Shown: piece by piece, positions 1 to 64,000 of the stretch
Position numbering within the stretch: position 1 is the first letter of the stretch
Layout: each line of letters begins with the position of its first letter
Source: Yponomeuta sedellus
Taxonomy: Eukaryota; Arthropoda; Insecta; Lepidoptera; Yponomeutidae
DNA: 64,000 nt
Reading direction: 5' to 3'
Assembly (NCBI GenBank): GCA_934045075.1
Contig: OW203723.1
Coordinates: 21,157,615 to 21,221,614, forward strand
Notes under the pieces: generated by a model
Database searches by the model: none
The model's input: the letters and a program-made list of their open reading frames with translations, nothing else
What the model was told of the DNA's origin: nothing
Made by a program: the position numbers and the translations under genes

Positions 1-263
1 GACGATGATGTGAAAACCGCTCGCCACCAAGGTTGTAGCTCTATGTTGGCTATTAACCTTCCCCGTAGAATGTTGATGATTGATTATTATTCGCGTCCGA
101 TCGCGTCCACAAGTGCTGCGTTCGTAGTTACATACGAGCATACACAAACTCACGTCTATATCATGGAGGGATAGACAGAGACCAGAGTTCCTTTCGCAAG
201 TTTTTCCCATTGCAAATGTATATATTATTTCTTAATAATTCGCGATACTCATACATACCTAGT
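1..263. other. Unannotated AT-rich flank, no gene seen
   Basis: No coding region, repeat or RNA that I can support. The first 120 bases hold no ORF of note on either strand. Confidence 0.5.
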
Positions 264-452
264 TATATATTAAACGGGTCAAATCGCGATTATTTATTGG
301 GTAAAACGTATTTACCTTATTTCCCGACGTTTCGGCAGCGTTACAGTTACAGCGTTATAGCGTGGTCTATCCGGGACCACGGCAACTGTAACGCTGCCAA
401 AACGTCGGGAGCGTTACAGTAAATAATCGCGATTGGACCCTTTTAATATATA
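264..452. repeat. Palindromic Penelope-associated repeat (fold-back, about 190 bp)
   Basis: The ends are inverted copies of each other: atattaaacgggtcaaatcg on the left and its near complement (cgattggacccttttaatat) on the right. Inside, a second inverted repeat carries the gacgtttcggcagcgttaca core and its complement around 318-412. The central loop has the palindrome gtggtctatccgggaccac. Related copies lie at 21.85 and 22.23-22.88 kb, and the same style of core (tttcggcac...gtgccgaaa) occurs beside the Penelope-like element at 25.9 kb and at 42.8 kb. I infer a pLTR-type or MITE-type repeat. The ORF that spans it is an artefact of the hairpin. Confidence 0.6.
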
Positions 453-549
453 AAAATGTATATATTTTCGTATACATAAGGGGCTTTTGTCACAGCCTGT
501 ATAATATCCAGCTTACAAGCCTTCTGGGCTTTCCTCGATCTGATACTCA

Positions 550-860
550 AACGTTGTACAGAATCAGGCGTTACTTTTCGGAAATCCATAATACGAGTAG
601 CATTAAAAATTTAAAATTAATTTGCTAAATTACTTGTGGGATTTAAAAACCTATTTAGAGGCTAAAAATTTCACCCATGCCGGGATTCGAACCCGCAACC
701 TCTGGCGGTGCCAGCGCTCTACCAATTGAGCCTCTAAATAGGTTTTTAAATTTGTGCTTAGCACGGGTTAGTGCATTAAAAATAAAAATAGTATACTTGT
801 GGGATTTTTTGGCGGAATTTAGGAAAGTTATTTTAACTTTTTAATGATACTCAAACATTC
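550..860. repeat. Penelope-flank remnant, split by a SINE
   Basis: The segment 550-605 is the inverted counterpart of 34275-34320 (ggatttccg..gtgacgcctgatt). The segment 794-850 matches 27505-27545 just upstream of the Penelope ORF (cttgtgggattttt.gacggaattta). A SINE sits between them with a 14-bp duplication. Coding sequence is absent. Confidence 0.5.
645..793 (-). mobile_element. SINE family A copy (tRNA-related), rearranged
   Basis: Read on the minus strand it carries the box-B sequence gggttcgaatcccggcatgg and the tail gcctctaaataggtttttaa. It is flanked by a perfect 14-bp target duplication, tacttgtgggattt (631-644 and 794-807), so it arrived by retroposition. Compared with longer copies, the tRNA-like half is cut and joined to an inverted second tail (gcctctaaataggtttttaa, then tagcacgggttagtgcatta). 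Confidence 0.75.
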
Positions 861-861
861 A

Positions 862-943
862 TCATCATCATCAACCCATTATGTCCCCACCGTGGGGCAC
901 GGGTCTCTTCCCTAAGGAATATATAGGCCATACTCAATTTAAA
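862..943 (+). repeat. Family B retroposon fragment
   Basis: Contains the hallmark ccattatgtccccaccgtgg...cacgggtctcttccct...ggccatact, shared with more than a dozen other places in the window (for example 11.4, 12.6, 21.4, 29.6, 41.5 and 48.2 kb). Confidence 0.7.
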
Positions 944-944
944 T

Positions 945-1551
945 TTCAATTCAATTTATTTCAACGTAAAGAATTTACATTCTGTTTGCTGAATGTCAAA
1001 GTACAATGTAACATGAAAGTGAAAGCCGCCGCCTTCGGGCCGTAATGTAGTGGAGAAAAAGGCAGCGGGAAAAAAAACTCCACTCTGACCATCTTTTCTC
1101 AAGTCTTAAATCTAATACATTAGATAACACCTATACGCATAAGATTCCATGATTGCCATTAATAACTTTAAATGTTAAGGCATTATTAAATATATATACT
1201 TTTTTACATAGGCCGTGAAAACATGACAAGTGCTGCGGCCAGACACACGAACAGCACTCGTTCACACGACAGCATAACGCAGAGGTCAGCCATCATCAGT
1301 CTCAACCATTTTGGAGGGAGATAGATGACCCGGCCACCACGCCACCATTCGAATGACCTTTAGCAAACCTGCAGATTAAGTTTTTGTCAGTTATAGAATG
1401 TATGATATATTTACTAATATGCAATCACGTCGTCTGTACAAACTTAAATTAAAATATGACATACATAACTAACACTGAGGATTGCAGTGATTCGGTTGCT
1501 ACATATAAAATATTTATTTAATAACTATGATTTACTCGTTGTGGAATTGGT
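945..1551 (-). mobile_element. 3' untranslated tail of the 1-5 kb LINE
   Basis: Downstream of the LINE stop codon at 1552, read on the minus strand. It ends in the A/T-simple motif gaaataaattgaattgaaat at about 945-965, a typical short-repeat LINE 3' terminus. No ORF. The family B fragment begins directly beyond it. Confidence 0.6.
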
Positions 1552-4375
1552 CTACTGCCAAGGGCTTACATCATTTATAAAGTCATCTATTCTATAATAG
1601 GCCTTTTTACACAGCGCCTTTTTAATGAAATTTTTAAATTTGCTGTCAGGCAGGGATAGAATATGTTCTGGAATTTTATTGTAAAAACGTACACTTAGTC
1701 CTACAAAAGATGCATTTACCTTGGCTAATCTGAATTTAGATAAAGCCACTTTGTTTCTGTTTCTAGTGTTTACGTTATGGATATCCCTGTTTAATTTAAA
1801 TGTTGTTAAGTTTTTTCGTACGTACATTATGTTATCGAATATATATTGGCAAGCCATCGTTAGAATTCCGATTTCCTTGAAAATATCCCTTAGCGATTGC
1901 CTGGTAGGTAAATTGTAGATAGCTCTAACAGCCCTTTTTTGTAGAATAAAAACTGTTTCTATATCTGCCGCACGCCCCCATAGTAACAAACCATATGACA
2001 TAATACTGTGAAAATAACTGAAATATACAAGCCTCGCAGTTGACACATCTGTTAGTTGCCTAATTTTTCTAACTGCAAATGCGGCTGAACTTAACCTACC
2101 CGCTAGATTTTTTATGTGTGGACCCCATTGCAGTTTCGAGTCTATTGTAATACCTAAAAACACCGTGGACTCTACTAAGTCTAGTCTGTCACCGGCTATA
2201 ATTAAACTTGTGTCCACTTTTTTACATTGGGCAATGAAAACTTTATACATTTTGTCTTTTTCGCATTCAACATGAGATTTTTTACAGTAAACCAGTTTAA
2301 CACTTTAGAAAGGGCGTTGTTTACATCGTCTAGATTAGATTGACCTCTCTTGATTTTAAAAATTAGAGAAGTATCGTCTGCAAACAATACTATTTGTGAC
2401 AATTTCTCAACTAGGTAGGGCAGATCATTTACATATACTAAGAAGAGGAAAGGCCCCAAAATAGAACCCTGAAGAACTCCTATTTTAACATCAGATCCAG
2501 AAGACTTAACCCTATTTATGTCAACTTTCTGAACTCTGTATGCTAAATATGATTGAAGAAGAGCTAGAGATCCATTACTGAGACCGTATCTGTTCAATTT
2601 ACAAAGGAGCGTTTTATGGTCTACACAATCAAAAGCTTTAGAAAGGTCACAGAAAACTCCGATAGCATCCTGCGCCTCCTCCCACGCATCAAAGATGTGA
2701 TTCATTAATGCCACTCCTGCGTCGGTCGTTGAACGACCCTTAGTGAAACCGAATTGTTTTTTATGAAAGAGTTTATTTAAACTAAAGTGTGTCAACAATT
2801 GGTGTAAAATTAGTTTCTCAAACACTTTACTTAATACCGGTAGTATTGCTACGGGCCTAAAATTGTTTGGATCCTCATTATCACCTGCCTTAAATAGAGG
2901 AACTATTTTACTAAATTTTAAGAGATCCGGGAAAGTCCCATGATCAACACATTTATTAAAAATTGTAGCAAGGTGTGGTGCAATAATATGAATTACCGTG
3001 GATATCAGTTTGACCGACATACCCCACAAGTCTTCAGTTTTCTTTATATTTATTTGGTTAAATGTTTTAACAATAGTTTGGAAGCTAACGTGGGAAAATT
3101 GAAAGTCTGTTACGCATGGTTTTATATTTTCTAACATTAGTGATTCTGCTGACTGAGACGAAGAATTTAAGCCCGCCGTTATATTTAGTGGGATGTTTGT
3201 GAAGAAATTTTCGAATACTTTTGCGATTTCGTCACTTGAGTTGACTATTTTCCCACTTACCTTTAGCGCAAAACTCTGATCCCTCGGCTTTGTTTTGCCT
3301 GTCTCCTTGTTAATCACTTGCCAAGTAGTTTTTATTTTATTTGAAGACGCCTTTATCTTTTTGCTTATATTAAGGGATTTTGCCATAGAACATGTTTTCC
3401 TAAAGGTTTTAGAGTAATTCTTAACAAATTCTCTAAAGCTTGGATCCGGATTGGATTGCTTTTCTTCATACAATTCATACAATCTTTTCCTACTTCTATG
3501 TATACCAGGAGTGGCCCATTCTGAAAAACCATTATTACTGAGCTGAATTTTTTTAATTTTAAAAACCTGTTCAAATTCGTTTGATATCGTGGTAAACAAT
3601 TCATTATATAAAGTGTTGGGATCATTGCTATCAAATTGCAGTAAACCTATTTTGGTACCTAATTTATTTTTGAATAATTCAATTTTTTTGTCTGTGATAG
3701 GCCTACAAATTAATGCTGGGCATTTTTTTTCAATAATTGTTGGTAAAACAACTAATAAACCACTATGATCCGACTGTAGGTTGTTTATAACCTTTTTTTT
3801 TAAATGCTCACAGTTGCAGAAAACATTATCTATACATGTAGCACTGGTTGGCGTTGTTCTAGTAGGTTCAGTAAATAGGTTCAGTAAGTTAAACGATCTA
3901 AATAAGCTAATAAGTTTAGTTTGAAGTGGGCTCTCAACTAACAGATCAATATTAAAATCGCCACATACTACTATGGATTTATTACTCGCAAAAAGACGTT
4001 TTAATGCGTCCTCTACAACTAATTCAAAGTCGTTGTAATTTGTTTGAGGTGGCCTATAAACGCACATAACAATATACCTATCCAATTCCACACACGAGAT
4101 CTCAACTAATCGCTCAACAGAAAGGCTTACAATGTCTTTGCGTTCTTTACTTTTTAAAGTATTTTTTACAAATACCATTGATCCTCCTCTCAAAGCTTTA
4201 TTTCTATTATATGTACTAACAGGCAAATAGTCTTTCAAATTAAATGACATTTCTGACTCTTTAAGCCAATGTTCCGTGAAGCATAAAATATCTACATTAA
4301 AATCTTTCAAGAAAAGTTCTGTCATGTTTTCCTTGCCGGAAAAGCCCTGAATATTTTGTGCTACTATGATAAGAC
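1552..4375 (-). pseudogene. LINE ORF2: endonuclease + reverse transcriptase (Daphne/CR1-Jockey group), one frameshift
   Basis: This is the pol ORF of a non-LTR retrotransposon. An AP-endonuclease domain comes first: residues NIQGFSGKENM around 4345, then TEHWL, GDFNIDL and SDHSG. It is followed by the reverse transcriptase with motif A (DLSKAFDCVDH), motif B (GVLQGSILGP) and the catalytic FADD box at about 2370-2383. The C-terminal third, from about 2222 down to the stop at 1552, is in another frame. The shift maps to a run of six A residues (plus-strand T run 2218-2223), so one indel explains it and a sequencing error is possible. The first ATG in frame (4325) lies inside the endonuclease domain. 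The reading frame is open upstream and overlaps the end of ORF1, so the true start is probably set by frameshifting or reinitiation. Clade assignment is from recognition. Confidence 0.9.
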
Positions 4376-5172
4376 CTAATTTTGGCTTTTCCTTTGTCTG
4401 TGGCGGCAGTTTAAAGCCGGTGAATCACTTGTTTGTGAGCCTGCTAATATTTTAATACTACTACTAGTATCACGGTTGTCATTTTCGCGCGATTGTGTTA
4501 TAATTCCTATAACTGAGGCAAAGATGTTATAAGCTAATAGACTAGCTAACTTACGTCGATTGTTTTTGGTGAGGTACACAGTATCTCTTGTCATAAAATA
4601 ATTCTTAACAAACCTGTTAATGTCAAAAAATAATACGTCACTATGACGACATGTCAGATGGTGAATATGCATATTCAGACTATGGATGTCGCCGTTATCC
4701 CTTTCAGAAAGGGACTGCGAGTAAGGGAATGCGCAGAAAAATAATTTTCCCGTCTCTGGTTGGACACCCTTAGCCTGACCATACAAGTCAAATACGTTAT
4801 TTATGTCAGCTTTTTTGACGCCTCGACTATTACCCACCAATATTATGTATGTAGTATCCTTTTTGAGTGGATTTTTAAATAACTCTTGTACAATGTCAGT
4901 AAAACTCGCGTGGGGATGACATTCATTTAGGACATTCTGCGTAAGTCTATCATTTAACAAGGCACCTAGTCCTACACCTATCTTATCTGAATAGATGATA
5001 GTTTTTCTTTTTATTGAGCAGCTGTGCCCTGAAGGGGCGCATGGACCGGTGTAGACATGGGTCACTTCTGGCATGCTCGCAGGTGAGCTGGATGTAGGTC
5101 GGGCGTTTTCCTCATGGGAACCGGGAAGTTGGGTGATGTGAGGTGGTGACGCAGGTGGTAAGTGATCCAGTG
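4376..5172 (-). pseudogene. LINE ORF1 C-terminal part, SGNH/GDSL-esterase-like, 5'-truncated
   Basis: Open frame just upstream of and slightly overlapping ORF2 on the minus strand, ending with a TAG at 4376. Visible are a beta-strand block with YIILVGNSRGV (SGNH block-III-like) and, further on, a region ending in Arg- and Ser-rich sequence. In Daphne/CR1-type LINEs, ORF1 commonly carries an esterase-like domain, and the position fits. The frame stays open without a start codon up to about 5165-5172, where family B sequence begins, so the element is 5'-truncated. A first in-frame ATG is at 5072-5074. Function (RNA binding and retrotransposition accessory) is known for the family, not shown here. 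Confidence 0.65.
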
Positions 5173-5466
5173 GTGTACTCTACCACGGGGGCCAAGTCCG
5201 GATTGGTAGAGGCTTGCAATACTAGTTTACTGACAGAAGTTTTCAAGCCTCCCCAAAGCCTTTGACTTGGCTTAACGACGGCCATCTATCTGGCACCAAC
5301 TGCTTAACGTGCCTTGCAAAGCTCGGGACCGCTCGAAAAAATGCCACTAGCGTTAGTCATAGACGGTCACCCATCCATGCACTGAACGCGCCCTGTGTTG
5401 CTTAACCTTCGTGATCGTTGAAGATCACTAAAGCAGCCGGGGCTACGAGCGATTCAAGGTTAGCAT
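5173..5466 (+). repeat. Family B retroposon copy
   Basis: Shows the family B order: accacgggggccaagtccgg, ggcttgcaa, ctgacagaagtt, ttgacttggcttaacgac, then gccttgcaaagc, atgccactagcg, and the end gcagccggggctacgagcg. It abuts the truncated 5' end of the LINE. Confidence 0.7.
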
Positions 5467-5565
5467 TAACATCATTCAAAGTACTTAACACGTCATCCAG
5501 TTTCCTGCCTGCAATGTAGACCAATCATCACCACCGCTATCGGATCTAGAAGGTTAATTATTATA

Positions 5566-5912
5566 TTACTAGCTTTTGCCCGCGACTCCGTCCGCGTGGA
5601 ATTTTTCACTCCCTTAGGGGTTAAATTTAGAAAAACGGCAAAAGACGCCTGCAATCAATTGTGTTGAATAGTATTTATTTTAAGTTTCCAGAAAATTAGA
5701 CAACATTCTTTATACTACCCACACAAATTTTGGCAACCCTTTTCGCCCCTTTAGGGATTGAATTTGAAAAAATCCGTAAAAAGTCTTATTCCTTGCCCAC
5801 ATTATATATAGACCATCTGTGCAAAATTTCAGCTTCCTGGGCGCAACGGCTTCGGCTGGGCGTTGATGAGTGATTCAGCCAGTCAGAACTTTGAATTTTA
5901 TTTATATAGATA
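5566..5912 (+). repeat. Dispersed repeat opening with agcttttgcccgcgactccg
   Basis: The opening motif tagcttttgcccgcgactcc and the later ccatctgtgcaaaatttcag are typical of a common lepidopteran dispersed element. A relative (actagctgtgccccgcggtt) is at 22.27 kb. No coding capacity is visible. Confidence 0.5.
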
Positions 5913-6540
5913 ATGGCAGGATCACTTGCTGTTCACTGGACAAGCTCAACTTAGTAACTAACACGACTAATTCAGCTAGATAAGTAGGTACTTTTTTCAC
6001 ACGACTCAATCGCTTCTCCTGACCCTTAACTTAGAATTCTCCTGGATGTGATGTGTTTGTGAGGGTGTGTCTGTGTGTGTTTGTGTGTGAGGGTGCGTGT
6101 GCGTGTGTGTTATTGCATTACAAAGTCACACCTCGACTGAGTGTTATAAAACAACTTTGTTAAAGTGTTAAGATTCAATTTGTTTTGTTTTCTGTCTCTG
6201 TCTACCGAACTCGTGCATGGAGAAAGGAAAACATTCGAAACACACTTCAGATCACTACGGCACTAAAACACTACGCGTGCTTTTGTGTCAACGGACAAAA
6301 CTACGAATGAACCTTCAAGTTGTCATAATACTCATAATATAGGCTTTATCTTATTTTATTAATTTAAGAGAAATCACAGCAATACAATTAAAATAAACAA
6401 TAAGTACTTAGTAATTTCTATATGCAGTCAATTATGGATTTTACGACATATATCGTAGACTAATTCTAAAACTCTTATTCTAAATAATCTAGGCATAAAT
6501 ATTCTTCTGGTATCGATAATGATAGGCGGTTTATTGTATT
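5913..6540. other. No gene seen; short TG-rich stretch
   Basis: AT-rich DNA. A GT-rich simple sequence lies at about 6058-6112 (tgtgtgtgtttgtgtgtgag). Nothing else is recognised. Confidence 0.4.
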
Positions 6541-6665
6541 TACTTCTGAACGTTGACGAAGCGAAGGCGATCTGTCAGGATCGTGGCAAGTGGCAGTCCC
6601 TGGTCTCTGCCTACCCCTCTCTGATACAGGCGTGAGGTTATGTATATATGTAGGTTTATTGTATA
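6541..6665 (+). pseudogene. LINE C-terminal coding fragment
   Basis: A frame reading NVDEAKAICQDRGKWQSLV and ending at a TGA at about 6634 matches the end of a common insect endonuclease/reverse-transcriptase LINE. The same ending (LMNVDEAK) is seen at about 41970. It is followed by the tail gcgtgaggttatgtatat. Only about 30 codons survive. Confidence 0.65.
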
Positions 6666-6876
6666 GTAATAATAATAATACTTTATTGATTTATTTGCTT
6701 CTTAGTTCATGCAGGTTCATACACACTAAGACTAAAATAACCATATTAATTACCTATATAATGTGTATATAATACATAAAGATTCTTTTCTGTTCTTTCT
6801 GGTTGCCATGACAATTTTCTCGACGGAAAAACGCAAAAATCGAGCATTTATTTCAAGTACGGCTGAGACTAGCAAA

Positions 6877-7064
6877 TCTATAATATAAAAATGAATCGCT
6901 GAATGTGTTGGTAAGCGCAAATCTCGAGAGCAGCTGAACCAATTTCGCTAATTCTTTGTTTAGAATATTCCTTGAAGTACGAGGATGGTTCTTACGGAGA
7001 GAAAAATAAAAAAATAATTAAAGAACCCACTGTTAGGCGGTACGAAGTTCGCTGGGTCAGCTAG
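6877..7064 (+). mobile_element. Non-autonomous Helitron-like element, copy 1 of a tandem pair
   Basis: Begins tctataatataaaaatgaat after an A and ends gctgggtcagctag. TC...CTAG ends with no target duplication are the Helitron signature. The shared internal block ccttgaagtacgaggatggt is also in the copies at 7065 and 28042. It resembles the lepidopteran Lep1 type. Confidence 0.65.
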
Positions 7065-7238
7065 TCTATAATATAAAAATGAATCCCCGAATGTGTTGGT
7101 GAGCGCAAATCTCAAGGCCAGCTGAATTAATTAAGGCATCCTTTTTTTAGGATATTCCTTGAAGTACGAGGATGGTTCTTGCGGAAGAAAAAAAACGAAT
7201 CGACTGTGAAGCGGTACGAAGTTCTCTGGATCAGCTAG
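7065..7238 (+). mobile_element. Non-autonomous Helitron-like element, copy 2 of a tandem pair
   Basis: Starts tctataatataaaaatgaat immediately after the CTAG of the previous copy and ends ggatcagctag, followed by T. The two are joined head to tail without a spacer. ORFs crossing it are not genes. Confidence 0.65.
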
Positions 7239-7825
7239 TAGAAAATAATAACACAATACAACAGTCCACTGAAATACCATCTCTAGGTGGCCTAACCACA
7301 AGTGAGTGTACAAGTTGAACCGCCAGTTTAGCATACTTCCTTGCAGGACTTTGCATAAAAAAATCGCACGTTAATTTCATAGATTACTTGAGAAACACTT
7401 AAGCGTTCATTAGCAACTCGACATAGGAAAGTTCCTTTGTTGCCCGCGCAAATCACGCAATGATTTGCATGCAAGTACCTGCCAAGGGCGATTAAAAACT
7501 TTATACGTACCGGGAGGCTATTCTGAGAATTCAACTCTAACAGCTGCAATTAATTAAGGCGTACAATACAATTGCACGTTTACTACATCTGTAAATGATA
7601 ATTTTTGCAGTGTTATATTCCTTTTTGCAAGTCTTTGCGTGGTTGTGAGATGACCTAACCCAACAGACAATGCCTTGACCTTTGTCCATGAGCGACCTCA
7701 TGGGTAGATAATGTTTAGTTCTATGTTTTAAAATTTAAGTTGATCTCACTAGATGGCGCTGTATGCATCGCGCTATGGTTTTATCTTTTTCGTTCCATTT
7801 AATCTCTGCCAGTGTCCCCCTTAGC
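7239..7825. other. No gene seen
   Basis: Nearly 600 bases without a supported feature. Short ORFs on the minus strand (67-73 codons) lack any recognisable motif or splice context. Confidence 0.4.
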
Positions 7826-8048
7826 TGTGCGCCCTCCTCGGGTTGTGCGCCCTCCTCGGCCTCGAGGGGGGTCGCTCCCGATGTGGGTTACCAAAACCAG
7901 TCCCAAGGTGGTGTTTAGTGGGTAGGCGCACTTCTTGTGAGTCCCACATTGGCAGCACGGCCGGGTCCGTGCTGTTATGCATGAGCATTCACCACCTCCC
8001 TCCCCCGTGTCCTCCGGAGGGTGCCCTTTATAGGGTTAAAAAAAAAAC
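7826..8048 (+). repeat. Poly(A)-tailed retroposon, copy 1
   Basis: Shares tgcgccctcctcggcctc, gtcgctc.cgatgtgggt, ccaaaaccagtcccaaggtg, gcgcacttcttgtgagtccc and tgtcctccggagggtgccct with the copy at 8645. It ends in an A run. It looks like the 3' end of a non-LTR element or a SINE. Confidence 0.65.
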
Positions 8049-8644
8049 CCCCCTTAGCGGAGACGCTGCTCTTTTATAGCAGTTCTTTAATATACACTCT
8101 TCTAAGCGGAGTAGCGGACGCTCCGCTAGGGAGCTCCGCTGTGCGCTAGGAGTGGGTCGTTGTCCGATTTTTCGACGACGAAACGCAACCGTTTTTTCTG
8201 GAACGAAAACAGATCCTCGAAACGGTCCTCGTTCGCAACTGGTTTCATTGTATGCGAACGAGCAAGGCGCAGAGGACGGTCAAACGAGTGCGAACGAAAC
8301 GAAATCACGAAACATGAGAAAAAATAAGTTGTTTTACACGATATTCGACTGTATACTCATAGACATAAAGATTACTTTATTGTATCACAGACTAAAACGA
8401 ACGGAACGAGCAAGGAGCCGACGACGACGTCGCAATGATCTCATTACGTTCTAGGCTCTATTAATATAGCACTAAAGGACATATCCGCGTCAAACAATCT
8501 AAGGACTGGTCTCGCAACGAACAAACGCTGGCACTGCTTTAGAGTCGCTGGCACTGCTTTAGAATGAAAAGTAAAACGGTTCTATCGTCGCGGAACACAA
8601 AACGGTCTTATAAAACGGTTCGTCTTTGCAACGATCACGCCTAC
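8049..8644. other. Unassigned, CpG-rich stretch between two retroposon copies
   Basis: Rich in cgaacg/cgaaacg words on both strands (about 8150-8460) and contains an ORF of 100 codons on the plus strand with no recognisable domain. Also holds two nearby copies of ctggcactgctttagag at about 8530-8560. Function unknown. Confidence 0.35.
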
Positions 8645-8844
8645 TGTGCGCCCTCCTCGGCCTCCAGGGGGGTCGCTCTCGATGTGGGTTTAGGGGTCCT
8701 TAGTACCAAAACCAGTCCCAAGGTGGTGTTTAGTGAGTAGGCGCACTTCTTGTGAGTCCCACATTGGCCATGCATGAGCATTCACCACCTTCCTCCCCCG
8801 TGTCCTCCGGAGGGTGCCCTTTATAAGGTTAAAGAAAAAAAAAA
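8645..8844 (+). repeat. Poly(A)-tailed retroposon, copy 2
   Basis: About 200 bp, matching the copy at 7826 block by block. It lacks the small insert (cacggccgggtccgtgctgt) of copy 1 and carries ttaggggtccttagt instead. It ends in an A-rich tail. Confidence 0.65.
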
Positions 8845-8913
8845 GATTAAAGCTGTTCCAAATTTCTCCTACAAATTTCTCTGGTTTATTATTTCAAGTA
8901 GAAGTAAACACAT

Positions 8914-9168
8914 CGCACCCTCAGAACGAAAGAGGCCTAAGTCAAAAAATAGTTTAAATACTCAAAAAATTCTCAAAAAATTGAGCACCTAACAATCATA
9001 GAGAGACATAAAAAGGTATGCTCTATCCGATGAATAGTAAAACAAAGGCACTTATTGTAAAAAAGAGCATAGCGAATCTTCCGTCCACGGCATACCTTTT
9101 TATGACTCTATGATTGTAACTCAATTTCACTGTTTTTTGACTTAGGCCTCTTTCGTTCTGAGGGTGCG
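8914..9168. mobile_element. TIR element (MITE) with 4-bp duplication ACAT
   Basis: Terminal inverted repeats cgcaccctcagaacgaaaga (left) and its exact complement at the right end; the inverted match runs for about 35 bp. A second nested inverted repeat (aatcatagagagacataaaa / ttttatgactctatgatt) fills most of the interior. Flanks are ACAT at 8910-8913 and 9169-9172. Non-coding, so mobilisation would need a transposase supplied elsewhere. Confidence 0.8.
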
Positions 9169-9274
9169 ACATAATCTAGCTGACCGCTTTTATTTACATT
9201 TGTATTCCCACCGTATGTGAATAGATGCAACGAGAGTGTCTTCTCGTGGTTATATACTCTTTGGTCTTCTCCTA

Positions 9275-9545
9275 GTCTAGTCTCAGTTAGTTAGTTAGAG
9301 ATTTCCGCACTTAGCCTCATTGTTGGGCCATTGTACGTAGGAAGCGCTGAGGTACGCTAACACCTCAGACACTAGGGTTTCCTTACGATGTTTTCCTTCA
9401 CGGTCAGCGAGTAGTATTGCTACTATAATTTCACAAATGTACATAACTTAGAAAACAAAGTCATTGGTACATGCCGGGGTTCGAACCCACGACCTCCCAA
9501 TTGAGAAGCCGGCGATCAACACCGCTCCGCTACCACCGCTTAGTC
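9275..9545 (-). mobile_element. SINE family C copy (tRNA-derived)
   Basis: On the minus strand it opens agcggtggtagcggagcggt (box A), has box B gtgggttcgaaccccggcat, then the body caatgactttgttttctaag, ggaaaacatcgtaaggaaac and cctcagcgcttcctac. Related copies are at 22.94, 31.50 and 43.5 kb. Confidence 0.7.
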
Positions 9546-9570
9546 TAGTCTTATATTTGGATATAAAATA

Positions 9571-9868
9571 TTAGCACGGGTTAGTGCATTAAAAAGAATA
9601 TAGTCATGTTGGTACAGCGATATCATTCCGATGTAAAACCTAACTGCAAAGTAGGTACTTGGGGCTGCAAGTGATGCAAATTACTTCAGCCAGATGTCGC
9701 TGCCTGTACTTAATACAAAGAGATTGTAATGAGATTCGAAATTTAACTGATGCCGGTAAGTCACCCATTAGCTTAGTTGGAAGAGCGCTGGCACGGATAG
9801 CCAGAGGTCGCGGGTTCTAATCCCGGCATGGGTGGATTTTTTGCCACTAAATAGGGTTTTAAAATATA
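9571..9868 (+). mobile_element. SINE family A copy, near full length
   Basis: Starts ttagcacgggttagtgcatt, then ggtacagcgatatcattccg, agccagatgtcgctgcctgt, the tRNA-like part (cattagcttagttggaagag ... gggttctaatcccggcatgg) and the end gccactaaatagggtttta. The tRNA-like segment sits in the middle rather than at the 5' end. Confidence 0.7.
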
Positions 9869-10034
9869 ACATATTTTTAATTTCACTTTTCACGGGGTGG
9901 CTGGGAATAGCCGGTGATGGGAGGAGTGCAGTGCTCGGGCTTGAAACTATTATAAATAATAGTTTCAAACCGTAGCTAAAAGTCACCCTTTGAAACTAAA
10001 GAAATTTATCTTATCTTCTTCAATCATTACACTA

Positions 10035-10215
10035 TTTTTATTTTAATGCACTAACCCGTGCTAAGGAACAAATTTAAAAACCTATTTAGAGGCTAAAAAT
10101 TTCACCCATGCCGGGATTCGAACCCGCAACCTCTGGCTATCCGTGCCAGCGCTCTACCAATTGAGCCAATGGGCGACTCACGGCATCAGTGAAATTTCCA
10201 ACCTCTTTTTCACTT
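10035..10215 (-). mobile_element. SINE family A copy
   Basis: Minus-strand copy with tail module ttttaatgcactaacccgtg (as read on plus), gcctctaaataggtttttaa reversed, box B and box A. It is cut in the upstream half at about 10215. Confidence 0.7.
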
Positions 10216-11400
10216 TTTTTTTCACTAGTTTTTCTTCTGCTTTTGTTTCAAACCTGCTTTATTTTCTCTATTTTATTTTTCTTTATAATTATGTATATCT
10301 ATGTAACGTCATATGTTTTTCTTTTTCTTCTTTAGATAGTCAAGCTTTCCCCATACGGTTACAGTTCTTCTTGTGAAAGGGACTTTGTGGTGTTAAATGT
10401 AGCCAACTCGGTTGAGTAGAATCGATATAATAATGCTTACGTGAGCTTAAGAAAATCCGTGCGTGGCACTCAGAATCACCCACTCCATCTACTGGCTCGG
10501 CCACACCAGTTTTCCTTAATTACCTAATAGCCAGCACTTTTCTCTCGGCAAGTACTTTCAGGCCCGGAAACAGGGCAATCTTATTGTCTGCAACATTTGC
10601 ATGTCATTAATGCAATTCTTTGTTTAACACCATGTTTTTACCGGCTTAGAAAACAACTGCGAAGGTCGGCCGGTAATGATGATTATAATTACGTAGGGCA
10701 GAGTGTTTTTATTCGCTCGAATCAGTGTGATTGTGGAATATCTATTCACTTCTTTGAATAGAGTGCGTAATAGAATTGGAAAAACTTTCTTGGTCTAAGG
10801 ACATTGTTTGCAATACAATGTTGTAGGTATCATTACAGTGTCACTATTTCTGTCATAAGGTGTCCACGTATTTTATGATACTGAAAGCGTTCGTCAATTT
10901 TTCTTCAGCTGAAAGCTATTTTCCGAAATAAGCAATGGTTAATAGTTAGCTAAATAGCTACGTTAACAAAGATTGTACATAAAGAAAGGAAAATACAAAT
11001 AAACCCTTAACGTAAGAGTGCAAACACCGACCTTATTAATAAAAGTAGTTAGAGAACTTTTTCTAAATTTCTCTGTTATATAAGATTTTGTAGTCAACGA
11101 CTGTTAGACAAACGCGATTATTTACATTCAAATCCAAAACTACTATACCAGGTTAAAAGTTCTTTTTGGTAGCCTAATAATTATGTGCGACTATTCTGGT
11201 CTAAGTATTATCTGGGCTACGATTTAGTCTAATTTCAGGCTTGGGCCATCTTACAGTACTTCAGGCAAATGCTGGTCGAGGTCATCGCTCTCATGATGTC
11301 CGGAAACCTGGAAACTAGGTTTGCTGTCTGTTTTTTGCATTAGTGCAATAGAAGATGAACATGCACTTGAGTGCAGTTGCAGCTACTGATAGACAAACGG
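10216..11400. other. No gene seen (about 1.2 kb)
   Basis: AT-rich DNA with no ORF carrying a recognisable motif and no repeat that I could match elsewhere in the window. Confidence 0.4.
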
Positions 11401-11404
11401 AACG

Positions 11405-11765
11405 CGAGCGAAAACACTCTCCTACTGGGGCACGGGTCTCTTCCTGCATCGCAGAAAAGTTAGGCCACACTCCACCACGGGGGCCAAATCCAGTTTGGTG
11501 GAGGTGTGTAAGACAGTGGTGGGCCTTACTCTCAGAAGTTATCCAGCCGCCCATAAGGCCTCTGACATGTCTTAACGACTGCCATTACATGTCAGCCGGC
11601 GCCAACGGCTTAACGTGCGAGCACAGAAGCGAGTGGAAAAATGCCACTAGCGGTAGTCACGGGACTGTCCCCTATCCTGCACCTGACCGCGCCTGTTATT
11701 GCCTAACACAATTGATTGATTCCAATTCCTCGGTTCGACTAGGCCACGAACGAATCGATTTGAAT
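11405..11765 (+). repeat. Family B retroposon, long copy
   Basis: Contains the full family order: ggggcacgggtctcttcctg, gccacactccaccacggggg, ggtggaggtgtgtaagacag, ccataaggcctctgacatg, cttaacgactgccattacat, agccggcgccaacggcttaa, atgccactagcggtagtcac, and the end gattgattccaattcctcgg. ORFs on both strands here are by-products of the repeat. Confidence 0.75.
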
Positions 11766-12560
11766 TTTCATTGTAACCCTACCTACCACAGCCCAAAGTG
11801 CGTTTCCATTTCATAGTAGCATTAACACACACGGAAGCTTGTCATAGCTTAAACTGGACGCATTAATCCTTGTCAACAGTCCATTGAGCCTTAAACAATG
11901 TAATTAATTACTTTTAACTCATTTGCATAAACCTATGACACATTGCATTAGTACCGTGAATGGTAAAAACTTGCGGCTAAAACCAGTCGAGTGCGAATCG
12001 GGCACTTACTGTGTCGTACCGCCATAATCTAAATGTGAATGTTTGTATGTATGTATGGATGTTTGTTACTTGATCACTCGAGAACGGCTCAACAGTTTGG
12101 TCAGATTACAGTCTTGAAAAGCACATGGTTTACTTTGTATTCCGGAAAAATACATATCAAAATGACTTCGCGAACGAAGTCATGGGCCGCAGATTGTATA
12201 TAATATCACTTACTCATATACCGTAAGACGGGGTTGGAAGAAACTGGAGTATAGATCAAATCAAAAAGTGTAAATCAATTAATATCACATCTTTTCAAAA
12301 CGAGGTTATTTAGTCCTCGTAAACAAGGCGCTTTGATTTTTAGGAAGAAAAAGGCATTTGAATTTGGAATGCGGATATTTCTAATAAAGTTTCAAATACC
12401 AAGGAGATCCATCACGAACATTATATGAAGAAGTGACTGGCCGTATGATGAAAAATCCATACAGTTTACATACTCAAATTCGGAAATTCGAATATAAATA
12501 AGTTTTTATAAAAAAATGAGTGTGTCTTCAAGTAGTAAGAATGAAAGTATACGTAATGTG
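11766..12560. other. No gene seen; partial dispersed repeat near 12.0-12.2 kb
   Basis: The segment around 12035-12200 (atgtttgttacttgatcact, acttcgcgaacgaagtcatg) looks like a degraded dispersed repeat. The rest is unassigned. Confidence 0.35.
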
Positions 12561-12564
12561 TGTG

Positions 12565-12895
12565 TAATCATCATCGACCCATTATGTCCCCACCGAGGGT
12601 CACGGGTCTCTTCCCTAGGAAAGGTATAGGCCATGCTCCACTACTTGTGGAGGCTTGCAAGACTAGTGACTGGTCTTACTGTCAGAGCCGCCCTAAGACA
12701 TCTGACTCTGCTTAACGACTGCCATCTATTGACGGCAGCTGGCACCAACTGCTTAACGCGCCTTGCAAAGCATGGAACTGCTTTCGGAAAAATGCCACTA
12801 GCGTAGTCATAAACGGTCACCCGTCCATGCACTGAACGCGCCCTATGTTGCTTAAGATTACTCGGGCAGCCGGGTCTACGAGCGGTTAGCGAGTG
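12565..12895 (+). repeat. Family B retroposon copy
   Basis: Carries cccattatgtccccaccgag, gggtctcttccctaggaaag, the gactgccatct and accaactgcttaacgcgcct blocks, aatgccactagcgtagtcat and gcagccgggtctacgagcgg. It is the closest relative of the copy at 5.2 kb. Confidence 0.7.
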
Positions 12896-12902
12896 TGTAA
12901 TG

Positions 12903-13442
12903 TTAAAAACCTATTTAGAGGTTAAAAATTCCACCCATGCCGGGATTCGAACCCGCGACCTCTGGCTATCCGTGCCAGCGCTCTATCCAACTGAGCTAAT
13001 GGGCGACTCACCGGCATCAGAGAAATTTCGAACCTCTTTACACTATTCTCTGTATTACGTACAGAGAATCCTCTAAATAGGTTTTTAAAGTTGTCCTTAG
13101 CACGGGTTAGTGCATTAAAAATAAAAATAGTATAATCATGTGGGTACAGCGATATCACTCCGATGTTAAAACCTAACTGCAAAGTAGGTAGTCGGGGCTG
13201 TAAGTGATGCAATCTACTTCAGCCAGATGTCACTGCCTGTACGTAATACAGAGAATAGTGTAATGAGGTTCGAAATTTCACTGATGCCGGTGCGTCGCCC
13301 ATTAGCTCAGTTGGAAAGAGCGCTGGCACGGATAGCCAGAGGTCGCGGGTTCAGAGGTCATGGGTGGAATTTTTAGCCTCTAAATAGGTTTTTAAAGTTG
13401 TCCTTAGCACGGGTTAGTGCATTAAAAATAAAAATAGTATAA
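12903..13442. mobile_element. Two family A SINE copies in head-to-head inverted arrangement
   Basis: 12903-13065 is a minus-strand copy and 13066-13442 a plus-strand copy. They meet near tattacgtacagagaat. The tail module ttagcacgggttagtgcatt appears at about 13096 and again at about 13406. The plus copy has a damaged box B (gcgggttcagaggtcatggg). Read as RNA, the pair would fold on itself. Confidence 0.7.
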
Positions 13443-13917
13443 TAGAGTGTGTAATGTGTATAACTAAATTATTAAAACTTAAAACTTGTCTCCACGTTGA
13501 AAGTGGCCGAGCCCGCTGTATCCGGCAAGATAAGAGGAGTATATTACACTCTGTATAAACTATCAATAAGCAAACCACTACAAAAACTTCCGACACTCAA
13601 TCGTGTGCATCGATACATTAATTTCAGCTCAAGAGGTCACACGGGCCATTCATCATTCTCTCCTTTTAAACGGCCATTTTACTTTGAACTCCCGCCTCAC
13701 CTTGATCTTAGCGTTTAGAGGCACGTTTCTGTAGAAATTCGCACGCTTTTAAAGGTCTTCGAGAGTGGTCGATCGGTAATTTTAACTTCCTACAAGTATA
13801 AAAAACCTATTTAGAGGCTAAGTAACACATTAAATTCATTGGTGCAAAAGGAAAACCACAGTAGGTCCAGCCGTTAGTGCGCGTATGATCTTGCAGAAAA
13901 TAGTATATTTCATTACA
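13443..13917. other. No gene seen
   Basis: A 73-codon plus-strand ORF (13497-13718) has no recognisable motif. A 20-bp SINE end (aacctatttagaggctaa) lies at about 13805. Confidence 0.35.
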
Positions 13918-13992
13918 AGTGCGGAAAGGCTGTCATTGCAAACAGTGAACAAGTTTGACAGTCGGAACAAGTTGCAATGACGGTTCCGCACG
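13918..13992. repeat. Hairpin repeat
   Basis: Left arm gtgcggaaaggctgtcattg and right arm caatgacggttccgcac are near complements separated by about 30 bp. Confidence 0.55.
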
Positions 13993-14007
13993 TGTACTGA
14001 ACTTCTA

Positions 14008-14468
14008 TTTTTAATACAGTTGCGAAAAAATAAGCAATTTAATAAAGAAAAATTTTTGGCAAATGGCGCTAACCGTAAAAAAATATAAGCAGATATTTTT
14101 TTTCTTCACCCATTCTTGTAGGCAAAGGGAACTATGCCCATACAGCCAAGTCTTCAGTAGATTTTTTTTATTGATATGAAATGAAAATGAAATTTAATGA
14201 GATGAAATGAAACCTAACTTAACTCATTCAATCAAATCATTAAATCTGATATTGAAACAAATTAGTAGCTCATAAAAACTTCTATGATTTTTTTTAGTAA
14301 AAACTTCATGGTTGGTTTATCTTTTTAATAGACATTATTTTGACAGTTGGTAAAGAAAACGCGCGAGTGCGGGAAAGGTAAAAAAAAAGCACGAGTGTGT
14401 AATAGCCCACTTCCCGCACGCTATACCTCCCTGTTATACGCCACTTTTTGAGCAACTGTATTAAAAAA
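14008..14468. mobile_element. Probable MITE, about 460 bp
   Basis: Terminal inverted repeats tttttaatacagttgcgaaa (left) and its near complement tttgagcaactgtattaaaa (right). No ORF, and no clear target duplication. Confidence 0.45.
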
Positions 14469-14477
14469 TCATTGTCA

Positions 14478-14565
14478 TAATAATAATCAGCTAGTGTCTA
14501 TCCACTGCTGGACACGAGGCTCTCCCAAGACACGCCACTGAGCCTGATCTTCGGCTCTTTCTTTC
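14478..14565 (-). repeat. LINE 3'-end-derived fragment (family D)
   Basis: Contains ctagtgtctatccactgctg, the reverse of the ccagcagtggac...atagcctgaag end found in the family D copies. Confidence 0.5.
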
Positions 14566-14659
14566 CAGTTACTGCCCACCGCTTTGCGAATATCGATAAA
14601 AGATCATGCGGAACATTATTATTTTAAGTGTTATTAATTTGAGCCCTAGGGTTCTACAT

Positions 14660-15015
14660 ATTTTCTGTGGCGTTGTCGAACCGAGTGATTGAATCAATCA
14701 CTTGAGTTAAGCAACAACAGGCGCGGTCAGGTGCAGGATAGGTGGCCATCCCGTGATTACCGCTAGTGGCATTTTTGCGAACGCTTCCGTGCTTCGCAAG
14801 GCACGTTAACCCGTTGGTGCCGGGTGCCGGCTGTCATGTAATGGCAGTCGTTAAGTTATGTCATAAGCCCCGACCCGCCCCGCCTCGTCGTGCCACTGTC
14901 TCACAATCCTCCACCAACCAGGACTCTGTCCCCGTAGGGGTATGGCTTAACCTTCCTGAGATGTAGGAGGAGACCCATGCCCCAGCAATGGGGACATACA
15001 AGGGTTGATATCGAA
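14660..15015 (-). repeat. Family B retroposon, minus-strand copy
   Basis: Reversed family order: cgaaccgagtgattgaatca, gattaccgctagtggcattt, cacgttaacccgttggtgcc, gtaatggcagtcgttaagtt, then gccccagcaatggggacata at the end. Confidence 0.7.
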
Positions 15016-15640
15016 TGTAAAACGCAACTTAACTATTGTAGATTTTAGCAATAACCCTGTATTGAAGACTCTCACTTTGGAGTGGATATTCTGTACCATC
15101 TTGCAATGTAACATACTTGTAGTGCTCTTATATGTTTGTCTAATTGCTCTTGGTTGGTAAACTCTTCCTGTTAATAAGATATTTATCCATTTAGCCGGCA
15201 ATTAATTTATTAACAGACTGCCGACAATGTTTTTTGCGGTCTAGGTTTTAGCCTGTAATCTTCGGATTAAATATTGTAATTGAGTGTGTTTTGTGGTAAA
15301 CTTTGTTAGTTTTTCATACATATATAACTAGCTCTATAAATCATCTCATTACGTAGATGCAAAAGGCCAATCATCATCATCATGTAACAAGTCGTATTAA
15401 GACTAGGTACTTCCACTGCATGGAAGAGGTCTACTCTCAGAGAGAGATAGCATGGGGTTATAAACGTAGGCAACTCAGTAATAAGAAATTCTGAATCAGA
15501 TTTTAATAGAAATATTACTCGCCCGCTAATTTTAAGCAAATTATCGCAAGAAAATTTGAGCTTTCAATTAACTAGAAAATAAATAGAAGTCGTTTTCTTT
15601 GTACTTTTTTTGTCTCCTGTAGAATTAAGTACAATAACAG
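15016..15640. other. No gene seen
   Basis: AT-rich, no motif-bearing ORF. Confidence 0.4.
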
Positions 15641-15712
15641 ACATACATACATACGTACATACATAACCTCACGCCTGTATACCAGAGGGGTACAGGCGTG
15701 AGGTTGTCTACA
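15641..15712. repeat. Two LINE 3' tails in inverted arrangement
   Basis: The stem cctcacgcctgta / tacaggcgtgagg around a short loop, preceded by catacatacata. The same tail (aggcgtgaggttatgtat) closes the LINE fragment at 6.6 kb. Confidence 0.55.
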
Positions 15713-15855
15713 GGGTATCTATACTATCTATAGCGCGTTTACTTTAAGAATTCCCCTGTGAAGTTTAATAATGAACTCTATTATCATGTCATAGGTTCCA
15801 AAAATAACGAAGGCAAGGGACAGCTTATAGTGAATAAACTGAACCGACACCTCTA

Positions 15856-17000
15856 GTGCCAAGCTGACAGAAACCAAATAAAACGGCAAACTAGTTAATG
15901 AAAAACAAAAGCACCTATTTACAGGTATTGCTCTCTATATCCACTGAAAGTCCTCATTAAAACGCAGTAGCAAAAAATCGCACAAATAAAAGCTGTAAAA
16001 ACCGTTTTTTCTTGCAAAAACTCTAGATAGTTAACCAATTTATGAACGCAGAAGAATAGATTCCAAGTTGCCCGTAATATTAGTAGGTGGACCAGCTACC
16101 CGAGCGAGCAAGAGAATGGAGCGCTAGCCCGTAGTCGGAAAGCCATGGATGAGATTTTCAAAGCCATCGAAACCCGTCAGTAAACCTCCACGGTTTTCTG
16201 ACGGGTTTCGATGGCAAGATTGGCAAGTGTAGGTGTCGGCTACAGTGCCAAGCTGACAGAAACCAAATAAAACGGCAAACTAGTTAATGAAAAATAAAAG
16301 CACCTATTTACAGGTATCGCTCTCTATATCCGCTGAAAGTCCTCATTAAAACGCAGTAGCAAATAATCGCACAAATAAAAACTGTAAAAACCGTTTTTTC
16401 TTGCAAAAACTCTAGATAGTTAACCAATTTATGAACGCAGAAGAATAGATTCCAATTTACCCGTAATATTGGTAGGTGAACCAGCTACCCGAGCGAGCAA
16501 GATAATGGAGCGCTGGCCCGTAGTCGGAAAGCCATGGACGAGATTGGCAAAGCCATCAAAACCCGTCAGTAAAACCTCCACGGTTTTCTGACGGGTTTCG
16601 ATGGCAAGTGTAGGTGTCGGCTACAGTGCCAAGCTGATAGAAACCAAATAAAACGGCAAACTAGTTAATGAAAAACAAAAGCACCTATTTACAGGTATCG
16701 CTCTCTATATCCGCTGAAAGTCCTCATTAAAACGCAGTAGCAAATAATCGCACAAATAAAAACTGTAAAAACCGTTTTTTCTTGCAAAAACTCTAGATAG
16801 TTAACCAATTTATGAACGCAGAAGAATAGATTCCAAGTTGCCCGTAATATTAGTAGGTGGACCAGCTAAGACCAGAGAATGGAGCGCAGGCCCGTTGTCG
16901 GAAAGCCATGGACGAGATTGGCAAAGCCACCGAAACCCGTCAGAAAACCGTGGACGAGATTGGCAAGTGGCAAAAGTCTTTGCGTGGCAGGGAAATAAGC
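15856..17000 (+). repeat. Three tandem units of about 385 bp
   Basis: Units begin gtgccaagctga at about 15856, 16245 and 16626 (periods of about 389 and 381 bp). Each carries gaaaccaaataaaacggcaa, aagcacctatttacaggtat, actctagatagttaaccaat and a 3' hairpin with arms aacccgtcag and ctgacgggttt. The third unit diverges at its end, lacking the hairpin's second arm and reading into different sequence. The short ORFs over unit 3 are probably by-products. Confidence 0.8.
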
Positions 17001-17274
17001 TTATATCCAACTGTGGAGTCTTTCATTATTATTTTTATGCCAAAATCAGGTTTATGATTAAAAACGATACGATTTTGTTTTATTACTCCTTTCTACGTTA
17101 TTTTGATATGAAACGTCTTTCGGATCGGTAGTAGGGGGTCGCTTGTTAATATCAAATGCAACAAATACATATCACCTTAGCGAGGACTATAACTCTGTAT
17201 CTAACTGTCGCTTGAAATTTATTTAATTTATCGCTGAGTAGAACAAAGTAGCCATTACAAGCGTGAATGCGTCG

Positions 17275-17512
17275 TTGTCGTCGTCGTCAGGCTATGCTAG
17301 TCCACTGCTGGACATAGCCCTCCCTTAAAGAGCGCCACGTTGTACTATCGTAGGGGGTAATGCCCATAATCCCCACGCTGGGCATGCGGGTTGGGGATCG
17401 CAGTTCGGTGGAATTGTACTGCAGGGGGCGCTGCTGCCCACCCCCCGGTTTGTGTCCCTTAGTCGCCTTTTACGACACCCGCGTGAATGCCTGCCACGGA
17501 TTAAAATTACAA
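17275..17512 (-). repeat. LINE 3'-end-derived retroposon (family D)
   Basis: Reversed copy: caggctatgctagtccactg, cataatccccacgctgggca, ggttggggatcgcagttcgg, gtcgccttttacgacaccc. Forward copies are at 31.7, 32.8 and 38.7 kb. Confidence 0.7.
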
Positions 17513-18265
17513 TTTATTCCCTAATAAGAGATTTTCCTTTCTATTTTTCAACTGATATTGTGTGAAACCTGATGAGAGCGCGGGACCCACCAGACACAGG
17601 TTAAAAACTTTTGGCGGGTATCTACATCTCATGCTGTAACATTCTTTTTCTTTGGCCTTTTAACTCCTAGGGGAGCATAAGACCTCAATAATTTACACGT
17701 CTGACGGTGGTTCGCGGCAGCTTCCAACTCAGGCCAGCTAGTGCCAGCCGATCGACTTGGCGTCTCGATCTATTCATATTTTCCATGCAGGTGGTCCTTG
17801 GGCGACACCTCTTTCGGCTGCCTAATGGGGTATACGTTATCTGTACATAACATTACTGGATAAAATATTCTTGTATTGTAGAGCCCCGTGCCCCTCGGTG
17901 GGGACATAACGAGTCAATGATGATTCAAAAGAAGACATGAAAAAAAACACTCAATCTTACATCACTAACCTTTTTATTTGCAGGATGAACCTCTGTTCCT
18001 TGTCTATATTGCAGCAAAGACCAAAAGCCCCGTTATACAGGATGGACAGATCTGGCGGTCTTTTTGTGGTTTTCTTGCAATTTTTTCCGTTAATGGCTTG
18101 TCGATAGCGAAACTGCAAAACGAGTCTAGCGACTGGTTTACTGCTTGTGCGCGCGACCAATAATAGTGCGCGCTTTTGAATTCATACCTTCTGCAGTGGA
18201 TGCGGGAATATACCTGAAAAGTAGATAGATAGATAGAGAACACTTAATGCACCACCATAAAAAAG
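17513..18265. other. No gene seen; small family B remnant at 17880-17925
   Basis: The family B trace is gagccccgtgcccctcggtg. An ORF on either strand between 17957 and 18243 has no recognisable motif. A splice-acceptor-like tttttatttgcag precedes it at about 17984, which is not enough for a gene call. Confidence 0.35.
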
Positions 18266-18269
18266 AAAA

Positions 18270-18510
18270 CAGCCATATTTCTTAAATGTTAGTAATGTCA
18301 AAGCGTGTAAACGTGTTCTTGAGTGTAGACCGCGACTCGGCAAACGTAATGTAGGACGCCCTCTGACCAGGTTGGATGACGATCTGCGAAAAACCACCGG
18401 CAGATGCTGGATGCGGCAAGCTGAAGACAGGGCGCTATGGCGCTCATTAGGGGAGGGCTGTGTCCAGCAGTGGACTACATAATATAGCCTGAAAAAGAAG
18501 AAGTAGTGTT
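18270..18510 (+). pseudogene. RTE-like LINE C-terminal coding end plus 3' tail
   Basis: A frame at 18327-18479 reads RLGKRNVGRPLTRLDDDL... and WMRQAEDRALWRSLGEGC, ending CVQQWTT and a TAA. This matches the known ending of insect RTE-type endonuclease/reverse transcriptases. It continues directly into agcctgaaaaagaagaag, showing that the family D retroposon tail derives from this LINE's 3' end. Confidence 0.75.
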
Positions 18511-18689
18511 ATACAATTGGCGGTCTTATCGCTAAGAGCGATCTCTTCCAGACAACCTATGGATGGAGTGAATTGTATGAAGAATATAGTCGATACGTGC
18601 ATGTACATAAATAATTAAATCGAAAATATATTGATACCAAATAGCAAAAGTGTGCGAGAATATAATTACTTATAATACGATATAACATA

Positions 18690-18790
18690 ACATTTACATA
18701 CAAGCACATACATTGCTTCTGACCCTACACTGGGATACCCTGTATCGTGGGAACCAGAAACAACGACATCACAAACATGTAAACATCCAT
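18690..18790 (-). repeat. SINE family E fragment
   Basis: Contains tacattgcttctgaccctac, gggataccctgtatcgtggg, accagaaacaacgacatcac and atgtaaacatcca, the 3' part of the family E SINE. The tRNA-like head is absent. Confidence 0.65.
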
Positions 18791-18794
18791 TTGG

Positions 18795-18990
18795 GTATAT
18801 ACCGCTAAGCCATGTCAGAGGCCTTGTGGGCGGCTTGATAACTTCTGCCAGTAAGATCCGCCACTGTCTTACAACCCTCCACCAACCCGGACTTGGCTCC
18901 CGTGATGGAGTATGGTCTAACCTTCCTGCGGCGCAGGGTGAGACCCGGGCCCCAGTAGTGGGGACATAGAAAGGGTTGATATCATTATAC
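18795..18990 (-). repeat. Family B retroposon, minus-strand copy
   Basis: Reversed blocks aagccatgtcagaggccttg, gataacttctgccagtaaga, cccgtgatggagtatggtct and gccccagtagtggggacata. Confidence 0.7.
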
Positions 18991-19044
18991 ACATTCACAA
19001 TAGAACTCATAGTTGTACTTCGTCTTTCTTTTTTAAGTGCCGTC

Positions 19045-19260
19045 TCCTTCAAGCCACCCATAAGACCTCTGACATGGCTTAGCGACTGCCATTACATGAC
19101 CCATCCCAGGTCACCCATCCAGCACCTGCTCACGCCTCCCAAGTGATTGATTCCAATCACTCCGTCCCACTAGGCTTCGAGCGCTTCTGTGATGTGTCCT
19201 TTCATTCTAGATCGCACAACAAATGCGCGTGCGCATAACAGCCTAGCTTCTAGGCTGCAC
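19045..19260 (+). repeat. Family B retroposon fragment
   Basis: ccacccataagacctctgac, atggcttagcgactgccatt, then a shortened centre and gtgattgattccaatcactc. Confidence 0.65.
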
Positions 19261-19448
19261 AGGACACAGGTGCACTTACGGCACCGTGGGAGCGAACCTT
19301 GATCTTGCACTCCGCCTTCCATTAAACATTCGTTTTATCCTTTTAACTATCCCATTGGCTTTCCGATTGGTTTGTTTAATCCCATCCTATTGCATCCCAC
19401 TACTTTTTATCCGACTGAGCGACAGAAGACTGGTTATATTTATCGAGG

Positions 19449-19718
19449 GTATGTATGTATGTATGTATGTATGTATGTATGTATGTATGTATGTATGTAT
19501 GTATGTATGTATGTATGTATGTATGTATGTATGTATGTATGTATGTATGTATGTATGTATGTATGTATGTATGTATGTATGTATGTATGTATGTATGTAT
19601 GTATGTATGTATGTATGTATGTATGTATGTATGTATGTATGTATGTATGTATGTATGTATGTATGTATGTATGTATGTATGTATGTATGAATGTATGTAT
19701 GTATGTATGTATGTATGT
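19449..19718 (+). repeat. (TATG)n microsatellite, about 270 bp
   Basis: About 67 near-perfect tetranucleotide units with one variant (gaat) at about 19689. All three frames stay open, which creates false ORFs of Met-Tyr-Val-Cys repeats. Confidence 0.97.
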
Positions 19719-20424
19719 TTGCAGTCTAAACGGTTTTACGGATTAAAAAAAAAATTAATGCCTGATGTTTTTTTATCAGAACGAATTGTCTTACTTATGA
19801 TAAATTTATTCGTTACTTATCATAAGTAAGACAATTTTAAGTTAGTTAGTTAATTTATTTTTTTAAAAAAGTAATAAATCCGACTATATCGAATCGATCT
19901 TAATGATCTTGTTCCAATGCAAACCGTAATGAAACTTAATAAAGCTTATATATCGAATTATTAGGGATCGAGCTGCTGTCGATTGTATTGTACTAGTAAC
20001 TAATTACGAATTGTAATTATAGTACCAAATTTCCAATTACATTACAAAATTTCAATATGATTTTTTTTTAAATTATGTTAATTTAACTGAAATTTGGAAA
20101 CAAGATGATCAATTAAATATTGATTTTGTGTTGGGTGATTATGGTGTACAGTATTAAAAAAAACACAATAAGAGACAAAAGTTTGAAGTTTTAGTTTAAT
20201 TTTAACATATAAAAATCGCGTGTCACAGTGTTTTTATCGAATTCCTGCGAAACAGCGTCACCAATTTTTATAATTCCTTTTGTGTGTCTTTTAGGTAACC
20301 CTGTGAATAGATCGTAGGCTGATTACTAGGGCAAAACAACCTATGCTGAGTCAGCGAGTAACATATATACGTAAAAAATAACAAAGCTTAGAATATATAT
20401 ATAATCCTGGAATACCCCGATTCT
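19719..20424. other. AT-rich, no gene; one hairpin
   Basis: The arms gaattgtcttacttatgata (from 19782) and tatcataagtaagacaattt (to about 19838) form a hairpin. Nothing else is recognised. Confidence 0.45.
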
Positions 20425-20512
20425 GTCGGTGGCAGTCATTAAGCCATGTCAGAGGCCTTATGGGCGGCTTGATAACTTCTGACAGTAAGGCCCGCCACTG
20501 TCTTACAATCCT
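20425..20512 (-). repeat. Family B retroposon, left half (interrupted)
   Basis: Reversed family B sequence (taagccatgtcagaggcctt, cttctgacagtaaggcccgc) that breaks at ccactgtcttacaatcct and resumes at 21410 after the inserted segment. Confidence 0.75.
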
Positions 20513-21409
20513 TTTTTTTTTTTTTTTCACCCAGGAGAAACCCCAATTACGGGTACCACCGGCTCGGGGGAGCACAGTGGTTATGTCGGACTCCCCGCCC
20601 TGAAAAGGGCGGTATACCGACTAAAACTCCTGGGGTGTTCCTCCGCACCGCAAAGGACGGGGCCACGGGAACGCTTGCGCACACTTCCGCGACCCCGTCT
20701 GCGGGCGCCCTTTCGGGCACTCCTTCGGCGGCGCTTCTGCCCCGTCGGTGCTCGACGACGGGGCTAGAAAACGCCGCATCTCTTCGTTGGAGCGCATAGG
20801 GGCCAAGTGCGTATGATCTTGGCCCCCATACGCCCCAACGCGCCGCCCCCTCCATCCCATCGCAACCCGGTCGATGAGACGGGGAGAGCGGCGCACCTCC
20901 TCGTTGAGGCGCGTGGGGGCCCAAGGCCCGGCCCCCACACGCCCCACACGTGAGGCCCGTCACGTCGCCCACCAGCACTTCTCTGAAAGCAGAGAAGGCG
21001 GTGAGCGACCGCGCGGGCCCCCTCCGTGCCAGAAGGCACCCTCGGAACACGCAAGGGCGCCTTCCGGCCCGCCGTGATGGACGCGGAGAGTCCCCCGACC
21101 CTCCGCGTCCCGGCGGCCACTCTGGTCCGACTGGTACGAGGCGCGCGCGCTTCCGCGCAGCGGCGCCCCCCCCAGTCGGTCCTTCATTCGGTTGGTCGCC
21201 TGGGTCCCGCTCCACAAAGTGAAACAGGGCCCACGCGACCCCTCCCGCCAGATTTTTCGCCGCTGGCCAGCAAGATCCCATAAAGAGAAGTTACTGACCA
21301 GCGCCCAGGGTGCACCGGCCCTTGCCACTTACCCTTCCTACTGGTTCAAAAATGAATCAGTAGGAACGGAAGCGGAAGGGCACACGGGAAGGTAATCTGG
21401 CATCGCACC
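20513..21409 (-). mobile_element. GC-rich retroposed insert of unknown origin, about 0.9 kb
   Basis: A 16-base T run at 20512-20527 (a poly(A) tail if read on the minus strand) opens a block far more GC-rich than its surroundings. The insert interrupts a family B repeat and is flanked by an 18-bp duplication, ccactgtcttacaatcct (20495-20512 and 21410-21427), so target-primed reverse transcription placed it. Near its 5' end (21335-21366) is a strong hairpin ttcctactggttca / tgaatcagtaggaa. Several overlapping ORFs are open on both strands because stop codons are rare in GC-rich DNA; the longest is 244 codons on the minus strand, and none shows a known domain. It could be a 5'-truncated LINE end or a retrocopy of a structured RNA. 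Confidence 0.75.
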
Positions 21410-21535
21410 CCACTGTCTTACAATCCTCCACCAACCCGGACTTGGCCCCCGTGGTGGAGTATGGCCTAATCTTCCTGCGATGCAGGAAGAGACCCGTGCC
21501 CCAGCAGTGGGGACATACAAGGGTTGATAACGATA
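21410..21535 (-). repeat. Family B retroposon, right half
   Basis: Resumes after the insert with the duplicated target, then ccaccaacccggacttggcc, gtggtggagtatggcctaat and gccccagcagtggggacata. Confidence 0.75.
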
Positions 21536-21849
21536 ACGAATTAGGACGGAAGATCTGATAAGACACATCATTACAAAGACAGAAACGGGGCCCCTTTGGT
21601 ACCCTAAAAAAACCCAACTTTATTTTCTCCGCTCAAAGATAAATTCTCCATTGCCCGTTAATTAATTTCCGCAGCCCAATGCAATTAAGCAAAGATTGCT
21701 ATTAAGCGAGAGGGTTATTCTTGTTCCTTTTACCTTGCTCTACGTGACCATCGCTTAAGCATCCGGTGGAACCGTTATATTATGCTTACTTACATGAAGC
21801 TAGCAAAATAGAGGAAATATGGATGCGCTATTCACTTACGCTGTTCTTA
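21536..21849. other. No gene seen
   Basis: Unassigned sequence. Confidence 0.35.
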
Positions 21850-21957
21850 GTTATTTATTAAACGGGTTAAATGGCGATTATTTATTTGGTAAAACGTAAT
21901 TACCTCATTTCACGACGTTTATTTCGCGAGTTGACCCGTTTATTATATAACTATGTA
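21850..21957. repeat. Penelope-associated palindromic repeat, collapsed copy
   Basis: Left end ttattaaacgggttaaatgg and right end gagttgacccgtttattata match the ends of the repeat at 264-452. The central hairpin is deleted. Confidence 0.55.
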
Positions 21958-21984
21958 TAACTGTGTTAATATATAATCTATGAC

Positions 21985-22185
21985 GACCTCTGTGGCGTAG
22001 CGGTAGCGCGTCCGCCTACCATGCAAGAGGTCCCGGGTTCGAATCCCGGAACATAAAAAAAACCAAGGTCTTGGATGTTTACATGTTTGTGATGTCATTG
22101 TTTCTGGTTCCCACGACACAGGGTACCCTAGTGTGGGGCCAGAAGCAATGTATGTGCTTGTATGTAAATGTTATGTTATGTAACT
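21985..22185 (+). mobile_element. SINE family E, full copy
   Basis: The tRNA-like head has box A gtggcgtagcggtagcgcgt and box B cccgggttcgaatcccggaa. The body is ccaaggtcttggatgtttac, gtttctggttcccacgacac and agaagcaatgtatgtgcttg. Confidence 0.75.
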
Positions 22186-22233
22186 GTGTTACCCACAGAT
22201 CAAAATATTTAATAAAATATCACCTTAGATAGA

Positions 22234-22884
22234 TATATATTAGACGGGTCTAATCGCGATTACTTATTTGGTACTAGCTGTGCCCCGCGGTTTATCGACT
22301 TTCCCACCGGAATAAGATATTTTCCCGCAGTAAAACTTAGCCTATGTGTTACTCCAGGGTGTCGGCTAACTTTATACTAAATTTTATTAAAGTCGCTCCA
22401 GCTGTTGAGATGTGAATAAGTAACAAACATACACACTCACAAACTTTCGCCTTTAAAATATTAGTGTGATGTGATGTGATGAAAACGTAAAAGTAACTAC
22501 CCACAATAATTGACGGTACTCGCCACTTTAGTCTGCCCGTGACCACGGCAACTGTAACGCTGCCGAAACGTCAGGAAATAAGGTGACTACAGTCTATTTA
22601 TTCTTGCTTGTCCAATTTAGTAAACAAGATTCTTCCCTTCGACTGTGACTTTTTAGTCCAAAACTGCCATATTTCCATAAATGAAGTAACCTGGAACACT
22701 CTTTTAGATAACACGCTGCCAATTTTATAAACATAGTTCATGAGTTTGCGAGAAAATGTCTAGTTTAGGCATCTAATCTCAATTTCAAGGTTAGAATCTT
22801 GTTTACTAAATTGGACAAGTAAGAATAAATGGACTGTACGTATTACCTCCCTAATAAATAATCGCGATCAGACCTGTTTAATAC
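22234..22884. repeat. Penelope-associated repeat with two nested insertions
   Basis: The outer ends tatattagacgggtctaatcg and taataaatcgcgatc-type sequence match the repeat at 264-452. The core cggcaactgtaacgctgccg is at 22549. A dispersed repeat (actagctgtgccccgcggtt) occupies 22273-22470 and a TA-flanked MITE occupies 22590-22836. Confidence 0.6.
22590..22836. mobile_element. Tc1/mariner-like MITE, 247 bp
   Basis: The terminal inverted repeats begin cagtctatttattcttgctt on the left and, reversed, cagtccatttattcttactt on the right; they match for about 44 bp with two differences. It is flanked by TA on both sides (22588-22589 and 22837-22838). Non-coding. Confidence 0.8.
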
Positions 22885-22937
22885 TTAATTACTATATATG
22901 AGTAACGAGACATATAAAAAAAATCAAATGTCATCTT

Positions 22938-23128
22938 AGGCCCGTGATTTCCGCACGTGGCTCATAGTTGGGCCATTGTCCCAAGCGAAAGCTGAGGTAT
23001 GTGAACACCTCGGACACTAGGGTTTCCTCACGGGGTTTTCCTGCACAATTAGCGAGTGGTATTGCTACTGTAACTTTACAAATGTATCTACATAACGTAA
23101 AAAACAAAGTCATTAGTACATGCTCACA
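22938..23128 (-). mobile_element. SINE family C copy, head missing
   Basis: Reversed body: gatttccgcacgtggctcat, cctcggacactagggtttcc, gcgagtggtattgctactgt and acaaagtcattagtacatgc. The tRNA-like head is truncated. Confidence 0.6.
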
Positions 23129-23930
23129 TAAAAACATCTACTCAGCTCGACTCCCGCATCGCTCCTATCACCATTAAAATATCACCTATTTCATTACATA
23201 CAAAAGTCACCTATAGTATTATATATATATTACTAGCAGGTCGGGCTAACGTTATTTTGCCACATATGTTAGCCTATGACCTATCCTCAGAGCTACTAAA
23301 AGTACAATTATAGTATATGTTTCAGAGGAGGTTGATAACAAACACGTAATTTTTTGTCTAATTAGATTTAAAGTATCGTGTCTAAAATATATATAAACAG
23401 CGGATATGTTTGGTGATCTCAAAGTTTTCTCCATCCATCGCCCATAATTAGATGCAGTTCCTCCTTTACTGGCCACATATGAGGATTTTGTGAGATTCTA
23501 TGCATGTGATGTTGTCAACACAGATCTATGCTTTCTCACACCGTAGACCATCGCTTGATTAATCTACTTATACCACAGATATAGTCCGTTATTGATACTC
23601 TACGCTGAGCACAGGACTCTTCCTTATACCAACACTCTCATCGACGCGTCGATAGTATTTCAAATACACAAAATAGACATCGTATGCCGCATCCTATGAG
23701 CTGTGCCATCTACCGACCTCTAATTGCATTGTATCCGTACCGTAACTTGTTCCTAGCGCTATCCCTGCTGCCTGCGTACTTAATAAGGTTCATTCCAGGC
23801 TCTAAGCGGGCAGGAACCACAAAACAAACAGATGGTCTGTTTTAACCACAGTTAGTATTTCGTATCGGACGTGCTGAATGTAATATAATAATAGTTTACC
23901 TCGGACCATAAAATCCAAATAACTTAACCT
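23129..23930. other. No gene seen
   Basis: AT-rich, no supported feature. Confidence 0.4.
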
Positions 23931-23934
23931 ATGG

Positions 23935-24045
23935 TTGCCTGGACGAAATTGCTTTCAGTAATAAGGCCGCCATTTGTACTGTATTTTTAATATAATTTCT
24001 GTTACTGTAATTTCTGTGTACAATAAAGAATATTCCATCTATCTA
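23935..24045 (+). repeat. LINE-derived 3' tail
   Basis: Contains ggttgcctggacgaaattgc, aataaggccgccatttgtac and gtgtacaataaagaatattc. It matches 33145-33245 and is a common 3' end of lepidopteran non-LTR elements. Confidence 0.55.
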
Positions 24046-25340
24046 ACCTTAAAAATCAAGATAAAATTAAATTTACTAGAGCATATTTTACAAGTCAACT
24101 AACCAATCAATCAATTGATTAATTGACTATTTTATATGCATATTTTTCAAAAATCTGCCACATAGATAATCAGGCCTGTCAGCCAATACCTGTAGGATAC
24201 CAATGGCGCTGCCGCGGACGCACTTGTGAGATTGGAAGAAATAATAGAGAGCATTATGAAAGCTAACCTTACTTTTTTACAAGAGCATGTTAATTAGAAA
24301 GGTGACTTTAGTAATGTAATATGATAATCTTATGAAAGAGCAAATATAGATACTGACAGTGAATATGGAAAGCTAAGTATTTGCACTAAATGTTGTATAG
24401 ACAAATATCTAGAAGTAAATACAATTGAAATTCTATTATGCATTTCTATTAGCCTACCTACATTATATTGTGATCTGAAAATTTGTTAACTATTCTGAGG
24501 AAACAGCAAATAAATCAACTGTAACGGTATAATGGTTTCAAAAAGCACACTTACACACCACACATAAAACAATAAATTAAAACACATTTAGAGGAGAAAC
24601 ACAATAGTTCAAACACAATAAGTAAACAATTTTGGAACGAAGTACATAACTTACATGGCTCAGGATCAGGCTCCCAGGGAGAATACAACCAAAAAAATAG
24701 TAATCCATGCTACTAAATGTTATCTGCTTTTATAGCTTGCCTGAGACCCCTCCTAGCTCAAAACAATATGGCATCTTGGCCAATCACAAATATATCCTGT
24801 CAAACAGAAGTCTTTCTAAAAATATTATCAAGTAATCATATTATTCATCTTAGCTGTGTAATGCAGATTTCATTTTATTATTTATAGTAACCGATAAAGA
24901 TATGATTGAATAAATATATTGGTGAATAACTCTAAACATCACAAAGAATAACTTTTTGTTTTAATATCGAAAGGATATAGGTATTGGTATCAGTTCGTAT
25001 TGAATAACTAATATTGAACTTCAATTACAAACTAAATGGTCGGTTCTCAATCTAATAATATTAACACGGTTTTATAAAATAAACATTTAAAATTAAAGCA
25101 ACTTTTATAGTTGGAAATATAAAAGATACTTTATTCAGTGATTTTATCGATATTTTGTCACGCTCAATTAAGGATGCTACCCGTTTGCGCACTGCAGTAC
25201 CGCTTCAGCCCCAGCAGCATCCTGAAGATGTTGTTGTATTGTACGCGGAGAGCGCTGAGAGCCTGCTGGGTACAGCTAGCCCACAGGCTGCAATATGACG
25301 TAATGAATGTGCTCATACGTAGTTATATATGAAAATAGTC
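24046..25340. other. Long AT-rich stretch, no gene seen
   Basis: About 1.3 kb. It contains a fold-back at about 24090-24125 (aaccaatcaatcaattgatt) and no ORF with a recognisable motif. Confidence 0.4.
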
Positions 25341-25341
25341 T

Positions 25342-25535
25342 AATCGCGCTTTGCCGGGCGAAACGCGCCACCGAGTGGGTCCCACACGACAGACATTGGA
25401 GCCGAGGCAGCCCTAGGAGACGATGGAGACATGATCTCGACCAACATCTGCCGGAGTGGTCCCGGGTGGCCCAAGACCAAAAACTATGATGGATTAATTT
25501 GGGGGAGGCCTTTGCCTAGCAGTAGGTTTTTACCC
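25342..25535 (+). pseudogene. LINE C-terminal coding fragment (RTE-like)
   Basis: The frame reads GSPRRRWRHDLDQHLPEWSR and then VAQDQKL before a stop. It is followed, in the same style, by a Gly-Glu-Ala-Phe-type end and the tail gcctttgcctagcagtaggt. This is the typical ending of an insect endonuclease/reverse-transcriptase LINE. Confidence 0.65.
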
Positions 25536-25547
25536 ATAACATAACAT

Positions 25548-25730
25548 GCAGGCACATACATTGCTTCTGGCCCCAAACTAAAATACCCTGTATCGTGAGA
25601 ACCAGCAACAACGACATCACAAATATTTAAACATCCAAGACCTGGGATTTTTTGTTCCCAGCAGGGTTGAACCCGGGACCTCTTGCATGATAGGGAGCTG
25701 CGCTACCGCTACGCCACAGAGGCCATTGAG
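25548..25730 (-). mobile_element. SINE family E copy
   Basis: Reversed body tacattgcttctggccccaa, accctgtatcgtgagaacca, box B cccagcagggttgaacccgg and box A ctaccgctacgccacagagg. Confidence 0.7.
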
Positions 25731-25849
25731 GTTACTTAAAAAGGTACTTTAAAATAATTTTAGAGAAATGGCTTTCGATAAACTGTAGTTTATTACTGAA
25801 ATTTGGGTATTTTTGTAATTAATAAATGTTTTAAAAACCTACTTAGATA

Positions 25850-26203
25850 TAATTAAAACTGTTTTTATACGGATTTATGCTCGTTTATCACATTTTTACA
25901 ATTTTCCAACGTTTCGGCACTTTTTCAGGTGCCGTGGTCCCGGATGACTGAGGTGACAGGTGTCTTTTAGAAATCATTAACGGTTAGTTTACTACCCTCG
26001 GCAAAAATTACAAAAGTTAATTATGAAGTTACGTTCCAAAATAGACAAACCAATTATTTTTTTATATAAAGTCAACAATATTGATTATTAGTAATTGAAG
26101 TTAAAATTAAATTTATAAACTAATTACTTTATGTGAACTTAAAGATACCGATTATTAATTGAAATTAAATTGATTTTTTATTATTTATTCTACAGTCACA
26201 CTT
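25850..26203 (-). repeat. Penelope-like element 3' flank with pLTR-type sequence
   Basis: 25850-25965 carries aattaaaactgtttttatac, tatgctcgtttatcacattt, aacgtttcggcactttttca and gtgccgtggtcccggatgac. This block is found as a full palindrome at 42.73-42.93 kb. It lies 3' of the Penelope ORF and fits the terminal repeat of such elements. The remainder to 26203 is AT-rich. Confidence 0.6.
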
Positions 26204-27490
26204 CTAGCAAGGGGGTCTCATGCACTTAAGCACTGGTTCCCATGCTACCGGTATGTTCCAACCACGATCTCTATTAAAATTTGGATGCCGGCGGATCTCT
26301 ATTGCCTCACGTATCATTCTAGGGAAGAAACGGTCTTCTCGGGCTAGAACTTTAACTTTATCGAAATGTATAAAGTGGTTGGTACCGCTAAGTGTATGCT
26401 CGCTGACTGCAGATCTACCAGAGCGCTTATGTTTCACATCAGCGATATGTTCCTTCACCCGCTCAGCTATGGTACGCTTCGTTTGACCAATGTACGAGGA
26501 ACCACATTCACAGTCAAGCTTGTATACTCCTGCCTCTTGTAAGGGAATCCTGTGCTTGACACTTCGCATGAATTGGTGTATCTTTCTTGGCGGCTGGTAG
26601 ATGGTTCTGATTGAGGCGCGTTTCAAAATACTCCCAATTTTGTCAGTCATTCCTCTCACGAAAGGCAGGTAGGCTGGAACTCGCTCGACTGTGTCCGGTT
26701 TGACACGTCCTCCGCGACGGACACGCGGAACTTGCAGCTTGTTTGCACGAAGTACTCGTTTGACATGCTGGAGTTCCGCAGGTAGATGGTCCTTGTCGCA
26801 GATTCGGTGTGCCCTCTGTAACAGAGATTTTCCAACGGTAGACAACTGACACGGGTGATGGTGAGACTCACCGTTTAGGTACCTATCAGTGTGGGTCTTT
26901 TTCCTATAAACTGTATGTCCTAAGGTTCCATTTGGATTCCTGATGACTAAAACATCTAAGAAAGCTAAAGAACAATCTGCTTCTAACTCCATTGTAAACT
27001 GGATCTTGTTGTTTATAGAGTTAAGGTGGTCTAAGAAAGCCGTTATTCCACTAGTAGGTAATATAGCAAAAGTGTCATCGACATATCGCTTATAGAACCT
27101 TGGTGGGACGGGAGCAGTTCGCAGGGCTCGCTCCTCGAAGTCTTCCATGAAAATATCGGCTACAACGGGAGAAACAGGGGAACCCATGGCTACCCCGTCT
27201 ACCTGCATGTTAAACTCACCATTCCATACCAAGTAGCCAGTTGTTAGGCAGTGATCTAACAGCTCTGCATATTCCACAGGCAAATCATGTTCATTGAGCC
27301 TTCTCTTAACAATCTCAATGCAATCCTGTATTGGAAGACAAGTAAACAAGGATTTAACATCGAAACTCACCATTGTTTCTTCACTAGTCAAATGTAGGTC
27401 ATCAATTTGACTAGTGAAGTGGTAGGAATCCTTGACGTGGGCTTCAGTGTCTTGCTTCTGCTTGAAAAAGTGGGAGGGAGGGCGGTGCAT
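26204..27490 (-). CDS. Penelope-like element: reverse transcriptase + GIY-YIG endonuclease
   Basis: Penelope-like retroelement protein, 428 codons open, N-terminally incomplete. RT motifs appear in order: FDVKSLFTCLP (motif A), VDGVAMGSPVSPVVAD (motif B), RYVDDTFAIL (YVDD, motif C) and LAFLDVLV. The C-terminal part has a GIY-YIG nuclease: GVYKLDCECGSSYIGQTKRT followed by the conserved Arg/Glu/His (ERVKEH) and a distal Glu region. Family proteins are usually longer at the N terminus, so this copy is 5'-truncated or rearranged before about residue 20. Its start ATG is only the first in the open frame. Since the ORF is unbroken, the insertion may be fairly young. It acts in retrotransposition, with the nuclease nicking the target. 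Confidence 0.9.
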   Translation of the reverse strand: MHRPPSHFFKQKQDTEAHVKDSYHFTSQIDDLHLTSEETMVSFDVKSLFTCLPIQDCIEIVKRRLNEHDLPVEYAELLDHCLTTGYLVWNGEFNMQVDGVAMGSPVSPVVADIFMEDFEERALRTAPVPPRFYKRYVDDTFAILPTSGITAFLDHLNSINNKIQFTMELEADCSLAFLDVLVIRNPNGTLGHTVYRKKTHTDRYLNGESHHHPCQLSTVGKSLLQRAHRICDKDHLPAELQHVKRVLRANKLQVPRVRRGGRVKPDTVERVPAYLPFVRGMTDKIGSILKRASIRTIYQPPRKIHQFMRSVKHRIPLQEAGVYKLDCECGSSYIGQTKRTIAERVKEHIADVKHKRSGRSAVSEHTLSGTNHFIHFDKVKVLAREDRFFPRMIREAIEIRRHPNFNRDRGWNIPVAWEPVLKCMRPPC

Positions 27491-27560
27491 TAGCTAGCCG
27501 CATGGTGCTTGTGGGATTTTTGACGGAATTTAGCAAAGTAATTTTAACGTTTTAATGCTA
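27491..27560 (-). repeat. Penelope-like element sequence upstream of the ORF
   Basis: The block catggtgcttgtgggatttt through aacgttttaatgct recurs at 34120-34170 next to a second copy of the ORF start region, and in part at 794-850. Confidence 0.55.
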
Positions 27561-28041
27561 ATAAATATGTCCCAACATTATGGCAGAAGAATTAAAAAAT
27601 CGTTCGTCATGCCTATTATGATACTTGGCCCGTCTCGCCACCGCTTCAGCAAGAAGTACCTATAGCCTCCTAACCCCCGGAGGTAAAAAAAAACTTCAAA
27701 TCTTCTAAATGTACCTATGCATATTTTGAAAAAAAAAAAACATTATGTCCAAAAAATTATGACGAAAATAAGGGCCTGGCACAGTAAGTTTGCCAGACCT
27801 CCTACTTAAAGTTCATTGGGTGTGAATTTAAAAAGTTATTCATAATGTCTTATGTAACGGACACCAGGGCTTAGAAGGATAGGTGAATATTCTTCTTGTT
27901 GCACGAACCCGTGCTAAGCCAGCATGGGTGGAATGTTTAGCCTCTAAATAGGTTTTTTTAAGGATAGGTTGTAATGTCGTGTAAATAAATAAATAATAAA
28001 AACTGGAATGACTTCAAATGTTTCTTTATTTGCAGATAAAA
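27561..28041. other. No gene seen; SINE A end at about 27900-27960
   Basis: gcatgggtggaatgtttagc and ctctaaataggttttttta mark a truncated family A SINE. The rest is unassigned. Confidence 0.4.
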
Positions 28042-28228
28042 CTAGCTGACCCAACGAACTTCGTACCGCCTAACAGTCGTTCTTTATTATTTTTTTATTT
28101 TTCTTTCCGTAAGAACCATCCTCGTACTTCAAGGAATATTCTACAAAAAAGAATTGGAGAAATCGGTTCAGCTGCTCTCGAGATTTGCGCTTACCAACAC
28201 CTTCAGCGATTCATTTTTATATTATAGA
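28042..28228 (-). mobile_element. Non-autonomous Helitron-like element
   Basis: Minus-strand copy: plus reads ctagctgacccaacgaactt at one end and ttcatttttatattatagat at the other (TC...CTAG when reversed). It matches the pair at 6877-7238. Confidence 0.65.
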
Positions 28229-28374
28229 TAGAAAAACTGGATAAAAACAGATAAGCAGGTAAAACAGTCAGAACTAGTTGATGGGTAAAGTCGTAATGAT
28301 GAAAATCAGGGAAATTTCGAAATGTGTGACCTAATTTAAATATTTGAAAATGATAGATAGAAAACATGAACATA

Positions 28375-28572
28375 AACATTTACATACAGGCACATACATT
28401 GCTTCTGGCCCCACACCAGGATATCCTGTGTCGTGGGAACCAGAAACAACGCCATCACAAACATGTAAACATCCAAGACCTGGGTTTTTTTTTTCGTTTC
28501 CAGCCGGGATTCAAACCCGGGACCTCTTGCATGGTAGGCAGATGCGCTACCACTACGCCACAGAGGAAGAAA
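28375..28572 (-). mobile_element. SINE family E copy
   Basis: Reversed: tacattgcttctggccccac, gatatcctgtgtcgtgggaa, ccagccgggattcaaacccg (box B) and cgctaccactacgccacaga (box A). Confidence 0.7.
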
Positions 28573-28823
28573 TATAAAGAATGGTGTAAAGAGGTTTTGC
28601 ACCGTTACAAGGTGAAGTAAACTTCTGGTATCGTCTTAATCGTTGGACAAACCAGACTCCCTCTGGATCTAGCCGCGCGGCACCTGGCTGATATTTTCTA
28701 CTCGTGGGAAAAACTCCTCTAACACCTGCTTTTACACTACTGTTGTATCCACACTCGTTTTAATCCGAGTACACTTTCAGGGGAAGAAATGAACAATATC
28801 TTGTCTCCAAAACTAGGCAGTAT

Positions 28824-29165
28824 AGTCAGCTTTTAGAATATACCTCGGCTACTATCGGATAGAATCGGATATACCTATTCGTGTAATGGAAATATCGGAA
28901 CTAATTATGATAGTTAATTAAATTACTTAATAAGAAAAGTGTTATACAGAGCAGGAAGTAAAGTCTGTAAGCTTTTAGAATATATCTCGGCTACTATCGG
29001 ATATAGAATCGGATATATTCGTGTAATAGAAATATCGGAACTAATATGACACTTAACTATACATAACATACACAGCAGGAAATAGTGTTACACTCGTGTG
29101 CTTTCGGCGAAATCCAAAGCCTACTCTAGAGCCCGAGGTATATTTTAAAAGCTAACAGACTATAG
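28824..29165. mobile_element. TIR element family H (two overlapping or tandem units)
   Basis: gcttttagaatatacctcgg at 28833 and gcttttagaatatatctcgg at 28976 are left ends. The right end is ccgaggtatattttaaaagc at about 29134. Internal blocks include gtgtaatagaaatatcggaa and gtgtgctttcggcgaaatcc. Non-coding. Confidence 0.55.
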
Positions 29166-29585
29166 TATTTCACTGGTTTGCTTAAGGCGAAAACCGAAGC
29201 CAATTCTAGAGCCCTGAACAGACTGCACTTTATAAGTTACTAGAAACTAGTACAGGTGTCAGCTTCAAAGTTTTTTGCATAGTTACCCGGAACATAACTG
29301 AAAAGATACGGCTAGTGTGAAAAGAACTGATTTTTTTTTAGATCTCATATTTTAGTTCTTTTTAGTTTCACCTTGTTTTTAATTAATGTTTAGAACTCTA
29401 TTTGTAGTTAGTTAACTGCTATAGCCCTCTTAATATTAGGTATTCCCGTAAAACATCTTAGGGAGAAGGCAATGGCTGAAAACCATCGCTGTACGGGGGG
29501 CCGATTCTCGCCCATGCGAATTGAAAGCGTAGACACAAAATATGACTTTTGACGCTTAAAAATAAGATAATATAACTCGACAAAG
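29166..29585. other. No gene seen
   Basis: Includes a partial repeat of the family H right end (ggcgaaaaccgaagccaatt at about 29184). The rest is unassigned. Confidence 0.35.
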
Positions 29586-29587
29586 TC

Positions 29588-29838
29588 ATTATCATTCATT
29601 ATCAACCCCTGTATGTCCCCACTGTTGGGACAGGGGTCTCTTCCTGCATCGCAGGAAAGTTAGGCCATACTCCACCACGGGGGCCAAATCCGGGTTGGCG
29701 GAGGATTGTAAGACAGTGGCGGGCCTTACTGTCAGAAATTATCAAGCCCCCTAAGGCCTCTGTCATGGCTTAATGACTGCCATTATATGACAGCCGGCAC
29801 CAACGGCTCAACGTGCCTTGCAAAGCTTCGACAGAGTC
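29588..29838 (+). repeat. Family B retroposon copy
   Basis: tgtatgtccccactgttggg, gggtctcttcctgcatcgca, actccaccacgggggccaaa, gccggcaccaacggctcaac. Confidence 0.7.
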
Positions 29839-30439
29839 ATTAGATATTATTTTCTTATTCGAATTCAATGTAGCATGGGGTTCAGAATACAGATTTTGGC
29901 TGTCGCTCGACTTATTACGTTGAATTCCAAGACATAAGCCTTAGAGACGTATACGACTTATTTGCTAATAAACTGAGAATTGGCTCTCTGGGCTGACCCG
30001 GGTCAGAACCTGCTGAGCCAGTACCCATTGCCTTATTCTATAACAGTAGTACAATCTAGTTTTAAGACTTCCAGACAACCTTACGACGGAAAGTTGCTGA
30101 AGGAAATAAGAGACGTAAGAGAGAGAATAAACCAGCTTCACATTTTGGAATTTTTGTAAAGACGCCGGACAATAAATTATATAACTACAAGTTTTTGGTT
30201 CCTTCTTCAACATGTAGCGTACAACATACCTTAGTAATTAACCATAACTAATAACTGCCAGTAATGCCTCAACTTTGCTAATAAGTTTTATTTACTCAAC
30301 CAAGCCTCAGGATATTTTATCTGCATTGCGTTCAATAATTTTTAACACGCTTAATAAAATTTTATCCCCGCCTCTTAAAGGTGTGCGTACACTGCTTTGA
30401 ATTGCACGCATCAGATGGATCGAATCAAACTGATCCCAC
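29839..30439. other. No gene seen
   Basis: Unassigned; an 82-codon minus ORF has no recognisable motif. Confidence 0.35.
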
Positions 30440-30773
30440 TAAAAACATTTTATAAAAATATAGCCAAGTTTCGATGGAGCTGCTCGTTTATCTCTAAAAA
30501 GTAATGAAATCTAGACAAAGTCGTCCCAAATCAAAGGTTCCTTACTGCGATTTCTTTATTATTATACTTAATGATGTGTGACTTGGCCGTGATTAGAAGT
30601 CCATCTGTACTGGAAATATTTTTTATGCAGAGTCTGAAACTGCTTGTTTCAGGCTTGCGTATTGTATATAAGTAACCTCAGACTTGGCACGACTTTTTCT
30701 AGATATCATTACTTCTTATAGATAAACGAGCAGCTTCATCGAGACTTCGCTATTTTTTTACAGAATGTTTTTG
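30440..30773. mobile_element. Fold-back element/MITE, about 330 bp
   Basis: Arms of about 85 bp: left has aaaaacattttataaaaata, gctgctcgtttatctctaaa and aatgaaatctagacaaagtc; the right arm is the imperfect complement, ending in gaatgttttt. Non-coding. Confidence 0.65.
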
Positions 30774-31494
30774 GTAGTATTTCACTTCTTTTTGTAGGAA
30801 CGTGGGCATATTAATTTATTTTATTAGATTATCTTGTAAAATAAATCAATCCGTCCCCCGCCCAATCAAGGGCAGTAGAAATATGCCGTAAACGACTGCA
30901 ACGCGGCCGGTTGCCGCTTGGTCATATAAGGTTATCGGAAAAACAAAACGTAATTGCGTTTTAAAATACAGTCAGCGCCATCTAGCGACGTGTGAGGGTA
31001 TCTCTAAGTCCAATATTTTGACCAAATTTTGAGCGAAACAATAAAAAAAAAATCTTTTAATAGTTTTATTGGGCTCTTGTGCTTTCTAATCAGGGTCACC
31101 AGGTACTTTAGATCTTCGATTATCCTAGATTTCATAGTATTCCCTTTATATCGTCATTAAACCCTAACTCTGTACCAAAGTTCAGCTCTCTGAGTACATG
31201 GAAAGTACTGGTTCTATTTTGATGATCATCAGTGAGTGAGTGTCATAAATGCTAAACTTTGCGTTCGCTTAACTTCGGAACTAAATGACCTACAGACTTG
31301 AAAATTTGGATTTTAAGTACGTAATTATAGCTTACTGGATGACGAAAATTTCTGCGTTCTGGTTTTATCCAGAGGTTCTCAAATAGTGGCCTGAAAATGC
31401 GGCGAAATGGTTCCAGTAAAGGATGATACGGCACAGTTTGCTTCGTGCTCGACTTGGCGGGGGCACTGCCGTGCCGTCGCCCCCGATTATTTTG
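30774..31494. other. No gene seen
   Basis: A 114-codon minus-strand ORF (31252-31596) runs across the following SINE, so I do not treat it as a gene. Confidence 0.4.
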
Positions 31495-31735
31495 TGGTAG
31501 TGCGATTAGTGGTGGTAGCGAAGTGGTAGAACGTCGGCTACTGAATCGGTAGGTTCGAATCCCGGTATGTACCGCTTTTTTATAAGTTATGTACATTTAT
31601 CAAGTCATACTAACAATACCACTCATTAACCATGATGGAAAACATCGTGAACGAGTGTCTGAGATGTTGAACTACCTCAGCGCCGTGAAATTGCCAATCC
31701 GGGGTGGGCACATGTCGTAATTAAGCCCATATATT
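31495..31735 (+). mobile_element. SINE family C copy
   Basis: Box A gtggtagcgaagtggtagaa and box B taggttcgaatcccggtatg, then taagttatgtacatttatca, gatggaaaacatcgtgaacg and cctcagcgccgtgaaattgc. Confidence 0.7.
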
Positions 31736-32003
31736 TTTTGCCTGCCTGCCTGCTGTGTAGTGTCGCCCTAGAGTATAGCACCAACCCAATTCTCCCCGCG
31801 GGCGTCGTAAAAGGCGACTAAGGGATACAAACCGGGGGGTGGGCAGCAGCGCCCCCTGCAGTACAATTCCACCGAACTGCGATCCCCAACCCGCATGCCC
31901 AGCGTGAGGATTATGGGTATTACCCCCTATAATAGGACATCGTGGCGCTCTTTATGGGAGGGCTACGTCCAGTGGACTAATATAGCCTGAAGGCCTTGCA
32001 GTG
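31736..32003 (+). repeat. LINE 3'-end-derived retroposon (family D)
   Basis: Carries gcctgcctgctgtgtagtgt, gggcgtcgtaaaaggcgact, accgaactgcgatccccaac, gtggcgctctttatgggagg and tatagcctgaagg. Confidence 0.7.
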
Positions 32004-32169
32004 CAGTGGGACGTAAACAAAGAATCTTCAAATACGTTTGATCCGACACTTTGAATGCGTGCGACGCGCGTCTGTGAAGACTTGCCTTAAGGTTCAATTA
32101 TTCCATCTTTCTTTATAACTACTGGCAATAATGACTATAATTATCAAGGTGTGTCAATAAATTAGCAGT

Positions 32170-32290
32170 TATTGGTACTCCGTACTTGGTCTAGCGGTAA
32201 ACCGATAGATTACAAAAATATTGATTGTGGATTCGATTCCCGCAGAGAGTCTCCGTCCCAAGCTGTACAAATTCAATCAACCAATCAGTA
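32170..32290 (+). repeat. tRNA-like SINE fragment (family G)
   Basis: ttggtctagcggtaaaccga (box A like) and tggattcgattcccgcagag (box B). Similar heads are at 58.56 kb and, reversed, at 63.4 kb. The spacing and stems do not make a convincing functional tRNA. Confidence 0.45.
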
Positions 32291-32475
32291 AAATTTCTTT
32301 CTATCCTTGTGTAAGCGTAATTCTCGACTCCTTCCTTACTTTTATTAAAGCAATAATGAATGCTAACATAACAAAATAAAATATCACCTGTTACCTGTAA
32401 CAAATACCATTTATTATTAAATAATTAATTATATATATGATCTAAATATTGTAAGTATGATTTATGACCTTAATA

Positions 32476-32477
<2 letters not shown>

Positions 32478-32506
<29 letters not shown>

Positions 32507-32516
32507 TACACACACC
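32478..32516 (+). repeat. (CA)n microsatellite
   Basis: About 40 bp of alternating ac/ta with two interruptions. Confidence 0.9.
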
Positions 32517-32767
32517 CTCACACTGGTCGTGCACGTTCGAGAATTATATTATTAATTACAACAACATTATTTAAGATGAGATAAAGATGAAACATATTTA
32601 TTCAAATAAACACCAATTTAAAGGCACAGGTGAGAAAGAGACAGTATTGAAAGTAATGGTTGCACAGATAAAGTAAAGTTAATCATTAAGGTGCTCCGGG
32701 GTGCTAACTAGCGCTGCCAATGAAAAATAATCGCATATATAATTTATTTATTAGTATGTATGTATAT

Positions 32768-32978
32768 TAGGCGACCAAGGGACACAAAACAGGGGGTGGG
32801 CAGCAGCGCCCAATTCGGCCAATCAGCGTACAATTCCACCAAACTGCGATCCCCAACCCGCATGCCCAGTGTGGGGATTATGGGCATTACCCCCAATGAT
32901 GGCACAACATTGCGCTATGGCGCTCATTAAGGGAGGGGTATGTCCAGCAGTGGACTAATATAGCCTGAAGAAGAAGAT
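32768..32978 (+). repeat. LINE 3'-end-derived retroposon (family D)
   Basis: gcgaccaagggacacaaaac, ccaaactgcgatccccaacc, catgcccagtgtggggatta and ccagcagtggactaatatag, then gaagaagat. Confidence 0.7.
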
Positions 32979-33144
32979 GTATATTATCTTAATTATTTAT
33001 TCATTTAATTATTTATTCATTTAATTATGTATGTATTTGGTTTAGGTAAATTTATATAAATTTCGTAGAATTCCTTATTTCAATATTTCTATATTGCACC
33101 GACTACCCGTCCCTAATTTCTGACTTGTCTTCGTCTGTGGTTGC

Positions 33145-33245
33145 AAAAGAAATTGCTTTTAGTAATACGGCCGCCATTTGTACTGTTTTTTTATATCATT
33201 TCTGTTACTGTAGTGTCTGTGTACAGTAAAGAATATTCTATTTAT
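33145..33245 (+). repeat. LINE-derived 3' tail, second copy
   Basis: ggttgcaaaagaaattgctt, aatacggccgccatttgtac, gtgtacagtaaagaatattc; matches 23935-24045. Confidence 0.55.
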
Positions 33246-33267
33246 CTTGTTTTGTAATACATTTTTA

Positions 33268-33434
33268 TCTAAAAGTGAACATGAGTATTTTTAGAACCTA
33301 CATTCTAGAACCTAGAATCGATCACCAGACTTCAATCACTTTCCGCCAAAAACAGACGTTGAACTTAAGTTCTACACAGCAGGTTCCAAAAATACTTGTC
33401 ACAGTTGTTAAGATTCCTCATGTTCACTTTTAAA
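33268..33434. mobile_element. Probable MITE, about 165 bp
   Basis: Inverted ends ctaaaagtgaacatgagta and cctcatgttcactttta; an inner inverted pair is tatttttagaacct / aggttccaaaaata. Confidence 0.5.
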
Positions 33435-33960
33435 TAAATCGTGTTATAAAAAAAATTGTGATTTTTTTCCATTAGTGGCGCTAGTACTCCAAAGCGCCTT
33501 AAGCTGATCATTTAATTAGTTACCTTTAAAAATGGCCGGGCCGGAAAGAGACCGGAACCACAGGTGCCTAAGACCTTGTTCTTCATCCGGTGGGAAAGAT
33601 AACCAGTTGCCTAGTCAAACCCTAGAAGGAAGATGTGTAGGTAGGAGTATAATTATCGGACAGAAAATTAGTTTGCGGATGGTTTAATTACGGTGAAGGT
33701 GGATGATTGTGTCCGATCACACCTGTCAATGCAACCTTGTTGGACGTCGTCAGGAAAATCTCCATGAAGTTATAGTCATAGGGTAGCCAGGGGCAGCAAT
33801 TAATTTGAAATGAAATGCTAATAACGATAAACTAATGGCTTTAGAAATGTGCTTATTCGTTCTGCATACCCAAAGGGTCCATTAACGGGATCGCTATTTT
33901 ATTAATAAATATTCTGCCAGTCTGTCTGTCAGTATGTCTTACCTTACTGCTCAGGCATAC
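33435..33960. other. No gene seen
   Basis: Unassigned. Confidence 0.35.
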
Positions 33961-34007
33961 CGAGGCATGTTCAGGCTCACACCACAAGTGAGCCTGAGCA
34001 TGCCTCG
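33961..34007. repeat. Strong 20-bp-stem hairpin
   Basis: Arms cgaggcatgttcaggctcac and gtgagcctgagcatgcctcg pair with one mismatch around a 7-base loop. Confidence 0.8.
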
Positions 34008-34061
34008 TGTTAGAGGCAAAACGCATCAAGTATTTTCTCACACAAGTATTGGTATCGGTGG

Positions 34062-34325
34062 TGGTGTGTTAGTGTCTTGCTTCTGCTTGAAAAAGTGGGA
34101 GGGAAGGCGGTGCATTAACTAACCGCATGGAGCTTGTGGGATTTTTTTTGGCAGAATTTAACAAAGTAATTTTCACTTGGTAGAGCGCTGGTACGGATAG
34201 CCAGAGGTTGCGGGTTCGAATCCCGGCATGGGTGAAATTTTTAGCCTCTAAATAGGTTTTTAAATTTTCACATTTTAATGCTATTATGGATTTCCGCAAA
34301 GTGACGCCTGATTATATACAATAGT
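34062..34325 (-). mobile_element. Penelope-like element fragment carrying a 5'-truncated SINE A
   Basis: 34070-34120 repeats the Penelope ORF start region (gtcttgcttctgcttgaaaa, tgggagggaaggcggtgcat) and 34130-34168 the sequence upstream of it. A family A SINE truncated inside box A (ttggtagagcgctggtacgg to taaataggtttttaaa, about 34178-34262) is inserted with a short duplication (attttcac). The Penelope sequence then resumes (attttaatgctattatgg). Confidence 0.65.
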
Positions 34326-34595
34326 GTTTAAGTTTTGTTTAAGCCAAACGAACGTGCGCGTATGTTTTGGTGGGCAGTCAACCTCATAAAGCTCAGTCAA
34401 GAACCTTTAATTTTCTATAGGTATATGAATGTCAATTGTTGTACACACATAATAAATAAAATAAAATATATGTACATAATGTTACACACAGTATACTCAT
34501 ATATAATGTGTTATATGTCGTATAGAATTTGTTTAATCAAGTGAATTATTCGTATATTTTCTATATTTTTTTGCACTTCTACCTACCGTTTTCTA

Positions 34596-34652
34596 CCAGT
34601 CAACCGCAGCAGGTGTACGAAGTTACTTTCGTAAACCTCCTGCGGTTGACTT
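34596..34652. repeat. Hairpin repeat
   Basis: Arms gtcaaccgcagcaggt and acctcctgcggttgac with acgaagtta/tactttcgt between; probably a MITE core. Confidence 0.55.
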
Positions 34653-34752
34653 AAGTTGTAGCATTAAGTCCGCCGCGTTGCCGTTGTAAGATTTATTTAT
34701 GTGCAATAAACGTATTAATAATAATAATATTGCATTGAGAATATCGGTCTAA

Positions 34753-34946
34753 GGTCCTGTTTCACAATCTGCAAATAAAGTCCCGGATAAGCTATCCGCA
34801 ACCAGGGCTGCCGATTGTTCTAAAGTTTGAAGCCATAAGCAAACACACAATGTAGGAATAAGTATTTATTTAAATTTAGAACAAACGGCAGCCCTGGTTT
34901 CGGATAGCTTATCCGGAACTTTATTTGCAGATTCAAAGACAGGCCC
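34753..34946. mobile_element. MITE with TAA duplication (Harbinger-like), 194 bp
   Basis: Terminal inverted repeats of about 60 bp (ggtcctgtttcacaatctgc... and reversed gggcctgtctttgaatctgc..., sharing aaataaagt.ccggataagc). Flanked by TAA at 34750-34752 and 34947-34949. Non-coding. Confidence 0.75.
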
Positions 34947-35364
34947 TAAGTTTTATTTTATGTTTGTCTTATTTCGTCTGTTTGAAGAATCAACAATGAG
35001 CTTAGACATAGCGATCACAGAGGCTATTTATAGTGGAATCATGAAAGCTTACCATTTTACTTTTTTCTAGAACAGTGGTACAGTCTGTTAGCTTTTAGAA
35101 TATATCTCGGCTACTATCCGATATCGAATCGTATATATTCGTGTAATAGAAATATCGGAACTAATATGACACTTAACAACAGTTCGGCCGCTGGGAGAAT
35201 ACGATCCTGAAACCTCTGTTTCATATGACTAGTGATGGGAGATAATCAACGTTAGCAAGCGTTACGTTATTCTGAACTAGTTTTTGCCACCGACTCACGA
35301 TTTTAGTATATGTAAATAAATAAACTAAAAGGTATGTTATGCTTTTTATTGCACAAAATAATAA

Positions 35365-35638
35365 TAATCATAATCACGTGGGTACAGTGATATCATTCCG
35401 ATGTAAAAACCTAACTGCAAAGTAGGTAATCGGGGCTGTAAGTGATGCAATTTGCTCCGGCCAGATGTCGCTGCCTGTACGTAATACAGAGAATAGTGTA
35501 AAGAGGTTCGAAATTTCACTGATGCCGGTGAGTCGCCAATTTGCTCAGTTGGAAAGAGCGCTGGCACGGATAGCCAGAGGTCGCGGGTTCGAATCCCGGC
35601 ATGGGTGGAATTTTTAGCCTCTAAATAGGTTTTTAAAG
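35365..35638 (+). mobile_element. SINE family A, full copy
   Basis: cacgtgggtacagtgatatc, aggtaatcggggctgtaagt, cagatgtcgctgcctgtacg, aatttgctcagttggaaaga (box A), ggttcgaatcccggcatggg (box B), gcctctaaataggttttta. Confidence 0.75.
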
Positions 35639-35639
35639 T

Positions 35640-36110
35640 AATAAAACAAAAACTTAATTAAACGAACTTAACCTAATTGAACATAGAATAATTATATTAT
35701 ATCATCATCACAATTTCCTGTTATCACGTGAATATTTTTTAATTTACGCCAATTTCGCAATGCGCTTTCGGTTACCAGACTGCAACAAATTATTAGAAAT
35801 AATAACAAATTAGTGTAAAATATAACGACAGGCATGTTATTATTTTCGTTATTTTTGGTACATCACTAAAAAAAATACGGTTGACATAACCTTGTAACAG
35901 CGTAGTACGGATTTTAGGCATGAACATTAAATATTGATTTCTTCTTTATTTAACATTTAAATTACTACGCAAAATATACTTACATTGATTGTAAGTTTAC
36001 ACAAAGTATAGTTTCTTTGTTTATTTGCTAGTAGGACAAATAGAAACTAAAAATATTTTTATCGAAAATTCAACGCCACTTCAAAGTTACGTCGTCCGGT
36101 CCATCGTGAC
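35640..36110. other. No gene seen
   Basis: AT-rich interior of the composite element. Confidence 0.35.
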
Positions 36111-36259
36111 CTGTCAGGATCGTATTCTCTATTAATAAACTTAATAAGAAAAGTTTTATACAGAGTAGTATGTGGTATTACCTACATTCGTGTGCTTTCG
36201 GCGAAAACCGAAGCCTTCTCTAGAGCCCGAGATATATTCTAAAAGCTAACAGACGTATA

Positions 36260-36825
36260 CCAATATTTACGTCGATATGTTCAGAAGATGTGTTTTTAAA
36301 GGACAAACTCTTAATTGTATTTACATTTGCTTTAGTTCGCTCGTCAAAATTCATGAGCATCAACTTTTAAACGGATATAAAAAAGAGTCATATACTAATT
36401 GCCCAGTGCAACGGAAGCCTCCTATATGGTGCAGAGCCCACCTGTTCCGTGGCACATCCTTCGTAATTGTCGCATTTTTTCTCCTTTTAGGGTTCCTTTG
36501 ACACGAATCGGATCTAGGATGGCACCTGTAATATATTTTTTTTTGCAGTAGAAAGAGACGCATGCTCCGTATCCAATATTATTATTATTATACTTCATGC
36601 ATACGAAACATTAAATAGGACATTACATGAAAAATAACATGTACAAAGACGAACTTATCTCTGTAAGAGATTTCTTCCAGCAAACCCAGTCGGAGGAGCA
36701 GTAAAAAGCGGGTCTATGTACGTGTAATTTGTTATACGTGTAATCTATATATGAGATGCAAAAACCCTTAACAATAACTGCAGAAATAATACCTACATAG
36801 AAAGACTAAAGCCTGAGACTAAGGT
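36260..36825. other. No gene seen
   Basis: A 74-codon plus-strand ORF (36277-36501) has no recognisable motif. Confidence 0.35.
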
Positions 36826-36827
36826 AC

Positions 36828-36905
36828 TAGGCCTATACCTTGCTCAGGTACGAGACCCGTGCCCCTCGGTGGGGACATAATGGGTTTATGATGATGATGA
36901 TAACA
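36828..36905 (-). repeat. Family B fragment
   Basis: gcctataccttgctcaggta, gacccgtgcccctcggtggg, ataatgggtttatgatgatg. Confidence 0.6.
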
Positions 36906-36929
36906 AATACTAAATACCTGTAAATATAC

Positions 36930-37145
36930 GTAAATTTAAAAACCTATTTAGAGGCTAAAAATTTCACCCATGCCAGGTTTCGAACCCGCAACCTCTGGCT
37001 AACCGTGCCAGCGCTCTACCAATTGAGCCAATGGGCGACTCACCGGCATCAGTGAAATTTCAAACCTCTTTACACTATTCTCTGTATTACGTAAATTTGT
37101 CCTTAGCACGGGTTAGTGCATTAAAAATAAAAATAGTATAAATAC
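36930..37145 (-). mobile_element. SINE family A copy with inverted end modules
   Basis: Minus-strand tRNA-like core; on its far side is cttagcacgggttagtgcat in plus orientation. The terminal modules therefore face each other as inverted repeats. Confidence 0.7.
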
Positions 37146-37237
37146 ATAGTAAATAATAAATAAATTTATGGCTCAAATTTATGATAGAGATAAATAGTGC
37201 ATTCTGAACTATTTGGCTCTACCTCACGTAATGTAAA

Positions 37238-37535
37238 GTAGCCTCTAGCACTTCTTCTTTTTTTAAATCAGTCCATCAATTCTGACGATCGTAACCATAT
37301 ACAATACACAATTTGTCTCGGTCATATCCACAGTGGGATGCGTGCTGAATGGATCCCAAAGCTGCATTCTTTATGGCATCGAACCAGAACATTGGTGTTC
37401 TGCCTCTCGCTCATCTGCCCTCCAACTGGCCCAAAACGATCTGCTTCTCTAGACTATGACGTCGTGACCGCATAATATGCCCAAAAATGGTAGGGGACCT
37501 CTGGACAGAGTGACGATAATTTTATTTACTGCTGT
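37238..37535 (-). pseudogene. LINE C-terminal coding fragment
   Basis: Minus-strand translation shows FGHIMRSRRHSLEKQIVLGQ, GRTPMFWFDAIKNAALGSIQ and HASHCGYDRDK, the typical end of an insect endonuclease/reverse-transcriptase LINE. There is at least one internal stop, after LEGR. Confidence 0.7.
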
Positions 37536-37539
37536 GCCA

Positions 37540-38655
37540 TATCATTTTCTTTTTTGCTTACTCCTCCGTGGAGTCTAGGGCTGACACAAGGGCTTTCTAT
37601 TTATCCCTGTTCTTGGCTAAGGATGGTAGCTCCAGCCAAGTTTTTTTCTTCTCCTTCGTCTCAGAGAGAACGGCTGTGCCTTATGCCGTCATAAAATGTG
37701 TGCCATTTTAATCCCACTTAATTTCAATTGTACGGAACCCACTTTGTCTGCGCTGATGAGCACTTGACATGTCTTTAACTGTTTATTGTGTTTAATGTAG
37801 ATTCAGTGGGTTATTAAAAGTAAAGTATCGTCGTATATTGTGAGCAAGATGTGTGACTTGACTTCCTCTGACTTCTTCTTCTTATTCTTAACACTATTTC
37901 CTGGCAGTAGATACAGTGGACTAGCCTTGTTTTAAAAATACGTAGCTGTTACAATTTCGAAGTCTTTAATTATTTGACCTGTTGCAGGAACGCATGAAAG
38001 TTGCTGCACCGACAAGAGTTTAACTTTTAAACATAATGAAAAAAACATATGCACAAATAATTTTTATACTTAAAAATTCGATGAAAACTCTAATCCCAAA
38101 ATCTACGTAATGGGTTATCATTACTCTATTTTAGCTGATAACTAGTTTTGCTTTACAATTTATGAAATTGACGAATTTAGTTCTTTTTTAATGATTTTTG
38201 TAAATTATTTTGTAAATTTAAGGATCAAATAGAAGATTTTTGGTAATCTTGTAACTCCTCATTTTGAAGTTTCATTTCTTCCAGTTGTAGCATAAATTGT
38301 GACTTAACTAAGTAGATACTTAGAATTTATTACAAACGCCTTCATTTGCGCTTAGATGGAACCTAAAGTCAAATTTTCAATAAATTTTTATTTCCGAATT
38401 GATCTCGGGTAAATAATAGTAAAGTAAATGCGCCGGTAATTTTACTATAGTCACATTCATCTCCACTAGATGGCGCCACTTAAATATAATAAATAGAGTT
38501 TATCAATACGACTCAGGCCCTGGTCACACCGAAGGGACGTGTGGCGAGGGCGCTCAAAAGACGCGACGCGCTTTTGTATAATTCTACCTTCGCACTGACT
38601 CTCCTGTGTGGGCTTTATCCATTTTCTAAGACAGCGGCTAGACCACATTTCTTTT
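37540..38655. other. No gene seen (about 1.1 kb)
   Basis: AT-rich. The segment at 37560-37680 could be another LINE remnant, but I cannot place it. Confidence 0.35.
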
Positions 38656-38659
38656 ATGC

Positions 38660-38938
38660 TAGCCTAATATATTTGCTGTGTGGTGTCGGTCTAGAGAATA
38701 GCACCAACCCAAATCCTTCCCGCGGGTGTTGTAAAAGGCGACTAAGGGATACAAACCGGAGGGTGGGCAGCAGCGCTCATTGCAGTACAATTCCACCAAA
38801 CTGCGATCCCCAACCCGCATGCCCAGCGTGGGGATTATTGGCATTACCCCCTAATGATGGCACAACCTTGCGCTCATTAAGGGAGGGCTATGTCCCGCAG
38901 TGGACTAATATAGCCTGAATAAGAAGAAGAAGAATATA
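38660..38938 (+). repeat. LINE 3'-end-derived retroposon (family D), longest copy
   Basis: agcctaatatatttgctgtg, gggtgttgtaaaaggcgact, ccaaactgcgatccccaacc, ccgcagtggactaatatagc, then a gaagaagaagaa tail. Opposing ORFs are by-products. Confidence 0.75.
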
Positions 38939-38974
38939 TTTATACAAATTGTAAAAAAATGTAAACTGAAGAGA

Positions 38975-39120
38975 TTTGGCGGCCTCGGTGGTGCAGCGGT
39001 TTGGCACGCTGACTGTAAAACCGAAGGTCTCGGGTTCGATCCCCCGGGTCAAACTAGTAAACGAACTTTTCTGGTTTGTCTCGGGTCTTGGATGTTATCT
39101 ATGTAGGTATTTAATGTATT
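38975..39120 (+). mobile_element. tRNA-derived SINE (family E-like)
   Basis: Box A cggtggtgcagcggtttggc, an anticodon-arm-like segment, box B ctcgggttcgatcccccggg, then ctcgggtcttggatgttatc. Confidence 0.65.
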
Positions 39121-39844
39121 AAATAAAATCGTCGAGTTAGCACAGAGTATAATACAATATTACAATATCAGCGGCCTGATATTCTGCCCACCGACTATCA
39201 CGCCACCTTCGACCACTTTTCTGTGGTGGTCTTCTTCCGCCACCCGTTTTACCACTGAATAAAAATTGTCTGAAATGATCTGCACGAATTAAGTTTTGAA
39301 GACCGAGGAGTTGATAAAAAATAATTTATTTATCGAACAGAGTTACCACTAGGGTCTATACTAATACAATACGAGTATTACTTATTCTAAGGTATTGAGA
39401 CTATTTATAATAAAAGTATTGATACATCAGCATTAATCGATTGACGTCAAGGCCTACTTAGAAGAAGTGCTAACGAAGGACATTTGGAGAGGTTGGTCTG
39501 ACTTAACTCACGCTTATTTTGTAATTCCTATGACTTGTCTTTTAGCCAAAGCCAAAATGTCGATACATTTTGCATATATGTGATCGTTATAAAAATAAAC
39601 AAAAGGTTAGACTTTTACAAATATCCAAGACTAGTAATACCGGTAACAGCCGGTAGGATCCCACGAAGCGAGTGCAACGATTCCGTTTGACATTTAAGCG
39701 AAAGATTTTGCGCTTTTGTCCGACTGTGGAAAAAATGGTAGATAATGTGTCTATCCATTTTTCATGTGATGTTTTGAAGCTAGAATGGATGGAGATAGGA
39801 ACATGTTTTTTATGAAACATATAATTCAAACATTTGACTAAATT
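39121..39844. other. No gene seen
   Basis: Unassigned; an 80-codon minus ORF has no recognisable motif. Confidence 0.35.
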
Positions 39845-40095
39845 ACATTCTTTTTAATGTACTAACCCGTGCTAAGGACAATTTGCAAGTGCAAGTGAAG
39901 CAAATTGGTTCAGCCAGATGTCGCTGCCTGTACGTAATACAGAGAGTATTGTAAAGAGGTTCGAAATTTCACTGATGCCGGTGAGTCGCCCGTTAGCTCA
40001 GTTGGAAGAGCGCTAGCACAGATAGCCAGAGGTCGCGGGTTAAAATTCCGGCTTGGGTGGAATTTTCAGCCTCTAAATAGGTTTTTAAAAATGTG
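39845..40095 (+). mobile_element. SINE family A copy with inverted 5' module
   Basis: Starts tttttaatgtactaacccgt (the inverse of the usual tail), then cagatgtcgctgcctgtacg, gcccgttagctcagttggaa and gcctctaaataggtttttaa. Box B is damaged (gggttaaaattccggc). Confidence 0.7.
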
Positions 40096-40277
40096 ACTTA
40101 ATTGTGACACATAATTCATCATCTTCTCCTTCTCTTTCCGGTGCCACGTCCCAAATGGAGTTTGACCATCAACTTTCCATATTTTTCTTAATTTTATGCC
40201 AAGCGAAACCAGTTTTTAGCGCTGGCTGCTTCCAGCCATTGTATAATGTTTGAGTATACGTCGTAAGTTCGCGTTTT

Positions 40278-40425
40278 ATCCCCAGGACAAAAAAAAACCC
40301 CCAGGTCTTGGATGGTTTACATGTTTGTGATGTCACGGTTTCTGTCTCCCACGACACAAGGTATCCAAGTGTGGGGTCAGAAGCAATATATGTGCCTGTA
40401 CAAATGTAATGTTATGTTATTTAAA
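40278..40425 (+). repeat. SINE family E, 3' part
   Basis: ccaggtcttggatggtttac, gtttctgtctcccacgacac, agaagcaatatatgtgcctg; the head is missing. Confidence 0.6.
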
Positions 40426-40429
40426 AACC

Positions 40430-40585
40430 TATTTAGAGGCTAAAAATTTCACCCATGCCGGGATTCGAATCCGCAACCTCTGGCTATCCGTGCCAGCGCT
40501 CTTCCAATTGAGCTAATGGGCGACTCACCGGCCTCAGTGAAATTTCGAACCTCTTTACACTATTCTCTGTATTACGTACATGTGT
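40430..40585 (-). mobile_element. SINE family A copy
   Basis: ttaaaaacctatttagaggc, cgggattcgaatccgcaacc, cttccaattgagctaatggg, gaacctctttacactattct. Confidence 0.7.
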
Positions 40586-41150
40586 TATGTACATGTACGT
40601 ATGTTGTGTTATGTTAGAAGTAAAAATGCATGACAGTACATGTGTTGACTACACGAAAAAATTGGTCACTGTAAGATGCCAGTGATCATCTGACGTCACA
40701 GGAGAGTCTATAGCAAGGAGGTTTTACTCAAGTTGATAGTTAAATAGCTGTAAATTGGTGTAAAGCCAAGCTAGCAACTTGGTAGCAAGCAGCCAACGAT
40801 GGAAGTGGTCACACAGAAGTGGTATTTTTGAAATTCCACCAATAAGGAATAATATTCTTTGGACGACCAGTCATTCGTAAGTGAAAAATACGTATACTCT
40901 CGATACTTACATTGACTTAAGTTAATTTTTTGCCGTCAGGCTTTTCAGTTTTTTAAATACGCTTTCTTAGGTTACTTTTTTCCCGCTCATTTGGCGGTGG
41001 AGAAATGATCGCGAGCTATTTCCTCCGGCCGAGAAATGCGGCCTTGTCGGGCCATCGAACCTGCCGTTGTCTGAAAGCTGGATTAAAAAGTGCGTAAAGG
41101 TTTGTGCCGCTGGTGCGACTGTAGACTTCTGCTAAAATATAATTACTATA
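40586..41150. other. No gene seen
   Basis: Unassigned. Confidence 0.35.
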
Positions 41151-41157
41151 AAGAAAC

Positions 41158-41370
41158 AAATATCTTCCGTACAACACAGTCACTGGACCTGGTTCCAAAC
41201 TAGGATAGCCTGTGCTGTGTTATTCAGACAAGGACATCATAAACATAGAAATACACAAAGACGAATTCCATTTGTACAAATGTACGTCGGCCCTCCGTCA
41301 GAATCGAACACACGACCCCCGACACGGTAATCAGACGTGATTCCGCTAGATCAAAGAGGCAGTCACATAA
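41158..41370 (-). repeat. Diverged family E SINE
   Basis: Reversed: ccaaactaggatagcctgtg, acatcataaacatagaaata, tccgtcagaatcgaacacac (box B) and ttccgctagatcaaagaggc. Confidence 0.5.
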
Positions 41371-41479
41371 ACACATGATAGTTTGTTATTGCCAATCCAC
41401 GGTGGGCAGGTGTGCTAATTAAAATTTAGTCTTTTTCTCAGAGAAGGTCTTTGTGCTGCAGTGAGAATTGAAGCGTATC

Positions 41480-41655
41480 GTTATCAACCCTTGTATGTCC
41501 CCACTGCTGGGGCACGGGTCTCTTCCTGCATCACGGGAAGATTAGGCCATACTCCATCACGGGGGCCAAGTCTGGGTTGGTGGAAGATTGTAAGACAGTG
41601 GCGGGCCTTACTGTCAGAAGTTATCAAGCCGCCCATAAGGCCTCTGACGTGGAAG
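41480..41655 (+). repeat. Family B retroposon copy
   Basis: tgtatgtccccactgctggg, gggtctcttcctgcatcacg, ggtggaagattgtaagacag, ccataaggcctctgacgtgg. The ORF that begins here and runs into the LINE remnant is chimeric. Confidence 0.7.
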
Positions 41656-41664
41656 CGTATCTTC

Positions 41665-42003
41665 TTCTTCATCTTCAGGCTATATTATGTAGTCCACTGC
41701 TGGAATATATAGGGTATATAGGGTACATAAAAAAAGAGAAAGAGGATGTAGTGACTAAAATTGAGAAAGAAATGTTGCGTTGGTTTGGACATGTGGAGAG
41801 GATGAAGGAAGAAAGATTGACAAAGCAAATATACATTGCGAATGTGAGTGGAAGGGCTGGTAAGGGACGTCCCAGACGGACTTACGTCGACCAAATAGGG
41901 GATGTATTACCAAAAGGAAAAATAAAAAGTACCCGGAACCGGCGTGCGTGCATGCAACGACTTATGAACGTTGATGAAGCGAAGGTTATTTGGCCACTTT
42001 CAT
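41665..42003 (+). pseudogene. LINE reverse-transcriptase C-terminal fragment
   Basis: The frame reads MLRWFGHVERMKEERLTKQI, GRAGKGRPRRTYVDQIGDVL and RRACMQRLMNVDEAK, then stops at WPLS. It is the known end of an insect endonuclease/reverse-transcriptase LINE, the same lineage as the piece at 6.55 kb. A reversed family D scrap (cttcaggctatattatgtag) precedes it. Confidence 0.75.
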
Positions 42004-42178
42004 AGATGGCAGTCGTTAAGCCAAGTCAGGCCTTAGAGCAGCTTAAAAACTTCTGACAGTAAGACCAGCTATTAGTCCTGCAAGCCTTTGCCAATCCGGA
42101 CTTGGCCCCCATCGTGGAGTATGGCCTATACCTTCCCCAGGAACAGACCCGTGATGTAATGGGTTGATGATGATGATA
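42004..42178 (-). repeat. Family B fragment, minus strand
   Basis: gatggcagtcgttaagccaa, cttctgacagtaagaccagc, ccaatccggacttggccccc, ttgatgatgatgat. Confidence 0.65.
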
Positions 42179-42730
42179 TTATTTTGGAAATAATGTAACT
42201 ATATTGGTCAAGTTCACAGTTCATGTGGCCACAGCGAATCAAGTTTTTACTTTTAGGTTCATTGCGCAGAAAAATAAAGATGTTGCATTAAATAGGCAAT
42301 CGTAATCATTTTATTATTTTGTACTGCGGGAATCAACAGTAAATATATTGAAATATTGTTGGATGAGTCCGACCTGGTTTCGCTGCTATTCGAAGATCGA
42401 AGTGAGTAGAGACTGAAATCCCGTCGCTGGTTAGTAAGTGATATCGGAATAAAGTTCGTAATGTGCAGTGCTTGGGAATGTTTGAGTTCAAAATCTTGAT
42501 AAGTACCTTCAGAAATAAATTATTTATTCATTTATTTGTCGCTTAGTACATACAGTACAAATTAAGCCTAAAAAAGTAGAATTTGAAGAAGGAGATTCCT
42601 TGATAATAAAGTTACATACTAAGTTGAACCCGTAATATCATTTCGTAATATATTCATATACAGAACTCCTTTACTTTCGTCATAGTAAAATAGTAGGATA
42701 GTATTTTCTAACCTTAACACGAGCAGTAGA
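42179..42730. other. No gene seen
   Basis: AT-rich, unassigned. Confidence 0.35.
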
Positions 42731-42932
42731 CATAATTAAAACTGATTTTTACACGGATCTATGCTCGTTTATTACATTTTTCTAACGTTTCGGCACTTTT
42801 TCAGGTGCCGTGGTCCCGGATGACATCCGGAATTGGAATTATTAGGCACTTTGAAAAAGTGCCGAAACGTTGGAAAATTGTAAAAATGTGATAAACGAGC
42901 ATAGATCCGTGTAAAAACAGTTTTAATTAAAA
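42731..42932. mobile_element. Palindromic Penelope terminal repeat (about 200 bp)
   Basis: Left arm ttaaaactgatttttacacg, tatgctcgtttattacattt, cgtttcggcactttttcagg; right arm is its complement through gtgccgaaacgttggaaaat to cgtgtaaaaacagttttaat. The left half matches 25850-25946, which flanks the Penelope ORF. Non-coding. Confidence 0.7.
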
Positions 42933-42946
42933 TAGTAGGAGTTTAA

Positions 42947-43037
42947 CTTTTAAGTTTTTTATTTGTAAATATAGAATTGGACATTATTGGTTACCAATAA
43001 TTTCTAATTCTATATTTACAAATAAAAAACTTAAAAG
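42947..43037. repeat. 32-bp-arm perfect hairpin
   Basis: Arms cttttaagttttttatttgt.. and ..acaaataaaaaacttaaaag pair over 32 bases around a 27-base loop that itself contains attattggttaccaataat. Confidence 0.8.
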
Positions 43038-43235
43038 CTGGTGCTTATATCAATTACTTTCATTGTTGTTAAAGTTAAAAATGAACTATCGTCTGTGACA
43101 TAAATTTATGTAAAGAAAGAAAAACAAAGATAACATGGAACAATTTACAAGTGAACAAGTAAAAAACTTTCTGAGCTTGTGCACTAATAAAAGTATCGAT
43201 TAAAATAAGCATTATTTTATTTTATTGTACTATTT

Positions 43236-43465
43236 TTATTTTTAATGCACTAACCCGTGCTAAGGAACAAATTTAAAAACCTATTTAGAGGCTAAAAATA
43301 AACAACTAAACAGAGAATAGTGTAAAGAGGTTCGAAATTTCACTGATGCCGTGAGTCGCCCATTTGCTCAATTGATAGAGCGCTGGCATGGATAGCCATA
43401 GGTTGCGGGTTCGAATCCCGGCATGGGTGAAATTTTTAGCCTCTAAATAGGTTTTTAAATTATTT
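43236..43465 (+). mobile_element. SINE family A copy with inverted ends
   Basis: Begins with tttttaatgcactaacccgt, aaaaacctatttagaggcta; tRNA-like core gcccatttgctcaattgata and gggttcgaatcccggcatgg; ends tagcctctaaataggttttt. Confidence 0.7.
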
Positions 43466-43494
43466 TATTTACTTACTAAATGTTTTCATTTGTA

Positions 43495-43625
43495 GAAATA
43501 CATTTTGTTTTCTAAGTTACGAACATTAGTGAAGTTGTATTAGCAATCCAACTCGCTAACTGTGAAGGAAAACATCGGAAGGAAACCTGAAGTGCTGAGC
43601 TGTTCAGGTCCTTAGAGGTAAGCGC
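43495..43625 (+). repeat. SINE family C fragment
   Basis: gttttctaagttacgaacat, gtgaaggaaaacatcggaag, gaaacctgaagtgctgagct. Confidence 0.5.
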
Positions 43626-44359
43626 CCGTTATGTCCTTTCTATCTCTCTCTGAGAGAAGCTACAGTGCTATTCTACATTGGGACGAACAAGGGCTACATA
43701 AAGGAAATAAAAAAGGGGGTTCAATTTTTTTTAAAAGTACAGGTTACGTATTTTGCCAGAGTGAGAAATGAGAGCAGCTTGGTGGTTCTGACGGCTGAAG
43801 GCCGGAGGTGCTCGGGTTTCCTCACCATGTTTACTCAATTACTGAATTACTCCAACAGGTGTAATTCGCATTGTCTCATACAAATAGAGGCAGGTGCCTC
43901 TAATGCAAGTTAGAAGAAACACACACAGCAGATGCGCCTGCGACGAATGTTGGTAAAGGTCACAATGTACACATTTCTACATTAGAATTTTTTGTAAGGG
44001 ACTTGTTCTCCGAAATAAATGGTTCTGTGTTAATAAAAAAATATACTTCTGATATATTATTATTGTCAAATATTTATTTAACCGTTGAACTTTTCCAGAA
44101 AAAAAGTAAGAAGATTTATTACAAAAATATTTTTTATGATACATATAATAATCACTTCCATATTCTTAAGTGAAAGCCTGATTCTTTTTTGTACACAAAA
44201 ATAACATGAACAGAAATTTATTTCAGAATTTTATTGAGCTCTAATTTGAAAACCATTTCGAGATTTGCATTTGTAAAGCACGTAAAAATTACTTCCAGTA
44301 TTTTCTGTGGCTGCATTTCCGAGAAAATAGAAAAGATACAAAATACGTTAATGACGTCA
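43626..44359. other. No gene seen
   Basis: An 82-codon plus ORF (43665-43913) has no recognisable motif. Confidence 0.35.
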
Positions 44360-44701
44360 GGGGCCATCCACAAATTACGTCACACGAATTTCGTGATTTT
44401 TTTACCCCTCCCCCGTCCTTGTCACACCTTGTCACTTTTTTAAGACTCCCCCTCCCTAGTGTGACGTCACACATTTTGCATTCATTTAGAAATCATTGAA
44501 TTCAAATAGCAGTTCGGAAATTAGTTTTATGTCAGAGTTGCAAATGCTTTGAGTACCTATTTGGTTCGTGTATTAACACGTAGTTTGGAAATGTGACGTC
44601 ACGAAAATTAGGATATCTTCCAACCCCCCTGTCACACAATGTCACAGTTCATCGACCCCCTCCCTCCCCCGTAACGTGTGACGTAATTTATGGATGGTCC
44701 C
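44360..44701. mobile_element. MITE with TCA duplication, 342 bp
   Basis: Inverted ends ggggccatccacaaattacg and, reversed, gggaccatccataaattacg, extending through tcacac. Flanked by TCA at 44357-44359 and 44702-44704. A sub-terminal inverted pair of gtgacgtcac blocks lies inside. Non-coding. Confidence 0.75.
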
Positions 44702-45039
44702 TCACATTGAGGCTTTGAGTGAACACACCTTTGCCAAGATAAAACAAAAGTTATGGTCCTAGCAATACTAAAATGACATTAATTTGTAACTATGTGTTTT
44801 AGGATGTTAGGCAAAGGAAGACATATCTGTGAGCCTCATTGTTTCGTCACTTCCGGTAAAAATATTATTAACTTTAAAATGAATAAATTATAAGAAAACG
44901 TGCGTATTTCAAAAATAAAAATACGTGTCTCGTATCCTTGTGATATCCTTGTGTATTGTATCTTTGTGGCTTCAAATAAATGTCTCTCTCTCTCTCTCTC
45001 ATATCTTTTAAAACTCAGAATAACATCGGTTGGTAAGAG
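44702..45039. other. No gene seen; (CT)n at about 44983-45000
   Basis: gcttcaaataaatgtctctc resembles a LINE 3' end followed by a short CT repeat. Confidence 0.4.
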
Positions 45040-47340
45040 AAGTCAATTAGCGGCCTTATTACTTACGTATTAAACTCTTTCATAACAGACCATGCTCCAG
45101 TAATTTTTTGCACTGACTCTACGGGCAATACTAAAAAACCCAAGAACAGTACCATCAAAATGAATTTTCCGGATATTATTCAAGACCTAAGAAATACAGA
45201 TTTCTCAGATACTCTAAATTCCACTGATCCTGAGTCAACTGCAAATTTTCTCATTAGCACTATATCTAGCACAATTGACAAGAATTCAAAAACAATAAAT
45301 ATCCCTCACAGGAAAAGGATAATCAAGCCATGGATTACTCCCGGCCTTCTTAAATGCATCAGAAACCGGGATAGACTCCATAAAAATACTAAAACGGCTC
45401 CCGAAAATTTTATATTAAAATTAACATACACGCGATACAGAAATTTTTGCAATAACTTACTCAAAAAAATAAAGCGTATCTATGAACAAAACAAGCTGGA
45501 GATGTCAAAAAATAACCCCAAAGATACCTGGAATATTATAAAAAAAATTGCAAATATTCAGAAAAAATCTTCGGATAATAGAGATCTTCTTAATATTACT
45601 CCTAATCCTCAGAGTTCCGTCAATAAAGTTAATAAATACTTTGCTAATATTGGAAAAGAGCTAGCCACCAAAATAAAAGAGAAAAATCCCGAACAACAAT
45701 CTATTTACCAGACCGACACTCATGAAACCAGTAAACAAATTCATACGATGTACCTACCTGAAGTCGACCATGCTGAAATTGATAATATAATACTGGGTCT
45801 GCGAGACGACTGTGCAGTGGGTTTTGACGGAATCCCCTCTAAAATATTAAAACAGTCACGAAAATACCTAATTCCAGCCATTACTCATCTATGCAACCTC
45901 TGCATCACAAAGGGCATTTTCCCCAAAGCCTTTAAAAAGGCCCTGGTACATCCCATCCACAAGAGCGGGAACAGAGACAGTGTTACAAATTACAGACCAA
46001 TTTCAGTCCTTACAACCCTTTCTAAAATACTAGAAAAAGTTCTGAATAAGAGGCTGACAAATTTTTTAGATAAATTCAAAATTATTGCACCAAATCAATA
46101 TGGATTCAGAAAGGGCACTTCTGCTGAAGATGCTGTCTTAGAACTTACGGACCAAGTAGTAGGAAACCTTGACAAGAAACAAAAAGTAATTGGTCTATTT
46201 TTGGACCTCTCGAAAGCTTTTGACACTGTCTCTGTCCCGCTTCTATTGAAAAAGATGGAAACCATTGGAATTAGAGGTCTAGCACTGGATATATTTAGAG
46301 ACTATCTCACAAATCGGAGTCAACGTGTCAAGGTGGATACATATATCAGTGAAGAAGAAGTATTGGGTTTCGGTGTGCCTCAAGGCAGTGTTTTGGGACC
46401 GACCCTTTTCTTAATATATGTTAATGACTCATGCCGGCTTTCTCTTCCAAACTGTAATGTCATAACTTATGCAGATGATACAGCTCTGCTCATTAATGGC
46501 AAAACATGGGACGCAACACGACTCTCTGCTCAATTTGCCCTCTCAATTGTGATGAACTGGCTATCAAAGAACCTGCTAACGTTAAATGTTCAAAAAACTA
46601 AATTTCTTACTTTCTCACCTTGTATATCCTCTCAGCCTAAATATGACACCTTTAATATAACTGCTCACACCTGCAATTATCGTAAATCGGCTAGCTGTAC
46701 TTTTCTAACCATTCAACGTAGCAATCATATAAAATACCTAGGAGTTTATATTGACAGCACTTTTGGTTGGCAAAAACATATAAATGAAGTTAATTCTAGA
46801 ACAAGAAAACTGATATTCACTTTTAAACGTTTAAGATGTTCTGTTGACCTAGACACTCTAAAAACAGTTTATCTTGCTCTAGCACAGTCTGTCTTATCGT
46901 ACTGTATATCGGCCTGGGGTGGTACTTGCAAGACTTCTTTACTTCGTCTTGAGAGAGCTCAAAGAGCTGTGTTGAAAACTATTCGCAAGAAACCATATCG
47001 ATACCCTACTATCCTACTTTATAAAGAGAGCCAAGTGCTTACCGTATGACAACTATTTATTCTTCAAGCCGTTCTTCGTAGGCACCGGAATCTACGATAT
47101 GACCCACTCTTAATTACTAGGAAAAGAAGAGCCGACTTGGTCTGTAGGGTTCCACCACACAGGACAGCCTTGGCCGCTCGACACTATCGAATAATTGGCT
47201 CGTACTTGTATAATAAAACTAACAGACTAAATAACATATACCCATTAACTGGTTCGAAATGTAAAACTGTAGTAGCAAAGTGGCTTCAAGACTTATCATA
47301 TGATGAAACAGAATCTCTATTATCTAAACGTAAATAAACA
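45040..47340 (+). pseudogene. Second LINE: ORF2 reverse transcriptase, 5'-truncated, one premature stop
   Basis: The open frame starts after a TAG at about 45049. It opens with the very end of the endonuclease domain (FITDHAPVIF at about 45078-45107), then a linker and a full reverse transcriptase: motif A LDLSKAFDTVS, motif B GVPQGSVLGP and catalytic YADD in TYADDTALL. A helical C-terminal domain follows. The frame meets a TGA at 47047-47049 and continues in the same frame to 47337, so one nonsense change (a CGA-to-TGA-type transition would do it) cut the last 96 codons. The first ATG at 45160 is not the true start. It belongs to the Jockey/CR1 superfamily; the closer clade is unclear. Confidence 0.9.
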
Positions 47341-47840
47341 AATTCATACAAAACAAAACAAATAATAAGATATACAAATAAACTAAAAAACATATAATTA
47401 TATAAAATAACTAATACATCCCATCAACTGTCGTACTCGTTTCCTATAACACACGCACATAAACCCTCATACATACACACAGACACACCCTCACACACAT
47501 ACATACACACACATACACACCCTTACACACCCTTACACACACACACACACACACCGTATCACTCAAACAATGTAATTTGTTTTAAGCGTGTAACTAGCAT
47601 CTATAAGTAAATACTCAAACAGCAATGTAATAAAATAAGTTAAATTTTCCAGAAAGAAGGCGTTGTTGTCTGTCATACAGTTTTTTAACTAGTACAGACA
47701 ACATCGTTATAATCTTATCATCAGTTAAATATAATTACATTTACATCAAGAATGCTAAAATAGGATAAGAGAATTGTTATACTTCTTTTGAAATAAATAA
47801 ATAAATTTCAAAAATAAATTTCAAATTTCAAATAAAGGAA
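47341..47840 (+). mobile_element. 3' tail of the second LINE with CA-rich block
   Basis: A CA-rich simple sequence lies at about 47456-47555. The segment ends in aaataaataaataaatttca and aaataaatttcaaatttcaa repeats at about 47789-47835, a LINE-type 3' terminus. Confidence 0.6.
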
Positions 47841-48094
47841 ATTACTAAATTTATTCAATTTACAGGACAAAGCAAAAAAAATTGTGCCCTTATATATCGT
47901 TAAGATTTTTTTTGTGTCCTAGAAGGGTATACAGAGACCAGGGACATGTTTTTCTAATCATGCCACTCTTTTTTTTTTTATAAAAGGAGACAAAATAATT
48001 CTCTTATACAGGCTCCTCAGGGTCGCGCCTCAAATTCACAATCCCTGAGATACCTCAATAAAATTAAAGTGTGTGTTTTTACTAAAACGCACAC
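47841..48094. other. No gene seen
   Basis: Unassigned AT-rich DNA. Confidence 0.35.
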
Positions 48095-48335
48095 TTTATT
48101 AAGGCACGTTAAGCCGTTGGTACCGGCTGTCATATAGGTAATGGCAGTCGTTAAGCCATGTCAGAGGCCTTATGGACGGCTTGATAACTTCTGACAGTAA
48201 AGCCCGCCACTGTCTTACAATCCTCATCCAACCCGGACTTGGCCCCCGTGGTGGAGTATGGCCTAACCTTCCTGCGATGCAGGAAGAGACCCGTGCCCCA
48301 GCAGTGGGGACATACAAGGGTTGATAACGATGACA
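48095..48335 (-). repeat. Family B retroposon copy
   Basis: Reversed blocks: gcacgttaagccgttggtac, aatggcagtcgttaagccat, gtggtggagtatggcctaac, ccagcagtggggacatacaa. Confidence 0.75.
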
Positions 48336-48369
48336 CTTTATTTATATTAAGGTATCTCGGTTTTACTAA

Positions 48370-48480
48370 AACCTTTGTTCTAAGACAGCACGTCAACCTT
48401 TACGAACACGTAACGACTGTCAAGTTGTCGACTGTCCGTACAAGGAATTGAACCTCTTTCGAGGCGAGACAATCGTTTTA
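48370..48480 (-). repeat. tRNA-like SINE fragment (family G)
   Basis: gcacgtcaacctttacgaac and aaggaattgaacctctttcg (box B reversed); the related segment at 63395-63480 shares aacctttacga. Confidence 0.4.
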
Positions 48481-48489
48481 GTCAATACG

Positions 48490-49550
48490 CGGACCAAAAC
48501 AACCAAAGGTAATCCAATTCACTTGTGGGACCTTAATGAAAATGGCCTGTACATAGCGTGAACATTTATTAAGGCTCCGATTAAACCGATTCGATTCCAA
48601 TTATCGATTTGGCGCAACAAATAAAGATCGCAACAAAGTTATTATTAAACTTTGCCCCGCAGTATTTTACTTTGTTCCATACTGTATTAGTCATCTTAAA
48701 GTATAATGCCCGACAAGTAAATTGAACAAATGAGTTTTTGAACCCTCCATCTCGGGAACAGTATATTGCTCTTCGATATCTAAGTGCTTGCAAAGTGTGT
48801 GCAAAGTAATTTTTCAACACACTTGCTCATAAAGTGGCTCTATGGTCACCGCAATTAGGCACAGAATGGCACCAATAATCAAACTGTGGCTTTCGTTGCT
48901 TTATGCCACACCTGGCAATAAAGTGGCTTTTTCAGCACGCTGCGCGTACGGAAAAAGCCGCTTTCTGGCCAAGTGTAGACATAAAAAGATGTACACAACA
49001 CGGGAGGTAATAAAGAAAGCTCTCGATCGCATATTTACGTCCCTCGCTTGCCGCTCGGGCCGCAAACTTCTGCGATCTTGGCCTTTCTTTGTATTACCAC
49101 CCTAGTTGTGTAATGTACTATTAGCTCACTAGTGAGTTATAGATTTTTTTAAATATTATTGTTTGAGTTGCTTTGTTTTGAAAAAAGTTTTTATCCAAAA
49201 AAAAAGATCGTGTTCAATAGAACAAATAAATTAATTTTACTATTGCTTGCTCATTTCATGCAACCTCTTATTTAAATAGGTCATATCATAACTCGTACTT
49301 GTTTCATGAATAAAATTTTCACTCAAATAATATAACTTTTGTTTTGTTAGTAATAAAAAAAAATCTTTAAATTCCCCATTTTGTACGTGGCAGAGTAGGC
49401 GCAAATCCTACGCGCGGAACACCGGAAAATAAAAAAAATCTCATCCCTTTAGTCTGTGGCCGATCGCAATGCGCGCGCATAGGAAAACTGACAATTTTTT
49501 CCCGCCATAGCGAAACATTTTTCGCAACTAAATAAAATGAGTTTTTATTA
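48490..49550. other. No gene seen (about 1.1 kb)
   Basis: The 87-codon plus ORF at 48842-49105 overlaps a fold-back (gtggctttttc / gaaaaagccgc) and has no recognisable motif. Confidence 0.35.
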
Positions 49551-49615
49551 CACCATTTTTATTTTTAATGCACTAACCCGTGCTAAGGAACAATAAATAG
49601 GTTTTTTAAATGAGT
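49551..49615 (-). repeat. SINE family A end fragment
   Basis: tttttaatgcactaacccgt, gctaaggaacaataaatagg; an internally deleted copy. Confidence 0.6.
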
Positions 49616-49671
49616 TTTTATTGTTATTTTATTCACAAGTGTGTTGAAAAACGTCGTATGATACACGTGTG

Positions 49672-49765
49672 TATTGATGATTACCGTCCTTTGCTCTCTT
49701 AAGACTCTCGTAAGACCCTACGGCTCGGGTCTCAATGGCGGCTCGGCGGTAATCATCAATGTTAC
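49672..49765. repeat. Hairpin repeat
   Basis: Arms attgatgattaccg and cggtaatcatcaat flank a 60-base interior. Confidence 0.55.
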
Positions 49766-50129
49766 ACACTAGTACCATAGGGTACAATTTATCCACTAGA
49801 AGATAAAATAAATTGAATTTAGAACATGTGTACTAAGTTTGTGAATTAAAAACATCATTAAACTTATTTACTTCTACCTCCATGGTGCCGACTGCGGAAT
49901 CCGCTATTTGACTCTCTTTTCAAGTAAGTCTTAAACGGTAAATAACTCTTCCATTAGACCAAAAATTATTTTAGAATATTGTTTGAGGACCTAAAAGCAA
50001 CATGAAAATATATTTTCTTTTCCTAAACAGCCAAAAACGCGGTCAGCCATTTTTGCCTATGGTTTGACATTCAATTTTCTGTAAGTAATTTCTGAGCGTA
50101 GTGGAATAACAACAATGCAACCATGATTT

Positions 50130-50336
50130 CATCGAATTTACATCCAAAATTTACCAATTATCATTATTGCATTGTTCGAGAATGAAAAAACACGTCAATA
50201 AAAACCCCCGGGAAGTTGTGGATTCGTGTACCCAGTGAAATTAACATACGAAAAACTTGGCTGAAACTCGCCAAAAGAGACCCCGACTCTTTATCAATTG
50301 AAACTCGAGTGTATTTATATGAAGATCACTTTGATG
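50130..50336 (+). pseudogene. Decayed THAP-domain exon
   Basis: The frame around 50162-50336 shows the THAP pattern: HYCIVRE, then a TGA at 50183-50185 exactly where the second zinc Cys is expected, then KTPGKLWIRVPSE, TWLKLAKRDPDSL and VYLYEDHFD. The usual third Cys (before EDHF) is Tyr. The conserved His is kept. The coding match ends at GAT followed by gtaagt, a consensus splice donor, so this looks like a former internal or first exon. Two of four zinc ligands are lost, so it cannot be a working THAP zinc finger. The source could be a host THAP gene or a P-element-type transposase. Confidence 0.65.
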
Positions 50337-50622
50337 TAAGTCCTATAATAATCAATGTCCACTGGCTTTGGCTGAGAGATGTTTGTTTACATAATTTAGA
50401 TGGTTTCAAGATGGCGAATAGCGTTTTCGTCGTTACGAATTAAAACTACCTCACCCACTTTTGAGATTTCCCTCATTTTTTGCATTATTACTTCACATTT
50501 CGACTAGACCCGACTATTTTTACCAGCTTATTCTGTTTTTATCCATTTTTCTGTTTATATTATAAGTAAAATAAACAAACACATTTAAGTAAAGCACAAA
50601 GATGAAGTCGTTCAGTAGGATG

Positions 50623-50736
50623 TTATTGGGCATTCTGGACCAGCTTCCATTCGTTTGAGCTCACGACGCACCGCGCCGGTTGGCGCGGCTTGTCGTTCAC
50701 TCAAACTCATTACATCTGTTCCAGAATACCCAATAA
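50623..50736. repeat. Fold-back repeat upstream of the Polinton-like genes
   Basis: Arms ttattgggcattctggacca and its complement in tgttccagaatacccaataa, with a second inverted pair inside (cgtttgag/ctcaaac and the gcgccggttggcgc palindrome). Probably a MITE; it is a candidate edge of the viral element. Confidence 0.6.
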
Positions 50737-50868
50737 TATTGATTGATTCTGAATTTTACTTGCGGCAGGAAATGAAATGATGTTAGTAACACAGATAAAT
50801 ACTGAAGTTTAATCGTGATGATCGCATTTCAGTAATGAGGACATCACTGGTAACATATTTCTCCAAAA

Positions 50869-51558
50869 ATGAAATTTGTTAAACAACCTACATCACTAAA
50901 TCTTGAGAATATTGATGTAGGATCTGAAAAAAATACATATCGTCACGGAAAGCTTTTACCAAACACCATCCGTTGTATAGTTTGCGGACCGTCTAACTGC
51001 GGAAAAACAAACTTAGTCCTTGGGTTACTTTTACATCCTAATGGTTTACATTTCCGTAACGTGTACGTTTATTCGAAAACGTTGTATCAACCAAAATACA
51101 TATTTTTAGAGAAGGTAATGAATCTCGTTCCAGGAATACGTTATTATAAATATCGCGATAACAAAGAAGTCTTAAATCCAAGCTTAGCGTCTCAAAATTC
51201 TGTCATTATTTTCGACGATGTTGCCTGTGAAAATCAAAATAACATTCGTGATTACTTTGCCATGGGTAGACATAAAAATATAGACTGTTTTTATTTGAAC
51301 CAAACTTATAGCAAAGTCCCAAAACAACTGGTTCGCGACAATGCAAATCTACTCATCATATTCAAACAGGATGATATTAACTTACGTCATATTTATGATG
51401 AACATGTGAACACTGATATGCCTTGGCATCAATTTCGCGAACTTTGTTCACAAGTTTGGAAAGATACATTTAGCTATTTAGTGATTAATAAAGACTGTCA
51501 AAGAAATAACGGATGCTACAGAATGAAATTCGACACCTTTATTACTTTCGACGAGTGA
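50869..51558 (+). CDS. Polinton/adintovirus packaging ATPase (FtsK-HerA, A32-like)
   Basis: Genome-packaging ATPase of 229 residues, the usual size for the family. Walker A is GPSNCGKTN at residues 40-48 and Walker B is SVIIFDDVA with acidic D116/D117. A sensor-like Asn/Gln is in FYLNQTYSKVP (residues 141-151), followed by R155 in a position typical of an Arg finger. In relatives it pumps DNA into a preformed capsid. It is the first plus-strand gene of the element. The 80-bp gap to the next ORF and the AATAAA after that ORF (52589) suggest that the two share a transcript. The frame is intact. Confidence 0.93.
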   Translation: MKFVKQPTSLNLENIDVGSEKNTYRHGKLLPNTIRCIVCGPSNCGKTNLVLGLLLHPNGLHFRNVYVYSKTLYQPKYIFLEKVMNLVPGIRYYKYRDNKEVLNPSLASQNSVIIFDDVACENQNNIRDYFAMGRHKNIDCFYLNQTYSKVPKQLVRDNANLLIIFKQDDINLRHIYDEHVNTDMPWHQFRELCSQVWKDTFSYLVINKDCQRNNGCYRMKFDTFITFDE

Positions 51559-51639
51559 GATACATAAATGCCGTTTTTTTTAAATCAGAAGCCACTTTCT
51601 TATCTTCTTTATATGCGAGTAGTTGTAAAATAAGAAAAA

Positions 51640-52584
51640 ATGTGTGATGAAAAATCAATTAAACAACAAATAATTAAGTCTGCTGAGGCTGTTAAAAAGA
51701 AGGTTCAAAACATGAAAAATACTAAAATGGATTCTGAGTTGGCATTAGAAACTATGTTCAAACCAGTAACAGATCCACTTAAACAGCTAACGAGAACCCC
51801 GTATCAAGAACAGTTAAGTAATGAAGATGTTGATTCGCTTGAACATTTAGCACGACAGTCTACACCTACGAAGAAACGAAAATTTTCTGAAATTAGCTCT
51901 TCAAGGGAATCACTCCAAGAGGTATCGAATGCTAGTAACAGCGATGATAACATAAGTGACTCTGAACTGAATCAAAGTCTTAGAAATAACATGAGTGACA
52001 TATTTTTTGAAACAAATTCGGATGGTGCTTCAACACCAAATGCAAAGTCTTTATCGTCATGGTCTTTATCATCAGAAGTATTCAAAGATGTACCTTATGG
52101 AATTAGATTGGAAAATGGAAAACCTATGATAGGATCAGCACCGCTCTCCATAACTAATGATGCATTTGAAATAGCAGGTCATTCGTATGTCAAAACTAAT
52201 GGACTCAGTGAATTACTTTACAAAAAAAATCCTGATCTAAACATTATCACTGAAGATGATAAAAGGAATTATAAATTTATACTAATAAGCACAAACGCTC
52301 ATCGACGTAAATATGATCCCAATCAACCAATCAATAGCAACAGAGGATTTAAGTATTTACAAATTGTAAAACCCTTATTATGTTCCGCCAATGTTTCCAA
52401 AGGAAAGGGTTTATCATTGCTTAAAAAAGTTGATAACAAAGTAGATTACATTTTTTGGAATGATCCAAACGAATTAGTTGAAACATTGAAATTATTAATA
52501 GCTTCGAAAGATGCCGGTAATACTGGCTTAGATGATGAAATTGTATCAGTTTTAACAGAACTGAAAAAACGTGGTGTGATATAA
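51640..52584 (+). CDS. Conserved Polinton-associated protein, function unknown
   Basis: 314 residues in two parts. Residues 1-150 are charged, Ser-rich and low-complexity, with a basic KKRKF patch at 78-82 that could act in nuclear import. Residues about 150-314 look folded: PYGIRLENGKPMIG, TNGLSELLYKKNPDL, ILISTNAHRRKY and the C-terminal AGNTGLDDEIVSVLTEL. I recognise this C-terminal pattern from insect Maverick/Polinton elements, where it lies near the ATPase and integrase. Its role is not established; minor virion or DNA-binding protein is a guess. A polyadenylation signal AATAAA lies at 52589-52594. Confidence 0.8.
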   Translation: MCDEKSIKQQIIKSAEAVKKKVQNMKNTKMDSELALETMFKPVTDPLKQLTRTPYQEQLSNEDVDSLEHLARQSTPTKKRKFSEISSSRESLQEVSNASNSDDNISDSELNQSLRNNMSDIFFETNSDGASTPNAKSLSSWSLSSEVFKDVPYGIRLENGKPMIGSAPLSITNDAFEIAGHSYVKTNGLSELLYKKNPDLNIITEDDKRNYKFILISTNAHRRKYDPNQPINSNRGFKYLQIVKPLLCSANVSKGKGLSLLKKVDNKVDYIFWNDPNELVETLKLLIASKDAGNTGLDDEIVSVLTELKKRGVI

Positions 52585-52652
52585 AATGAATAAATACTTA
52601 TGTAATCTATATTTTATTTTATTTCTACTCTAACCTTCACACTATTTACAAG

Positions 52653-53015
52653 ATGAATATAGATAAATTTGGACATCATGTTCATAAAAGACTGCGTGTG
52701 TCAGATCCATTAAATTTGGTTCCTATAAACACAGGGCTAAGTAAAAATGAGTCAGGAGTTTACGACTTAAAACAATGTATATTGAGAGGATTACCGTTAG
52801 CTGTAGCAGCAGATGAAGCTGTTAGCAAGGAGTATGTAGAAAAAAACAATAAATTATATTGTAAAAAACAAGATTTCATTAATGAACTTAAAAGTATAAA
52901 AACTCAAATACAACTGCTACAGAAACAGTTAGATGAGAAGTGTTCAAAGGTAGAAGCGAGTAATATTATTAAAGATCATATAGTAGCACTCAGAGACTCA
53001 TCGAAACCAGCATGA
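52653..53015 (+). CDS. Small coiled-coil protein with fibre-like ADEAVSKEYVE motif
   Basis: 120 residues. Residues 36-62 (YDLKQCILRG... ADEAVSKEYVE) follow the pattern seen where many phage and viral fibres begin (an Asp/Ala-Val-x-Lys-x-Tyr-Val box). Residues 68-106 are heptad-rich (ELKSIKTQIQLLQKQLDEK) and predict a coiled coil. Its stop overlaps the integrase start as ATGA at 53012-53015. Small proteins of this kind occur beside the integrase in insect Polintons. A fibre or capsid-attachment role is inference. Confidence 0.7.
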   Translation: MNIDKFGHHVHKRLRVSDPLNLVPINTGLSKNESGVYDLKQCILRGLPLAVAADEAVSKEYVEKNNKLYCKKQDFINELKSIKTQIQLLQKQLDEKCSKVEASNIIKDHIVALRDSSKPA

Positions 53016-53944
53016 GCAAACAATCTGTTGTAAATGAAATCCATAAAGCAGCTAGAAGAAATTTCCCACGTCGTTCTGTTATTTTAAAAGGGATTGATGA
53101 TTTATGGCAAGCCGATTTGATTGATATGCAAAACTATCAGAAGGTTAACAAAGGATTCAAATTTATTTTAGTAGTCATCGATGCTTTTTCTAAATACGCA
53201 TGGATCGCTCCATTAAAGAATAAAACAAAAACTGAGGTGTCTCTAGCGTTTGATAAGGTTTTACAAGAAGGCCGATCACCTGCTAATTTACAAACCGACA
53301 AGGGTACCGAATTTCACAATGACGTTTTTCAGAAGCTTACGAACCGATGGAAAATAAATCATTATTCAACTTATTCAACAAAAAAAGCGTCTATAGTAGA
53401 AAGATTAATAAGAACTTTGAAGAGCAAGTTGTTTAAACATTTTAGCTTGTTTGGAAATTATAAGTGGATTGGAGAACCTTTATGTGATATAGTTAAGAGC
53501 TATAATAATACTATGCATCGCACTACAAAACATATGCCGTCTGAAATAAACAAGTTAAATGAATCACTCGTTGCATGTAATATAAACAAATCACAACCTT
53601 CCTTACCTGCAAAGAAAATTAAATTTCGTGTTGGAGACTTTGTCCGTATCAGCAAGCACAAAGGAGATTTTCAAAAAGGATATACACCAAACTGGTCTAC
53701 CGAATTATTCACTGTTGTAAAAGTAATAAAATCTATACCCACAACATATTACATACGAGATCAACATTGTATACCAATAAAAGGTTGTTTTTACGAACAC
53801 GAACTGCAAAAAACTAGCTGTCCCAATATTTATTTAGTTGAGAAGGTAATTAAAAAAAAGGGAAACAAATATCTTGTTAAATGGCTCGGCTTAGGTCAAG
53901 AGGAAAATAGTTGGATTAATAAAAGTGCTATAATAAAGCATTGA
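53012..53944 (+). CDS. Retrovirus-type integrase with C-terminal chromodomain (Polinton INT)
   Basis: DDE recombinase that would insert the element into host DNA. The catalytic triad is visible: D35 (WQADLID), D96 (LQTDKGTEFHN) and E130 (SIVERLIRTLK), with 33 residues between the last two. The canonical N-terminal HHCC zinc module is not visible. After the core comes an SH3-like basic part (FRVGDFVRISKHKGDF, about 205-220), and the last 40 residues form a chromodomain (YLVEKVIKKKGNKYLVKWLG). Chromodomains on integrases are known to steer insertion to modified chromatin. The start overlaps the upstream stop by ATGA. The frame is intact. Confidence 0.93.
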   Translation: MSKQSVVNEIHKAARRNFPRRSVILKGIDDLWQADLIDMQNYQKVNKGFKFILVVIDAFSKYAWIAPLKNKTKTEVSLAFDKVLQEGRSPANLQTDKGTEFHNDVFQKLTNRWKINHYSTYSTKKASIVERLIRTLKSKLFKHFSLFGNYKWIGEPLCDIVKSYNNTMHRTTKHMPSEINKLNESLVACNINKSQPSLPAKKIKFRVGDFVRISKHKGDFQKGYTPNWSTELFTVVKVIKSIPTTYYIRDQHCIPIKGCFYEHELQKTSCPNIYLVEKVIKKKGNKYLVKWLGLGQEENSWINKSAIIKH

Positions 53945-53993
53945 AGTATATTACTACAGATTAGTTAACTTATTTTTCATTACATCGTTAGTT

Positions 53994-54722
53994 ATGAAAG
54001 GGAAAGGACTTCTCAATACTTTAATCAATAATTTACCAATAGAGTTACACTTACCAGGCTACAACTACTGCGGTCCAGGTACTCGATTACAAGAACGTTT
54101 GCAAAGAGGCGATAAAGGCATAAACCCTTTGGACAGCGCTTGTATGCTGCACGACATAGCTTATTCAAAGTATTCAAGTTTAGAAGATCGGCATAAGGCT
54201 GACTTAGAGCTAAGAAAGATGGCAAAGCAACGATTAAAATCAGAAGATGCTAGCAGAGGTGAAAAAGTTGCATCATGGTTGGTGAATAAAGTAATGAAAG
54301 CAAAAATTAAATCGGGTGCTGGAATTAAATCATTCAAAACTTCTATGGCTAAATTAAAATCGCATCTGAAAAAAAAGAAACCTAAAAATATTCAAGATGC
54401 TATTCAGTTTGCATACTTAGCAGCAAAAAAAATATTTCATAAGAAAAATAATATGAAGCTGCCAAGAATTATTCCCATCCCTAAAACTGGAGGAATACTT
54501 CCACTCATTCCTATTTTTGCTGGTCTATCAGCATTGGGTTCTTTAGCTGGAGGTATTGGTGGAATAGCAAAAGCAGTTAATGATTACAAGTCAGCCCAAA
54601 AAAATCTTTCTGAATCCGTGCGTCACAATAAAATGATGGAATCGATCTCCTTAGGCAAAGGTTTATACATCAAACCATACAAGACAGGTAAGGGATTGTG
54701 CGTACATTCTTCAAAAAACTAG
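53994..54722 (+). CDS. Phospholipase A2-like minor virion protein
   Basis: 242 residues. The N-terminal part is a secreted/parvovirus-type PLA2: calcium-loop sequence YCGPGT at 25-30 and catalytic HD at 53-54 in CMLHDIAYS. The middle is strongly basic (KSHLKKKKPKN, about 122-132). Residues 163-195 are hydrophobic and Gly-rich (GGILPLIPIFAGLSALGSLA), fit to enter a membrane. GKGL-type motifs recur at the N terminus (residues 3-6) and at the C terminus (221-224, 232-235). In parvoviruses and adintoviruses the PLA2 opens the endosomal membrane during entry; this role is carried over by homology. The next gene starts inside its last 25 bases. Confidence 0.88.
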   Translation: MKGKGLLNTLINNLPIELHLPGYNYCGPGTRLQERLQRGDKGINPLDSACMLHDIAYSKYSSLEDRHKADLELRKMAKQRLKSEDASRGEKVASWLVNKVMKAKIKSGAGIKSFKTSMAKLKSHLKKKKPKNIQDAIQFAYLAAKKIFHKKNNMKLPRIIPIPKTGGILPLIPIFAGLSALGSLAGGIGGIAKAVNDYKSAQKNLSESVRHNKMMESISLGKGLYIKPYKTGKGLCVHSSKN

Positions 54723-55093
54723 TTAAAAGGTTACCCAGACGAGCACTGAGTAATATAGATTTAATATATTATACTCGGGACATCCCATACTTTCGAGGTG
54801 TCTATATGAGAGACACTTTACCAAGCAAATCAAATAACATCGAGTGCGCTATCCTGAATCTAGATAATTCAATAAATCCGGGAACTCACTGGGTAGCCTA
54901 CATTAAGATAAATAATTACAGCGTGTACTTTGATAGTTATGGTTTAAAACCACCTGTAGAATTAATCAAGTACTTAACAAAAAACACTAACGTTTATTAT
55001 AGTTATATGAACTATCAACAAAACAACACCTATAATTGCGGTCATTTATGCATAAAATTTTTAAAAACATTCTGGTTGAAACATTTATATTAA
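54698..55093 (+). CDS. Adenain-type virion maturation cysteine protease
   Basis: 131 residues. It has the adenovirus-protease/Ulp1 arrangement: catalytic His64 in NPGTHWVAY, acidic Asp79 in VYFDSYGLKPP, a Gln pair at 107-108 for the oxyanion hole, and nucleophile Cys114 in YNCGHLC. Length and order agree with Polinton proteases, which cleave capsid precursors. The ATG at 54698 lies inside the end of the PLA2 gene in another frame. The Arg/Lys-rich first 16 residues may bind DNA, the known cofactor of adenain. The frame is intact. Confidence 0.92.
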   Translation: MRTFFKKLVKRLPRRALSNIDLIYYTRDIPYFRGVYMRDTLPSKSNNIECAILNLDNSINPGTHWVAYIKINNYSVYFDSYGLKPPVELIKYLTKNTNVYYSYMNYQQNNTYNCGHLCIKFLKTFWLKHLY

Positions 55094-55124
55094 GAAATCA
55101 TAAACTATTCTCACCATTATTACG

Positions 55125-55796
55125 ATGTCATTCACGCTATCAATAACCGGTTGTAAACCAGCTTTGTCAACATTTTATTCGCCGGCTCTGCAGCTTGATG
55201 GTGAATATGAATGTGGGCTGATCTTTTTTTCGACGTTTAATTCGATTCCTAACATAGAATGCTACAACAACAAATTTCATTATGGCGACAACGAAATGAT
55301 TGAAATACCCGAAGGATCATACGAGCTATTAGATATAAATGACTTTTTAAAAACAAATTTAGTAGACTGTACGTTTAATTTGATATGTAACAATAACACT
55401 TTGAGCACAAAAATAATTTGTTCAAAAGATATTCATTTTGAGAAATCCGGTTCAATCGGAAGGATATTGGGTTTTGGAAATCAGACTCTTAAAGCTAATA
55501 TATTACATGAGTCTCTCTTCCCTGTAAACATTCTACCAACAACCATCGTTCGAATAGAATGTGATATCGTGAGCGGATCGTACATAAATGGGAAGCCTAG
55601 CCATATAATTTACGAATTTGCACCTAATGTACCGCCAGGGTACAGGATTATAGAAATCCCAAAAAATTTGATATATTTCCCAGTAAATCAAAATACAGTT
55701 AGCGAGATTAATATAAGGATTTTGGATGCAAATAACAACCTTATAAATCTACGACAAGAAGAACTACAGTTATATTTACACCTAAGACGAAAATGA
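55125..55796 (+). CDS. Penton-like (single jelly-roll) minor capsid protein
   Basis: 223 residues, rich in beta-strand patterns and without basic stretches until the last few residues. The start MSFTLSITGCKPALSTFYSP and the mid-section GRILGFGNQTLKA match what I know of Polinton/adintovirus penton proteins, and its place next to the major capsid gene is the usual one. It would form the capsid vertices. Its TGA overlaps the start of the 48-residue gene as ATGA (55793-55796). Assignment is by pattern and context, without a structure search. Confidence 0.8.
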   Translation: MSFTLSITGCKPALSTFYSPALQLDGEYECGLIFFSTFNSIPNIECYNNKFHYGDNEMIEIPEGSYELLDINDFLKTNLVDCTFNLICNNNTLSTKIICSKDIHFEKSGSIGRILGFGNQTLKANILHESLFPVNILPTTIVRIECDIVSGSYINGKPSHIIYEFAPNVPPGYRIIEIPKNLIYFPVNQNTVSEINIRILDANNNLINLRQEELQLYLHLRRK

Positions 55797-55939
55797 TAGA
55801 TTTCATAAATAAAACATTGGTACCCAAAACCAAAGATCTCAGTACAACACATCCACCGCAACAGAAACCACCTGCTAAAAAGAAAAAACTGACTAAGGAA
55901 AATAAACAATTTCTCAGATACTTAAAAGTCATAAAATGA
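55793..55939 (+). CDS. 48-residue basic protein between penton and major capsid genes
   Basis: A complete small ORF that is easy to miss. It starts at the ATG overlapping the penton stop (ATGA at 55793) and ends at a TGA overlapping the major-capsid ATG (ATGA at 55936). The protein begins MIDFINKTLVPKTKDL, has a Pro-rich then Lys-rich middle (KPPAKKKKLTKENKQFLRYL) and is strongly basic at its C-terminal half. The exact tiling with both neighbours argues that it is real. A small DNA-condensing core protein or a capsid cement peptide is possible; neither is shown. Confidence 0.8.
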   Translation: MIDFINKTLVPKTKDLSTTHPPQQKPPAKKKKLTKENKQFLRYLKVIK

Positions 55940-57150
55940 ATATCTTAAATATCTTGGATTCTTTCGCCTACGACAACAGCATTGAAAGCTACCAAATCCA
56001 TTCGTATAAGCCCTACATTAATAGTTTTAACAAAAACGATGAAATACGCATTCCCATCAATCAACAAGACTTATACGTCTTACCGTCACAGAGTACACTA
56101 TACATCGAAGGTTCTATCACAGTGCACCGTCCAAATGGCGATAAAAAAGAGAGAGTGAGTAATATTGAGTTGGTGAATAATGCAGCGCTTTTTCTTTTCC
56201 AAGACATTCGATATGAACTAAATGGCGTAGAAATTGATAGGATAAAAAATGCTGGGATCACAACTACTATTAAATCATTGCTCTCGATGAATGAAAATGA
56301 ATCAAAAATGTCACGGCTATGGGGGTGGGACATTGATGGAATAAAAAATACTACTGGTAATTTTTCCGCCTGTATCCCATTGAATAAAGTTTTAGGTTTC
56401 GCTGAAGATTATAATAAAATAATAATGAACTGTAAACATGAGCTGGTTCTTTTGCGTAGTAATACAAACCTTAATTCTATTAAATTAACCACTAATGAAG
56501 TGTTAGATGACATAACCATTAACAAAATTGTATGGAGAGTACCGCATATAAAAGTATCTGATCGTGAAAGAGTTAACTTGCTGAGATGTTTGGAGAAAGA
56601 TAGACCTATCAGTTTAGCATTTAGGAATTGGGATCTCTATGAATACCCTCTTTTACCACAGACTACAAAACATACTTGGTCTATAAAAACCACATCTCAA
56701 TTAGAGAAACCACGTTATGTGATTATTGGTTTACAAACTAATCGGAAAAGTTTAGGTATGAAAGACATGTCTCACTTTGATCATTGTTATGTACGTGATG
56801 TCAAGGTTTTTTTAAATTCAACTTACTTTCCATATGAAAGTCTCAATATTAAGTTTACTGAAGAAAGGTATATGATATTATATGAGCAGTACGCTAGATT
56901 CCAACAGTCTTACTATGGACGTCGGTGTGAGCCGTTGTTAAATCTGAAGGATTTCAAAGATAAAGCACCATTATTTGTAATAGATTGCTGCAGGCAAAAT
57001 GAGACCCTGAAGACAGGTCCCATTGATGTTAGAGTAGAAATAGAGAGTGATTTAGAAATACCAGATCAAACTTCTGCTTACTGCCTCATACTAAACGATT
57101 GTGTAATCGAATATAAACCACTTTCTAACATCGTTAAAAAAATAACATGA
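55936..57150 (+). CDS. Major capsid protein (double jelly-roll, hexon-like)
   Basis: 404 residues. It starts MNILNILDSFAYDNSIESYQ, continues with the N-terminal strand pattern EIRIPINQQDLYVLPSQSTL and includes LFLFQDIRYELNGVEIDR, which I recognise from Polinton/adintovirus-type major capsid proteins. Size is somewhat below adenovirus hexon, as expected for this group. It would build the icosahedral shell with the penton-like protein. It is joined to the genes on both sides by ATGA overlaps. The frame is intact. Confidence 0.85.
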   Translation: MNILNILDSFAYDNSIESYQIHSYKPYINSFNKNDEIRIPINQQDLYVLPSQSTLYIEGSITVHRPNGDKKERVSNIELVNNAALFLFQDIRYELNGVEIDRIKNAGITTTIKSLLSMNENESKMSRLWGWDIDGIKNTTGNFSACIPLNKVLGFAEDYNKIIMNCKHELVLLRSNTNLNSIKLTTNEVLDDITINKIVWRVPHIKVSDRERVNLLRCLEKDRPISLAFRNWDLYEYPLLPQTTKHTWSIKTTSQLEKPRYVIIGLQTNRKSLGMKDMSHFDHCYVRDVKVFLNSTYFPYESLNIKFTEERYMILYEQYARFQQSYYGRRCEPLLNLKDFKDKAPLFVIDCCRQNETLKTGPIDVRVEIESDLEIPDQTSAYCLILNDCVIEYKPLSNIVKKIT

Positions 57151-57635
57151 ATTCTGAACATATTTTTGTAGATTTACAAGGATTTAGAGATTATAAAAAT
57201 AATTTTATTATTAAAGAGTTTGCTCTCGCTACTAAAGAATTTACTATGGTCTACTTGGTAAAACCTCCTTATCCATTTTCTACTTTATCAGATAGCGAAA
57301 AAAAGCAAGTTGTTTGGTTGGAAAAGAATAGAGGAATTTATTGGCGTGAAGGTTTTATTGACTACCGCGAATTTCATAGGTTAATTTATAGTTTATTGAG
57401 GAATAAGAAAATTTTTGTAAAAGGTTTAGAAAAAATCATGTGGGTAAATAAACTTTGTGGTGATTGTTGTGTTATTAATATCGAGGAAAATCAATGTCCT
57501 AATATAAAATACCTGCATGATAAATATAGTGTATGCAATTTTACGTGTTTTTCTCACCACAAACAATGTGCGTTGAAAAATGTACTATGTGTCAAGAAAT
57601 GGTTTTATGAAAATAATGTTATAGAATTTATTTAG
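57147..57635 (+). CDS. Conserved Polinton-associated protein, possible RNase H-fold
   Basis: 162 residues, starting with the ATGA overlap at 57147. It opens HIFVDLQGFRDYKNNFIIKE; an acidic residue on a first strand followed by Gln and a second-strand FALAT recalls exonuclease-type RNase H folds, but the usual DxE pair is not complete. A Cys/His-rich tail (CNFTCFSHHKQCALKNVLC) could bind zinc. I recognise similar proteins in insect Polinton-like loci; the function is unknown. It closes the plus-strand block, with AATAAA at 57677-57682. Confidence 0.7.
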   Translation: MNSEHIFVDLQGFRDYKNNFIIKEFALATKEFTMVYLVKPPYPFSTLSDSEKKQVVWLEKNRGIYWREGFIDYREFHRLIYSLLRNKKIFVKGLEKIMWVNKLCGDCCVINIEENQCPNIKYLHDKYSVCNFTCFSHHKQCALKNVLCVKKWFYENNVIEFI

Positions 57636-57676
57636 AATAAGCAAGTATTTATGTAACTTTTTTATTGAAAGTAAGA

Positions 57677-57682
57677 AATAAA
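57677..57682 (+). terminator. Polyadenylation signal of the plus-strand block
   Basis: AATAAA 42 bases after the stop of the 162-residue gene, facing the signal of the minus-strand gene only 30 bases away. Confidence 0.7.
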
Positions 57683-57711
57683 TGTAAATGTATTTAAAAA
57701 AGAAAACATGT

Positions 57712-57717
57712 TTTATT
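57712..57717 (-). terminator. Polyadenylation signal of the 126-residue minus-strand gene
   Basis: AATAAA on the minus strand, 27 bases past the stop codon at 57744. With the plus-strand signal it makes a tight convergent end. Confidence 0.7.
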
Positions 57718-57743
57718 TAATAAATTTTTAATTTAAAACGAAA

Positions 57744-58214
57744 TTAATAACTATTGCACATATTTTTAGAAATGTTCTTAACTACGTTTTCCACCATGTC
57801 CATTATTTCGTCTACAGGATCTATCACAACATATTGGGCACTTAACACCGCACTTTCACTGTTTGTGTCCTTACACTCATTTAAGTCGAATACTTCTATT
57901 TTTATCAACCGATTTCCTCTTCTTGCCGCCTTGCTAACCACATATGATGTAGACGTGGAGTCCTTTGCAACCCGTTTCCTTGAAGTCTTACTTTTCCGCT
58001 TCCCCACGTCTGATGGAGCCGGGTTTCGTATTTCTTCGACATCACTATCGAACCCACTCAAAATATTTTGCGCGTAGTAGTAAGGGTCAGTCGGATCAGT
58101 CTCGCCTAAAATCTGAAAAAAACAAAAAAAAAAATTATTAAAAATATTCAAACCTATTTCAAACTGTGTAATATAAATTGGATGGAAAAAAATAATGCTT
58201 ACCGAAATCGACAT
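57744..58214 (-). CDS. Small spliced gene, predicted 126 residues, function unknown
   Basis: Exon 1 (58214-58203) codes Met-Ser-Ile-Ser and ends at a consensus donor, tcg|gtaagc. The intron (58202-58113, 90 bases) ends in a long T-rich tract and ttttttcag. Exon 2 (58112-57744) runs in phase to the stop. The unspliced frame is also open, but would add a Phe/Ile-rich stretch coded by the polypyrimidine tract, so splicing is the better model. The protein is acidic at the N terminus (ETDPTDPYYY, FDSDVEE), then has a basic patch GKRKSKTSRKR (nuclear-signal-like), then an acidic C-terminal half. No known domain recognised. The start is close to a tight upstream region without an obvious TATA box. 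Confidence 0.6.
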   Translation of the reverse strand: MSISVSIIFFHPIYITQFEIGLNIFNNFFFCFFQILGETDPTDPYYYAQNILSGFDSDVEEIRNPAPSDVGKRKSKTSRKRVAKDSTSTSYVVSKAARRGNRLIKIEVFDLNECKDTNSESAVLSAQYVVIDPVDEIMDMVENVVKNISKNMCNSY

Positions 58215-59161
58215 GTTTTCACGTCTGCTGATCTTCTAGTTGGCTCGAACGATGCAGTAACAATAAATTATTGAACCACCAAATATAAAATGGATTTGTA
58301 GATGAGTGTAACTTACCTATTCATACGTTTCGATCGCTCTAGAAAATTAATCCTGTCTCTTTTAATACATATAAGAGTGAGCGAGCTCGAATTCGTAGTC
58401 AGCATTATCAATATCGAATGTGTTTGAATCAAGTATGTCATTGCTGACTAAGTAAATAGTAGTCATTGAACCCTTGCGCGCTATGCAACATCGATGCGCC
58501 TCCCTTGCTGTTTGCAACATCGCTAACACCTTGACTTGACCTACTTTTGACTGTCTCGTCGGTCTAGTGATGATAGCGTTTGATTACTATTGCAGAGGTC
58601 GTGGGCTCGATTCCCACAGGGAGCTGTCATACTTTCAGTAGACACGAAATCAAAACTTCATTGAATATAGTTTAGCTCTCCTCATCCCACCGCGCTCAAG
58701 ACTATGTCTATAGCAAAAATTTCTGAGATATGTAGGAACTAACAATACTTACATATTCTTTTGTTTTTGTAACATTAGGTAACAATGTTAGGTCATGGAA
58801 ATAAAAGAAGCTGGTAGTATAACCCAATTTATTCACCCAAAACTATACTTATTAGCTTATAGTACATAACACTTTTATAACTAAGTACCTATCTATTTTA
58901 ATTCATTACATTATTAGTTCACTTAAATAAATACGCTATTCTTAACATACCTAAAGAGCTTTAGCTTTAACTTGAAGAGCATAAGAACGAAAACATAATA
59001 TTAAGCTTATTCCACACTAGCTCTATCGCGGCGGTTACCGCAGCCGCAATCCATACACATAGCATCTAAGACTGAAACAGATCTATGAAATACATCATAT
59101 CACGATATTTTGATTACATATTTTTAAATTTTATCCCATGGTCAATTTTACTATCTTATTT
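58215..59161. other. Non-coding gap of about 0.95 kb inside the element; tRNA-like SINE head
   Basis: No ORF found. 58557-58625 carries gtcggtctagtgatgatagc (box A like) and gtgggctcgattcccacagg (box B), like the family G fragments at 32.2 and 63.4 kb. It either holds promoters for the 126-residue gene or is host DNA/insertion splitting the virus genome. Confidence 0.45.
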
Positions 59162-62100
59162 TCATAATATTGAGGTATGGCCCCACGCTTTAGTTGAGAT
59201 TTGATCCCGATGAATCAAACGTTTATCATCATTTCTCGATAGAGCTATTTTGTTGACACTTTGCGTAAATATTTCATGTTTTATCGATTTAAACAAGATA
59301 TTTCTCTTGCGCAGCACATTACCTTCAAACAAGGTCTGCTCATAATTACTAAAGTTAAGACCGCGAATAACGCTCATTTTTACTCCTTTGGCCTTTTTGA
59401 CAGTTTTTTCTAAAGTTTTGAAACAGTACAGTTTTGATCGTAATCCTACAAATTCTGTAATAATTTCACCACCCATTTCATCCTTAAATAGCCCAGGAAT
59501 CTTTTTGTTTTTTAATGGAATTTGATGTATATTATTACTATCGTAATTACTCGTATCAAAGTAAGGTAGTAAACGGTATTTCAAATCTAGGAAGAAGTCC
59601 TCTGTGGACAAATGATAGATGAAGCTATCCGTATCAGTATAGCACATCTCAACATATTTCCCATACATAGGTTTAATAATTGAATAATGAAAGTCATACA
59701 TGTGGCTTTTGGATAACTCAAGAACAGTAAACCCAATGTAGATAGGTTTATCTAAAACCACACGTTCTGGTTTCATTTGGATGGCAACCAAATTTTCGGA
59801 AAAAACTGAAGCACTGTGAAAGTTTGGACGGGCTATCAATTTTTCTGCCGATGTGCATTTTTTCGTTTTGTTTTGACTATCGCTCCATTGATTTACCAAA
59901 TAGACGTTTACTCTGTGTTCAGTATTTTCTATAGTCTTTCCAAATATGCTGTTGTTCAAGAGTTTGAAAAAGTCTTGTTCGAAAGTTGATTGGGCTTGTT
60001 GCCTCAGTTTTGTATTAAGTTCAATGTATTGTTTGAGATAAACACTTTGACGAAAAGTAATGACTCTATGGATTTTTCTTAGTATTAATCCATGTTTCAA
60101 GCATGTTTTAAGATGCACATAATGAATAACATATCGATATTTATCGTATAGGTTAGGGATTAATTTCGAACTCTTTCCACCGGGTGGTATGCATCGCTCA
60201 GGACAAAATGGGAAATCATTGTGATAGTCGTGTAGGTGTGTAGGATAAATAATATCCACTTCAAGAATATAACCAAAAGATGCATTATCAGGAACTGATG
60301 TGATATCAATGGTATTCACTTCAGACTGTTCCAAAAATCTGAAATCTGACAAAGGTAATACTTGAGACATGCTGAAGCCGTATAAATTGTTAGCATCAAT
60401 ATACGTTATGAAGGACTCGGGACGTGATGGGTCGTACTCAGACATGTATTTATTGTTTGCTTTCGCATGTCGCTTGGAACACATACATACACCACCCCGT
60501 ATTCCATCCTGAATCATCCGAATAATCGCTAAGTCGCTAAGCAATTCTAATCTGACCTTAGTTTTCAAAAGCATCGCATCAAATGATAAGCTGGGTGCTG
60601 TGAGGTAGAATGCCGGGTCTAATTGATAATATCGTTTACATGTTTTGCGGAAATGTTCAAAAATATCGGCTAGTAGCAAGACATCTGTTTTAACGTATAG
60701 ATCAGTGTATTCACCTAAGTTACGAATGGAGAAAGTTGACCATACTGACTTGGCATGTTCATAATCTTGATCAGAAATTTCTTCACCACTGATAGTATTA
60801 TAAAAAGCAGATTTGGGTGGGAGGGAATTTTCTTCGTAGCATTTCCAATGTGACATATAGTCATATGGATAAACACCTTTGCGAGTGAGTAATTTGAGTT
60901 CAGTGTCATTTGCAAAAAATGATTTCAACAACGAGAATTCCTCCACCTTCATTGTTTTCGTGAGTTTTTCTAAACTGGTACCTAAAAATTTAAATGAATC
61001 GATAAATCGAAGTTGGATACCTTCATCTTTCGATAATGGTATATACTTCGTGAAAGAAATATAGTTTTCTTTTGTTTTAGGTATTATTCTAATCGGACCA
61101 GGCGCCTCGCCTAGTTCTTTGATAAATAAATGGCAATCGTAGCCTGACAAATTGTGGAAAACAACTGGAACAAAATTTGGTAGTTTAAATTGTAAATTAC
61201 AATGCTTGTGAGCTGCCCCCCGATAGTGACCAGTGATGTGACAGTGGTCTCGAACCTTGTCAAATATTAAAAGATTATCACAAATATGACAGCGGACAGC
61301 ATTTTCAAAATTTTGTGAATCATTATCCGTGAATATAATTTTAATATTAGCTTTTAAAATAGTGTGTATTTGCTTCATGTCTCGATACAACCATTCTACA
61401 AATTTTGATACACAGTCTGATCCCCGATAGCTGACGTAGCGATTATACTTGGCATCCACTGTACAAACAATATAGTAACCAAACGCTGAGGGCACATGTT
61501 GTTGTAGCAGGCTAGTGCTCGCAATGTTAGGGTCTGCTTCACACCCCAGATGACGTTGAAGCATAGTCTCAAAATCAGCATAAATGATAAAGGGTATGTT
61601 TTGTTTTCGTTCGTAATTCTTAAATTGAAGAACCGACCCTTGGTTAGGAAGAGCTGTAGCAATACCACCACATGCATGAATGACTAGTTCATTAGATGTT
61701 TTAAAAAATAACAGACATGATGAGCAAAAATGCAGTTGCTGATGGTGTTTAGATATTTGGCTTCTAACCAGACGGGGAAGGTTTTTGATCAAACAAAAGT
61801 GAGAGCCCTCATCATTCTCGAGAAATAGCAGATGAACGATATTTTTCGCAGTGGAAGACTCTGATCTGTATAGTGGACCTACAACAGTTTTTTTGCCTTG
61901 TAAGCCATACACAAAAATAGCGATATCTGGATTATTTTTTTCAAACACCGGGATGTCAGAAAAAGTTACTGGATATGATAAGCCTTGAGTGTTAAAAATA
62001 TCGCGAAAATCGGGATAAGACGAGACACGATCGGGGTGGCTCTTTGAAGGGAATAGAGCAGCTGTAACACACCAAAGAAAACAATAAGGATCATCATTTT

Positions 62101-62668
62101 TTATATTCAAACATGCTTTTTTGTTTTTTATAAATTTTGGTAAATCTATAAACGATGACCCACTCAATGGTTGATATTTATTTACATTGATTTCCAAATG
62201 AGAGTTACTCAAAAATGTCCAACCGCTATCTCGCTCTTGAAACTCTTCAAGCTTTTTTTTCAATGTATTTATGATTTCTGAAAAAATGGAATTGAAGTTG
62301 TGGTTCATGTGTATGGTAATGTTTTTCGTGCCAAACGATTTTAGTTCTTGCAAATCGTTTTTGTACATAAGGAAAAATGAAAAAAGCTCAACATTGACTT
62401 TTATGCAAACGTGTTTTTTCAATGAAATATCAATCAGAGATTTTAATTTATTATGGATAGACTCGAAAAAGGTTTCAATTGAGTGCTGACCATCACCGTT
62501 AGCCTGTATCTTATAAGTTGCAATACGATTACGGAATGCAGAGGTCAGAACCTCAACATCTTCTGACAAATGATGAGTTGCGACTTTGCTTTTGTGGTCA
62601 GTGCTGCGCATATGACCCACCCAACTTTTTGGGTTGACAAGAGTTTTGCAAGTAATGCAATAAGGCAT
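59162..62668 (-). CDS. Family B DNA polymerase, protein-primed type (Polinton PolB)
   Basis: 1168 residues, the full length expected. The order is: N-terminal C2H2 finger (C4, C7, H19, H25); ExoI FIIYADFETML (about 358-368); a Cys/His cluster RCHICDNL...DHCHITGHYRGAAH...HCN (about 455-490) resembling an HNH/endonuclease-VII fold; ExoII VVFHNLSGYDCHLF (about 500); ExoIII YVKTDVLLLADIF (about 655); motif A TYIDANNLYGFSM (about 755); motif B LLNNSIFGKTIEN (about 900); and motif C CYTDTDSF (about 1008). All catalytic acids are present, so proofreading and polymerisation could both be intact. Such polymerases copy linear viral genomes from a protein primer at the terminal repeats. It is divergent to the capsid block. 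Confidence 0.95.
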   Translation of the reverse strand: MPYCITCKTLVNPKSWVGHMRSTDHKSKVATHHLSEDVEVLTSAFRNRIATYKIQANGDGQHSIETFFESIHNKLKSLIDISLKKHVCIKVNVELFSFFLMYKNDLQELKSFGTKNITIHMNHNFNSIFSEIINTLKKKLEEFQERDSGWTFLSNSHLEINVNKYQPLSGSSFIDLPKFIKNKKACLNIKNDDPYCFLWCVTAALFPSKSHPDRVSSYPDFRDIFNTQGLSYPVTFSDIPVFEKNNPDIAIFVYGLQGKKTVVGPLYRSESSTAKNIVHLLFLENDEGSHFCLIKNLPRLVRSQISKHHQQLHFCSSCLLFFKTSNELVIHACGGIATALPNQGSVLQFKNYERKQNIPFIIYADFETMLQRHLGCEADPNIASTSLLQQHVPSAFGYYIVCTVDAKYNRYVSYRGSDCVSKFVEWLYRDMKQIHTILKANIKIIFTDNDSQNFENAVRCHICDNLLIFDKVRDHCHITGHYRGAAHKHCNLQFKLPNFVPVVFHNLSGYDCHLFIKELGEAPGPIRIIPKTKENYISFTKYIPLSKDEGIQLRFIDSFKFLGTSLEKLTKTMKVEEFSLLKSFFANDTELKLLTRKGVYPYDYMSHWKCYEENSLPPKSAFYNTISGEEISDQDYEHAKSVWSTFSIRNLGEYTDLYVKTDVLLLADIFEHFRKTCKRYYQLDPAFYLTAPSLSFDAMLLKTKVRLELLSDLAIIRMIQDGIRGGVCMCSKRHAKANNKYMSEYDPSRPESFITYIDANNLYGFSMSQVLPLSDFRFLEQSEVNTIDITSVPDNASFGYILEVDIIYPTHLHDYHNDFPFCPERCIPPGGKSSKLIPNLYDKYRYVIHYVHLKTCLKHGLILRKIHRVITFRQSVYLKQYIELNTKLRQQAQSTFEQDFFKLLNNSIFGKTIENTEHRVNVYLVNQWSDSQNKTKKCTSAEKLIARPNFHSASVFSENLVAIQMKPERVVLDKPIYIGFTVLELSKSHMYDFHYSIIKPMYGKYVEMCYTDTDSFIYHLSTEDFFLDLKYRLLPYFDTSNYDSNNIHQIPLKNKKIPGLFKDEMGGEIITEFVGLRSKLYCFKTLEKTVKKAKGVKMSVIRGLNFSNYEQTLFEGNVLRKRNILFKSIKHEIFTQSVNKIALSRNDDKRLIHRDQISTKAWGHTSIL

Positions 62669-62762
62669 TGTAAATAAAAAGTAGTAAGATTGACCAGGAA
62701 ACAGATAATTAAAATTTAGGTTTTAGACACAAAAATAAATAGGTAAGTAGCAAAATAATATG

Positions 62763-62768
62763 TTTATT
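62763..62768 (-). terminator. Polyadenylation signal of the minus-strand terminal exon
   Basis: AATAAA on the minus strand, 17 bases past the stop at 62785 and about 95 bases before the polymerase start. Confidence 0.6.
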
Positions 62769-62784
62769 ATAAATTAAAGGAATT

Positions 62785-63160
62785 TTATTTTATATTTATC
62801 TTATCACTAAAAAAACTCGCCTCACTATTATCATACAGTGAATAAACTTGTTTAATAAATTTCTGTAATACGTCCCAGTGCGGTGTGTCCGTATCAGTCT
62901 GCAATTTTATTACCATCAACGCTTTTTTCCACCTCTCTTGAACGTTGGTACTTGCAGCATCGGTAGTGTTGTAGACCTTCAATTCTATATAGAATTCTCC
63001 TTCCGTCGTTGCTGTCCGACGAACGTGACCATTGGCGACCCGCGTCACTAGACTCGACCCCAGTTGGTGCTGCTCGGGAGTCGCTTTAGCGACCTTCTCT
63101 GCGTCTCGCAAAATCCCGAAAAGATCTCCCACCGTCTTTTTCTTTAAGGTGCTTGCAGAC
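62785..63160 (-). CDS. Terminal exon of a spliced gene of unknown function
   Basis: The exon begins after a good acceptor, cacttttacag|gtctgcaag (ctg at 63161-63163 on plus), and is open for about 124 codons to the stop at 62785. It reads TLKKKTVGDLFGILRDAEKV and later ERWKKALMVIKLQTDTDTPH. No ATG exists in the exon before GTG 63132, which supports an upstream exon that I could not locate. No domain recognised. A nearby AATAAA and the 95-bp spacing to PolB make it look like part of the compact element, but a host gene is possible. Confidence 0.5.
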
Positions 63161-63625
63161 CTGTAAAAGTGAACAATATATTTTAAAACATAAGTACCTT
63201 CATAAACTTATACCTATATTCCGATTGGGTAGGCTATCTATAGGAGATACACATACATTGAACGAGTATGAAGTGGATGATAGTTTAATATGAAGGGTAC
63301 ATATCTACTTTTGATCTATCCCATATATGTCATTCTTAATAAGCAAATATCCCAAGTGATTCTTAATAAGCATATCTTACATGGAAAACAAAAATACTAC
63401 GCGAAGCGGGTATCGAACCCACGACTAGTAAGATGCAAAGTAAACAGTCGACAGCATGTTAACCTTTACGAGTACATGCCTGCAATGTAATCAACGATTC
63501 AATGACTCAGCGGTGTGCTAGAGTCAAATGACGCGACAACGTAACAACGAATAATATAACGAGACTAATTCTATTCCAGTAAACTTTTCCCTGGATGTAA
63601 ACATTTACCGTAACGATCAATGTTA
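63161..63625. other. No gene seen; tRNA-like SINE fragment at about 63395-63480
   Basis: cgaagcgggtatcgaaccca (box B reversed) and gttaacctttacgagtacat. An upstream exon for the preceding gene may hide here. Confidence 0.4.
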
Positions 63626-63833
63626 AGCCGGGTCCGCTGCGCCATGTTACGCGTGTTACAAAAAATGTAACACGTTATTAAAACAAAAATGGGGAGTGGT
63701 ATTAACACTTTACGTGTTACGTAACGTAACGTTATATAACAAGTACCTAACGTGTTATACCATGTCCCACTTTTATTATATTTAAGTGTTACGTTTTTTG
63801 TAACACGCGTAACATGGTGCAGCGGCCCCGGCT
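63626..63833. mobile_element. MITE with TTA duplication, 208 bp
   Basis: Inverted ends agccgggtccgctgcgccat and, reversed, agccggggccgctgcaccat, extending through gttacgcgtgttacaaaaaa. Flanked by TTA at 63623-63625 and 63834-63836. The interior is filled with further gtgttac/gtaacac inversions. Non-coding. Confidence 0.8.
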
Positions 63834-64000
63834 TTAGGCTATAGAAAATAAGGTTTAAGGGTCAAACCTATGGTTTGAATTATTAAGACGAATAAACAAC
63901 TTTTAGTTATGAAACAAACAAATAAACAGTTGTTATCTCTTTCAATGTTCCAAGATTTTCATCAACAGCTTGATTACATCGAGGGAATCGTCATTTGAAA

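What the first reader, a model, noticed from the sequence alone, without database searches (positions are those of the whole stretch)
50869..63160. Apparently intact endogenous Maverick/Polinton (adintovirus-like) genome
Ten plus-strand and three minus-strand genes lie in 12.3 kb. The set has every hallmark (PolB, integrase, packaging ATPase, adenain protease, penton-like and major-capsid-like proteins, PLA2), and all are uninterrupted with catalytic residues visible. Old genomic viral copies are normally broken. This one looks recently acquired or still functional, unlike the two LINEs in the same window, which both carry disabling changes.
Basis: partly seen in the sequence, partly recalled or inferred. 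Interest (0 to 1): 0.92.

Follow-up and report, generated by a model that had tools for sequence, protein, structure and literature searches.

The report
Recently multiplied virus-like Maverick in moth
A complete virus-like jumping element that encodes its own capsid sits in this moth genome among at least a hundred nearly identical copies, so it spread recently and is not an old viral fossil.

Summary
The genes are real, and the reading as an intact Maverick/Polinton (adintovirus-type) holds, but the coordinates do not. Comparing copies across the window's own assembly places the element at 50614 to 67013 (16.4 kb), so 3,013 bp lie beyond the window. It has terminal inverted repeats (82 bp perfect) and a 6-bp target-site duplication, perfect in 7 of 7 copies with both ends read. 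Structure searches support a double-jelly-roll capsid protein and a penton. At least 103 places carry an identical capsid protein, on 14 contigs (103 scored of 396 candidates). Twenty random copies of these plus this one differ at 8 sites in 4,262 bp, without indels: mostly 10^4 to 10^5 generations old, mutation rate recalled. At least two more Maverick families with open PolB frames share the genome. Some copies carry a stop or, by spacing, lack PolB wholly or partly. In this family and both sister families the protease frame is coding-constrained upstream of any AUG and overlaps PLA2 in the -1 register; a canonical slippery heptamer lies there in 2 of 3, suggesting a frameshift-made PLA2-protease fusion. 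The kind is known in moths (Sf Maverick 2, Spodoptera moth adintovirus 1); the recent mass amplification of capsid-encoding copies is the surprising part.

The parts
50608..50613 (.). left 6-bp target-site duplication of this copy
   Evidence: same 6 bp follow the right terminus outside the window
50614..50768 (+). left terminal inverted repeat, about 155 bp, first 82 perfect; an imperfect palindrome/hairpin lies within it
   Evidence: sharp homology break in 10 of 10 copies; comparison with right terminus at window coordinate 67013, outside the window
50869..51558 (+). packaging ATPase (A32/FtsK-like), 229 aa
   Evidence: Pfam Pox_A32 1.5e-6; Walker A and B strings present
51640..52584 (+). 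ORF2, 314 aa, unknown function
   Evidence: open ORF; no Pfam match above cut-off
52653..53015 (+). 120-aa ORF, stop overlaps integrase start (ATGA)
53012..53944 (+). rve integrase with C-terminal chromodomain, 310 aa
   Evidence: Pfam rve and Chromo; D35, D96, E130
53994..54722 (+). PLA2 (parvovirus VP1-like) minor capsid protein, 242 aa
   Evidence: Pfam Phospholip_A2_4 2.1e-15; Ca loop and HD active-site strings
54713..54719 (+). candidate -1 frameshift heptamer A AAA AAC directly before the PLA2 stop
   Evidence: canonical in 2 of 3 families
54692..55093 (+). adenain-type cysteine protease frame (stop to stop), no AUG upstream of residue about 39
   Evidence: Pfam Peptidase_C5 0.002, below cut-off; H, D, Q, C strings
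55125..55796 (+). penton (single jelly roll), 223 aa
   Evidence: 191 homologues, none of the 120 listed with an informative name; model pLDDT 80.9 matches mavirus penton 6g41 first, E 4.3e-8, TM-score 0.41
55793..55939 (+). 48-aa basic ORF, ATGA junctions on both sides
   Evidence: counterparts of 42 and 46 aa in two sister families
55936..57150 (+). major capsid protein (hexon), double jelly roll, 404 aa
57147..57635 (+). ORF8, 162 aa, unknown
   Evidence: one of nine copies aligned carries a 1-bp gap in it
57744..58214 (-). two-exon gene (exon 1 58203-58214, exon 2 57744-58112), about 126 aa, lysine-rich
   Evidence: GTAAGC donor and T-rich CAG acceptor; splicing inferred, not shown
59162..62668 (-). 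[quoted passage not shown]
   Evidence: motifs, alignment, 85% identical over its full length to a Plutella xylostella protein
62785..63160 (-). last exon of a probable spliced gene whose upstream exon lies outside the window (about 64057-64173)
   Evidence: the block 62670-63160 has at least 40 identical copies; splice signals

Best explanation
This is a complete Maverick/Polinton of the lepidopteran adintovirus (Eupolintoviridae) type, 16.4 kb, of which the window holds the left 13.4 kb. It belongs to a family that multiplied to at least 103 copies in this genome (a moth, by its named relatives), most of them within roughly the last 10^4 to 10^5 generations. Shown: termini, TSDs, gene set, folds, copy number floor and near-identity. 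Inferred from the known family: the protein-primed PolB copies the linear DNA, the chromodomain integrase inserts it with a 6-bp duplication, and the ATPase, protease, PLA2, penton and capsid proteins build a particle able to carry it. Also inferred: protease is made mainly as a -1 frameshift extension of the PLA2 protein. Whether new copies arise inside the nucleus or by re-infection is not resolved.
For: The same left terminus in 10 of 10 copies examined; right terminus found in 7 of those 10; TSD perfect in 7 of 7. MCP: 103 of 103 scored places 100% identical in protein, none with a stop, on 14 contigs (396 candidates, so a floor, biased to the best). Middle 4,262 bp: 8 variable sites and no indels in 21 copies. 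Folds. Layout equals Sf Maverick 2, read in passages of PMC5803895. Two further families have the same gene order in the stretch read.
Against: Of 40 right-block copies, six are internally deleted by spacing. One of five fetched PolB pieces has an internal stop. One of the nine copies (C10:18013361) is clearly more diverged: 7 private changes there and 13 in its right 4.4 kb, so not everything dates from one burst. The protease has no AUG at its start and its Pfam score is below cut-off. The window copy carries about ten times more private changes per base than the 20 sampled copies (counted against fewer copies outside the middle piece, so perhaps too high). No virion, transcript or present-day transposition is shown.
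Confidence: 0.9

Rival explanations
1. The copies came mostly by repeated germline infection with a circulating virus, not by copying inside the genome.
For: The virion genes are kept open in this copy and the capsid gene in 103 of 103 scored places; several related proteins sit on assembled contigs of 14-15 kb; horizontal transfer of Mavericks per copy is the highest of the subfamilies compared in Noctuidae, on 3 events (PMC10298559, passages).
Against: Internally deleted copies exist, two with the same 936-bp spacing, which fits movement in trans inside the genome, though a deleted genome could also be packaged; no free virus was seen.
Confidence: 0.3
2. The identical copies are an assembly artefact or recent segmental duplications, not separate insertions.
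For: Very high identity of 16-kb repeats can mislead assembly; one copy examined runs into an N gap near its right end.
Against: Seven copies with both ends read have different flanks and different perfect TSDs; homology stops sharply at the left terminus in all ten; copies differ by private substitutions.
Confidence: 0.03
3. The protease is started at a non-AUG codon or by splicing, not by a -1 frameshift from PLA2.
For: Near-cognate codons lie in the protease frame (ATT, GTG or CTG); the heptamer is not canonical in one of three families (A AAA ATC); the two sister families have an in-frame AUG nearer the start than the window's, giving 110-112 aa; the RNA fold downstream is only moderately stable (z -1.2 to -2.0).
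Against: In all three families the PLA2 and protease frames overlap in the -1 register; the twelve-codon segment before any AUG is coding-constrained (variable columns 3, 2, 9 by codon position) and no AUG precedes it; in two families A AAA AAC ends directly before the PLA2 stop or one codon before it.
Confidence: 0.4

Closest known systems
Sf Maverick 2 of Spodoptera frugiperda (PMC5803895; passages read)
   Same: Order ATP, ORF2, INT, PLA2 protein (CAP), PRO, ORF6, ORF7, ORF8 and PolB on the opposite strand; sizes close (for example ORF7 404 aa, INT 310 aa, PolB 1162 aa).
   Different: 70% identical in the capsid protein (P0029, named S. frugiperda ORF 7; which of the two Sf Mavericks it is was not shown). 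The main text holds no 'terminal inverted' or 'inverted repeat'; TSDs and genome copy number were not looked up there. That paper lists ORF7 without an identifiable domain; here it matches the double-jelly-roll capsid protein. An extra 120-aa ORF stands before INT here.
Spodoptera moth adintovirus 1 (name from nr; P0028)
   Same: Hexon 70% identical over the full length.
   Different: Only the hexon was compared; its genome was not available here.
Vertebrate Mavericks (PMC8097293; passages read)
   Same: 'Intact' there means conserved ORFs, TIRs and 6-bp TSDs, as here.
   Different: There the median is 8 copies per genome, totals reach 287 but in those hosts all are defective, and at most 38 copies are intact in any genome; here at least 103 copies have an open, identical capsid gene (whole-copy intactness was sampled only).
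Adenovirus / mavirus virion modules
   Same: Penton fold (mavirus 6g41, adenovirus penton base) and adenain-type protease.
   Different: Capsid protein far shorter than adenovirus hexon; PLA2 domain protein present; chromodomain integrase.

Membership tests
Maverick/Polinton | protein-primed PolB and rve integrase in one element | tested here: met
   Integrase rve + Chromo; PolB motif residues invariant in an alignment with 13 relatives. Protein priming itself not testable.
Maverick/Polinton | terminal inverted repeats | tested here: met
   82 bp perfect, 121 of the first 126 columns identical
Maverick/Polinton | 6-bp target-site duplication | tested here: met
   7 of 7 copies with both ends read; right ends of 3 of the 10 copies were not found
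Maverick/Polinton | packaging ATPase, adenain-type protease, DJR capsid and penton | tested here: met
   protease by weak Pfam score plus catalytic residues
Adintoviridae (now Eupolintoviridae) | hexon recognisable by BLASTP among members (definition in PMC11071296, passages) | tested here: met
   70% to the protein named hexon of Spodoptera moth adintovirus 1
Adintoviridae (now Eupolintoviridae) | integrase with C-terminal chromodomain | tested here: met
   Chromo 1.3e-6 at residues 276-308 of 310
Adintoviridae (now Eupolintoviridae) | PolB with N-terminal OTU-like domain | tested here: inconclusive
   no Pfam OTU match; no structure was predicted for PolB
Adintoviridae (now Eupolintoviridae) | particles / infectivity | not testable with these tools
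   sequence only
Programmed -1 ribosomal frameshift signal (PLA2 to protease) | slippery heptamer in the zero frame within the overlap | tested here: met
   window and L067 families; the third family (L066) has a non-canonical heptamer
Programmed -1 ribosomal frameshift signal (PLA2 to protease) | stable stem or pseudoknot 5-9 nt downstream | tested here: inconclusive
   z from -1.2 to -2.0 by length, -1.66, window family only; pseudoknots not modelled

The most novel reading that the evidence does not exclude
This moth is in the middle of an invasion by several capsid-encoding Maverick families at once. Virus-like elements with all virion genes open are amplifying like a transposon wave, with PolB-deleted derivatives riding along, and they express their protease through a retrovirus-like -1 frameshift fused to the PLA2 entry protein.
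Probability: 0.3. Interest if true: 0.85.

Novelty: new member of a known kind. Interest (0 to 1): 0.66.

Why it matters
Whether Mavericks in animals are live viruses or transposons has stayed open because, in the survey I read in passages (PMC8097293), most copies are fossils and intact ones are few. A genome with at least a hundred near-identical copies, and open copies of more than one family, makes this testable: look for insertion polymorphism, particles, small RNAs and junction-spanning transcripts in a living insect. Copies with and without PolB, present side by side, could separate copying in trans from infection. The PLA2-protease overlap gives a specific, checkable idea of how the protease could be made, and of how it might be packaged with the entry enzyme.

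Tried and rejected
Looking for TIRs inside the window failed, which first suggested a truncated copy; comparing copies showed that the right end lies outside the window. A tRNA-like stretch in the spacer at about 58.4-58.7 kb looked like a later SINE insertion, which would have aged the copy; it is present in 7 of the 9 copies aligned (the other two diverge before or within that stretch), so it belongs to the element. Three scans of viral contigs found no relative; the prokaryote-genome scan gave only two distant PolB loci in metagenome bins (in L010 an ORF that by eye looks like the protease has its own AUG); the phage collection gave none for the capsid protein. dN/dS against outside relatives was not possible: only their proteins were available. 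Pfam on two spliced predictions gave nothing above cut-off. The number of termini in the genome could not be counted: the pattern search did not complete. The list of 103 stops at contig C15, so it is a floor. Ages depend on a recalled mutation rate of 2.9e-9 per site per generation and on copies picked from the best capsid matches. Rows left out of the age estimate: in the right piece, six of seven copies (only the window's 2 private changes were used), among them C6 with 177 (its end runs into an N gap and is misaligned) and C10 with 13; the nine sequences were not used.

Full report
What is there. Pfam finds a packaging ATPase, an rve integrase with a C-terminal chromodomain, a PLA2 domain, a weak adenain match below the cut-off and a double-jelly-roll capsid protein at E 2.1e-112. 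Two gaps were PolB, for which Pfam gives only a weak endonuclease VII match, and the 'penton', with no match above cut-off. For PolB, the six exonuclease and polymerase motifs are in place with key residues invariant in an alignment with 13 relatives chosen from the 120 listed; the closest named relative, 87% over the searched region and 85% over the full length, is from Plutella xylostella. For the penton, a model (pLDDT 80.9) matches the mavirus penton first (E 4.3e-8, TM-score 0.41, so a moderate match) and adenovirus penton bases next. The capsid model (pLDDT 69.8) matches PBCV-1, faustovirus, mavirus and Sputnik capsid proteins. The tenth plus-strand gene is a 48-aa basic ORF with counterparts in two sister families.

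Where it ends. No long inverted repeat links the two sides inside the window. The window lies in a 657.5-Mb assembly of 57 contigs. I compared ten copies, the window's own and nine others. Homology on the left stops sharply at 50614 in all ten. On the right, in the window copy and five others, it runs past the window end to coordinate 67013. The ends are inverted repeats: 82 bp perfect and 121 of the first 126 columns identical, each forming an imperfect hairpin. The flanking 6 bp are duplicated perfectly in 7 of 7 copies for which both ends were read, the seventh being an internally shortened copy; in the other three the right end was not found in the stretches fetched, one of which runs into an N gap. 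This is the signature of Polinton integration (6-bp TSD, also used as a criterion in PMC8097293, passages read).

How many and how young. A protein search of the own genome with the capsid protein scored 103 of 396 candidates; all 103 are 100% identical with no stop, on 14 contigs. Scoring stops among ties, so 103 is a floor and is biased to the best copies. Twenty copies drawn at random from the other 102 were read over 4,262 bp: with the window copy there are 8 variable sites and no indel; private changes are 4 in the 20 copies and 2 in the window copy. With a recalled rate of 2.9e-9 per site per generation this is about 16,000 generations (95% interval 4,400 to 41,000) for the sample, about 97,000 (31,000 to 225,000) from 5 PolB pieces, and about 160,000 (59,000 to 350,000) for the window copy, which therefore appears older than most; its private changes outside the middle piece were counted against only five to nine other copies, so this may be too high. 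One further copy, C10:18013361, is more diverged still: 7 private changes in the piece and 13 in its right 4.4 kb. Independent of copies, ten open frames over 9,945 bp alone would allow only an upper limit of 0.6 to 1.2 million generations under neutrality.

Not all copies are whole. Of 40 places with an identical right-end block (40 scored of 221 candidates), 32 lie 5,522-5,525 bp from a capsid gene as in the window, one at 5,494, one at 6,083, and six at 936 to 3,079; the spacing means that PolB is partly or wholly missing there, and two share the same spacing. Of five PolB pieces fetched (of the 20 sampled copies; I chose them, and three were already known to have the full spacing), all are full length and one has an internal stop. 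One of the nine copies aligned has a 1-bp gap in ORF8. This is the mix expected of a family that is copying now or was until recently, with neutral decay after insertion.

Other families. A search with a divergent moth PolB (P0352) scored 39 of 416 candidates: 13, 22 and 4 places fall into three classes by matched range and open-frame length; the class of four contains a copy of the window's family. 37 of the 39 scored, which are the best ones, have no internal stop, and 18 of the 22 share one score. Two 3-kb stretches, one from each other class, hold integrase, PLA2, protease, penton and capsid genes in the same order and, against PolB, the same opposite orientation, 59-72% identical to the window's. 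In one of these the penton frame is interrupted.

The protease. Its frame opens at 54692 inside the end of the PLA2 gene, in the -1 register, and has no AUG before about residue 39. Directly before the PLA2 stop stands A AAA AAC in the PLA2 frame; the background of that heptamer in frame is 4 in 3,163 positions, and of any canonical heptamer 29 in 3,163, this site included, over an overlap of about nine positions. In one sister family the same heptamer ends one codon before the stop; in the other the place reads A AAA ATC. In all three families the twelve codons that follow are conserved as protein and vary mostly at third positions (3, 2, 9), with no AUG between them and the preceding stop. 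So the protease frame is probably translated from upstream. A -1 frameshift that makes a PLA2-protease fusion is the most economical account; a non-AUG start remains open. A preprint mentions predicted frameshift sites in adintovirus penton genes and possible hexon-adenain fusions (PMC11071296, passages). The paper search for 'polinton' with 'ribosomal frameshift' returned two papers, of which the other uses the term for another virus (passages).

Spliced genes. On the minus strand, 57744-58214 reads as two exons, and 62785-63160 as the last exon of a gene whose previous exon lies at about 64057-64173, outside the window. Neither has a Pfam match above cut-off. Splicing is inferred from signals only.

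Known or new. The layout equals Sf Maverick 2 (PMC5803895, passages), and the capsid protein is 70% identical to the protein named hexon of Spodoptera moth adintovirus 1. The family is now called Eupolintoviridae (PMC12451622, passages). So the kind is known. What stands out is the number and youth of copies: in the vertebrate survey the median is 8 copies, totals reach 287 in hosts where all are defective, and the most intact copies in one genome is 38 (PMC8097293, passages). In ten noctuid moths the Maverick subfamily was found in five, with a propagation peak put at about 40 million years in S. frugiperda (PMC10298559, passages), unlike here. My nine paper searches listed no report, that I recognised from titles and abstracts, of such a burst in a moth; most listed papers were not opened and subscription papers are not held, so this is weak evidence of absence.

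Noticed in passing
50614-50768 and the right terminus outside the window: Each terminal repeat is itself a long imperfect palindrome that can fold into a hairpin; whether other Polintons share this was not checked.
   Followed up: partly
G000 contig C7: None of the 103 capsid places, the 40 right-block places or the 39 PolB places lies on C7, although its neighbours C5, C6, C8 and C9 have 6-11 capsid places each; if contigs are sorted by size it is about 25 Mb. It might be a sex chromosome. All three lists are capped.
   Followed up: no
53012-53015, 55793-55796, 55936-55939, 57147-57150: Four stop-start overlaps of the form ATGA chain neighbouring genes, as in termination-reinitiation; in the stretches read from two sister families the penton/48-aa overlap is kept in one, and the 48-aa/capsid overlap in neither.
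   Followed up: partly
63625-63834: A 78-bp-arm inverted repeat inside the element's right part, MITE-like.
   Followed up: no
26204-27490 minus: Reverse transcriptase ORF of 428 aa (Pfam RVT_1 1.7e-7) that looks Penelope-like (recalled), apart from two LINE-like reverse transcriptase ORFs at 2202-4325 and 45160-47049.
   Followed up: partly
48101-48365: A short interspersed repeat with ten or more partial copies elsewhere in the window.
   Followed up: partly
19449-19718: GTAT microsatellite of 67 copies, 99% pure.
   Followed up: no
50190-50340: Just left of the element, a stretch whose translation resembles a THAP domain (by eye, recalled, not searched).
   Followed up: no
L010 (Leptospiraceae metagenome bin contig): A distant Polinton-like element (PolB 31%; ORFs that by eye look like integrase with chromodomain, protease and capsid) in a bacterial bin: probably a binned eukaryotic or viral contig.
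   Followed up: partly
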